Shown here one piece after another: positions 1-37,258 of a stretch of 37,258 nucleotides of DNA. The stretch spans positions 1-37,258 of the forward strand of contig CAMCWM010000033.1 of NCBI GenBank assembly GCA_945882215.1. Direction: 5' to 3'. This DNA comes from Akkermansia muciniphila (GTDB taxonomy: Bacteria; Verrucomicrobiota; Verrucomicrobiia; Verrucomicrobiales; Verrucomicrobiaceae). The notes beneath the pieces were generated by a model. That model did no database searches, had not been told where the DNA came from, and was given only the letters and a program-made list of their open reading frames with translations. Each line of letters starts with the position of its first letter. Positions within the stretch are counted from its first letter, which is position 1. Both the position numbers and the translations under genes were made by a program.

Positions 1-1284
1 GAGGTGGCGTGGGATGGCGGAGTAGTCCTCAATGATTTCGCGGTAGAAATCGACGATGGCGATGTGGCCTTCAGGCGTGTGCGCGAGGCTCATGGGATGG
101 AACCACGCGTCGCGGGAGGCGAGGAATTCGCGCTGCTCCTCGCCCTTCACGCGTTGCAGACGCAGGCGGGTGCCATCGCGCACGATTTCGGCGCGGTGGA
201 TGAGGTTTTGCGCGGGTTCGCAGACGAAATACTGGCCGCGCCAGACGAGCGGTCCGCAGGCGCTGGTGAAGTAACCGGACGCGGCGGCATCGCTGAGGCT
301 GATCTTGCGGTAGAAGGCGAAGTATTCGGCATGTTGCTCGCGCTTCGTGCGCCACGGATGCGGTTTGGAGATGGGATAGACGCGGGTGTCGTCGCTGGCA
401 GGCGAGTCGAGCACGGGCGCGGCGGCGTCTGGGTTCCGTGCGAGGTAGCGCCATGGGATGGGCGTGACGTAGAGGCCGGGATGCGTGGTGGTGCAGGTGA
501 AGCGCTCGCCGCTGTCGGTGAAGGCCATGCCCATCGTCTTCGTGCTGCCGCTCACGGGCTCGATGGCGCTGCCGTCGGCGCGGATGCGGAAGTCGGTGGC
601 TGGAAGCGTGACGGGCTTTGCCAAATGCGGCCCGGTGATCTCGCCTCCGGCCCAACCGCGACCGAAATACAGCCAGCCATCCGGTCCCCAAGTCGGTGCA
701 TTGATGCCGCGCTCCAGATTGCCGGTGCCGAAGCCGGTGAAGAGCTTTTCGTTCACGTCGGCGTGGTCATCGCCATCGCTGTCTATGAGGAAAACGATGT
801 GCGGGGCGCAGGCGACGATGATGCCGCCATTCGCCGCCGCGATGCCGTAACATGGAGGCAAGCGATCTGCCCACACGATGGCCTTGTCCATGACGCCGTC
901 GCCATCGGTATCGCGCAGGAGCTTCACGGTGCCGTAGGTTTCGGACTCGGCCTTCTTCTTCGCCGCCTCGCTGGCCTGGATGCGACGCACTTCGAGGTCG
1001 AGCTGGCCGGATTTGTTAAGCTCGTCGATGTCATACTGCCCTTCGACATTGTAGCCGTGCAGTTCGCAGACAAAGCAGCGCCCCTTGTCGTCCCAGCAGA
1101 TGCCGCTCGGCTCCGTGATGAGCGGTTCGCTGGCGAGGAGGCGGATTTGGTAGCCTGCGGGCAGTTGAAACTGCTTCGCACTTTCGGCTGGCGAGCGCGG
1201 TTTGGGAGCGTCGTCAGGGCGGGGGATTTCGGCAAAGGTGGCCGCAGCGAGTAGAAGCGAGGTCAAGACGAGACGATGCATCAT
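1..1284 (-). CDS. PVC-type membrane-bound dehydrogenase (PQQ-GDH-like beta-propeller), N-terminal part
   Basis: The minus-strand frame is open from ATG 1284 (or ATG 1281) to the left edge with no stop, giving about 428 residues of a longer protein. It starts with a hydrophobic signal peptide (MMHRLVLTSLLLAAATFA) and is therefore probably exported. Next come QLPAGYQIRLLASEPLI, a propeller-type segment (EPSGICWDDKGRCFVCEL), two Asp-rich calcium-loop-like motifs (DTDGDGVMD and DSDGDDHADVNEK), a GINAPTWGPDGWLYFGRG blade, and IVDFYREIIEDYSAIPRHL at the edge. This order matches the planctomycete/verrucomicrobial putative membrane-bound dehydrogenase domain family. Those proteins usually continue into HEAT-repeat and cytochrome c domains, which cannot be seen here. 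The substrate is unknown. The gene diverges from pntAA across about 120 bases. Confidence 0.85.
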   Translation of the reverse strand, partial: MMHRLVLTSLLLAAATFAEIPRPDDAPKPRSPAESAKQFQLPAGYQIRLLASEPLITEPSGICWDDKGRCFVCELHGYNVEGQYDIDELNKSGQLDLEVRRIQASEAAKKKAESETYGTVKLLRDTDGDGVMDKAIVWADRLPPCYGIAAANGGIIVACAPHIVFLIDSDGDDHADVNEKLFTGFGTGNLERGINAPTWGPDGWLYFGRGWAGGEITGPHLAKPVTLPATDFRIRADGSAIEPVSGSTKTMGMAFTDSGERFTCTTTHPGLYVTPIPWRYLARNPDAAAPVLDSPASDDTRVYPISKPHPWRTKREQHAEYFAFYRKISLSDAAASGYFTSACGPLVWRGQYFVCEPAQNLIHRAEIVRDGTRLRLQRVKGEEQREFLASRDAWFHPMSLAHTPEGHIAIVDFYREIIEDYSAIPRHL

Positions 1285-1339
1285 ATCAATACAGGCCGCG
1301 TGGCGGGGCTGTTGCAGGGGTGTTCATGACACCATCCCG

Positions 1340-1357
1340 TCATTTCGCCGGAAATGA
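1340..1357. promoter_or_regulatory. Inverted repeat between divergent genes
   Basis: TCATTTC and GAAATGA form a perfect 7-bp inverted repeat around a 4-base spacer. It lies in the 121-base gap between the divergent dehydrogenase and pntAA genes. It could be an operator or a short hairpin. No convincing -35/-10 pair was identified nearby, so a regulatory role is inference from position only. Confidence 0.25.
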
Positions 1358-1405
1358 TGCTGGCGAGATTGCAGTCCTTGCTAACGTTCGTGTCAACGCC
1401 AGCCA

Positions 1406-2533
1406 ATGACCGTCGCCATTCCCAAAGAAACCCACGCCGGAGAAACGCGCGCCGCACTGGTGCCGGAGCATGTGACCAAACTGGCGGCGCTGGGAGCGAA
1501 GATAGAGGTGGAATCAGGACTGGGCTCCACCTGTGGACACACTGATGCGGACTACACGGCGGCTGGAGCCACGGTGCGCACGGATCGCGCTGCGATGCTC
1601 GCAGAGGCGGATGTCATTCTGCAAGTGCGCAAGCCATCGCCCAACGATGTGAGTCTGATGCGTGAAGGCGCGGTGTTCATCGGATTGCTCGACCCGTTTC
1701 AATCACCGGAGCTGATCCAGGCGCTGGCGGCGCATGGTGTCAGTGCGATCAGCATGGAGATGGTGCCACGCAGCACGCGGGCGCAGAAGATGGATGTGCT
1801 GTCGTCGCAGGCGAGTTTGGCTGGTTATGCTGCGGTGATCGCGGCGGCGGAGCAGTCCGGAAAGATTTTTCCGATGATGATGACACCTGCGGGCACGATC
1901 AAACCGGTGAAGGTGTTCATCATCGGTGCAGGTGTGGCCGGATTGCAGGCCATCGCCACAGCGAAACGGCTTGGTGCTAAGGTGGAGGCGTTTGATACGC
2001 GACCCGTCGTCGAGGAGCAGGTGAGATCGCTCGGCGCGAAGTTTGTGAAGATCGACGTGGGCGAAACCGGCCAGACCGCCGACGGCTATGCGAAGCCGCT
2101 GACGGAGGAACAAATCAAACTGCAACGCGAAGGCATGACCCGAGTGTGCGCGGAGTCGGATGTGGTGATCACGACCGCACAAGTGTTTGGCAGGCGTGCG
2201 CCGATTTTGCTGACGAGCGAGATGCTCGATGCGATGAAGCCCGGCAGTGTCGTGGTGGATCTCGCGGTCGAAAGCGGCGGCAATGTGGAGGGCGTGGTGG
2301 CGGATCAAATCATCGAGCGCAAAGGCGTGAAGATCGTCGGCATCGCCAGCCTTCCGGGGACTGTGCCGGTTCACGCGAGCCAAATGTTTTCCTCGAACGT
2401 CACCGCCTTGCTGACGGAGTTTTGGGACAAGGAAACGAAATCGCTCAAGCTGAACCTCGACGACGACATCCTCAAAAGCTGCCTCGTCACGCATGGCGGC
2501 AAAATCGTGAACGAAAAACTCGCCGCCACCTGA
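1406..2533 (+). CDS. pntA: NAD(P) transhydrogenase alpha subunit, part 1 (NAD-binding dI)
   Basis: This 375-residue protein is the soluble NAD(H)-binding domain I of proton-translocating transhydrogenase, which passes hydride between NADH and NADP+ at the cytoplasmic face of the inner membrane. It opens with MTVAIPKETHAGETRAALVP, the typical start of the alanine dehydrogenase/PntA family. A Rossmann motif follows (FIIGAGVAGLQAIATAKRLGAKVEAFDTRP, residues about 172-200), with a VVVDLAVESGGN segment near residue 290. It lacks the membrane helices of the long E. coli PntA, so this is the split Rhodospirillum-type form with a separate small subunit. Six bases separate it from the next gene. ATG 1406 was chosen because the family N-terminus begins there. 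Confidence 0.96.
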   Translation: MTVAIPKETHAGETRAALVPEHVTKLAALGAKIEVESGLGSTCGHTDADYTAAGATVRTDRAAMLAEADVILQVRKPSPNDVSLMREGAVFIGLLDPFQSPELIQALAAHGVSAISMEMVPRSTRAQKMDVLSSQASLAGYAAVIAAAEQSGKIFPMMMTPAGTIKPVKVFIIGAGVAGLQAIATAKRLGAKVEAFDTRPVVEEQVRSLGAKFVKIDVGETGQTADGYAKPLTEEQIKLQREGMTRVCAESDVVITTAQVFGRRAPILLTSEMLDAMKPGSVVVDLAVESGGNVEGVVADQIIERKGVKIVGIASLPGTVPVHASQMFSSNVTALLTEFWDKETKSLKLNLDDDILKSCLVTHGGKIVNEKLAAT

Positions 2534-2539
2534 CATGCC

Positions 2540-2821
2540 ATGACCGCCGACATGCTCATCTTCTTCATCTTCGTGCTGTCGATCTTCCTCGGCTTTGAAC
2601 TCATTTCGAAGGTGCCATCCATGTTGCACACACCTCTGATGTCCGGCACGAACGCGATCCACGGAATCATCCTGCTCGGTGGCATGTTGGTGCTCGCGAG
2701 CGCGGAGGGGTTTATTCAGCACGTCGCCGGATTTATCGCCGTGGTGCTCGGCTCGGCGAACGTGTTCGGCGGCTTCATGGTGACCGACCGCATGTTGCAG
2801 ATGTTCAAGCGCAAGAAGTGA
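2540..2821 (+). CDS. pntAB: NAD(P) transhydrogenase alpha subunit, part 2 (membrane dII, PntAB)
   Basis: This 93-residue membrane protein matches the small dII-alpha subunit of three-component transhydrogenases. It has three hydrophobic segments (around residues 5-20, 40-55 and 60-82), the family-like phrase ELISKVPSMLHTPLMSGTNA between the first and second, and a basic C-terminus (MFKRKK). With PntB it forms the proton channel. It lies between pntAA and pntB with gaps of 6 and 7 bases, consistent with one transcript. The size is usual for this subunit. Confidence 0.95.
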   Translation: MTADMLIFFIFVLSIFLGFELISKVPSMLHTPLMSGTNAIHGIILLGGMLVLASAEGFIQHVAGFIAVVLGSANVFGGFMVTDRMLQMFKRKK

Positions 2822-2828
2822 GCCCACG

Positions 2829-4226
2829 ATGAACATGATCACCGCCCTCATCTTCCTCATCGCTTCCGTGCTGTTCATTGTCGGCATCAAGCTGCTCGCG
2901 TCGCCGAAGACGGCACGTCAGGGCAATCTCGTCGCCGGGCTGGGCATGGTGATCGCATTGCTGGCAGTTCTGCCGCTGATGCAGGGACCGCATGGCACGG
3001 GCGTGTCGCTGTGGAAATGGTTCCTCATCTTTGCTGGCATCGTGATCGGCCTGATCGTCGGCGCGGCGGGTGCTTATCGGGTCAAAATGACGTCGATGCC
3101 GCAGATGGTCGCGCTCTTCAACGGTGCTGGCGGAGGTGCGGCGGCGCTGGTGGCGGCGATTGAATTCGCGCATGTGACTCAGACGGCGAGCACAATGTTT
3201 GTCGTGTCGATGCTGAGTGCCGCGATGATCGGCGCGGTGTCGTTGTCCGGCAGCATCATCGCTTTCTACAAGCTCGAAGGACACTTCGACAAGCCCGTGA
3301 CGTATCCGGCGCAGCAGGTGCTGAACGGGGTTTTGTTTGTGCTGAGCGTATTGCTAGCCATCGCGATGGTGGCGGGATCTCACAGCATGGTGCTCATGGT
3401 GCTGTTCCTCGTGCTGGCACTTGCTTTGGGCGTGCTGATGGTGCTGCCCATCGGCGGCGCGGACATGCCTGTGGTCATTTCATTGCTCAATTCGTTCACC
3501 GGTCTCGCTGTCGCGGCGGATGGCTTTGCCATCAACAACATCGCCATGGTGATCGCGGGCACGCTGGTCGGTTCCTCCGGCACGCTGCTGACCCTGGCGA
3601 TGTGCAAGGCGATGAACCGGCCCGTGACGAATGTTTTGTTCAGCGCCTTTGGCAAAGTGAATGGCGCGTCTGCCGATGCAGTCGCCGCAACCGGCAGCGT
3701 GAGGCCCGTGCAGGCCGATGAGGCTGCCATGCTGCTCAGTGTCGCGAGTCGCGTGGTGATCGTGCCCGGTTACGGTCTCGCCGTCGCCCAGGCGCAGCAT
3801 CAGGTGCGGCAGCTCGCGGATGAACTCGCGCAGCATGGCGTCGAAGTCAGCTACGCCATCCATCCCGTTGCCGGTCGCATGCCCGGCCACATGAACGTGC
3901 TGCTCGCCGAGGCCGACGTGCCGTATGATCAGCTCATCGAGATGGACGAGATCAATCCCGAGATGGACCGCGTCGATGTGTGCCTCATCATCGGCGCGAA
4001 CGACGTGGTGAACCCCGCCGCACGCGAAGACAAGTCCAGCCCGATCTACGGCATGCCGATCATCGAGGCCGAGAAAGCTGGCACCGTGATCGTGATGAAA
4101 CGCAGCATGGGCAAGGGCTTCGCCGGCATCGAAAACGCCCTCTTCCTCCGCGACAACTGCCGCATGCTGTTCGGCGATGCGAAGGCATCGCTGCAGGAAC
4201 TGGTGACCCTAGTGAAGGCTGGCTAA
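2829..4226 (+). CDS. pntB: NAD(P) transhydrogenase beta subunit
   Basis: This 465-residue PntB has the usual length and order. About eight membrane segments occupy roughly residues 5-255 (dII). The cytoplasmic NADP(H)-binding domain III follows, with GYGLAVAQAQHQVRQLADEL, the conserved HPVAGRMPGHMNVLLAEADV, then GANDVVNPAAREDKSSPIYG and VMKRSMGKGFAGIENALF. The enzyme uses proton motive force to make NADPH from NADP+ and NADH. It is the third gene of the pnt set. The DUF1501 gene follows after about 30 bases on the same strand with no visible terminator, so read-through is possible. Confidence 0.97.
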   Translation: MNMITALIFLIASVLFIVGIKLLASPKTARQGNLVAGLGMVIALLAVLPLMQGPHGTGVSLWKWFLIFAGIVIGLIVGAAGAYRVKMTSMPQMVALFNGAGGGAAALVAAIEFAHVTQTASTMFVVSMLSAAMIGAVSLSGSIIAFYKLEGHFDKPVTYPAQQVLNGVLFVLSVLLAIAMVAGSHSMVLMVLFLVLALALGVLMVLPIGGADMPVVISLLNSFTGLAVAADGFAINNIAMVIAGTLVGSSGTLLTLAMCKAMNRPVTNVLFSAFGKVNGASADAVAATGSVRPVQADEAAMLLSVASRVVIVPGYGLAVAQAQHQVRQLADELAQHGVEVSYAIHPVAGRMPGHMNVLLAEADVPYDQLIEMDEINPEMDRVDVCLIIGANDVVNPAAREDKSSPIYGMPIIEAEKAGTVIVMKRSMGKGFAGIENALFLRDNCRMLFGDAKASLQELVTLVKAG

Positions 4227-4256
4227 ATCCGCCCCGCAGCTCCCGTATGAGTGCGG

Positions 4257-5657
4257 ATGCCTTCTCCCGATCATCCCTGCACCGGTCACAGTGATCCGCA
4301 CGCGTTCATGTTCATGAACCCGCGTGTGCGCGATGGTGTCGTTGTGCATGGCAGGCGTTCCATTTTGAAAACGAGCCTCACAGGCCTCGGTGCGCTGACG
4401 CTGCCCGGCTTGATGAAGCTGCGCGCGGAAGGGAAGGCCAAAGCGAGCAACAAAGCCGTCATCCTGCTCTGGATGACCGGCGGCCCTTCGCACATTGACA
4501 CCTGGGATCCGAAGCCAGACCGACCCATCGAGAATCGCGGTCCTTTTAAAACCATCGCAACCAAGCTGCCCGGCGTGCGCATCTGCGAATTCCTGCCGAA
4601 ACAGGCGGCGATGCTCGACAAGTTCACGATCATCCGCTCGGTCGATTGCCGCTTCAGCAATCACGAGCCGAACATGGTCATGCAGACCGCGAATCTGGCC
4701 AACGAGCCGCGCACGAACCCGAAGGCGAAGTATTTCCCGTCCTTCGGCAGCATCGTGGCGAAGCATCACGGCCCGAATCATCCAGCGATGCCGCCCTACG
4801 TCGTGCTGAACATGAAGTCGCGCTCGCATGTGGGCTGGGGTGGCTACCTCGGCACGCAGTATGATCCGTTCGATGGCAACAACGCCACGAAGCTCTTCCA
4901 ACTGCCCTCCGGCCTCAGCATGGACCGCCTGCATGCCCGCCAGACGCTGAGCAAGCAGATGGACGGCCTCCGTGCTGATCTCGACGCCAGCGGCATGATG
5001 AGCGCGATGGATGCCTTCGGCCAAAAAGCCTTCGATATCGTCGCGGGTGGTCGTGCGCAGGAGGCGTTCGATTTGAGCCAGGAGCCGAAAAAGGTGAGCG
5101 ACCTCTATGGCGAGCATGATTGGGCCAAACAAGCCCTGCTGGCGCGTCGCCTCGTCGAGCGCGGCTCGAGCTTCGTCACCATCGATCTCAGCAATCACAG
5201 CGCCTCCGGCACCTGGGACAATCACGGCGACAACATCCCGCCCTACGGCGGCATTTGGAACGGCCTGCGCCCGCTGCTGCCCGTTTTCGATCACGTTATC
5301 ACCACGCTGGTGAGCGATCTTCGCGAACGCGGCATGCTGGATGACACGCTTGTCATCGCGATGGGCGAGTTTGGCCGCACCCCGAACCTCGGCACGCAAG
5401 GCAGCACGGACGGCCGCAACCACTGGCCCGTCGTGATGAGCATGTCCCTCGCCGGTGGCGGCTTCCGCCACGGTCAGGTCATCGGATCATCCACCAAAGA
5501 CGGCGGCGAGATCGCCGAACGCCCCGTTACTCCCGGTGACCTGGCCGCCACCATCTATCAGCATATGGGTGTCCCGCTGGATGCGACCTATACGGATCAT
5601 CAGGGCCGCCCGAACTTCATCGTGGACCAGGGGAAGCCACTGGCGGAACTGATCTGA
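4257..5657 (+). CDS. DUF1501 secreted protein (sulfatase/alkaline-phosphatase-like fold)
   Basis: This protein of about 466 residues belongs to the DUF1501 family, abundant in Planctomycetota and Verrucomicrobiota. Motifs seen are the twin-arginine-style start GRRSILKTSLTGLGALTLPG, AVILLWMTGGPSHIDTWDPK, SVDCRFSNHEPNMVMQT, TWDNHGDNIPPYGGIW, VIAMGEFGRTPNLGTQGSTD with GRNHWP, and a C-terminal ATIYQHMGVPLDATYTDHQGRP. The fold resembles the alkaline phosphatase superfamily; the substrate is unknown. The Tat-like signal suggests export of a folded, possibly metal-containing protein. The start is uncertain: GTG 4251 lies in frame two codons before ATG 4257, and the RR pair sits about 30 residues in. 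DUF1501 genes usually neighbour a DUF1553/DUF1549 cytochrome gene, and none is adjacent here. Confidence 0.9.
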   Translation: MPSPDHPCTGHSDPHAFMFMNPRVRDGVVVHGRRSILKTSLTGLGALTLPGLMKLRAEGKAKASNKAVILLWMTGGPSHIDTWDPKPDRPIENRGPFKTIATKLPGVRICEFLPKQAAMLDKFTIIRSVDCRFSNHEPNMVMQTANLANEPRTNPKAKYFPSFGSIVAKHHGPNHPAMPPYVVLNMKSRSHVGWGGYLGTQYDPFDGNNATKLFQLPSGLSMDRLHARQTLSKQMDGLRADLDASGMMSAMDAFGQKAFDIVAGGRAQEAFDLSQEPKKVSDLYGEHDWAKQALLARRLVERGSSFVTIDLSNHSASGTWDNHGDNIPPYGGIWNGLRPLLPVFDHVITTLVSDLRERGMLDDTLVIAMGEFGRTPNLGTQGSTDGRNHWPVVMSMSLAGGGFRHGQVIGSSTKDGGEIAERPVTPGDLAATIYQHMGVPLDATYTDHQGRPNFIVDQGKPLAELI

Positions 5658-5886
5658 TCCGGCGACTGTGGGGGAGGCCGGGCAGGGGAGGAATGCCGTG
5701 TGACGTTTCCGAGGTCGAAAAACTGCTTGCCGCAGCAGGGGATGCCGGTAACATCGCGCCCCTTTTGCCGGGCCGCGTTGGTCAGGCCAAAGGGTTCAAC
5801 CCGAAGCCCGTTCGACCGGATCAGTCCTTGTGGCTGAGCGTTTTGCCCCCAAAGCGTGCGGAAGACAGGCACCTTACACTAAATAC
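5658..5886 (+). other. rpsB leader/promoter region, no confident element
   Basis: These 229 bases separate the DUF1501 gene from rpsB and should hold the rpsB-tsf promoter. I see no strong -35/-10 pair, no clear terminator for the upstream gene, and no leader structure I can assign to S2 autoregulation. An in-frame extension of rpsB back to 5830 exists, but the conserved S2 start is at 5887. No Shine-Dalgarno motif precedes the rpsB ATG. Confidence 0.4.
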
Positions 5887-6579
5887 ATGTCAACACAGAT
5901 CCTTGCCGAGCTCGTCGAAGCCGGCGTCCACTTCGGACACCAGACCAAGCGCTGGAACCCCAAGATGAAAGCTTTCATCATGGGCACCAAAAACCAGATC
6001 CACATCCTCAACATCGAGGAAACCGTCAAACAGATCGACACGGCCGCCGATTTCCTGGCCGACCTCGCCCGCAAGAGCAAAAAAATCCTTTTCGTCGGCT
6101 GCAAGCGCCAGGCGCAGGAAGCCATCAAGGAGGCCGCCGAGGCCTGCGGCCAGTTCTACGTCAACCATCGCTGGCTGGGCGGCACGCTCACCAACATGGA
6201 GACGATCAAGAAAAGCATCGCCCGTCTCAATTACCTCGAAGACATCGACAACAAGCCTGAGGTCAAGCTCATGTCCAAGAAGGAGCTGGCCAGCCTCAAC
6301 CGTGAGCGCATCAAGCTGGAGCGCAACCTCCGCGGCATCCGCCACATGGGCAAGATCCCGGACGCTGTCGTCATCGTCGATTCCGCCCGCGAGCACATCG
6401 CCGTGCATGAGTCCCGCCGCCTGAAAATCCCGATCGTCGCCCTCGTCGACACGAACGCCGACCCGAACATCATCGACTACCCCATCGCCGCCAACGACGA
6501 CGCCATCCGCTCCATCCGCATCATCCTGCAGAAGCTGATCGACCCCGTCATCGTCGCCACCGCTGAAGCGAAGAAGTAA
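5887..6579 (+). CDS. rpsB: 30S ribosomal protein S2
   Basis: This 230-residue ribosomal protein S2 is close in length to E. coli S2 (241). Family hallmarks are LVEAGVHFGHQTKRWNPKM near the N-terminus, IHILNIEETVKQ, the coiled-coil region around residues 95-145, and DAVVIVDSAREHIAVHESRR with PIVALVDTNADPNIIDYPI. ATG 5887 was preferred because MSTQILAELVEAGVHFGH matches the family start, while the 19 upstream in-frame residues do not look like S2. S2 sits in the small-subunit head/platform cleft. tsf follows after 24 bases, the common rpsB-tsf pair. There is no clear Shine-Dalgarno sequence. Confidence 0.98.
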   Translation: MSTQILAELVEAGVHFGHQTKRWNPKMKAFIMGTKNQIHILNIEETVKQIDTAADFLADLARKSKKILFVGCKRQAQEAIKEAAEACGQFYVNHRWLGGTLTNMETIKKSIARLNYLEDIDNKPEVKLMSKKELASLNRERIKLERNLRGIRHMGKIPDAVVIVDSAREHIAVHESRRLKIPIVALVDTNADPNIIDYPIAANDDAIRSIRIILQKLIDPVIVATAEAKK

Positions 6580-6603
6580 CCTTCCACCCCCACCTACCGA
6601 CAC

Positions 6604-7200
6604 ATGGCTGAAATCTCCGCGAAACTCGTCATGACCCTGCGTGAAAAGACCAACGCAGGCATGATGGAATGCAAAAAAGCTCTCACTGAGGCCGCAGGCG
6701 ACCTCGAGAAGGCAGAAACCATCCTCCGCAAAAGTGGCACCATCAAGGCTGAGAAGAAGGCCGACCGCCAGACGAAGGAAGGCATCATCGCCTCCTACAT
6801 TCACATGGCTGGTCGCATTGGCGTGCTCATCGAAGTGAACTGCGAGACCGACTTCGTCGCCCGCAATGAAAACTTCCAGGCTCTCGTGAAGGACATCTCC
6901 CTCCACATCGCCGCCTCGAATCCACGCTTCCTCCAGCGTGAGGACGTTCCCGCCGATCTTATCGCCAAGGAACGCGAAATCGGCGCCGAGCTGGTCAAAG
7001 GCAAGCCTGCCAACATCGTGGACAAGATCGTTGACGGCAAAATGGAGAAATTCTACGCCGACAACTGCTTGCTCGAACAAGCCTTCATCAAGAACCCGGA
7101 CATCACCATCCGCGATCTGGTCAAAGGCAAGATCACCGAGCTGGGCGAAAACCTCATCGTCCGCCGCTTTACCCGCTACGCAGTGGGCGAGGAGATCTGA
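6604..7200 (+). CDS. tsf: Elongation factor Ts (short form)
   Basis: This 198-residue EF-Ts catalyses GDP/GTP exchange on EF-Tu. The UBA-like N-terminal region holds TNAGMMECKKALTEAAGDLE, followed by the conserved IGVLIEVNCETDFVARNE. The C-terminal part (IRDLVKGKITELGENLIVRRFTRY) is typical. At under 200 residues it is the short Thermus-like form, not the roughly 280-residue E. coli form with a duplicated core. It is the last gene of the rpsB-tsf unit and is followed by a strong terminator. The start is preceded by CACCTACCGACAC, with no Shine-Dalgarno motif. Confidence 0.97.
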   Translation: MAEISAKLVMTLREKTNAGMMECKKALTEAAGDLEKAETILRKSGTIKAEKKADRQTKEGIIASYIHMAGRIGVLIEVNCETDFVARNENFQALVKDISLHIAASNPRFLQREDVPADLIAKEREIGAELVKGKPANIVDKIVDGKMEKFYADNCLLEQAFIKNPDITIRDLVKGKITELGENLIVRRFTRYAVGEEI

Positions 7201-7228
7201 TTCAAGCCGCAGAGCATAAACCTCACGA

Positions 7229-7258
7229 AAAGGCGGTCGGAAACGACCGCCTTTTTCA
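7229..7258 (+). terminator. Intrinsic terminator of rpsB-tsf
   Basis: AAAGGCGGTCG and CGACCGCCTTT form a perfect 11-bp stem around a GAAA tetraloop, running into TTTTTC. It begins about 28 bases after the tsf stop and is a textbook rho-independent terminator. Confidence 0.93.
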
Positions 7259-7260
7259 TT

Positions 7261-7584
7261 TCTCAAACAAGAGGCACCCCCACCGCATTGGATGACCTCG
7301 CAATCAGTCAACTGCCTGATATTTAGCTTTGCTAAAATACCTGATTCATGCCAAATTTCCGTAATTGGCATATTTCCCATGAGTGGCGACCCGCCTCTCC
7401 GGCCCTCCATGCCTGCGTCCTGTGCGCACCCCATCTCCATCGCCTTGCGGTGGTGCCTGAGCTTTGGGCACCAAGGGCGGCAGCTTGATCACAAACCACG
7501 CCGCTCTGAAAACTCGCAACTTTCAGTTTCCTCCCGGCCAGAATCCTCCATCCTGCGCGCCCGCTTTTCGCCCCCAAATTTGCC
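7261..7584 (+). promoter_or_regulatory. Gene-free leader of the DAHP synthase gene with several inverted repeats
   Basis: No supportable gene lies here. An AT-richer patch contains two neighbouring inverted repeats: TTTAGC-TTT-GCTAAA (7322-7336) and ATGCCAA with TTGGCAT (7348-7354 and 7365-7371). Further on, TGGTGCC (7451-7457) pairs with GGCACCA (7467-7473) across 9 bases. The region must hold the promoter of the aroG-hldA-gmhA unit. The repeats could be operator sites or leader hairpins. No leader peptide rich in aromatic residues was recognised. The assignment is inference from position and symmetry. Confidence 0.4.
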
Positions 7585-8649
7585 GTGAGTCTTTCGCATC
7601 CCACTGACGACCTTCGCGTCGCTGAAATCTTGCCGTTGATCCAGCCAGCCCTGCTCATGCACGAGTTCCGGCTGGGCGAGCTTGAATCCGCCTTCATCGA
7701 AGACTCCCGCAAGCGTGCCGAGGCGATCCTGACACTGAAGGACGACCGCCTGCTCGTCGTCGTCGGTCCCTGCTCGATCCACGACACCAAGTCCGCGCTC
7801 GAATACGCCCAGCACATCATTGAGGCACGTCAAAAATACGCTGCTGACCTCGAGATCGTCATGCGCGTCTATTTTGAAAAGCCGCGCACCACGGTCGGCT
7901 GGAAGGGGTTTATCAACGATCCGCATCTCGACGGCACCTTCGACATCAACAGCGGCCTGCGTGGTGCGCGCGATTTGCTCATCAAGCTCACCAAACGCGG
8001 AGTCCCCGCCGGCACGGAGTTCCTTGACGTGATCACGCCGCAGTACATCGCCGACGTCGTCGTTTGGGGCGCGATCGGCGCCCGCACCACCGAAAGCCAG
8101 GTCCACCGTCAGCTCGCGTCCGGTTTGTCCATGCCGGTTGGCTTCAAAAACGGCACGGATGGTGGCATTCAGGTCGCGTTGGATGCCATTGAAGCCGCCA
8201 AGGGCCAGCATTGCTTCCTGTCCGTGACCAAGGACGGCGTCGCCGCCATCGTGAACACCAAGGGTAACAACGCCTGCCACGTCATTCTGCGCGGAGGCAA
8301 AGGCGGCACCAACTTCGATGCTGCCTCGATCAAGACCGTCGCCGATCAACTCACGGCGCGCGGTCTGCCCGCCAGCGTCATGGTCGATTGCAGTCATGGC
8401 AACAGCCTCAAAGACTACCGCAAGCAACCCGTCGCCTCGGCTTCCATCGCCGAGCAAATCAGCAGCGGCAGCAAGGCCATCACCGGCGTGATGATCGAAA
8501 GCCATCTCGTCGAAGGCCGCCAGGACACCAAGCCCGGCCAGCCGCTCACTTACGGCCAGAGCATTACCGACGCCTGTGTCTCGTGGGACACCACGGCAAG
8601 CATGCTCGATCAACTCGCCACCGCCGTCCGCGCCCGTCGCAGCAAATGA
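7585..8649 (+). CDS. aroG: 3-deoxy-7-phosphoheptulonate synthase (class I DAHP synthase)
   Basis: This 354-residue enzyme joins phosphoenolpyruvate and erythrose 4-phosphate, the first step of the shikimate pathway. Clear AroF/G/H-type motifs are VVVGPCSIHD, MRVYFEKPRTTVGWKGF, DPHLDGTFDINSGLR, GARTTESQVHRQLASGLSMP with VGFKNGTDG, and VMVDCSHGNSLKDY. The length matches the E. coli enzymes. Which isozyme it resembles, and so whether Phe, Tyr or Trp inhibits it, cannot be told, so the symbol is generic. The start is GTG 7585, just before the conserved N-terminal region. The stop overlaps the hldA start by 4 bases (ATGA), so the two are probably translationally coupled. Confidence 0.95.
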   Translation: MSLSHPTDDLRVAEILPLIQPALLMHEFRLGELESAFIEDSRKRAEAILTLKDDRLLVVVGPCSIHDTKSALEYAQHIIEARQKYAADLEIVMRVYFEKPRTTVGWKGFINDPHLDGTFDINSGLRGARDLLIKLTKRGVPAGTEFLDVITPQYIADVVVWGAIGARTTESQVHRQLASGLSMPVGFKNGTDGGIQVALDAIEAAKGQHCFLSVTKDGVAAIVNTKGNNACHVILRGGKGGTNFDAASIKTVADQLTARGLPASVMVDCSHGNSLKDYRKQPVASASIAEQISSGSKAITGVMIESHLVEGRQDTKPGQPLTYGQSITDACVSWDTTASMLDQLATAVRARRSK

Positions 8650-9635
8650 ACTTCACTCGCGAACATCTCCAGCGCCTTGCGCAAGGCCGCATACTCGTGG
8701 TGGGAGATGTCATGCTCGATCATTTCATCTGGGGCCACGTCCGCCGTATTTCGCCTGAGGCGCCAGTGCCTATCGTCGAAGTCACCAAAGAGGAGTTTTA
8801 TCCCGGTGGAGCCGCCAACGTCGCCCGCAACATCTCGCCCTTCTCGCCGCACACACACCTCATGGGCCGCGTTGGCAAAGACATGGCCGCCGACAAGCTG
8901 CGGACGCTCTTGATCGAAGACCAGGTCGATCCCGCACCGCTGCTTGTTCACGAAACACTCCCTACGATCTCCAAAGCCCGCGTCGTCGCACGTCAACAGC
9001 AGATCGTCCGCGTCGATCGCGAAAAACTGCTGCCGCAGACCGACGATGAGCTCGCCGAAGTCGGACAACGCCTGCGCCAGCTCGCGCCGAATCTCGATGC
9101 GATCATTCTTGAAGACTACGGCAAGGGTTTCATCACCGAAAAGCTCATGCAGTTGGTCGCCAAGATCGCCGCAGAACACAAACTCATCGTCACCGTCGAT
9201 CCATCCCCGCGTAATCCATTGCCCTGGGCCGGAGTTTCACTCGTGAAGCCGAATCGACTCGAAGCCTTCGCAGCCGCCGGACTCGAAGACCACCTGCTGC
9301 CCGAAGTTCCTCTCGAAAACAAGGAACTCCTCGAAGTAGGCCGTGTTTTGCTCGCCAAATGGAGCGTCGCCAGCGTGCTCGTCACTCTCGGCGAACAGGG
9401 CATGATGCTCTTTGAGCGCGATGCAGCCCCTCACCACATCCCGACACGTGCGCGTGAAGTCTTCGATGTCTCCGGTGCCGGCGATACTGCCATCGCCCTG
9501 CTCACGCTCGCGCTCGCCACAGGCATGTCGTTGCTGGAAGCCGCGGAAATCTCCAATCACGCCAGCGGCATCGTTGTCGGCAAGCTCGGCACCGCCACAT
9601 TGACGCCCGACGAGCTTCTCGCAGCCTTCTCATAA
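8646..9635 (+). CDS. hldA: D-glycero-beta-D-manno-heptose-7-phosphate kinase (HldA / HldE kinase domain)
   Basis: This 329-residue PfkB/ribokinase-family protein matches the kinase half of HldE (RfaE domain I). It phosphorylates heptose 7-phosphate at C1 on the way to ADP-heptose for the LPS core. Evidence includes GRILVVGDVMLDHFIWG at the N-terminus, RISPEAPVPIV, GGAANVARN, an ILEDYGKG segment, VDPSPRN and the catalytic PfkB signature FDVSGAGDTAIA near residue 275. The protein ends where the kinase domain ends, so the fused adenylyltransferase of E. coli HldE is absent and must be supplied by a separate HldC-type protein elsewhere. The ATG overlaps the aroG stop; gmhA follows after one base. 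Confidence 0.93.
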   Translation: MNFTREHLQRLAQGRILVVGDVMLDHFIWGHVRRISPEAPVPIVEVTKEEFYPGGAANVARNISPFSPHTHLMGRVGKDMAADKLRTLLIEDQVDPAPLLVHETLPTISKARVVARQQQIVRVDREKLLPQTDDELAEVGQRLRQLAPNLDAIILEDYGKGFITEKLMQLVAKIAAEHKLIVTVDPSPRNPLPWAGVSLVKPNRLEAFAAAGLEDHLLPEVPLENKELLEVGRVLLAKWSVASVLVTLGEQGMMLFERDAAPHHIPTRAREVFDVSGAGDTAIALLTLALATGMSLLEAAEISNHASGIVVGKLGTATLTPDELLAAFS

Positions 9636-9636
9636 T

Positions 9637-10218
9637 ATGAGCACCGATTTCTCATCCTTTTTCAAAACGCACCTCAGCGAGCATCAGGACGCCATCGCTA
9701 AACTCAGCGCGATGAGCGATCAAATCGCCCCGCTGGCCGACGCGTGGCTCACCGCGCTGCGAAACGGCAAAAAAATCATCTTCTTCGGCAACGGGGGCAG
9801 CGCCGCCGATGCCCAGCATCTCGCCGCCGAACTCGTCGTGCGTTATCGCATCAACCGTCCTGCGCTCGCCGGGCTCGCCTTGACCACCGACACCTCGATC
9901 CTCACCGCGCACAGCAACGACTTCGGCTTTGAAACCGTCTTCTCGCGCCAGATCGAAGCTCTCGCCCAGCCCGGCGATGTCGCGCTCGGCATCTCGACCT
10001 CAGGCACGAGCAAAAATATCCTCCTCGGCCTTCAGGCCGCCAACGCACGCGGTTGCGTCACCATCGCCTTCACCGGCGAAAAAGGCGCGGATTGCGCCGC
10101 TGAAGCCAAACTGAGCTTCAAAGCGCCTTCTGCGATCACCGCACGCGTCCAGGAATGCCATCTCCTCATCGGGCATCTCCTCTGCGATGTCGCGGAGCAA
10201 AGCTTCGCGGCAGCTTAA
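9637..10218 (+). CDS. gmhA: Sedoheptulose-7-phosphate isomerase
   Basis: This 193-residue SIS-domain protein has the usual GmhA length. It isomerises sedoheptulose 7-phosphate to D-glycero-D-manno-heptose 7-phosphate, the substrate of the HldA kinase encoded just upstream. Seen motifs are IIFFGNGGSAADAQHLAAEL (residues about 46-65), VVRYRINRPALAGLALTTDT, GISTSGTSKNILLGLQAA, and a C-terminal VQECHLLIGHLLCDVAE, where the family has metal/catalytic residues. The pairing with hldA supports the assignment over other SIS proteins. The phosphatase GmhB is not encoded in this window. Confidence 0.95.
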   Translation: MSTDFSSFFKTHLSEHQDAIAKLSAMSDQIAPLADAWLTALRNGKKIIFFGNGGSAADAQHLAAELVVRYRINRPALAGLALTTDTSILTAHSNDFGFETVFSRQIEALAQPGDVALGISTSGTSKNILLGLQAANARGCVTIAFTGEKGADCAAEAKLSFKAPSAITARVQECHLLIGHLLCDVAEQSFAAA

Positions 10219-10240
10219 AGCCCGCTCTTTCGCGTCCTTC

Positions 10241-11542
10241 ATGGCCGCAGGCTCCCAAATTCTCAAAACGCTCTCGCTGGCGACGACGCTGCGCATGGCA
10301 CGCCTGTTGTTGAGCTTCGCGCTCACCTGTGCGCTCGCACGTCATCTCGGTGGCGCGGGTTTCGGCCATCTTGCCGTCGCCATGGCGCTGATTTCGATTT
10401 TGCTGAGCGTTGGCGAACTCGGTTTCGCCCGCTACACGGTGCGCGAATTGATGAAGCGCGGCAGTGATCAGCCCGCCGTGCTCGGAATCACGATCACGGC
10501 TCGTTTCATCGTCTCGGTGGGCCTTTTCGCGGGTTTGATCGCCTGGATCGGCTGGCGCAGACCCGAAGGGGCGCTGCTGCTCGTGGTCTATGGCACGCAA
10601 CTCCTCACCAATCCTGCCACGGAGATGCTCGCATGGCTGGAAGCCCACGGTCGTGTTTCAAAAGCCGCCGTGGCCCAATTCATCGGTTTCATTGTCAGCG
10701 CCGTCTGCATCGCCATTGGCATCTGGAACCATGCGCCGCTGTGGTTTTTCGCTCTGACGTATGCGCTCGAAGGCTGGGTCTTCATCGCTCTCTGCGCGTT
10801 CGTGTTCCGGCAGCATGGAGGCCGGATCAAACCTCGCGCCTTCCAATTTTCCCGCGCATTCGCCCTGGTCAGCCGTTCCTGGCCAGAACTCGCTTCTCAA
10901 GCCGCGCTCATTCTGTTGTTTCGTCTCGACACCATGATGATCGAATGGCTGCGCGGCGCTGAAGAAGCCGGCATCTATGGAGCGGCGGTGCGTGTCTCTG
11001 AAATGGCCTATTTCGTGCCAGGCATCCTCGCCACATTGTTTCTGCCGCGTTTGATGGAAGCCCGTCAAAACGACTCAGTGTTGTTTGAAAAACGTGTCGT
11101 CGATTACCTCTCCGCCTCGGTCATTCTTGCCTTCATCGTGGCCGCCGGACTGCTGATTCTCTCGCCATGGATGTCCACCGCCTTCGGTAATGAATTTGCT
11201 CGCAGCGGCGAAATGCTCCGCGTTCACGCCTGGGCCTTTATTCCGTATGCCATCGGCATCGCCCGCACGCAGATACTCACCGTCGAAGATCGCCTCGCGG
11301 CCAATCTCTCCTCCGTCATCCTGGCCGTGGCCATCAATGCCTGGCTCAATCTCATTTGGATTCCAGTTCATGGCGGTGTCGGCGCCGCCTGGGCCACGCT
11401 CGTGTCTTACACGCTGGCATGGGTTGTTTGCACTTACCTTTCGCCTGGATTGCGCACCCATGTGTCAGGCCTCATGACCCGTGCGTTCGTTGGTCTGCCA
11501 CGTTTCACGCTGCTGCGCGTTCGTGCGCTGTTGCATTCCTGA
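10241..11542 (+). CDS. Wzx-type polysaccharide flippase (MOP superfamily)
   Basis: This integral membrane protein of about 433 residues has roughly 12 hydrophobic segments and the layout of oligosaccharide flippases. Near the N-terminus is MARLLLSFALTCALARHLGG, and GFGHLAVAMALISILLSVGE resembles the typical flippase segment. A RLDTMMIEWLRG motif with EEAGIYGAAVRV lies midway, matching the conserved Wzx/RfbX core. Its likely role is to flip lipid-linked glycan precursors across the inner membrane for the neighbouring glycosyltransferases. ATG 10241 was chosen because earlier in-frame starts (from 10187) lie inside gmhA and add a hydrophilic Arg/Ser-rich stretch. The O-antigen ligase-like gene follows 4 bases after its stop. 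Confidence 0.87.
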   Translation: MAAGSQILKTLSLATTLRMARLLLSFALTCALARHLGGAGFGHLAVAMALISILLSVGELGFARYTVRELMKRGSDQPAVLGITITARFIVSVGLFAGLIAWIGWRRPEGALLLVVYGTQLLTNPATEMLAWLEAHGRVSKAAVAQFIGFIVSAVCIAIGIWNHAPLWFFALTYALEGWVFIALCAFVFRQHGGRIKPRAFQFSRAFALVSRSWPELASQAALILLFRLDTMMIEWLRGAEEAGIYGAAVRVSEMAYFVPGILATLFLPRLMEARQNDSVLFEKRVVDYLSASVILAFIVAAGLLILSPWMSTAFGNEFARSGEMLRVHAWAFIPYAIGIARTQILTVEDRLAANLSSVILAVAINAWLNLIWIPVHGGVGAAWATLVSYTLAWVVCTYLSPGLRTHVSGLMTRAFVGLPRFTLLRVRALLHS

Positions 11543-11546
11543 TCTT

Positions 11547-13106
11547 ATGCAAGGCAAGGCATTCATCATTTTCCTCGGTGGCATTGGCGCGGTGTACGTC
11601 ATGTTCTCCGTGCTGCTCGCGGGTGGCAACTCCATCGGTGCGCTCGCACAATTCCTCTCCATTGGCTCTTTCATCCTCGCGGTGGTGCAGCCACGTCTCG
11701 CCCTCTACCTCATGGTCTTTTACGCTGGCTACAGCGATCTGCTGAAGCGCATGATGATCTTCGACGGTCACGTCACCATGAACGACGTCATGTGGGTGCG
11801 CGCCCTCTGTCCGTTGACCCTGGCAGGCATCTGTCTTGGAACGCTCGTGCGCTCGCTGCACGACGGCAGCCTGTATCAGCGGCGGAAACTGATCTCGTTG
11901 CTCGTCTGCATCCTCGGCTTCATCATCTCCGCCGTCTCAGCTTTGCGCAGCGGTGGCGGCTTCAATGCGGCCGCCACGCAGCTCGCCGACGGCGCGGCCT
12001 ACATGTTCTTGCTGTTCGTTGTGCCCTGCGTCTTCCGCACACCGGATCAAATCACCGCCTTCATCAAATACTGCCTCATCATCTTCATCCCGGTCGCGCT
12101 CTACGGCCTCAAGCAGCAGATCTTCGGCCTCAGCGACTTTGAAATCGAGTACCTGCGCTCCGGCCTCACCGTTCTCTCGAAACATCTCGACGACGTGCGT
12201 CCGCGTCCCTTCTCCACGCTCGTGGACAGCTCTCCCTTCGGCACTAGCTGCGCCATCTGCGCCTGCCTTGCTCTGATGGTGCGTCGCCATCATCGAGACA
12301 CCGGTTCCAACACGTGGGGAACGATGAGCTTTGTGTTCTTTGGCATCTTTGTCGCCGGTTGCGTCGCCAGCATGACGCGCTTCGCCAACATCAACTGGGC
12401 GTTGCCCCTCTTGCTGCTGCCCGTGCTGCGGAGCGCTCGCGGCACCGCCACGCTGTACGCGTCCGTGGCCGCCTTGTTCTTCACCGCGTGCATCTTTGCG
12501 CAGGATTTGATCAACTGGGTCACCAAGCTCACGCTCTTGGCGCTCGAAAACTTCGGCGGCACCGCCATCGGAGAGCAATTCGCCCGCTTCTGGACCATCT
12601 GCGACCGCCTGGAGGGCATGCACGATCTCGCGCACAACCCGCTCATGTGGACCATGTTCGGCTACGGCACCAAAGGCGCCGCCGACATGCATGAGACGCG
12701 CATGGTCGCCAGTCACGATCTCATCTCGAACTTGCTGCTCGAGATTGGCTGGTTGCCGCTCAGCCTCGTGCTCATCATCGCCGCGCTCGCGCTACACTCC
12801 TTCCATCGCAGTGTTCTCCGCTTGCGCGGTACACCCACCTTCAGCATCTGCCTGTGGATGGTCGGCATCGAGTTCGGCCTGCTCGTGCACAACATCTTCG
12901 CCGGCAACGTCACTTCCACCTTCCCAGTGAACTTCTTCTTCTGGTTCATCGCCGGCGCGTTGAACGCCTGCATCATTCACCAGGAAAGTCTGCGGGTGAA
13001 AAAGCCCCTGCCGCCACAAACCGAGCCGCAGCCGGTGCATTTGCATCATCCGGCCTTCGCTCGCTCTCAAACCGTGCCATTCAACCGCACACTGCCACAT
13101 GGCTGA
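11547..13106 (+). CDS. O-antigen ligase / Wzy-like membrane protein
   Basis: This 519-residue polytopic membrane protein has about 11-12 hydrophobic segments. A large loop near residues 345-395 precedes a SHDLISNLLLEIGWLPL segment, which fits the H-x-x-x-x-x-x-L-x-E-x-G signature of the Wzy_C/WaaL superfamily. It probably ligates or polymerises glycans on the periplasmic side. WaaL, Wzy and exosortase-associated EPS polymerases cannot be separated from the sequence alone. ATG 11547 gives a hydrophobic N-terminus directly; in-frame starts further upstream lie inside the flippase gene. Its last 8 bases overlap the next glycosyltransferase gene. Confidence 0.8.
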   Translation: MQGKAFIIFLGGIGAVYVMFSVLLAGGNSIGALAQFLSIGSFILAVVQPRLALYLMVFYAGYSDLLKRMMIFDGHVTMNDVMWVRALCPLTLAGICLGTLVRSLHDGSLYQRRKLISLLVCILGFIISAVSALRSGGGFNAAATQLADGAAYMFLLFVVPCVFRTPDQITAFIKYCLIIFIPVALYGLKQQIFGLSDFEIEYLRSGLTVLSKHLDDVRPRPFSTLVDSSPFGTSCAICACLALMVRRHHRDTGSNTWGTMSFVFFGIFVAGCVASMTRFANINWALPLLLLPVLRSARGTATLYASVAALFFTACIFAQDLINWVTKLTLLALENFGGTAIGEQFARFWTICDRLEGMHDLAHNPLMWTMFGYGTKGAADMHETRMVASHDLISNLLLEIGWLPLSLVLIIAALALHSFHRSVLRLRGTPTFSICLWMVGIEFGLLVHNIFAGNVTSTFPVNFFFWFIAGALNACIIHQESLRVKKPLPPQTEPQPVHLHHPAFARSQTVPFNRTLPHG

Positions 13107-14205
13107 TTCATCCCAGCTTGTCGTCCTCACTCCCTACGCCCTGCGCGACTGGAGCGACCGGCCACGCCGTTTTCTCGATCCGGCACCCATGCCGTTTCGC
13201 AGCAAAGCGCTCGTCGGTGAGTGGTTTCAAAACGACGAGCAACTGGAACGCGACTACCACCGCCGCCAGCGCGGCGCCACACGCCGCATGGCTGATGCTT
13301 TGCGCCTGATCGTTGGCAACTACGCAATACTGCATCGTGCCCGCATGATCTACTGCCTCGACGGCATGCATTATGCGATCCTGCTCATGCTCGCGCGTGC
13401 TGGAATGTTCCGCACAGAGGGAAAAATCATCCGCCGCGTCGCCTTCCACGACACCGCGTGGCAAAAGCTCGCCGCGAAGCTGCGAGGCGCTCCGGCCGCC
13501 TTCCAAATTGAGTGCATCACGCACGAGCAGTTTGCTTCAGCCTCCAGCCATCTCGGCGCTCATCGCGTCATTTCCCGTCCGTGGAAGATCGACACCGGCT
13601 GGTTCCAACCTGCGCCCGATGCACTGCATCTCCGCGCTCTGCTGCCCGGAAACATCAGCCGTGACGAGTCCATCGTGCCACCGCTGCTTCACAGCGGCAT
13701 TTCCATCACGCGCATTGCTCGTTCCGACTCGTTGCACGCCCGATTCGCAGTCGAAGTTGCCGATCCACGCTTCGAACTCGTCACCAATGCATCTCACCGC
13801 GAGTACCTCGAGCATCTGCACGCCGCGCCCGCTGTTTTGCTGCCCATCGTTTCTTGCGACGGATCCGCCGGCCTTACCGCCGCATTGGAAGCCATCGCTG
13901 CTGGCATTCCTATTCTCGCCAACCGTAGCATGGGCCTCACCGAACTCTTCGCCGAGTGCCAGTATCCTGTGCCGATGCTGCACAACCTCGATCCCGAGGC
14001 CTGGGCGCAGGCTTATCGTCAAATCGAAGAGCAGCATGATTCGCCCGAGTTCATGGAAGCACTCGAAAATTCACGCCGCCTGCTGCTCAAACACCACCGC
14101 ATCCTGCCTGCAGGCGACGATTGGGCGCAGATCTTCGCCGCTGCCTGTGCCGCAGAACCGAGCGCGGCTGTCCACGAACTGCGTGAAGCCTCCGCCCCGG
14201 CATGA
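13099..14205 (+). CDS. Glycosyltransferase-like protein (probable GT4/GT-B)
   Basis: This 368-residue soluble protein shows a GT-B C-terminal pattern: SCDGSAGLTAALEAIAAGIP, then ILANRSMGLTELFAE, where GT4 enzymes place the nucleotide-sugar-binding Glu region. The N-terminal half is not one I recognise and holds a basic patch (HRRQRGATRRMADALR). Sugar donor and acceptor cannot be named. Overlaps of 8 bases with the ligase gene upstream and 4 bases with the next glycosyltransferase place it firmly in the polysaccharide operon. Confidence 0.7.
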   Translation: MADSSQLVVLTPYALRDWSDRPRRFLDPAPMPFRSKALVGEWFQNDEQLERDYHRRQRGATRRMADALRLIVGNYAILHRARMIYCLDGMHYAILLMLARAGMFRTEGKIIRRVAFHDTAWQKLAAKLRGAPAAFQIECITHEQFASASSHLGAHRVISRPWKIDTGWFQPAPDALHLRALLPGNISRDESIVPPLLHSGISITRIARSDSLHARFAVEVADPRFELVTNASHREYLEHLHAAPAVLLPIVSCDGSAGLTAALEAIAAGIPILANRSMGLTELFAECQYPVPMLHNLDPEAWAQAYRQIEEQHDSPEFMEALENSRRLLLKHHRILPAGDDWAQIFAAACAAEPSAAVHELREASAPA

Positions 14206-15353
14206 GACCCTGCCTGCTGCTCATCAGCCATGCCTACGCCGCGCTCGAAAACCGCAAGAAGCTCCAGGCGCTCGCACAGCATTTTGATCTCGTTTGCGTC
14301 ACCTCCACCATCGAGCAACGCGTCATCCTCGGTCGCAAGGCTTCCGACTTCGACAACGATAACGATGCCGGTGCACGCAACTACCAGCTCGTCCGCTGCC
14401 CGCGTCGTGGCTCCAGCGACACCACCTTTCGCTATGCCGGTCTCGCCACCGTCATGCGATCACGTCGTTTCGATGTCGTCCTCGTCGAAAACGAACCTTG
14501 GGCTGTCGTCTGCTGGCAGGCACGCTTTTGGAAGTCTTTGCTTCAACCCAAGGCTCTGTTCGGCGAATTCACCTGGGAAAATGTCGAGCGTCCCGGCTGG
14601 AAGGGTTTCATCCTCGCACGAATCTATCGTTGCATGACTGCCACGACCGATTTCATCATCGCTGGCAATCAAGCCGCCTCCCAGCTTGTGCAGAAGCGTG
14701 GCGCACACTCCAACAACGTGCTCGTCGCCCCGCAGCTCGGCGTCGATCTCGCCAATCATCAGCCCGCGTCGCCCTCAGAACGCGATGAACTGCGCAAAGC
14801 CCAAGGATTGCCTTCAGACACCTTCATCATTGGTTACTGCGGCCGTTTGACCGAGGAAAAAGGCATTCGCGAGCTGTTTCAGGCCTGTGACGACTTGGGA
14901 AGCGTCCATCTCGCCCTTCTCGGCTCCGGCGCACTCGAACCGTGGCACAAGGAGCAGCAGCAAACACGTCCCTGGCTTCATCTGCTGCCGCCACGGCCGC
15001 ATTTCGAGATTCCGGCCTTCCTGCGCTGTCTCGATGTCTTTGTGCTCGCCAGCAAACCTGTGCGCACCATGCAGCTTTGCTGGGAAGAGCAGTTCGGCCA
15101 TGTCTTGATCGAAGCGATGGCCTGTGGCGTCACCACGCTCGGTTCCAGCAGCGGCGCCATCCCCGAAGTCATTGGCCATGACGATGCCATTTTTCCTCAT
15201 GGTGATTCCAAAACACTCGCTGACCGCATCCGGCGCGTGATGAACGACTCCACACTCGCTCAAAGCCAGCTCGAACGCACCCGCATGTTCTACACCCACG
15301 ACGCCGTCGCCGCGCTGTGGGCCGGATTCATCCAGCAAAAGCTCGCCGCATGA
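14202..15353 (+). CDS. Glycosyltransferase family 4 protein
   Basis: This 383-residue protein is a GT-B retaining glycosyltransferase of the GT4 type. The N-terminal acceptor domain includes FDVVLVENEPWAVVCW and FGEFTWENVERPGWKG. The C-terminal domain has IIGYCGRLTEEKGIRELF and the GT4 signature EEQFGHVLIEAMACGVTTLG followed by SSSGAIPEVIG. It probably adds a sugar to a lipid-linked glycan at the cytoplasmic face; the donor is unknown. The start overlaps the previous stop (ATGA), and the methyltransferase start overlaps its own stop. Confidence 0.9.
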   Translation: MRPCLLLISHAYAALENRKKLQALAQHFDLVCVTSTIEQRVILGRKASDFDNDNDAGARNYQLVRCPRRGSSDTTFRYAGLATVMRSRRFDVVLVENEPWAVVCWQARFWKSLLQPKALFGEFTWENVERPGWKGFILARIYRCMTATTDFIIAGNQAASQLVQKRGAHSNNVLVAPQLGVDLANHQPASPSERDELRKAQGLPSDTFIIGYCGRLTEEKGIRELFQACDDLGSVHLALLGSGALEPWHKEQQQTRPWLHLLPPRPHFEIPAFLRCLDVFVLASKPVRTMQLCWEEQFGHVLIEAMACGVTTLGSSSGAIPEVIGHDDAIFPHGDSKTLADRIRRVMNDSTLAQSQLERTRMFYTHDAVAALWAGFIQQKLAA

Positions 15354-16084
15354 GCACTTACCGAGACATCCTCTATCGCGACTATTCCGCCTCCTTTGGT
15401 GGGCAGAAAGCTCTCGATGTCAGCGTGCAGCACGCGCAATACGACGCCACTTACGATCAACTGCCGCCGAAGCGGGATGCTATCATCGCCGATCTCGGCT
15501 GCGGCAAAGGCGAATGGATCGGGTGGATGGCCTCCAAAGGTTTCTCCAAGCTCACCGGCGTCGATCTCTCGTCTTCCGATCTCGCCATTGCCCGGCAAAA
15601 CGATTCTTCCCGCACCTGGGTGCAAGAAAACGTCATCACCTTCCTCGAATCGCAAGATGCCGCGTTCGATCTGTTGCACGCGAAGGATATAATCGAGCAC
15701 TTCACCAAGGACGAGTTCATCCGCTTTCTCACCGCTGCACGCAACGCGCTCAAACCCGGCGGCGAATTATGGCTGCTCACCTTCAACGCGCAAAGCCCAC
15801 TCTCGTCCGCCATCCGTTACGGCGACTTCACCCACGAGATCGGCTTCACTCCCGCCAGCATGGCTCAGTGCCTCCGCGCCTGCGGCTTCAAGCACATCTC
15901 CGTTCAAGGCCGCCACTACTGCTCCAACTCCACCAGCGGCCAGATCCGCCGCATCCTTGGTCACATGGTCTTCAAGATGGCCGGCTTGCTCCTGAAAATT
16001 CGTCACGGCGAAGCAGCGAAGGAACGCTTCATCGACATGCACTGCACGCAGCCCGATCTGTTTACGATGGCCTGCAAAGTTTGA
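15350..16084 (+). CDS. SAM-dependent methyltransferase (class I)
   Basis: This 244-residue protein carries the SAM-binding motif IIADLGCGKGEWIGWM (residues about 45-60), an acidic loop after GVDLSSSDLAIA, and a LLHAKDIIEHF motif resembling the conserved class I post-II region, followed by ALKPGGELWLLTFN. The fold suggests methylation of a sugar or lipid-linked intermediate, perhaps end-capping a glycan chain. ATG 15350 overlaps the GT4 stop by 4 bases and gives MSTYRDILYRDYSASF, a natural start. Its 3' end overlaps the convergent GT9 gene by 23 bases. Confidence 0.85.
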   Translation: MSTYRDILYRDYSASFGGQKALDVSVQHAQYDATYDQLPPKRDAIIADLGCGKGEWIGWMASKGFSKLTGVDLSSSDLAIARQNDSSRTWVQENVITFLESQDAAFDLLHAKDIIEHFTKDEFIRFLTAARNALKPGGELWLLTFNAQSPLSSAIRYGDFTHEIGFTPASMAQCLRACGFKHISVQGRHYCSNSTSGQIRRILGHMVFKMAGLLLKIRHGEAAKERFIDMHCTQPDLFTMACKV

Positions 16085-17042
16085 TCACCCGCTCATGCAC
16101 AGCATCGACGCTCCAGCGATTCAAGCACGCCATCGGTGCTTGCACGTTCAGGCAGCGATTCACCGGCTTCGTGGCGCTGTCACACGGCTGGCAGCTCAAT
16201 CTCGGCTCACGCAGCAAATCAAACCTCTCCCGATGCCACGCCGGATCCCAGCGCGGCGAGGACGGTCCGATCAAAATGACTCCTGGAGTGCCACAAGCCG
16301 ACGCGATGTGCATCGGTCCCGAATTGTTGCCCAAAAACAGCTTCGCTCCAGCGATCACACGCACCAGATCGTCGAGGTTGCTCGTTTTTACGCATTGCAC
16401 CGCTTCACGCAAACCCGTCTCATCACCTTGCACGATCCAACGCACCGCATGCGTCTCCGCAAGCCGGTTCGCCAGCTCAACGAAGTTTCTCATCGGCCAG
16501 CGTTGATACTCGCGGCTCGCTCCCGCGTGAATCACAATCGCACCCGATTCATCGCGACCAAACGCGCTCAAATCCGGTGCAGGCATGACCTCCGGCAGTT
16601 CAAACTTCAATCCGGCAGTGAGCCAGTTGTGCGCAGCGACGGAAAAGTTTTCATTCACTTCCACGCGATAGGGAATCAAGAAGTTCAGCCTCACATGCGG
16701 CGTCTGCGGCCCCACGCACAGCTTCGCGCCGCTCACACGCGCCAGCAGATGCGCCACGTTGCCCTGATCATCGCCGAGCAAACAGGCATCCGGCTTCAAA
16801 GCCCGCAATTTAGCGGCCATTTGCGCCAGCAGCCAAGGCTGACGCCATGCACCATTGAACTTCGCCGTTTCAAACACGCGCAGTTCCACCTGTGGGCAGC
16901 AGACTTCATACAATCGTGCGGCCACCGGACTCGTGAGCACCACGATGCGCCAGTCGGGATGCGCTGCCACGAGCGACTGCACGACAGGCAGGAACACGAC
17001 GTTGTCGCCGAGTTGGTTCACTTTGAAGACGAGCAGCGTCAT
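16062..17042 (-). CDS. Glycosyltransferase family 9 (heptosyltransferase-like)
   Basis: This 326-residue protein matches the ADP-heptose:LPS heptosyltransferase family (GT9). It begins MTLLVFKVNQLGDNVVFLPV, the typical Rossmann start. Further motifs are AIVIHAGASREYQRWPMRNF (the family HxGAxxxxKxWP region), FLGNNSGPMHIASACGTPGV and ILIGPSSPRWDPAWH, ending in a Cys-rich stretch (LSCQPCDSATKPVNRCLN). It is the only minus-strand gene in this cluster, yet its likely substrate is ADP-heptose, made partly by the hldA and gmhA products. ATG 17042 was chosen over upstream in-frame starts because the conserved N-terminus begins there. It lies 49 bases from the divergent second methyltransferase gene. 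Confidence 0.9.
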   Translation of the reverse strand: MTLLVFKVNQLGDNVVFLPVVQSLVAAHPDWRIVVLTSPVAARLYEVCCPQVELRVFETAKFNGAWRQPWLLAQMAAKLRALKPDACLLGDDQGNVAHLLARVSGAKLCVGPQTPHVRLNFLIPYRVEVNENFSVAAHNWLTAGLKFELPEVMPAPDLSAFGRDESGAIVIHAGASREYQRWPMRNFVELANRLAETHAVRWIVQGDETGLREAVQCVKTSNLDDLVRVIAGAKLFLGNNSGPMHIASACGTPGVILIGPSSPRWDPAWHRERFDLLREPRLSCQPCDSATKPVNRCLNVQAPMACLNRWSVDAVHERVIKLCRPS

Positions 17043-17091
17043 GCTGGCGAACCCTACCATCACGCGTGACAGGCACGCAACGACTTGTGTC

Positions 17092-17883
17092 ATGAGCGCG
17101 GCTCCTAAATGCCCCGCCTGTGACACAACCGCCAAGGCCGAGATCGGCCAGGCAGGTGTCTGCCAGCTCTGGCGCTGTGCCTGCGGACTCGTCTTTGCCG
17201 ATCGTGCGACTTGGTGTGATCCATATTCGATCCGCGATTACTACGATCCGGCCAACCAGCCTGTGGAAAGCTATCCTCTGCGGGTCACTGCCACCGAGCG
17301 CGACCGCATCGCCAGTGTGCGGCGCTTCATTCAGACCGGCCGCTTGCTCGATTTCGGCGGCGGCATCGGCAAGACCGCGCTTGCCGCCTATGAGGCCGGT
17401 TTTTCCGCTCTCGTGCTCGAAGACAGCCACAAGGCCGTGAGCGATGGGAAAGCGCATCATCCCGAGATCGAGTGGCTCGAAGGCAAAAAGATCCCCGACA
17501 GCATCGCCGATGGCAGTCTCGATGTGATCACCCTCTTTCATGTGCTGGAGCACCTTCCTGATCCGCGTGTCGTGCTGGCACAAATCCATCGCAAGCTCCG
17601 TCCCGGCGGCCTGCTGGTTATTGAAGTGCCGAACTGGGGCAGTCAAATGCGTCGTCTGCGCGGCCTGCGCTGGCAATTCGTGCTCGATCATCATGTGAAT
17701 CACTTCACCTCGGCCAGTTTGACGTCGTTGGTGGAAAAATCAGGCTTCCAAAGCTGTGCAGTCGAGTTTCGCCGCACCTTCGCCATCAATGAAAGCAGGC
17801 CTTGGAAAGAGCCGCTGAAGAAACTGCTGTGTCTGCTCGGTTTCGGCGACATTCTCCGCTGCGCCTTCCGCAAAACCGCATGA
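17092..17883 (+). CDS. SAM methyltransferase with N-terminal zinc-ribbon-like Cys cluster
   Basis: This 263-residue protein opens with Cys pairs (CPAC at residues 7-10 and CAC at 29-31) that resemble a small zinc ribbon. A class I methyltransferase core follows: RLLDFGGGIGKTALAAYEAG, SLDVITLFHVLEHLPDPR and KLRPGGLLVIEVPNWGSQ. This layout is common in polysaccharide-cluster C- or O-methyltransferases. The substrate is probably a sugar or nucleotide sugar, but this is inference. ATG 17092 starts just before the Cys cluster and avoids overlap with the divergent GT9 gene. The stop overlaps the exosortase start by 4 bases, so it is coupled to the exosortase unit. Confidence 0.85.
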   Translation: MSAAPKCPACDTTAKAEIGQAGVCQLWRCACGLVFADRATWCDPYSIRDYYDPANQPVESYPLRVTATERDRIASVRRFIQTGRLLDFGGGIGKTALAAYEAGFSALVLEDSHKAVSDGKAHHPEIEWLEGKKIPDSIADGSLDVITLFHVLEHLPDPRVVLAQIHRKLRPGGLLVIEVPNWGSQMRRLRGLRWQFVLDHHVNHFTSASLTSLVEKSGFQSCAVEFRRTFAINESRPWKEPLKKLLCLLGFGDILRCAFRKTA

Positions 17884-18845
17884 AACGCAAGCACGCCATT
17901 TCCTGGACCATGCTGGCCACCAGCCTCGTGCTGCTGATGGCCGTGCAGCCGTATGCGGCTGGCTACGGTCACTTTCGCCGCACGATGTTCGCCGAGCTGC
18001 TCATGCAGTGGAAGGATGCCACATGGCAGCACGGCGCGTTGCTGCCGTTCATTGTCGGTTACTTGCTCTGGCGGCGACGAAATGAGGTCGCACAGCTTCC
18101 AGAATCATCGAGCCGTTGGGGTTTCGTCCTCATTGTCCTGGCTCTGTTCCTCTACTTCGCCGGATTCCGCGCCAACAATTTCTACTGCGGCTATCTCGCG
18201 ATCATGGCGCTGCTCGCGGGCGCATCGCTGTGGCTGGAAGGCGGGCAACGCAGCCGTGTCAGGCTGTTTGCGTGGTTGATGCTCGGCTTTCTCTGGCCGC
18301 TGCCGTTTCTGGAGGAGAACATCGGCTATCAGATGAGGCTCATCATGGTGCAAACGACAGGCTTCGTGCTGAATGCCGTCGGTGTCGATGCGCTCGTATC
18401 CGGCACCGCGTTGCAATCCATGCCAAACCTCGAATTCGGCAGGAAGGCGGGCGAGTTGTTCAGCGTGGGCATCGCCGCGCCGTGTTCCGGCATGCGCTCG
18501 CTGTTCGCGCTGCTCGTCGTCGGGGCTCTGTTCAGTTACTTCCGCCAGCGCGTGATGTGGCGCAGGTTCGCGCTGTTCAGCACGATCCTGCCCATCGCCA
18601 TCGTGGCGAACATGGTACGCATCCTCGTCCTGATCTTCGCGGCGATGATCTTCGGCCAGAACTGGGCCATCGGCGATGTGGAGAAGGAAGTCTCTGTCTT
18701 CCACGAACTCACCGGCATCGTTGTCTTCCTCGTGGCGCTAATGCTGCTCCAATCCGCCTCCTGGCTGCTGAACCGTCTGTGCAGCGGACTCGACTTCAAA
18801 CGCTCACGCACCATTTCGCGTCAGGTCGTCTCCTCCGTGTCATGA
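17880..18845 (+). CDS. xrt: Exosortase
   Basis: This 321-residue polytopic membrane protein belongs to the exosortase/archaeosortase family, which processes the PEP-CTERM tail of exported proteins at the inner membrane. All three signature residues are visible: Cys202 in APCSGMRSLFAL, Arg247 in IVANMVRILVL, and His275 in VFHELTGIVVF. The N-terminal part has several hydrophobic segments plus WQHGALLPFIVGYLLWRRR, where many exosortases carry a conserved His-Gly/Leu motif. It has no long C-terminal extension, because the EpsI-like part is a separate gene overlapping it by 4 bases. The adjacent PEP-CTERM gene supplies a plausible substrate. The exact exosortase subtype was not assigned. Confidence 0.95.
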   Translation: MKRKHAISWTMLATSLVLLMAVQPYAAGYGHFRRTMFAELLMQWKDATWQHGALLPFIVGYLLWRRRNEVAQLPESSSRWGFVLIVLALFLYFAGFRANNFYCGYLAIMALLAGASLWLEGGQRSRVRLFAWLMLGFLWPLPFLEENIGYQMRLIMVQTTGFVLNAVGVDALVSGTALQSMPNLEFGRKAGELFSVGIAAPCSGMRSLFALLVVGALFSYFRQRVMWRRFALFSTILPIAIVANMVRILVLIFAAMIFGQNWAIGDVEKEVSVFHELTGIVVFLVALMLLQSASWLLNRLCSGLDFKRSRTISRQVVSSVS

Positions 18846-19555
18846 TCGCCCGTGCTTTCATTCTTTTCGCGCTCTGCGGCATGACGATGCTGCTGTGCCA
18901 GTTCTCACCACAGGCCAAAGGTGGCGAAGAAGCGGGCGTGCTGGCCGAGTTACCGATGGTGGCGGGCAGTTTCGTGGGTGAATCCGAGCCGCCAAGCGAC
19001 AAAGAACGCGGGTTGCTTCCCGCCGACACGATCATCGTGAAACGTGCCTATCGCACACCAGGTCGCTCGGTGGAAAATCGCGATCACGCGCACGCCTCGC
19101 TCGTCATCGCCGGGAATGACAGTCGCAGCATTCATCGCCCCGAGGTGTGCCTCGACGGCCAGGGCTGGACGGTCACCGATTCACGCGTGCGTGAGGTCAA
19201 ACTGATCTCTGGCGAAGTTTTGCGCGTGCGGGATCTCGCCATTGAGCGCGAAGTGCTGCTCGATGACGGCACCAAGCTGCCGCTGCGTGCGCACTATGTT
19301 TACTGGTTCGTCGGCGTCGATGTCAGCACGCCGAGCAACTTTGAGCGGCAGATGTTGAGCCTGCGCGACAGCGTGCTGCACAACGTGAACCACCGCTGGG
19401 CCTACCCGTCTGTGATGGCCCGCGTCACGGCCAATCTCACGCCGCAGCAAAGTGGTGAGCGTCGTCGCAATGACGAGGAAACCGTCGAAATGATCCTCTC
19501 CCTCATCCGCAGCCTTGCGCCGCGCCTGCAGAAGGATTTGATGCCACACTCATGA
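18842..19555 (+). CDS. Exosortase-associated EpsI-like protein
   Basis: This 237-residue protein has an N-terminal hydrophobic segment (residues about 2-22) and a periplasmic domain with the EpsI/DUF3485-like motif RPEVCLDGQGW at residues 99-109. EpsI proteins accompany exosortases, sometimes fused to them, in exopolysaccharide loci; their biochemical role is not settled. The 4-base overlaps with the exosortase gene and with larE suggest translational coupling through all three. Assignment rests on the motif, size and position. Confidence 0.87.
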   Translation: MIARAFILFALCGMTMLLCQFSPQAKGGEEAGVLAELPMVAGSFVGESEPPSDKERGLLPADTIIVKRAYRTPGRSVENRDHAHASLVIAGNDSRSIHRPEVCLDGQGWTVTDSRVREVKLISGEVLRVRDLAIEREVLLDDGTKLPLRAHYVYWFVGVDVSTPSNFERQMLSLRDSVLHNVNHRWAYPSVMARVTANLTPQQSGERRRNDEETVEMILSLIRSLAPRLQKDLMPHS

Positions 19556-20352
19556 TTTCCAAGCTCCTCGCTCATCTCAAGCCTCTTGGCCGTGTCGCCG
19601 TCGCCTATTCCGGCGGTGTGGACAGTACGCTGGTGCTGAAGGTCGCGCTCGATGCGCTTGGGAGCGAAAACGTCGTCGCACTTCTCGCCGTCTCACCGAG
19701 TTTGCCGAAGAGTGAGAAAGACGCGGCCAGCGTACTCGCGAACCAGCTCGGTGCCCGGCTTGAACTGCTGTCCACCGAGGAAACGAACGATCCTGCGTAT
19801 CAAGCGAACGAGCCGAACCGCTGCTACTTCTGCAAAGATCACGTCTATCGCGCCTTGCGGCAGTTTGCGGAACAAAACGGCATCGCCCATGTGCTCGATG
19901 GCATGAATGCCGAGGACACGCTCGATGTGCGCCCTGGACGCGCCGCCGCGCGTGAGCTGAAAATCCTCAGCCCGCTGCACGATCTCGGTTTCAGCAAGAA
20001 TGACGTGCGCGAAGCCGCCAAAGCCCTCGGTTTGCCGAACTGGGACAAGCCCGCAGCCGCCTGTCTCGCCTCGCGCGTGCCCTACGGCACGAGTGTGACA
20101 CCGAAACTGCTCTCGCAGATCGAGCGTGCTGAGGCCGCGCTGTTTGATCTCGGCTTCCGTGAGCTGCGCGTGCGCCATCACGGCGATGTTGCCCGACTGG
20201 AAGTGCCCGAGAGCGATTTGCCGCTTGCCTTGCAGCAACGCATCGAAATCACCGCCGCGCTGCGTGCCGCCGGTTACACCTACATCACGCTCGATCTCGC
20301 CGGTTTGCGCTCCGGCAGCATGAACGAAGTGCTTCAAGCCCGCGCTGTATGA
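19552..20352 (+). CDS. larE: ATP-dependent sacrificial sulfur transferase LarE
   Basis: This 266-residue PP-loop protein matches LarE, which activates the pyridinium dicarboxylate precursor with ATP and inserts sulfur during synthesis of the nickel-pincer nucleotide cofactor first found in lactate racemase. Visible features are the PP-loop AVAYSGGVDST (SGGVDS at 20-25), NRCYFCKDHVYRAL (Cys91 and Cys94), DGMNAEDTLDVRPGRAAA, and NWDKPAAACLASRVPYGT. Cys171 in this last motif aligns in context with the sacrificial Cys of Lactiplantibacillus LarE. It overlaps the EpsI-like gene and larB by 4 bases each. Finding it inside an exosortase operon is unusual to me. Confidence 0.93.
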   Translation: MISKLLAHLKPLGRVAVAYSGGVDSTLVLKVALDALGSENVVALLAVSPSLPKSEKDAASVLANQLGARLELLSTEETNDPAYQANEPNRCYFCKDHVYRALRQFAEQNGIAHVLDGMNAEDTLDVRPGRAAARELKILSPLHDLGFSKNDVREAAKALGLPNWDKPAAACLASRVPYGTSVTPKLLSQIERAEAALFDLGFRELRVRHHGDVARLEVPESDLPLALQQRIEITAALRAAGYTYITLDLAGLRSGSMNEVLQARAV

Positions 20353-21110
20353 ACGAATCCAAGCTCCGCGATCTGCTTTCTCAAGTCAGCGAAGGCAAGC
20401 TACCGCCTGATCAGGCGCTGGAGCGTCTGCGTACGCTGCCCTTTGCCGAAGCCGGCCAGGTGCTTGCCGACACACATCGCGTGATTCGCCAGGGCTTCCC
20501 CGAAGCCGTTTATGCTGAAGGCAAGACGCTCACGCAAACCTCGGACGCCCTCACCGCACTCGTCGCCGCGCATGGCTGCGCTCTCGCAACACGCGTGACA
20601 GCCGGGATGGCCGCCCTGTTGCTACAACGCTTTCCCACCGGCAGTTATGACGGTGTTTCACGGCTGTATCGCATCGGCCAGATGGATGGCTCATTCAAAT
20701 CGGCTCCCGTGGCCGTTGTGTGCGCTGGAACGTCGGATTTGCCCGTCGCCGAGGAAACCGCGCAGACGCTCGAATTTGCCGGAGCCAAGGTGAACCGCAT
20801 CACCGACGTCGGCGTGGCCGGGTTGCACCGCCTGTTGGCCCGGCTCGATGATTTGCGTGCCGCCAGCATCGTCATCGTCATCGCCGGCATGGAAGGCGCG
20901 TTGCCCAGCGTGCTCGGCGGCCTTGTCGCCGCACCGGTGATCGCCGTGCCGACCAGCGTTGGCTACGGCGCGAACCTGAACGGCCTCGCCGCCCTGCTCA
21001 GCATGCTGAACTCCTGCGCCAGCGGCCTCACAGTGGTGAACATCGACAACGGTTTCGGGGCTGCGGTGGCTGCGGTACGGATCCTGAACATTCTGACCAG
21101 ACCAGCCTGA
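20349..21110 (+). CDS. larB: LarB, pyridinium-3,5-biscarboxylate mononucleotide synthase
   Basis: This 253-residue protein is LarB, which carboxylates and hydrolyses nicotinic acid adenine dinucleotide at the start of nickel-pincer cofactor synthesis. The N-terminal helical part (LRDLLSQVSEGKLPPDQALE) is followed by a PurE-like domain with VAVVCAGTSDLPVAEETAQT, VGVAGLHRLLARL and VIVIAGMEGALPSVLGGLVA. VPTSVGYGANLNGLAALLSM leads to Cys223 (NSCASGLTVVNIDNGFGA), in the position expected for the catalytic Cys. LarC, needed for nickel insertion, is not in this window, nor is any larA-type enzyme. It is the last gene of the coupled unit; a weak hairpin overlaps its stop. Confidence 0.94.
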   Translation: MNESKLRDLLSQVSEGKLPPDQALERLRTLPFAEAGQVLADTHRVIRQGFPEAVYAEGKTLTQTSDALTALVAAHGCALATRVTAGMAALLLQRFPTGSYDGVSRLYRIGQMDGSFKSAPVAVVCAGTSDLPVAEETAQTLEFAGAKVNRITDVGVAGLHRLLARLDDLRAASIVIVIAGMEGALPSVLGGLVAAPVIAVPTSVGYGANLNGLAALLSMLNSCASGLTVVNIDNGFGAAVAAVRILNILTRPA

Positions 21111-21192
21111 AAGGCTGATAATCTACATATTGCCATAATATTTACAAATTAAAGCTCGATTTAGAGCGGCCGCATCATAGATTTTATATACT
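21103..21192 (+). promoter_or_regulatory. AT-rich leader of the PEP-CTERM gene, with a weak hairpin at the larB stop
   Basis: CAGCCT-GAA-AGGCTG (21103-21117) forms a 6-bp hairpin across the larB stop and may be a weak terminator. The next 76 bases are only about 30% GC, against high-GC flanks, and contain ATAATATTTACAAATTAAAG, a GCTC/GAGC inverted repeat (21154-21157 and 21164-21167) and TTTTATATACT directly before the ATG. This is probably a promoter and 5' leader. I could not fit a clean sigma-70 or sigma-54 consensus, and there is no Shine-Dalgarno motif. Confidence 0.5.
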
Positions 21193-21990
21193 ATGAAGCT
21201 CTCCAGACTCTTTTTGATGATCTTTACCGCCCTGTCTGCCACAGCCAGCGCCGCCACCATTTCGGTGACCGGTGTGGACGACAATGGTTCTGGGGGCGTG
21301 TACGAGATCGACGGCCAGAATTACTGGTGGATGTGTGTGGAGCCCGGCCCGCCCTCAGTGCAGGTGCCGACCTTGGGACAGACGATCACTGCGGACTCGC
21401 AGTCGTTCCTGGATGGCTGGGACCAGCAAAACACCGAACGCCTGGGCATTTACACTGGCGATCCCAGCCTCTATACCACAGCCATCCCGCGCCAGGTGGC
21501 GGTGATGGAGTACGTCCTCGACACCTACCTGCCTTGGAACACGTTGGCGGGACCGTCCGGCCGCTTCATCGAGCAGAGCAGCGACTCCTCGCTCTACGCG
21601 AACGACGATGCCTTCTACAATTCGTTCTTCGCCGTGCAGAACTTCCTGTCCGAGACCTACGGCAAGACAGTGAAGGAGGACTTCACCGACATGAGCGATT
21701 TTGTGGACTACTACGATGGCAACGCCACCCCGGCGGGCATCGCACGCTCCGGCCTCTTTCAGAACATCCTCACGGATGTGGAGGGCAAAGGAAACGCCTT
21801 CTTCGACACTTACACTGCCACCCACGGCTACTACATCGCCAACACCCTGTTTCCCTCGGCTGACCCGGACAACTGGCAGGACGCCCTCATCATCGCCTCC
21901 TTCGCTCCGGTGCCGGAGCCGGGCAGTGCGCTGCTGATCGCCTGCTGCGGCGTGGCCTGGATGGTGCGCCGTCGGCGTCGGCTGGCGTGA
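21193..21990 (+). CDS. PEP-CTERM exported protein, possible thioester-type domain
   Basis: This 265-residue surface protein has a signal peptide (MKLSRLFLMIFTALSATASA) and a full PEP-CTERM tail: VPEPGSALLIACCGVAWMV followed by a basic run (RRRRR). It is therefore a likely substrate of the exosortase encoded about 2.3 kb upstream. The ectodomain is rich in Asp, Tyr and Ser. Its only Cys before the tail is Cys48 in NYWWMCVEPGPP; a helix-like IPRQVAVMEYVLDTYLP follows with Gln101. The Cys then [x]Q-x-A arrangement resembles the thioester (TED/TQXA) domains of Gram-positive adhesins, but the similarity is short and unproven. A terminator-like hairpin follows the gene. Confidence 0.9.
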   Translation: MKLSRLFLMIFTALSATASAATISVTGVDDNGSGGVYEIDGQNYWWMCVEPGPPSVQVPTLGQTITADSQSFLDGWDQQNTERLGIYTGDPSLYTTAIPRQVAVMEYVLDTYLPWNTLAGPSGRFIEQSSDSSLYANDDAFYNSFFAVQNFLSETYGKTVKEDFTDMSDFVDYYDGNATPAGIARSGLFQNILTDVEGKGNAFFDTYTATHGYYIANTLFPSADPDNWQDALIIASFAPVPEPGSALLIACCGVAWMVRRRRRLA

Positions 21991-22000
21991 TTGCTGAGTA

Positions 22001-22055
22001 GTCCGCGAGTCCGCTCGCGGTTCATTTTTTAAGCCACCGCGACAGAGTCGCGGAC
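22001..22055. repeat. Pair of related palindromes in inverted orientation
   Basis: Two short hairpins lie between the PEP-CTERM and CapK-like genes: CCGCGAG/CTCGCGG (22003-22020) and CCGCGAC/GTCGCGG (22037-22053). The reverse complement of 22037-22055 closely matches 22001-22020 (both begin GTCCGCGA and end TCGCGG), so they are two copies of one element facing each other, as in REP/BIME arrangements. The second hairpin ends 5 bases before the next start codon. Confidence 0.6.
22003..22032 (+). terminator. Probable terminator of the PEP-CTERM gene
   Basis: A 7-bp stem CCGCGAG/CTCGCGG with a TCCG loop is followed by TTCATTTTTT. It starts 12 bases after the stop codon. It coincides with the first copy of the palindrome pair, so the repeat appears to double as a terminator. 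Confidence 0.65.
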
Positions 22056-22058
22056 GAC

Positions 22059-23510
22059 ATGTCTCTCGAAGACGCCCTCTATCCGCTGCTCAAGCTCTAC
22101 GAGGCAGCGCCACAGCCGGTCAAATCGCTGGTAGGCAGGGCGTATCGGGCCATTCCGGCGTCGTTGCGCTATGGCTCGGCCTATACGCGATTTCAAAATG
22201 AAGCGAGGGAAGTGGAATCGTGGGATGCAGAGACGATCCGGCGGTATCAGATCGCGGCGCTGCGGGATTCATTGATCGCGGCCTCCAAAGCGCCGTTCTA
22301 TGCGGAACGCTTCGCAGCCTGTGGCGTCGATCCGACGAAGTTCGAGTCGTTGGAGCAACTCGCGGACTATCCGCTGCTGACGAAGCAGGATCTGCTGCTG
22401 CATCGCGAGCAGATGGTGAACCCGGAGTTCACAGCGAAACAACGCCTCTACATCACCACGGGCGGATCGAGCGGCGTGCCGGTGGGGTTTTATCTGCACA
22501 AGGGCGTGAGCCGGCCCAAGGAGCAGGCCTACCTCGAAGCGCAGTGGTCGCGGCGCGGGTATCGTGTTGGAGATCGTGTGGCGGTGATTCGCGGTGGTGT
22601 CACGTCGAGCAAGGCGCAGGGAGACATCCGCTATTACGATGCGACGCGCAACTGGCTCATTCTGTCCTCGTATCACCTCACGCCGGAGCGTCTGCCGGAG
22701 TATGTGGCCGCGTTGAACCGATTTCGACCGCAACACCTGCATGCGTATCCCAGCGCGGCGCTGATGCTGGCACGCGGACTGGAGCAGGCGGGCTTGAAGC
22801 TCGATTTCCCGCTCACCTCGCTGCTCTGCGGCTCGGAAAAGCTCACGGCGGAGTCGCAGCAGCATCTGGAGCAGTTCTTCGGAACCCGCGTCTGCCACTG
22901 GTATGGCCACAGCGAGCGCGTGGTGCTCGCCGCGCAGGGCCGCACCTCGAATCACCTGCATTTCTGGCCGACCTACGGCTTCGTCGAGTTCGGTGAGGCG
23001 GATGCGGACGGTCATCGCGAAATCATCGGCACCTCGTTTCACAATCACGTCATGCCGCTGATTCGGTATCGCACGGGAGATCTGGCGAAAATGACGAATG
23101 ACGAGCCGAGCGAAGCGAGACAGACAGCCGAAGGCTGCCCCGAGGGTGAAACGCAGCGTAATCAATGCGGAATGACGAATGCCGTGGTTTCCGAGGTCGT
23201 GGGCCGCGATTACGAGTTCCTCATCAGCGCCACCGGCCGCCGCATCTCGCTCACCGCGATCAACATGCACGACAACATCTTCGACGGCCTCCTGGCCGTG
23301 CAGTTCTTCCAGGAACGCCCCGGCGAGGTGGAATGCCGCTTTCAACCCGGTCCGCAGTGGCAAAGCACCCGCGCGGAGGCGATGCGGGCGGGCTTGCTGA
23401 AGAAGCTGGGCGATGATTTCACGCTCACGCTGCGTGAGGTGAAGGAAGTGGAGAAGACGAGCGCGGGGAAGCACAAGTGGCTGATCAGTGCTCTAAAATC
23501 AACAATTTGA
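22059..23510 (+). CDS. CapK/phenylacetate-CoA ligase-like adenylate-forming protein
   Basis: This 483-residue protein belongs to the CapK-like branch of the adenylate-forming superfamily, common in exopolysaccharide loci. Motifs seen are RLYITTGGSSGVPVGFYLHK (the ATP-binding P-loop region), HLHAYPSAALMLARGLE, LLCGSEKLTAESQQHLEQFF, CHWYGHSERVVLAAQG and IRYRTGDLAKM. It may activate or transfer an acyl group for polysaccharide modification; the substrate is unknown. Residues about 344-371 come from an in-frame repeat insertion between the RYRTGDLA motif and VVSEVVGRDYEFL, two segments that are normally close together. Whether the enzyme tolerates this is not visible, but the frame stays open on both sides. 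ATG 22059 is preceded by a hairpin and no Shine-Dalgarno motif. Confidence 0.85.
   Translation: MSLEDALYPLLKLYEAAPQPVKSLVGRAYRAIPASLRYGSAYTRFQNEAREVESWDAETIRRYQIAALRDSLIAASKAPFYAERFAACGVDPTKFESLEQLADYPLLTKQDLLLHREQMVNPEFTAKQRLYITTGGSSGVPVGFYLHKGVSRPKEQAYLEAQWSRRGYRVGDRVAVIRGGVTSSKAQGDIRYYDATRNWLILSSYHLTPERLPEYVAALNRFRPQHLHAYPSAALMLARGLEQAGLKLDFPLTSLLCGSEKLTAESQQHLEQFFGTRVCHWYGHSERVVLAAQGRTSNHLHFWPTYGFVEFGEADADGHREIIGTSFHNHVMPLIRYRTGDLAKMTNDEPSEARQTAEGCPEGETQRNQCGMTNAVVSEVVGRDYEFLISATGRRISLTAINMHDNIFDGLLAVQFFQERPGEVECRFQPGPQWQSTRAEAMRAGLLKKLGDDFTLTLREVKEVEKTSAGKHKWLISALKSTI
23090..23181. repeat. 81-base in-frame insertion bounded by an 11-base direct repeat
   Basis: AATGACGAATG occurs at 23090-23100 and again at 23171-23181, offset by exactly 81 bases (27 codons). 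The interval contains a CAGCC-GAA-GGCTG hairpin (23125-23137) and reads like intergenic repeat DNA: its translation is polar and low-complexity (NDEPSEARQTAEGCPEGETQ). Protein motifs typical of the CapK family resume on both sides. This looks like a small mobile or REP-like element sitting inside a gene without breaking the frame. Confidence 0.7.
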
Positions 23511-23520
23511 AGGCTTATCA

Positions 23521-25665
23521 ATGAAACAACTCGCCCAATACCAAGACGGACGCCTGGAACTCCAGGACGTTCCTGCGACGGTGCCGCCACCGGGAGGAAT
23601 TCTGGTGCGGACGACGTGCTCGGTGATCTCGCCAGGAACGGAACGGATGAAGGTGGAGCAGGCGCGGATGTCGCTGCTGCAAAAGGCGAAGGCGCGGCCG
23701 GATCAAGTCAAAAAAGTGATCGACACGGCGAAGACGCTAGGCTGGAAGGCGGCGCTGGAGAAGGTGCGCAACCGGCTCGAATCGCCAACCCCACTGGGTT
23801 ACTCGGCGGCGGGCGTGGTGGTAGCGGTGGATGAGTTGAACTCGCGTTTTCGTGTGGGAGATCGCGTGGCCTGTGGCGGCGCGGAGTGCGCGTTTCATGC
23901 GGAGATGATCGCCGTGCCGGATCTGCTGGCTGCACCCGTTCCCGAAGGCGTGGAGGACTGGCAGGCGGCTTACACGACGTTGGCGTCGATCTCAATGCAG
24001 GCGGTGAGGCAAGCCGAGGTGCGGCTGGGAGATCGTGTGCTGGTGATGGGCCAGGGTCTCGTCGGCCTGCTGGCAACGAGTTTGCTGAAAGCCTCCGGCG
24101 CTCGTGTGCTGGCGGTGGATTTCGTTTCGTCACGACTGCAAACCGCGCTGGCGATGGGTGCGGAGCGTGTGGTGAATCCGAGTGAGACGAAGGTCGAGGA
24201 CATGGTGCGTGAATGGACCAACGGCCACGGCGTGGATGCGGTGATCATCTGTGTGGGCGGCAAGTCCAGCGGTCCGGCGGATCAGGCCATCGCGTGCCTG
24301 CGGGATCGCGGCGTGATGGTGATCACGGGCATTTACGATGCCGAATTGTCCTGGAAGACGGCCTACATGAAGGACATCCAGGTGCGCTACTCGCGCAGCT
24401 ACGGCCCCGGCCGCTACGATCCGCAATACGAGTGGGGCGGGAAGGATTACCCCATCGGTTATGTGCGCTGGACGGAGAACCGGAATTTTGAGGCATGTCT
24501 TGAGCTGATGCGCACGGGGCAGCTTGATTTGAAGCCTGTGACGACGCGGCGGGTGGGGTGTGGGGATGTGTTGGACGTTTACGACAAGCTGGAGAGCGAG
24601 CTTGGCGTGGTGATTGAGTATTGTAGTCCCGGCTTCAGCCGGTCTGGGGAGGTGGAGCCTACGGCGGAATCACAGATCCCAGACCGCCTAAAGGCGGAAC
24701 TAAAGTGCGGCGTTGGGGTGCTCGATGTCATCGGCGCAGGAAACTTCGCGCGCACGATGCTGCTGCCGCATCTGAAAGGAAAAATCACGCTCGGCACCAT
24801 CGTCAACGCCACGGGTCTGAGCGCTCGTCATGTGAAGGAGAAGTTCAGCTTTTCGGCAGCGGAAACAGACGCGGCGAAGGTTTTCGGGGGCAACGGCAAC
24901 GCGGTGATGATCGGCACGCGGCATCATCTGCATGCGCCGCTGGTGCTGAAGGCGCTGCAAAGCGGGAAACACACGTTTGTAGAGAAGCCGTTGTGCCTGA
25001 CACGGGAGGAACTGGCGCAGATGGATGAGGCGATGAGCTCCAGCAGCGGCAGCGTGATGGTGGGATTCAATCGCCGCTTTGCTCCGGCGACGGTGGCGAT
25101 GATGCAGACACTGCAAAACATCCCAGGGCCGAAGACGCTGGCCTTCCATGTGAACGCAGGCGTACTGGCACCGGATCACTGGTATGCGAACGTCGAAGAA
25201 AGCGGCGGGCGTGTGCTGGGCGAAGCCTGTCACTTTTTTGATTTCGCCTGTCATGTGCTCGGCAGGCCGGTGAAGGTGACGGCGCAGACGGTCGGTCGTC
25301 CGGCAGTGCCGGATTCGGTGACGGCTCAAATTGAGTTCGCGGATGGATCGTCGGCGCAGATCGTTTATTCGGCGGAAGGCGACTCGGCGTTCCCGAAGGA
25401 AACGTTTCGGGTGTTCGCGAACGGCTCTGTCGTGGAGTGCGAGAACTTCATGCGGCTCTCCATCTTCCAAAACCGCAAACAGACGGTGAAGAAATTCGCC
25501 TCAAAGGGCCATGCGGAAGAGATGGCGGCCTGGCTGGCCTTTTTGAAAGGCGGATTGAAAGGCGGATCACCGCATCCGCTGCCGTATGAGCAGGCACGGC
25601 AGAGCATGCGGCTGACGTTTGCGGTGCTGGAGTCGATCCGCGAGGGACGAGGAATCGCGTTGTGA
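23521..25665 (+). CDS. Two-domain oxidoreductase: zinc-type MDR alcohol dehydrogenase fused to Gfo/Idh/MocA
   Basis: This 714-residue fusion has an N-terminal medium-chain dehydrogenase-like part (residues about 1-365) with TTCSVISPGTERMKVEQARM, a PLGYSAAGVVV region, and a Rossmann segment VLVMGQGLVGLLATSLLKAS. The C-terminal Gfo/Idh/MocA domain (about 398-714) has VLDVIGAGNFARTMLLPHL, GKHTFVEKPLCLTREEL (with the catalytic-type EKP motif) and GFNRRFAP. Such bi-domain proteins occur in exopolysaccharide clusters next to heparinase-like genes and probably oxidise or epimerise nucleotide sugars; the substrate is unknown. The linker, residues about 368-394, is encoded by a paired palindromic repeat. 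The stop overlaps the heparinase start by one base (TGATG). Confidence 0.88.
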   Translation: MKQLAQYQDGRLELQDVPATVPPPGGILVRTTCSVISPGTERMKVEQARMSLLQKAKARPDQVKKVIDTAKTLGWKAALEKVRNRLESPTPLGYSAAGVVVAVDELNSRFRVGDRVACGGAECAFHAEMIAVPDLLAAPVPEGVEDWQAAYTTLASISMQAVRQAEVRLGDRVLVMGQGLVGLLATSLLKASGARVLAVDFVSSRLQTALAMGAERVVNPSETKVEDMVREWTNGHGVDAVIICVGGKSSGPADQAIACLRDRGVMVITGIYDAELSWKTAYMKDIQVRYSRSYGPGRYDPQYEWGGKDYPIGYVRWTENRNFEACLELMRTGQLDLKPVTTRRVGCGDVLDVYDKLESELGVVIEYCSPGFSRSGEVEPTAESQIPDRLKAELKCGVGVLDVIGAGNFARTMLLPHLKGKITLGTIVNATGLSARHVKEKFSFSAAETDAAKVFGGNGNAVMIGTRHHLHAPLVLKALQSGKHTFVEKPLCLTREELAQMDEAMSSSSGSVMVGFNRRFAPATVAMMQTLQNIPGPKTLAFHVNAGVLAPDHWYANVEESGGRVLGEACHFFDFACHVLGRPVKVTAQTVGRPAVPDSVTAQIEFADGSSAQIVYSAEGDSAFPKETFRVFANGSVVECENFMRLSIFQNRKQTVKKFASKGHAEEMAAWLAFLKGGLKGGSPHPLPYEQARQSMRLTFAVLESIREGRGIAL
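24624..24702. repeat. Paired inverted 24-base stem-loop element in the interdomain linker
   Basis: Units at 24624-24647 and 24679-24702 are inverted copies, 20 of 24 positions identical. Each carries an internal 5-bp hairpin: CCGGC-TTCA-GCCGG (24629-24642) and CCGCC-TAAA-GGCGG (24684-24697). Two of the four differences are compensatory and keep the stem paired. The element is in frame and encodes the junction between the two enzyme domains. It resembles bacterial REP/BIME units. Confidence 0.75.
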
Positions 25666-27497
25666 TGAAGATCGCCTGGTATGCCCAAAGACTGCGCGCG
25701 ATGAGCGCGGGCGAGATCGTGCATCGCGTGAGGGAGCGTCTTGGCAGGCGCAATGAGGCCGCGAAGCTCAAACGCATCTCACGCCGCCCGTGGGACGGCA
25801 CGTTTGCCGATTTTCCGAAGCTGCCATGGCGACAGCAGGTGCCGCCGGACTTGCGCAAGCAACTGGCTGCCGATGCGGAGAAATTGGTGCGCGGCGAGTG
25901 GGAGCTGTTTGGCTGGAAAAGCGTCGAGGTCGGCGCGCCGCCGTGCTGGCATCGCGATGCGACGCTCGGCGTGGTGATTGACCCTGACACGCCGTCGCGA
26001 AAGCTCGATCACCGTCATCTGCCGCATGATGCCGACGCACGCGCGATTTGGGAGATCAACCGCTGGTCCGAAATGACGCGCATGGCGATGCACAGCGCGC
26101 TCAATGGCGATGTGCATGCCATCCGCGTCTCGCAGCTCTGGCTCGAAGACTGGTGCGACCGCAACCCGCCCGGCCACGGCATCAACTGGACGAGTCCGCT
26201 CGAAGCGGGGCTGCGTCTGATGAACTTCTGCTGGTTCGATGCGCTCGTACGCGGCTGCAACGACCCTGAGCTGGCCCGCCGACAGGATGAACTGACCGCT
26301 CGCATTGTTCCTGTTCATGCCTGGTGGGTGTGGCAGCGCAAATCCTTCGGCTCCTCGGCGAACAACCATCTCATTGGCGAACTGAGCGCTCTGGTGATGG
26401 CGATCACGCGCTGGCCAGCGCTGGTGCGCATGATCTGCACGGCGCAACGTGTGTGGAAGCTGCTGGAGCACGAGATTTTGCACCAATTCTCCGCAGATGG
26501 CGGCAACAAGGAGCAGGCGTTGCATTATCACCTCTTTGCCTGGGAAATGAGCTGGCATGCGGGACTGGCGGCGGATGGTTTGAAAGGCGAGGTGCTGGAA
26601 CGGCTGACGAAAGCGGCGCAGTTCTTCGTGGATGTCGTCGAAGCACCCGGATGCTGGGATTTTGGCGATTCGGATGACGCGCAGGTGCTGCCACTCGCGG
26701 TGAAACGCTCCAACGTGGCCGCTGAGTTTCGCGGCTGGTTGCTGGGCCGGGCGGACGGTTCAGCGTTGCGCTTCTGGCTTGGGGAGCCGCCGAAAGGCGT
26801 GAAAGCCTCCATGCGCAGCAAGTGGCTGGTGCAGCCGGAAAGCGGGCAGGCGGTCTGGCGCGATGCGCGCTGGACGGTGCGTGCCGATGCCTCGCCGCTT
26901 GGTCTTGGCAGCATGGCGGCGCACGGGCACCTCGACGCGCTGCATGTGTCGCTCTGGTTTGAGCAGCATGCGCTGGTGATTGATCCGGGAACGGGCGCTT
27001 ATTACGGCAACACGGCGTTGCGTTCTCGCCTCGCCTCCTGGGAGGCGCACAACGGCCCTGTGCCTGTTTCTGGCCGCCAGACGCCGGTGCGTATTGGCCC
27101 CTTTCTGTGGATGAAACATCACGCGGTGCCGGAGTTGGAAGTCAGTAACGACATCTGCGTCATGAGCTTCGCCTGCGAAGGACAACGCGTGCAGCGTGCC
27201 GTGCATGCCGCGCAGGGTTATGTGGAGGTTTGCGATGAGGTCGGCACTGAAACGCCTCATGTGGTGATGTGGCAACTCGCTCCCGGCTGGCGCATCGAGC
27301 AGGAGCGTAAGAACGGCTTTGTATGCCATCATGCCGAGTCGATTCCGGTGCATGCCACGCTGAATGGCGACGACATCAAAGAATGGGAGATTGTGGAGCG
27401 CGAGGCATCACCGCATTTTCGTGAACTGCTGTCATCGCAGGCCGTGAAGATCACATTCAAAGGCACGCTGACGACGATCTGGCGCAAAGCCGGGTGA
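25665..27497 (+). CDS. Heparinase II/III-like protein
   Basis: This 610-residue protein resembles heparinase II/III and alginate-lyase-type enzymes. An alpha-helical toroid-like N-terminal part includes WTSPLEAGLRLMNFCWFDAL, KSFGSSANNHLIGELSAL and SADGGNKEQALHYHLF. The beta-sandwich C-terminal part has AAHGHLDALHVSLWFEQHAL, IDPGTGAYYGNTALRSRLAS and WEAHNGPVPV. Such proteins sit in exopolysaccharide clusters and may act as periplasmic polysaccharide lyases or modifiers. No clear signal peptide is visible, which is common for this cluster-associated subgroup. ATG 25665 was chosen over GTG 25662; it overlaps the previous stop by one base. A strong bidirectional terminator follows. Confidence 0.87.
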   Translation: MKIAWYAQRLRAMSAGEIVHRVRERLGRRNEAAKLKRISRRPWDGTFADFPKLPWRQQVPPDLRKQLAADAEKLVRGEWELFGWKSVEVGAPPCWHRDATLGVVIDPDTPSRKLDHRHLPHDADARAIWEINRWSEMTRMAMHSALNGDVHAIRVSQLWLEDWCDRNPPGHGINWTSPLEAGLRLMNFCWFDALVRGCNDPELARRQDELTARIVPVHAWWVWQRKSFGSSANNHLIGELSALVMAITRWPALVRMICTAQRVWKLLEHEILHQFSADGGNKEQALHYHLFAWEMSWHAGLAADGLKGEVLERLTKAAQFFVDVVEAPGCWDFGDSDDAQVLPLAVKRSNVAAEFRGWLLGRADGSALRFWLGEPPKGVKASMRSKWLVQPESGQAVWRDARWTVRADASPLGLGSMAAHGHLDALHVSLWFEQHALVIDPGTGAYYGNTALRSRLASWEAHNGPVPVSGRQTPVRIGPFLWMKHHAVPELEVSNDICVMSFACEGQRVQRAVHAAQGYVEVCDEVGTETPHVVMWQLAPGWRIEQERKNGFVCHHAESIPVHATLNGDDIKEWEIVEREASPHFRELLSSQAVKITFKGTLTTIWRKAG

Positions 27498-27512
27498 TTG
27501 GACGGCTGATTT

Positions 27513-27557
27513 GAAAACAAAAGGGCGCGGGAGAATCTCCCGCGCCCTTTTGTTTTC
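27513..27557. terminator. Bidirectional terminator with 22-bp perfect arms
   Basis: Arms 27513-27534 and 27536-27557 are exact reverse complements around a single centre base. The stem core is GGGCGCGGGAGA with its complement, flanked by AAAA and TTTT tracts on both sides. It lies between the convergent heparinase-like gene (ends 27497) and oppA (ends 27562) and should terminate both. Confidence 0.95.
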
Positions 27558-27561
27558 AGCC

Positions 27562-29202
27562 TCATGGCTTGAATTCGACCGCCTTGTAGCAGCGATGCTC
27601 CAGCAGCGAGGGTAGCAGCCCTTTGACGCTGGGATGCACGAGGTAAGAGCGGACATACCAGTAGATCGGCAGGACCGGTGCTGCTTCGAGCATGTGGGTT
27701 TCGGCCTCCTGTAGAATGGTGAAGCGTTTGGCGGGGTCGCCTTCGAGGAAACTCCGGGAAAGGAGCGCATCGTAACGTGAACTGCCCCAGCCTGTATTGT
27801 TGTTGCCATCGCCGGTTTTCCAGAGGGCGAGGAAGGTGGAGGGATCCAGGTAATCACCGACCCAGCCGGCGCGACAGACGTCGTATTCGAGGTTGCGCTG
27901 GGATTCGAGATAGACGCCCCAGTCTTGATTGAGGACACGCACGGGAATATTCAGATGCTGCTTCCACATGGACTGCACGGCCTCGGCGATGGTGCGGTGG
28001 GATTCGAGGGTGTTGATGAGGATGTCAAAGGCAGGGAAGTTTTTACCATCGGGAAAGCCGGCTTCGGCGAGAAGCTTGCGCGCGGCGGCGGGATCGAAGC
28101 GCATGATGGCGGGCGTTTGATAACCGATGCCGCAACCGGGCGGGGTAAGGCCGACGGCGGGCTTTTGCCCGGCGCGAAGGATGTTGCGGCAGATGGATTC
28201 GCGGTCGATGGCGAGAGCGAGGGCGCGGCGGACGAGCGGGTTGTCGAAGGGCTTCCGGGTGGTGTTGACGCGGTAAAAGTAGGTGGTTAAAACTGGCTCG
28301 TCGCGGTAGAAATCGGGTCGCGTCTCGCGATAGCCGGGGATTTTAGCGAGTGGGAGCGTGTTGGTGACATGAAGCTGGCCGTCGAGGAAGGCGCGCTCCT
28401 CGGTGGTGTCACTGACAATGGGGATGAAGCTGACACCGTTGAGTTTGACGCTGGCAGCGTCCCAGTAGTGCGGATTGCGCACAGTTTCGACGGCTTGATT
28501 GATGCGCCAGCTTGAGAGGACGAAGGGGCCGTTGCAGACGAGATTGCCGGGACGTGTCCAGCGCGTGTTGCGGTCGGTCATTTGGCCGTGTTTCTCGATG
28601 GCGTGCTGCGGCACCGGGAACCACGAGTAGTGCTTGAGCATGCTGGGCAGATACGGAGCGGGGCCTGCGAGGGTGATCTGCAAGGTGAGCGGATCGAGGG
28701 CTTTGACGCCGACCTGCGTGAAGTCGGTGAGCTTGCCGGTGTGGTAGGCTTCCGCATTGAGCATGGGGTAGAGCATGTTGGCATAGTCAGCACCGAACTG
28801 GGCGGTGAGGATGCGGCGGTAAGCGTAGAGGAAGTCTGCGCTGGTGATGGGGGTGCCGTCGCTCCATTTGCCCTGCGGCTGAAGCTTGAAGGTCCAGGTG
28901 GTGAAGTTGTCGTGCGTCCAGCTTGCAGCGGCACCTGGGCCATCGGCGTCAGGATTGTCGGGAGAAGGCGCGACGAGGCCTTCGAAGATAGCGTGGAAGA
29001 TGTGGTGCTCAGGCTGGCCGGTGGCTAGGTGGGGATCGAGCGTGCCGGGTTCGGTGCCATTGCCGACGAGCAGGATGCCATCACGCGTGGCGGCGGCGAT
29101 GCGCTGGGGGCGATTGGTGCGGGCGTGATGAAACCACGCGATGCCGCCGATGAAGACGAGGAGGATAAATACACGAACAAGCCAGCGCATGGCGGCGAAC
29201 AT
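27562..29202 (-). CDS. oppA: Peptide ABC transporter substrate-binding protein (OppA/SBP_bac_5)
   Basis: This 546-residue protein has an N-terminal hydrophobic segment (WLVRVFILLVFIGGIAWF) and the family pattern GNGTEPGTLDPHLATGQPEH, IFEGLVAPSPDNP, FKLQPQGKWSDGTPITSADF, and late PVLPIYWYVRSYLVHPSVKG. It should bind peptides or similar compounds in the periplasm for the OppBC permease. No lipobox Cys is visible, so it is probably anchored by an uncleaved helix or is soluble. ATG 29190 is an alternative start. It lies apart from oppC: a small secreted-protein gene with its own terminator comes between. A GAGATC/GATCTC palindrome (29284-29297) sits about 80 bases upstream of the start. Confidence 0.93.
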   Translation of the reverse strand: MFAAMRWLVRVFILLVFIGGIAWFHHARTNRPQRIAAATRDGILLVGNGTEPGTLDPHLATGQPEHHIFHAIFEGLVAPSPDNPDADGPGAAASWTHDNFTTWTFKLQPQGKWSDGTPITSADFLYAYRRILTAQFGADYANMLYPMLNAEAYHTGKLTDFTQVGVKALDPLTLQITLAGPAPYLPSMLKHYSWFPVPQHAIEKHGQMTDRNTRWTRPGNLVCNGPFVLSSWRINQAVETVRNPHYWDAASVKLNGVSFIPIVSDTTEERAFLDGQLHVTNTLPLAKIPGYRETRPDFYRDEPVLTTYFYRVNTTRKPFDNPLVRRALALAIDRESICRNILRAGQKPAVGLTPPGCGIGYQTPAIMRFDPAAARKLLAEAGFPDGKNFPAFDILINTLESHRTIAEAVQSMWKQHLNIPVRVLNQDWGVYLESQRNLEYDVCRAGWVGDYLDPSTFLALWKTGDGNNNTGWGSSRYDALLSRSFLEGDPAKRFTILQEAETHMLEAAPVLPIYWYVRSYLVHPSVKGLLPSLLEHRCYKAVEFKP

Positions 29203-29326
29203 GACACGCGGGCAGGTGTTCGTGCAACTGGAGTGGTGAGGCGGCGGCGAGGTGCAGTGGAGTGATGTAGTATTGGAGGAATGGAGATCCTGATCTCAAG
29301 CCACCAGTCCATGCTCCCGCCAGGCA

Positions 29327-29360
29327 AAACAAACGGCCCCGCTTTGCTCAAGCGGGGCCG
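29327..29360 (-). terminator. Intrinsic terminator of the small secreted-protein gene
   Basis: CGGCCCCGCTT (29334-29344) and AAGCGGGGCCG (29350-29360) form a perfect 11-bp stem with a 5-base loop. Read on the minus strand it is followed by TTTGTTTTG. It begins about 34 bases after the stop of the small gene and should stop its transcript before oppA. Confidence 0.88.
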
Positions 29361-29393
29361 CGTGGGGTTTTCAAGGCTCAGATTCCGGCGCTA

Positions 29394-29729
29394 CTACCTG
29401 CCGAAACCAAAGCTGAAGCTGACGCCGCTGCGTGGTCGGCTGTAGGAAGGGCGATAGCCGCTGTAACCGCCTTGGCTGTAGCCGCCCCGGCTGCTGTAGC
29501 CAGGATTGTAGCCGTGGCTCGAGTGCCGGGGAGCCTGAGTGACCCACTGGCCGACGGGGCGGCCGCAGTGGTCGTAACCGACGATTTGATAGACAGCGAT
29601 GATCGGCGAGCCGCAGGAGGTGTAACCCACGACGCGGGTCTGTCCGCAGGCATGATCAGCTTTGGCGGAGGAGGGAGCTGCAAAACCAAGAACAGCGGCG
29701 GCAGCGACAAGGGAGAGGATGGCTTTCAT
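29394..29729 (-). CDS. Small exported Gly/Tyr-rich protein with CG repeats
   Basis: This 111-residue protein has a signal peptide (MKAILSLVAAAAVLGFAAPSSAKA). The mature part contains three spaced Cys-Gly motifs (HACGQ, TSCGSP, DHCGRP), the last two in a repeat-like frame (VGYTSCGSPI and VGYDHCGRPV). A Ser/Tyr/Gly-rich segment follows (GYSSRGGYSQGGYSGYRPSY), and it ends with VSFSFGFGR, alternating hydrophobic residues that resemble an outer-membrane beta-strand signal. Function is not recognised. ATG 29729 was chosen over ATG 29756 because the signal peptide starts there. It lies between oppC and oppA on the same strand with its own terminator. Confidence 0.75.
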   Translation of the reverse strand: MKAILSLVAAAAVLGFAAPSSAKADHACGQTRVVGYTSCGSPIIAVYQIVGYDHCGRPVGQWVTQAPRHSSHGYNPGYSSRGGYSQGGYSGYRPSYSRPRSGVSFSFGFGR

Positions 29730-29803
29730 ATGTGTGTGGAATTTGTTTCCGCACATTGTGACGCAGCCACCGGACGCCTATTCAGTCGCCGTGAAATATT
29801 TTT

Positions 29804-30664
29804 TCACGCCTGCTGCTGCGACATCGACTTGGGATCAAATGCATCGCGCAAACCGTCGCCGAGGATGTTCAGCGCCAGCAGCGTGGCCGAGAAGAAGAGG
29901 CCGGGATAGAGCAGGAGCCATGGATAGGTTTCCATGGCGTTGGCACCTTCACGGATCAGCACGCCCCAGCTCGCATCCGGCGGCTGAATGCCAAGCCCGA
30001 GGAAGCTGAGCGCGGCCTCCAGCAGCATGACGCCTGGCACCATGAGGCTGGAGTAAATGATGACGGTGCCGATGACATTCGGCAGCATGTGCTTCCACAG
30101 GATGTGCCAGAAACCAGCGCCACTGGCACGCGCAGCGGTGACGAACTCCAGATTCTTCAACGCCAGGACCTGTCCACGCACCACGCGTGCCATGGTGAGC
30201 CATTCCACGGCACCAATGGCGACGAAGATGATCCAGAACTCACGCCCAACGATGACCATCAGCAGGATGACGAAGTTGATGAATGGAAACGGATACAGAA
30301 TGTCCACGAGGCGCATCATGGCTGAGTCGAGCTTCATGCCCGTGAGGCCGGCGATCATGCCATAGATCACGCCGATGAATGATGCGACCGCCGTGGCGAG
30401 AATGCCGACTTCCAGCGACACGCGGCCGCCATGCAGGATGCGAGTGGCGATGTCGCGACCGAGTTGATCCGTGCCCAGCCAGTGGGCCATGCTTGGTCCT
30501 GCGGCTTTGAGTTCGAGATCCTGCTGATCCTGCGTGTAATTTGAGAGCATCGGCCCAAACACACACAACAGCACCAGCAGCACGAGAAACCCAAGCGCGA
30601 AAGCATTGATGCGCTGACGCATAAGACGACGCCAGGCGGCGCGCATGGGTGAGACGCTGTTCAT
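29804..30664 (-). CDS. oppC: Peptide ABC transporter permease OppC/DppC
   Basis: This 286-residue inner-membrane permease has an N-terminal transmembrane helix (FALGFLVLLVLLCVFGPML), then HWLGTDQLGRDIATRILHGG and VSLEVGILATAVASFIGVIY. The EAA loop that contacts the ATPase is seen as FVTAARASGAGFWHILWKH. C-terminal LEAALSFLGLGIQPPDASWG is diagnostic of OppC/DppC. It partners with OppB, whose gene overlaps it by 4 bases (ATGA). No oppD or oppF ATPase gene follows. A short hairpin (29790-29808) overlaps its stop codon. Confidence 0.95.
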   Translation of the reverse strand: MNSVSPMRAAWRRLMRQRINAFALGFLVLLVLLCVFGPMLSNYTQDQQDLELKAAGPSMAHWLGTDQLGRDIATRILHGGRVSLEVGILATAVASFIGVIYGMIAGLTGMKLDSAMMRLVDILYPFPFINFVILLMVIVGREFWIIFVAIGAVEWLTMARVVRGQVLALKNLEFVTAARASGAGFWHILWKHMLPNVIGTVIIYSSLMVPGVMLLEAALSFLGLGIQPPDASWGVLIREGANAMETYPWLLLYPGLFFSATLLALNILGDGLRDAFDPKSMSQQQA

Positions 30665-31581
30665 GCCTGGAGACGGATGCGCGGGTTGAGCCAGGCCTGG
30701 AGGATGTCCACCAGCAGGTTAAAGCCGACGATGAGCGCGGCGTAGAAGACGGAGATGGCCGTGGCAAGCGCGTGGTCATTGTTCACGGCTGCGGCGATGA
30801 AGAACTGGCCGAGTCCGGGCAGTTGGAACACGGTTTCGACGATGAATGAGCCTGTGAGCAGCCCTGCGGCCGCAGGGCCGAGGAAGTTCAACACTGGCAG
30901 GCAGGCGAGCTTCAAAGCGTGACGGAAGATGATGGCGAAATCGCCCGCGCCTTTGGCTTTGGCCGTGCGGATGAATTCCTGCGCCAAGGTTTCGCGCAAG
31001 CTGCCACGCGTGAGTCGTGCAATGTAAGCGCTGTAGATGATGCCGAGCGTGATGGATGGCAGCACCCAGTCCGTGGTGTCAAACCAGCCCGAGGTGTTGA
31101 ACCATCGCAGCTTGAGGCCGAAGAACATCGCGATGAGCGGCCCCAGCACCATGCTCGGTGTGCAGATGCCGAGCGTGGCCGCGAGCGTGCTGCCGCGATC
31201 TTCCAGAGTGTTGGGTCGCAAGGCCGCCAGCGCACCCAGCGGCACGCCGATGCCCAGCGCGATGAGCAATGCCGGGATAGCGATGGCAGCAGAAACGGGG
31301 AATCCCGAAACGATCACCTCATCCACCGTGCGCCCTGCAAAGAGGTAGGACTCTTCGAAGTCGAACGTGGCGTAATGCACCAGATGCCGCCAGAGCTGCA
31401 CCGGCCAGGGTTGATCCAGGCCGTAGTGCGCCATCTTCGCCGCCATCGCCTCGGGTGAAATGGCCCGCTCACTGCGAAACGGCCCGCCGGGCGAGCTTTT
31501 CAGGATCGCAAACATCACGCAGATCACCGCGAAGATCACGATGATGCCCTGGATGGTGCGGCTGACGAGAAAGCGGATCAT
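30661..31581 (-). CDS. oppB: Peptide ABC transporter permease OppB/DppB
   Basis: This 306-residue permease starts MIRFLVSRTIQGIIVIFAVI, the typical OppB N-terminus, followed by SSPGGPF and AHYGLDQPWPVQLWRHLVHY. The EAA loop is FIRTAKAKGAGDFAIIFRHA, and LLTGSFIVETVFQLPGLGQF near the C-terminus is diagnostic of the family. Five to six transmembrane segments are visible. It overlaps both the creatininase-like gene and oppC by 4 bases, forming a tightly coupled unit. Confidence 0.95.
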   Translation of the reverse strand: MIRFLVSRTIQGIIVIFAVICVMFAILKSSPGGPFRSERAISPEAMAAKMAHYGLDQPWPVQLWRHLVHYATFDFEESYLFAGRTVDEVIVSGFPVSAAIAIPALLIALGIGVPLGALAALRPNTLEDRGSTLAATLGICTPSMVLGPLIAMFFGLKLRWFNTSGWFDTTDWVLPSITLGIIYSAYIARLTRGSLRETLAQEFIRTAKAKGAGDFAIIFRHALKLACLPVLNFLGPAAAGLLTGSFIVETVFQLPGLGQFFIAAAVNNDHALATAISVFYAALIVGFNLLVDILQAWLNPRIRLQA

Positions 31582-32354
31582 TTCGACTTCTCGTAAAGAT
31601 CGCTGATGTCAGCGGCGGCGAGTTCGACGAGATACGTCGCGATCTTGGCACCCAGAGCGTCGAAGTAGCGTTTTCCTTTCTCGGCTGTGCTGTGCTGGGG
31701 ATCGCCGCTACCGGTGTCGTTGGTGGCTTTGCTCCACGCACGCTGCGCCCATGCCCATTTTTCGTTGATGGCCTTGAGTTTCCAATGGTTGTCGGTGCCG
31801 GAGCCCCATTCGCTTTTGGGAAGAACGAGGTTGGGATGTAGATGCAGGAGGAGACTTGTCTCGCGCTCATCCGCGTGATCACCGACGATGTTGAAAATGT
31901 CGTCGCCTTTCACGGCCTGATACCAGGAAACGCTGGAGAGGAACATCTTTGGATGCCGCGCTTGAAGTTCACGCAGCATCTGGCGGAAGTCGTTGCCGCC
32001 GTGGCCGTTCATGATGACGAATTTCATCACACCGACGCCTTCGAGGCTGTTAATGATGTCTTCCAGCACAGCGAGCTGTGTGCTTGGATTCATATTAATG
32101 CAGAACGGCACATCGAGCTGCCCGGTTTGCACGCCGAAGGGCATGTTTGGCAGGATGCCGACCTTCGCGCCCGCCTCCCAGGCGATGCGGCCCGCCTCGG
32201 CGGCAATGGCGTCGTTTTGCAGTGAGTCGGTGGCATAGGGCAGGTGCCAGTTGTGCGCCTCCGTGGCCCCCCACGGCAGAAGCGCGACCTCATAGCGCGT
32301 GGTTTTGACGTGCTTCCAGTTGGTTTCGGCGATGATCCAAGGTCTCGGGCTCAT
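31578..32354 (-). CDS. Creatininase-family amidohydrolase
   Basis: This 258-residue protein matches the creatininase family, metal-dependent hydrolases of cyclic or linear amides. Metal-binding motifs are visible: LPWGATEAHNWHLPYATD near residues 27-44, FVIMNGHGGNDFRQML, and GDHADERETSLLLHLHP. The family also includes enzymes acting on formamide-type intermediates and peptide-derived compounds, so the substrate cannot be named. It is the first gene of a minus-strand unit with oppB and oppC, which hints that it acts on the imported compound. It diverges from the WD40 gene across 76 bases. Confidence 0.87.
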   Translation of the reverse strand: MSPRPWIIAETNWKHVKTTRYEVALLPWGATEAHNWHLPYATDSLQNDAIAAEAGRIAWEAGAKVGILPNMPFGVQTGQLDVPFCINMNPSTQLAVLEDIINSLEGVGVMKFVIMNGHGGNDFRQMLRELQARHPKMFLSSVSWYQAVKGDDIFNIVGDHADERETSLLLHLHPNLVLPKSEWGSGTDNHWKLKAINEKWAWAQRAWSKATNDTGSGDPQHSTAEKGKRYFDALGAKIATYLVELAAADISDLYEKSK

Positions 32355-32430
32355 GAGGCGATGTTAAAGAGGCAAACGGTTGATGCAAAGCAGACAAACT
32401 CGGCCATTGGAGACGTTTCTCTCAGCCCCC

Positions 32431-33756
32431 ATGTTTCGTGCCCTGATTTTTCTATGTCTCGTCTCCATGGCTGCCGCGGAGGTGTCCTTTTCGAAGCAGA
32501 TCGCGCCGATTTTGATCGACCAGTGCGTGGAGTGCCATCGTGCGGGCAAGGCGAAGGGCAGCTACCGGCTCGACACAGCCGAACTGATGCTCAAAGCGGG
32601 CGACAGCGAGGCTGCGCCTGTTGTGGCGGGCAAACCGGAGGAGAGCGAGCTGTTCCGTCTGATCGTGGCGCATGATGGAGACGACCGCATGCCCAAAAAG
32701 GCCGATGCGTTGCCTGAAAAGCAGATCGAGCTCATTCGTGAGTGGATTGCGAGCGGTGCGAAGCTGGATGTGGCCGACAAGAAAGCCGCGCTGACCGCGA
32801 TCGTGCCAGAGGAGGAGAAAACCCAGGCTCCCGACAAGTATCCGCGTCCCTTGCCGGTCACAGCGCTGGCGCTAAGCCCGGACGGAGGTACCCTGGCATG
32901 CAGTGGTTATTTTGAAGTGACTTTGTGGGATGTGGCGACGGGGAAGCTCAAATCGCGACTTGGCGGCATGCCGGAGCGCGTGCTGGCGCTGGCGTGGACT
33001 GCTGATCATAAACTTGCGCTGGCAGGGGGCGTGCCGGGACGTTCGGGCGAAGTTTGGATCGCCAATCCGTCGAAACCTGCCGAGCGGAAGCGTCTCGTGA
33101 ATGCTCGTGATTGCGTTTTGGCGATGGTCGCAAGCCCCGATGGCAAGTTGCTGGCATGTGGTGGCGCGGACAACCTTGTGCGCTGCTTTGAGCTGACCTC
33201 CGGCAAAATGAAGTGGCAGATCGAGCCGCACGCAGACTGGATCATGGGCATGGCTTTCTCGCCCGACAGCCAACACATCGCCACGGCGAGTCGTGATCGC
33301 ACCGCCAAGCGCATCGACGCCACGAGCGGTGAAATTGAAGCGACGTTCACGGGCCATGACTGCGCCGTTTTGAGCGTGGCATTCACCGTCGACAGCAAGG
33401 AAACGATCAGCGGTGATGTGGAAGGCGAGATTCGCCGCTGGGATCGGAATGGAGACGCAAGAAAGGACAGCACGCTGCGCCCCAACGGTCGCACGGAGGT
33501 GCTGGCAGTGGGTTTTCTCGACGTGGAGACGCCGCTGGCCGCTACAGGCAATGGCTCAGTCGTCTCGATGGATGCGAAGGCCCGCAAGACAAAGGAGAAG
33601 ATCGTCCAGCATCAGGATCGTGTGAATGTGATTCTGGTGCGTCGCCAGGACCAAACCACGCGTGTCATCACTGGCTGCCATGATGGTGTGGTGCGCATCA
33701 CGGAGGTGGGAAAAGCGGAGCCGGTCTTGCAATTTGTGGCTTCGCCGGGATGGTGA
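32431..33756 (+). CDS. Cytochrome c-like domain (CVECH) plus WD40 propeller protein
   Basis: This 441-residue exported protein has a signal peptide (MFRALIFLCLVSMAAA). A heme-binding CVECH motif follows at residues 32-36, in the planctomycete-type cytochrome C domain (SKQIAPILIDQCVECHRAGK), with a candidate axial Met in DDRMPKKADALPEKQIELIR. From about residue 140 several WD40-like repeats run to the C-terminus (for example PVTALALSPDGGTLACSGYF, ADWIMGMAFSPDSQHIATAS and CAVLSVAFTVDSKETISGDV). This domain order is common in Planctomycetota and Verrucomicrobiota; the function is unknown. ATG 32431 was chosen because the signal peptide begins there. No Shine-Dalgarno motif precedes it. Confidence 0.88.
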   Translation: MFRALIFLCLVSMAAAEVSFSKQIAPILIDQCVECHRAGKAKGSYRLDTAELMLKAGDSEAAPVVAGKPEESELFRLIVAHDGDDRMPKKADALPEKQIELIREWIASGAKLDVADKKAALTAIVPEEEKTQAPDKYPRPLPVTALALSPDGGTLACSGYFEVTLWDVATGKLKSRLGGMPERVLALAWTADHKLALAGGVPGRSGEVWIANPSKPAERKRLVNARDCVLAMVASPDGKLLACGGADNLVRCFELTSGKMKWQIEPHADWIMGMAFSPDSQHIATASRDRTAKRIDATSGEIEATFTGHDCAVLSVAFTVDSKETISGDVEGEIRRWDRNGDARKDSTLRPNGRTEVLAVGFLDVETPLAATGNGSVVSMDAKARKTKEKIVQHQDRVNVILVRRQDQTTRVITGCHDGVVRITEVGKAEPVLQFVASPGW

Positions 33757-33762
33757 CACGCC

Positions 33763-34119
33763 ATGTTTGAGTCACGCACCGCCCCGCTCATACCACGCCA
33801 TGCGTTCCTGCGCCGCATGGTGACGTTCTTCGGCCTGGCAATCGTGGTGGCGGCCATGGCGCTGGCAATTGGCGTGCTGGGTTATCATTTCATCGCTGGA
33901 TTCGGCTGGATCGACAGCCTGCTGAATGCGTCGATGATCCTCGGCGGCATGGGGCCGGTGGGAGAGCTGAACTCGGACGCGGCGAAGCTGTTTGCCTCGT
34001 TTTATGCGCTGTTCAGCGGGCTGGTGTTCATTTCAGTGATGGGCATCGTGCTGGCACCGGCGGCACATCGGGCGCTGCATCTGTTTCACCTCGACGAACA
34101 AGACATCAACAAATCATGA
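33763..34119 (+). CDS. Two-TM ion-channel-like small membrane protein
   Basis: This 118-residue protein has a first transmembrane helix (residues about 20-44, FFGLAIVVAAMALAIGVLGY), a pore-helix-like segment (GWIDSLLNASMILGGMGPVG), and a second helix (AAKLFASFYALFSGLVFISV). The spacing resembles two-TM potassium channels, where a W-x-D...pore...GKLF-x-x-FY layout is seen, but the T-V-G-Y-G filter is absent. It could be a channel homologue with another selectivity or no conductance. Its stop overlaps the CoA-binding gene by 4 bases. It lies 6 bases after the WD40 gene. Confidence 0.75.
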   Translation: MFESRTAPLIPRHAFLRRMVTFFGLAIVVAAMALAIGVLGYHFIAGFGWIDSLLNASMILGGMGPVGELNSDAAKLFASFYALFSGLVFISVMGIVLAPAAHRALHLFHLDEQDINKS

Positions 34120-34484
34120 ATACCGAACGCGTCGTCATCGTGGGAGCCAGTGACAATCCCGAACGCTACAGTTACCGGGCACTGCTGCTGCTGCGCCAGC
34201 ACGGTCATGAAGTGGTGCCGGTGCATCCGAAACTGGCGGAGATCGAGGCGATTCCCGTCGTGGCGGATTTGAGCCTGATTTCCGGCCCAGTGGACACGGT
34301 GACGATGTATGTCGGCGCGGCGATCTCGGCGGGATTGCAGGACAAGCTGGTCACATTGAAGCCCCGCCGGGTGATTTTCAATCCTGGCGCAGAAAATGCG
34401 GTGCTGTCAGAAGCTTTGCAAAAAGCCGGGATTTCTTGCGACGAGGCCTGCACGCTGGTGCTGCTGAACACGGGGCAGTTTTGA
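34116..34484 (+). CDS. CoA-binding domain protein (YccU-like Rossmann fold)
   Basis: This 122-residue protein matches the small CoA_binding_2 family. It starts VVIVGASDNPERYSYRALLL, a Rossmann phosphate-binding loop, followed by HEVVPVHPKLAEIEAIPVVA, MYVGAAISAGLQDKL, RRVIFNPGAENAVL and a late Cys (ISCDEACTLVLL). The biochemical role of the family is not established. The start overlaps the stop of the two-TM protein, so the pair is probably coupled. Confidence 0.88.
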   Translation: MNTERVVIVGASDNPERYSYRALLLLRQHGHEVVPVHPKLAEIEAIPVVADLSLISGPVDTVTMYVGAAISAGLQDKLVTLKPRRVIFNPGAENAVLSEALQKAGISCDEACTLVLLNTGQF

Positions 34485-34523
34485 ACAAGCCGTCAGGCTC
34501 AGAGGTCTTATCTTCGAAATTCC

Positions 34524-34718
34524 ATGCTCGAAATACAGAAAGCCAAAATTTACGAACGCAGCCGCATGCGGGCGAAGGGTGTGCCTGACGAGGAGATCAA
34601 GCAGGCGCAGCATCTGCCGTTCAAGCCCGCCTTTGTGGAGGGAAAACGGAAACAACGGGCCGCGAACTCCACTGACGAGGTGCCGACGGGGCAGTTCTCG
34701 TTTCGCCGGCAAGGTTGA
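34524..34718 (+). CDS. Small basic protein, unknown function
   Basis: This 64-residue protein is highly charged, with a helical N-terminal half (MLEIQKAKIYERSRMRAKGV and PDEEIKQAQHLPF) and a polar Lys/Arg-rich tail. No known family is recognised. It follows the CoA-binding gene after 39 bases on the same strand and precedes the dGTPase gene by 52. The amphipathic, non-repetitive composition suggests a real gene, but conservation is not known. Confidence 0.55.
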   Translation: MLEIQKAKIYERSRMRAKGVPDEEIKQAQHLPFKPAFVEGKRKQRAANSTDEVPTGQFSFRRQG

Positions 34719-34770
34719 GCAGCGGTCTTGCCCGGATGCCATGACCTGCTAGCATCGCGGCACACCACGC

Positions 34771-36045
34771 ATGCCCGCGAACCGCTTTTACTCCGCCTTC
34801 GACTTCGAGACGCTCGATCCACGCCCGTCGCACGCCGGCGAGTACCGGAATCCGTTCCAGATCGACCGTGACCGAATCATCCACAGCAGCGCGTTCCGTC
34901 GTCTGCAAAACAAGACACAGGTGTTTTTGTCGGGCGAATATGATTTTTACCGCACGCGACTCACGCACAGCATCGAGGTGGCTCAAATTGGCCGCAGTAT
35001 CTGCGCGTGGCTCACCCAGCAGAGCGAGGTGCTGGGTGATGACTGCTTCATCGACCCCGATCTCGTCGAAAGTGCGTGCCTCAGTCACGATCTCGGCCAT
35101 CCGCCCTTTGGTCATGCGGGTGAGCGCACGCTGCACAAGCTGATGCAGCCCTATGGCGGCTTTGAGGGCAATGCGCAGACGCTGCGCATCCTGACGCAGA
35201 CACTTTTTAGTGAAGGCCGCAGCGGAATGAACCCCACACGCGCGCTGCTGGACGGCGTGCTCAAATACAAGACAATCTTCACCGAGAAGCCTGCCAACAA
35301 AGCCAACCATTATCTTTACGACGATCAGGACAAATGGCTCGATTTCACCATGGGCAGGCAGGCTTTCCCTGTGGAGCTCACTCCCGGCCAGGCGCGCAAC
35401 GGCTTCAAAAGCATCGAATGCCAGATCATGGACTGGGCGGATGACACCGCCTACTCGCTCAATGACATCGCCGACGGCATTCACGCAGGATTCGTCAATG
35501 TTCAACGACTGGAGCGCTGGGCGGAGGAACAAAGCCTCAGCGACGACGACAAGGCCGATGTGGCCTTCTTGAGCAAGGCGATGCGGGAAAATCGAGTCGA
35601 GGGGCGACTGAATCGCCTCATTGGCGAATGCATTCGCGCCACGAAGCTCGTGCCGACGGCAAATTTCCTCAGCCAGAGCACGCGCAGGCATCAGTTCGCG
35701 CTGGAGATCGATCCGGTGCAGCGCCGCCGTGCGGATCTGCACAAGAAGATCGCGCTTGAGCTCGTCTTCCTCAGCCCGCAGCTCCAGCAGCTCGATCACA
35801 AGGCCGATTTCATCCTCACGCGGCTGTTTGAGGTGCTCAAGGATCGCTACATCGAGTCAGTGCAGCCGAAAGGTCTGCATCTCATGCCGGCCGCCATCGA
35901 GAAGGAGATTCAGAAAGCTGAATCCTCGAACGAACGCGCACGCCTTGTTTGTGACTGGATCGCGAACATGACCGACCACTTCGCCTTCCGCACCTACCGG
36001 CGTCTGTTCGACGCCGACTTTGGCTCGATCACGGATTTCGTGTAA
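34771..36045 (+). CDS. dgt: Deoxyguanosinetriphosphate triphosphohydrolase-like HD protein
   Basis: This 424-residue protein belongs to the dGTPase branch of HD-domain phosphohydrolases, which cleave dNTPs to nucleosides and triphosphate. Evidence is RDRIIHSSAFRRLQNKTQVF at the start of the domain, RLTHSIEVAQIGRSI (first metal His), the SHDLGHPPFGHAGE HD pair, and MDWADDTAYSLNDIADGIHA (third metal Asp). The length fits the family. It may help balance nucleotide pools or limit phage. ATG 34771 gives the natural start with no Shine-Dalgarno motif. It converges on dapL with only 6 bases between stops. Confidence 0.93.
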   Translation: MPANRFYSAFDFETLDPRPSHAGEYRNPFQIDRDRIIHSSAFRRLQNKTQVFLSGEYDFYRTRLTHSIEVAQIGRSICAWLTQQSEVLGDDCFIDPDLVESACLSHDLGHPPFGHAGERTLHKLMQPYGGFEGNAQTLRILTQTLFSEGRSGMNPTRALLDGVLKYKTIFTEKPANKANHYLYDDQDKWLDFTMGRQAFPVELTPGQARNGFKSIECQIMDWADDTAYSLNDIADGIHAGFVNVQRLERWAEEQSLSDDDKADVAFLSKAMRENRVEGRLNRLIGECIRATKLVPTANFLSQSTRRHQFALEIDPVQRRRADLHKKIALELVFLSPQLQQLDHKADFILTRLFEVLKDRYIESVQPKGLHLMPAAIEKEIQKAESSNERARLVCDWIANMTDHFAFRTYRRLFDADFGSITDFV

Positions 36046-36051
36046 ACGGGA

Positions 36052-37258
36052 CTACAGCTTCGCGATGCGGCGGCAGACTTCCTCGACGTTCGCGCGGCTG
36101 TTGAAGGCGCTGATGCGGAAGTAGCCTTCGCCGGCGCTGCCGAAGCCGCTGCCGGGTGTGATGACAACGTTCGCCTCATTGAGCATCTTGTCGAACATCT
36201 GCCAGCTTGTGAGTCCATTCGGGCAGCCGACCCACACATACGGAGCATTCACACCGCCATAGACTTGCAGCCCGGCTTTTTTGCACGCCTCGACGAGCAG
36301 CGCGGCATTGCCCATGTAGTGCTCGATGAGCGCTTTGACCTGCTCCTTGCCTTCGGGCGAGTAAATCGCCTCGGCTCCGCGTTGGACGATGTAGCAGGCA
36401 CCGTTGAACTTGGTGCTGTGACGACGGCTCCAAAGCGGATGAATCGCCTGCTTGCCACCTGCTTTTGTTTTGCCCATGAGGCCTTTCGGAATGACCACGA
36501 TGCCGCAGCGTACGCCAGTGAAGCCACCGTTCTTCGAGAAGCTTCGGAACTCGATGGCGCAATCACGAGCGCCTTCGATTTCATAAATCGAGCGCGGCAG
36601 CTCAGGATCGCGGATGAACGCCTCGTAGGCGGCGTCGTAGAGCAGCGTGGTGCCGTTCGCGAGGGCGTATTTCACCCAGGCTTCCAGCTGCGCGCGCGTG
36701 GCGACGGCTCCCGTGGGATTGTTCGGATAGCAGAGGTAGGCGAGATCGACAGGCTCGGAAGGAATGTCGGGCACAAAACCGTTCGCGGGCGTGCATTTGA
36801 GATAGTGCAGACCTGCGTAGGCTCCGCTTTCGTCTGCCTCGCCTGTGTTGCCAGCCATGACGTTGGTATCGACGTAAACAGGATACACCGGGTCGGTGAT
36901 GGCGATCTTGTTCCCCGCGCCGAAGATGTCGAGGATGTTGCCGGTGTCGCACTTGCTGCCGTCGGAGATGAAGATCTCATCGGCCTCGACGTTGATGCCG
37001 CGTGATTTGAAATCGTGCTCGGTGATGGCGTTGCGCAGGAAGTCGTAGCCCTGCTCCGGGCCGTAGCCGCGGAAGGTGACGCGGTCGCCCATCTCATCGA
37101 CGGCCTTGTGCATGGCGGTGCGGACGGCCTCGGGCAGCGCCTCGGTCACATCGCCGATGCCGCAGCGGATCAGGCGCTTCGCGGCCTCAGAATTGGCCTC
37201 CGTGAAGACCTTCACGCGGCGGGCGATTTCGGGGAAGAGGTAACCGGCTTTGAGCTTG
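36052..37258 (-). CDS. dapL: LL-diaminopimelate aminotransferase, 5' end beyond the window
   Basis: The frame is open to the right edge, so only about 402 residues are visible; the first six or so of a typical DapL are missing. It continues upstream of GTG 37215 as [14 protein letters not shown], the conserved DapL N-terminus. Further motifs are [69 protein letters not shown] and the PLP-lysine [14 protein letters not shown]. DapL converts tetrahydrodipicolinate directly to LL-diaminopimelate for lysine and peptidoglycan, a route known in Chlamydiae, Verrucomicrobiota and plants. This supports the taxonomic call. Confidence 0.96.

Follow-up and report, generated by a model that had tools for sequence, protein, structure and literature searches.

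A palindromic element inside a dehydrogenase gene

A gene encoding a two-domain dehydrogenase carries a pair of inverted palindromic units within its coding sequence, which raises the question of what these units are, how they came to lie there and what they have become in the protein. We analyzed the gene within the window, that is, the whole stretch of 37,258 nt of DNA under study (Table 1). The reading frame is free of stop codons throughout, and Pfam assigns ADH_zinc_N to residues 181-299 and GFO_IDH_MocA to residues 403-516, plus a C-terminal domain. The pair encodes residues 368-394, in frame and between the two domains, in agreement with the sequence-only reading of this locus, which had placed it at the junction of an alcohol-dehydrogenase-like and a Gfo/Idh/MocA domain. 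Near the C terminus of the enzyme, an in-frame short tandem duplication (AAAGGCGGATTGAAAGGCGGATC) is present at 25549-25571 and is missing in the relatives G008, G015 and G032.

The pair is the sole inverted repeat in the region 24500-24850, with arms of 25 nt (24624-24648 and 24678-24702) that are 84% complementary and 29 nt apart. As described in the sequence-only reading, its two 24-mers, TAGTCCCGGCTTCAGCCGGTCTGG and TAGTTCCGCCTTTAGGCGGTCTGG, are identical at 20 of 24 positions and form a 5-bp stem each. The palindrome score of the linker, 13, exceeds that of all 100 dinucleotide shuffles and of all 36 other windows of equal size in the dehydrogenase gene (maximum 10 in both cases). The window contains two matches to a pattern describing the unit, compared with 0.10 expected, a number that no shuffle reached; given that this pattern was derived from both copies, the count mainly shows that no third copy of the unit is present in the window. 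The shuffles, together with the genomic copies reported below, rule out a chance inverted repeat.

Table 1. Features of the dehydrogenase gene and its neighbor, elements found in the linker slot of relatives, and host genes of in-frame insertions. G, genomes; L, loci; G000, own genome.
Feature	Position	Strand	Where found	Remarks
ADH-like then Gfo/Idh/MocA-like dehydrogenase gene, 714 aa	23521..25665	+	window	open frame, Pfam
Interdomain linker, residues 368-402	24622..24726	+	window	hypervariable sequence, near-constant length
Left REP unit	24623..24648	+	window	GTAG tag 24623-24626, hairpin CCGGC-TTCA-GCCGG
Right REP unit, inverted	24678..24702	-	window	hairpin CCGCC-TTTA-GGCGG
Second in-frame element, other dispersed repeat type	~23104..23184 (boundaries approximate)	+	window	in AMP-binding gene 22059-23510, upstream
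Genes with further in-frame REP-A			G000	DUF7133/cytochrome c protein (two insertions); DUF7133/HEAT protein; haem-type protein; MnmE (mnmE)
Linker slot, REP-A			G000, G008, G032, about eight others, distant L087	
Linker slot, AATGCGG type			G004, G027	
Linker slot, GGAGTGC type			G011, G029	
Linker slot, CAGTGCT type			G016	
Linker slot, CGAATGACG type			L073	
Linker slot, GCGGATT type			L076	
Linker slot, GGAGCAAGGAGCA type			L074, L078	
Linker slot, CAGGCATTTTGCCTG type			L084	
RAYT host, bi-domain ADH-Gfo proteins			G015, G009	two proteins
RAYT host, CarB			6 genomes	oligomerisation-domain loop
RAYT host, adenosine deaminase-like protein			3 genomes	
RAYT host, LeuRS				editing region; ~219 residues vs 12 in T. 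thermophilus
RAYT host, HsdR				
RAYT with NUDIX protein			L179	set apart: insert perhaps merely an N-terminal extension

A dispersed family of GTAG-type REP units

The sequence-only reading would have been refuted by the absence of other copies in the genome. We found instead that the family, which we named REP-A, is dispersed in many copies over about 20 places of its own genome (6.2 Mb in 391 contigs), copy numbers in this genome being lower bounds. Among 45 hairpins read at the loci fetched, about 33, at those ~20 places, bear a TAG-type tag, typically as GTATTG-TAGT or GTTCCG-TAGT, and many are paired in inverted orientation; most of the remainder bear a GGAG tag. The GTATTG that precedes the left unit (24618-24623) recurs at other copies, and the tag of the right unit, decayed to TTAG in the window, is intact (CTAC on the plus strand) in G008 and G032. 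REP-A copies were also found in 24 of the 56 relatives searched, nearly all of the same genus, in a group that named contigs place in the Verrucomicrobiaceae, around Prosthecobacter. The family thus combines what defines GTAG-type REPs, namely a short palindrome with a stem of 5-13 bp (5 bp here) and a GTAG tag at one end, many dispersed copies and frequent inverted dimers. Because of this tag, the short hairpin, the inverted pairing and the many dispersed copies in genome and genus, the element is, as judged from its sequence, a REP/BIME-like (REPIN-like) inverted pair of GTAG-type REP units. No REP-A hairpin was found near 25 RAYT loci in six incomplete genomes, and the cognate transposase was not identified.

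Two of the four differences between the units are the two sides of a single stem pair (G-C to C-G), from which the sequence-only reading had inferred selection on the structure. The compensatory change is real, but stems of the forms CCGGC..GCCGG and CCGCC..GGCGG are both common among the genomic copies, so that this compensatory change probably descends from the family and does not prove that selection has acted here.

Four other genes of the same genome (L004, L010, L059 and L132) carry REP-A insertions that keep the frame, at least five in total. GTAG REPs in frame have been described before: intragenic dimers code for 20-30 residues, they are most numerous in Opitutus terrae, a verrucomicrobium, the recB genes of two Xanthomonas were hit at about the same site, and neutrality of REPs in flexible linkers was already suggested (PMC3733652). 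These REPs share with REP-A the GTAG tag, the short stem, inverted dimers, dispersal and in-frame coding, and O. terrae is a closer precedent than the Rickettsia palindromic elements with which the locus had been compared. The latter analogy nevertheless holds, as these are also palindromic repeats in frame within ORFs (as cited in PMC3733652), differing in repeat family and phylum.

In an AlphaFold2 model, residues 369-392 have a pLDDT below 50, while most of both domains exceeds 70. The best reading is that the pair would act as a disordered, flexible tether between the domains, whose sequence hardly matters; this disorder is a prediction only.

The linker slot is occupied by unrelated repeats in relatives

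We compared the linker in two partly overlapping sets of relatives, genomes on the one hand and loci with named contigs on the other. The dehydrogenase has a mean column identity of ~75% across 33 relatives; its conservation extends to Tyr367 and resumes at about Val403, with hardly any in between. In the 42 linkers without a RAYT, the length is 99-135 nt both with and without a recognisable element, and none of the relatives was found to have a shorter linker devoid of an element. The same linker at equal length in distant homologues had been named as evidence that would refute a REP origin; equal length is indeed what we observe, yet the content is unrelated. Since the length is constant with or without an element, the elements replace sequence rather than add to it, and the lack of any shorter empty site among the relatives likewise does not fit simple insertion.

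Various types of element occupy this slot (Table 1), in addition to a RAYT with its flanking repeats, and they are interleaved in a tree built from the flanking domains. Five of the types, REP-A, GGAGTGC, CAGTGCT, the RAYT-flanking type and CGAATGACG, were confirmed as dispersed genomic repeats, the check having covered these five only. In 13 of the 42 linkers, palindromicity is higher than in any shuffle, and another two fall short by a single shuffle. From these sequences, we conclude that one linker has been occupied repeatedly by unrelated palindromic repeats at near-constant length, by a replacement step that remains unexplained. The idea of a REP/BIME-like element turned protein linker is thereby supported as to the dispersed family and the in-frame, predicted-disordered tether, and is too narrow in that different elements, twice including a whole RAYT, reoccupy the slot. 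The earlier survey of GTAG REPs recorded single cases (PMC3733652), whereas here a single linker is traced through a family and holds many unrelated types as well as whole RAYTs at constant length; the literature searched yielded no other linker occupied repeatedly by many element types.

A transposase gene in frame within the linker and within other enzymes

In two relatives, G015 (UBA11399, L098) and G009 (UBA2429, L100), the slot spans ~840 nt and consists of REP hairpins, a complete RAYT and again REP hairpins, all in frame, giving fused proteins of 955 and 956 aa. The insert matches Pfam Y1_Tnp above the cut-off; it scores 69 bits with the NCBIfam RAYT model, under the cut-off of 80, and a free-standing RAYT also falls under that cut-off. 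The HUH (MPNHVH) and Tyr (YI..NP) motifs are intact. A 109-nt hairpin element lies on both sides of the RAYT and has many more copies in both genomes, where the other RAYTs found are at most 48% identical to the one in the slot. An HUH and Tyr RAYT flanked by REPs, as well as inverted REP pairs, are shared with the REPIN/RAYT systems (TnpA-REP, REPtrons; PMC6006769, PMC8049555). The AlphaFold2 model of the 955-aa fusion is of moderate quality (mean pLDDT 63), and we draw little from it.

Between G015 and G000, the two enzyme domains have a dN/dS of ~0.04 and ~0.07, which indicates that the flanking domains of G015 remain under purifying selection. The RAYTs of G015 and G009 have a dN/dS of ~0.07 at a dS of 1.48. 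They are sisters in the RAYT tree, their host genes are not, and whether the RAYT arrived once or twice is not settled. That the RAYT linker was recently transferred from one to the other is unsupported, in view of this dS and of G015 flanks that are closer to G000 than to G009.

Across 387 genomes of the order, 17 hold a RAYT close to the slot RAYT (E <=1e-58), of which 14 lie within frames of 508-1460 aa and three stand alone or nearly so. Besides the bi-domain proteins, the hosts are CarB, LeuRS, HsdR, adenosine deaminase-like and NUDIX proteins from several families of the order (L154-L179; Table 1). The CarB, LeuRS and HsdR frames exceed the NCBIfam cut-offs with the RAYT between the matched stretches, the CarB loop counting ~16 residues in E. 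coli and ~247 in L171. In the RAYT tree, the RAYTs of CarB, of the deaminase and of the bi-domain proteins each cluster by host, and the in-frame RAYTs overall do not form one clade. Their dN/dS is ~0.07-0.11 where dS could be computed. In CarB (L168-L171), the dS of the RAYT is 2.2-3.6 versus 0.5-0.8 for the host flanks, which could reflect either turnover in the slot or codon constraint on CarB. From sequence alone, we infer that the fused frames may be translated as one protein; any mobility is likewise inferred.

Described RAYTs are separate genes, whereas here a branch is embedded within host enzymes, in frame and lacking a stop codon of its own. Unusually long RAYT proteins were discarded in a previous survey as fusions or annotation errors (PMC6006769). 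In the literature searched, which did not include most subscription papers, we came across no description of in-frame RAYTs.

Inteins with homing endonucleases carry a DNA-cutting domain in frame within housekeeping enzymes. In-frame RAYTs likewise bring such a domain, but no intein splicing domain was revealed when the fused proteins were scanned with Pfam and NCBIfam, and the inserts lie in variable loops or linkers, so that the insert would stay in the protein. We hypothesize, with about an even chance of being right, that a RAYT branch of the Verrucomicrobiales occupies an intein-like niche without splicing. Having lost its own stop, it would be translated as an extra domain in tolerant loops of CarB, LeuRS, HsdR, adenosine deaminase-like and ADH-Gfo proteins, be expressed with the host gene, and be shielded, since any loss other than an exact in-frame one would do harm; such slots would also gather small palindromic repeats.

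Origin and maintenance of the element

We propose, with good confidence, that a GTAG-type REP pair entered the dehydrogenase linker in frame and is now translated as a disordered tether. Family membership, in-frame position, reoccupation of the slot and purifying selection on its flanks rest on sequence data; the tether's disorder is predicted. In this model, the repeats would have spread by RAYT-type single-strand transposition, which has not been observed, and a linker that may need only ~33-40 flexible in-frame residues would tolerate them. A length constraint would hold the linker near 105 nt, arrivals displacing older sequence via deletion or recombination, and the REP element would have no special enzymatic role. 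By the same logic, the RAYTs in CarB, LeuRS, HsdR and adenosine deaminase-like proteins may endure as inserts without stop codons wherever their host accommodates an extra segment.

One observation is not predicted by this proposal. Among ten REP-A linkers, the left arm (24622-24646, with its counterparts in L061-L068, L087 and L099) is 91% conserved, compared with 54% for the spacer and 57% for neutral flanking sites, which counts against a purely neutral linker; gene conversion, re-insertion and selection all remain open as causes. The hairpin might accordingly be selected at the site as DNA or RNA, for instance for translation pausing between the domains or stabilisation of the message, with the amino acids incidental, and the two arms of the pair can indeed form one long stem. 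The right arm, however, falls to 69%, indicating that the long stem is not maintained, many relatives have an unrelated hairpin or none recognisable, and the compensatory stem pair came from the repeat family; we consider such selection improbable. A REP-A linker could also be ancestral in the genus and decay by point mutation, the diversity being drift with few true replacements. Consistent with this, the distant L087 has REP-A followed by similar sequence, decayed REP-A versions exist (G030, for example), and linker length is equal everywhere. The other types are nonetheless clean dispersed repeats of their own genomes that point mutation cannot derive from REP-A, and G015 carries a RAYT although its nearest relatives (G000, G008 and G032) carry REP-A. 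Drift from an ancestral REP-A is thus contradicted for the other types and very unlikely as a general account, while the ancestry of REP-A itself is still open. We also considered whether the L087 linker region had been converted locally by a G000-like donor and rejected this, as flank identity is not raised.

As far as titles show, all fused RAYTs come from metagenome-assembled genomes, and they might be assembly errors or dead genes. Against this, fourteen open frames occur in several families and group by host gene in the RAYT tree, the CarB, LeuRS and HsdR portions pass the curated cut-offs when scored across the insert, and the RAYTs show the low dN/dS given above. We regard artifact or decay as hardly tenable.

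An interdomain linker may then serve as a long-lived docking site and home for mobile DNA, and a slot of this kind explains a segment of hypervariable sequence and constant length. A slot filled by different repeats, or by an entire transposase, offers a natural series for testing what a linker requires. In-frame RAYTs also suggest how single-copy RAYTs persist for long, within genes that the cell cannot easily delete.

Neighboring sequence

The in-frame element of the upstream AMP-binding gene (Table 1) has ~49 matches in the genome and adds ~27 residues that are absent or shorter in relatives. Judged mostly by eye, the region ~10187-27497 resembles an exopolysaccharide locus, with putative genes for a flippase, glycosyltransferases, an exosortase-like protein, a protein with a PEP-CTERM-like tail and a heparinase-like protein.
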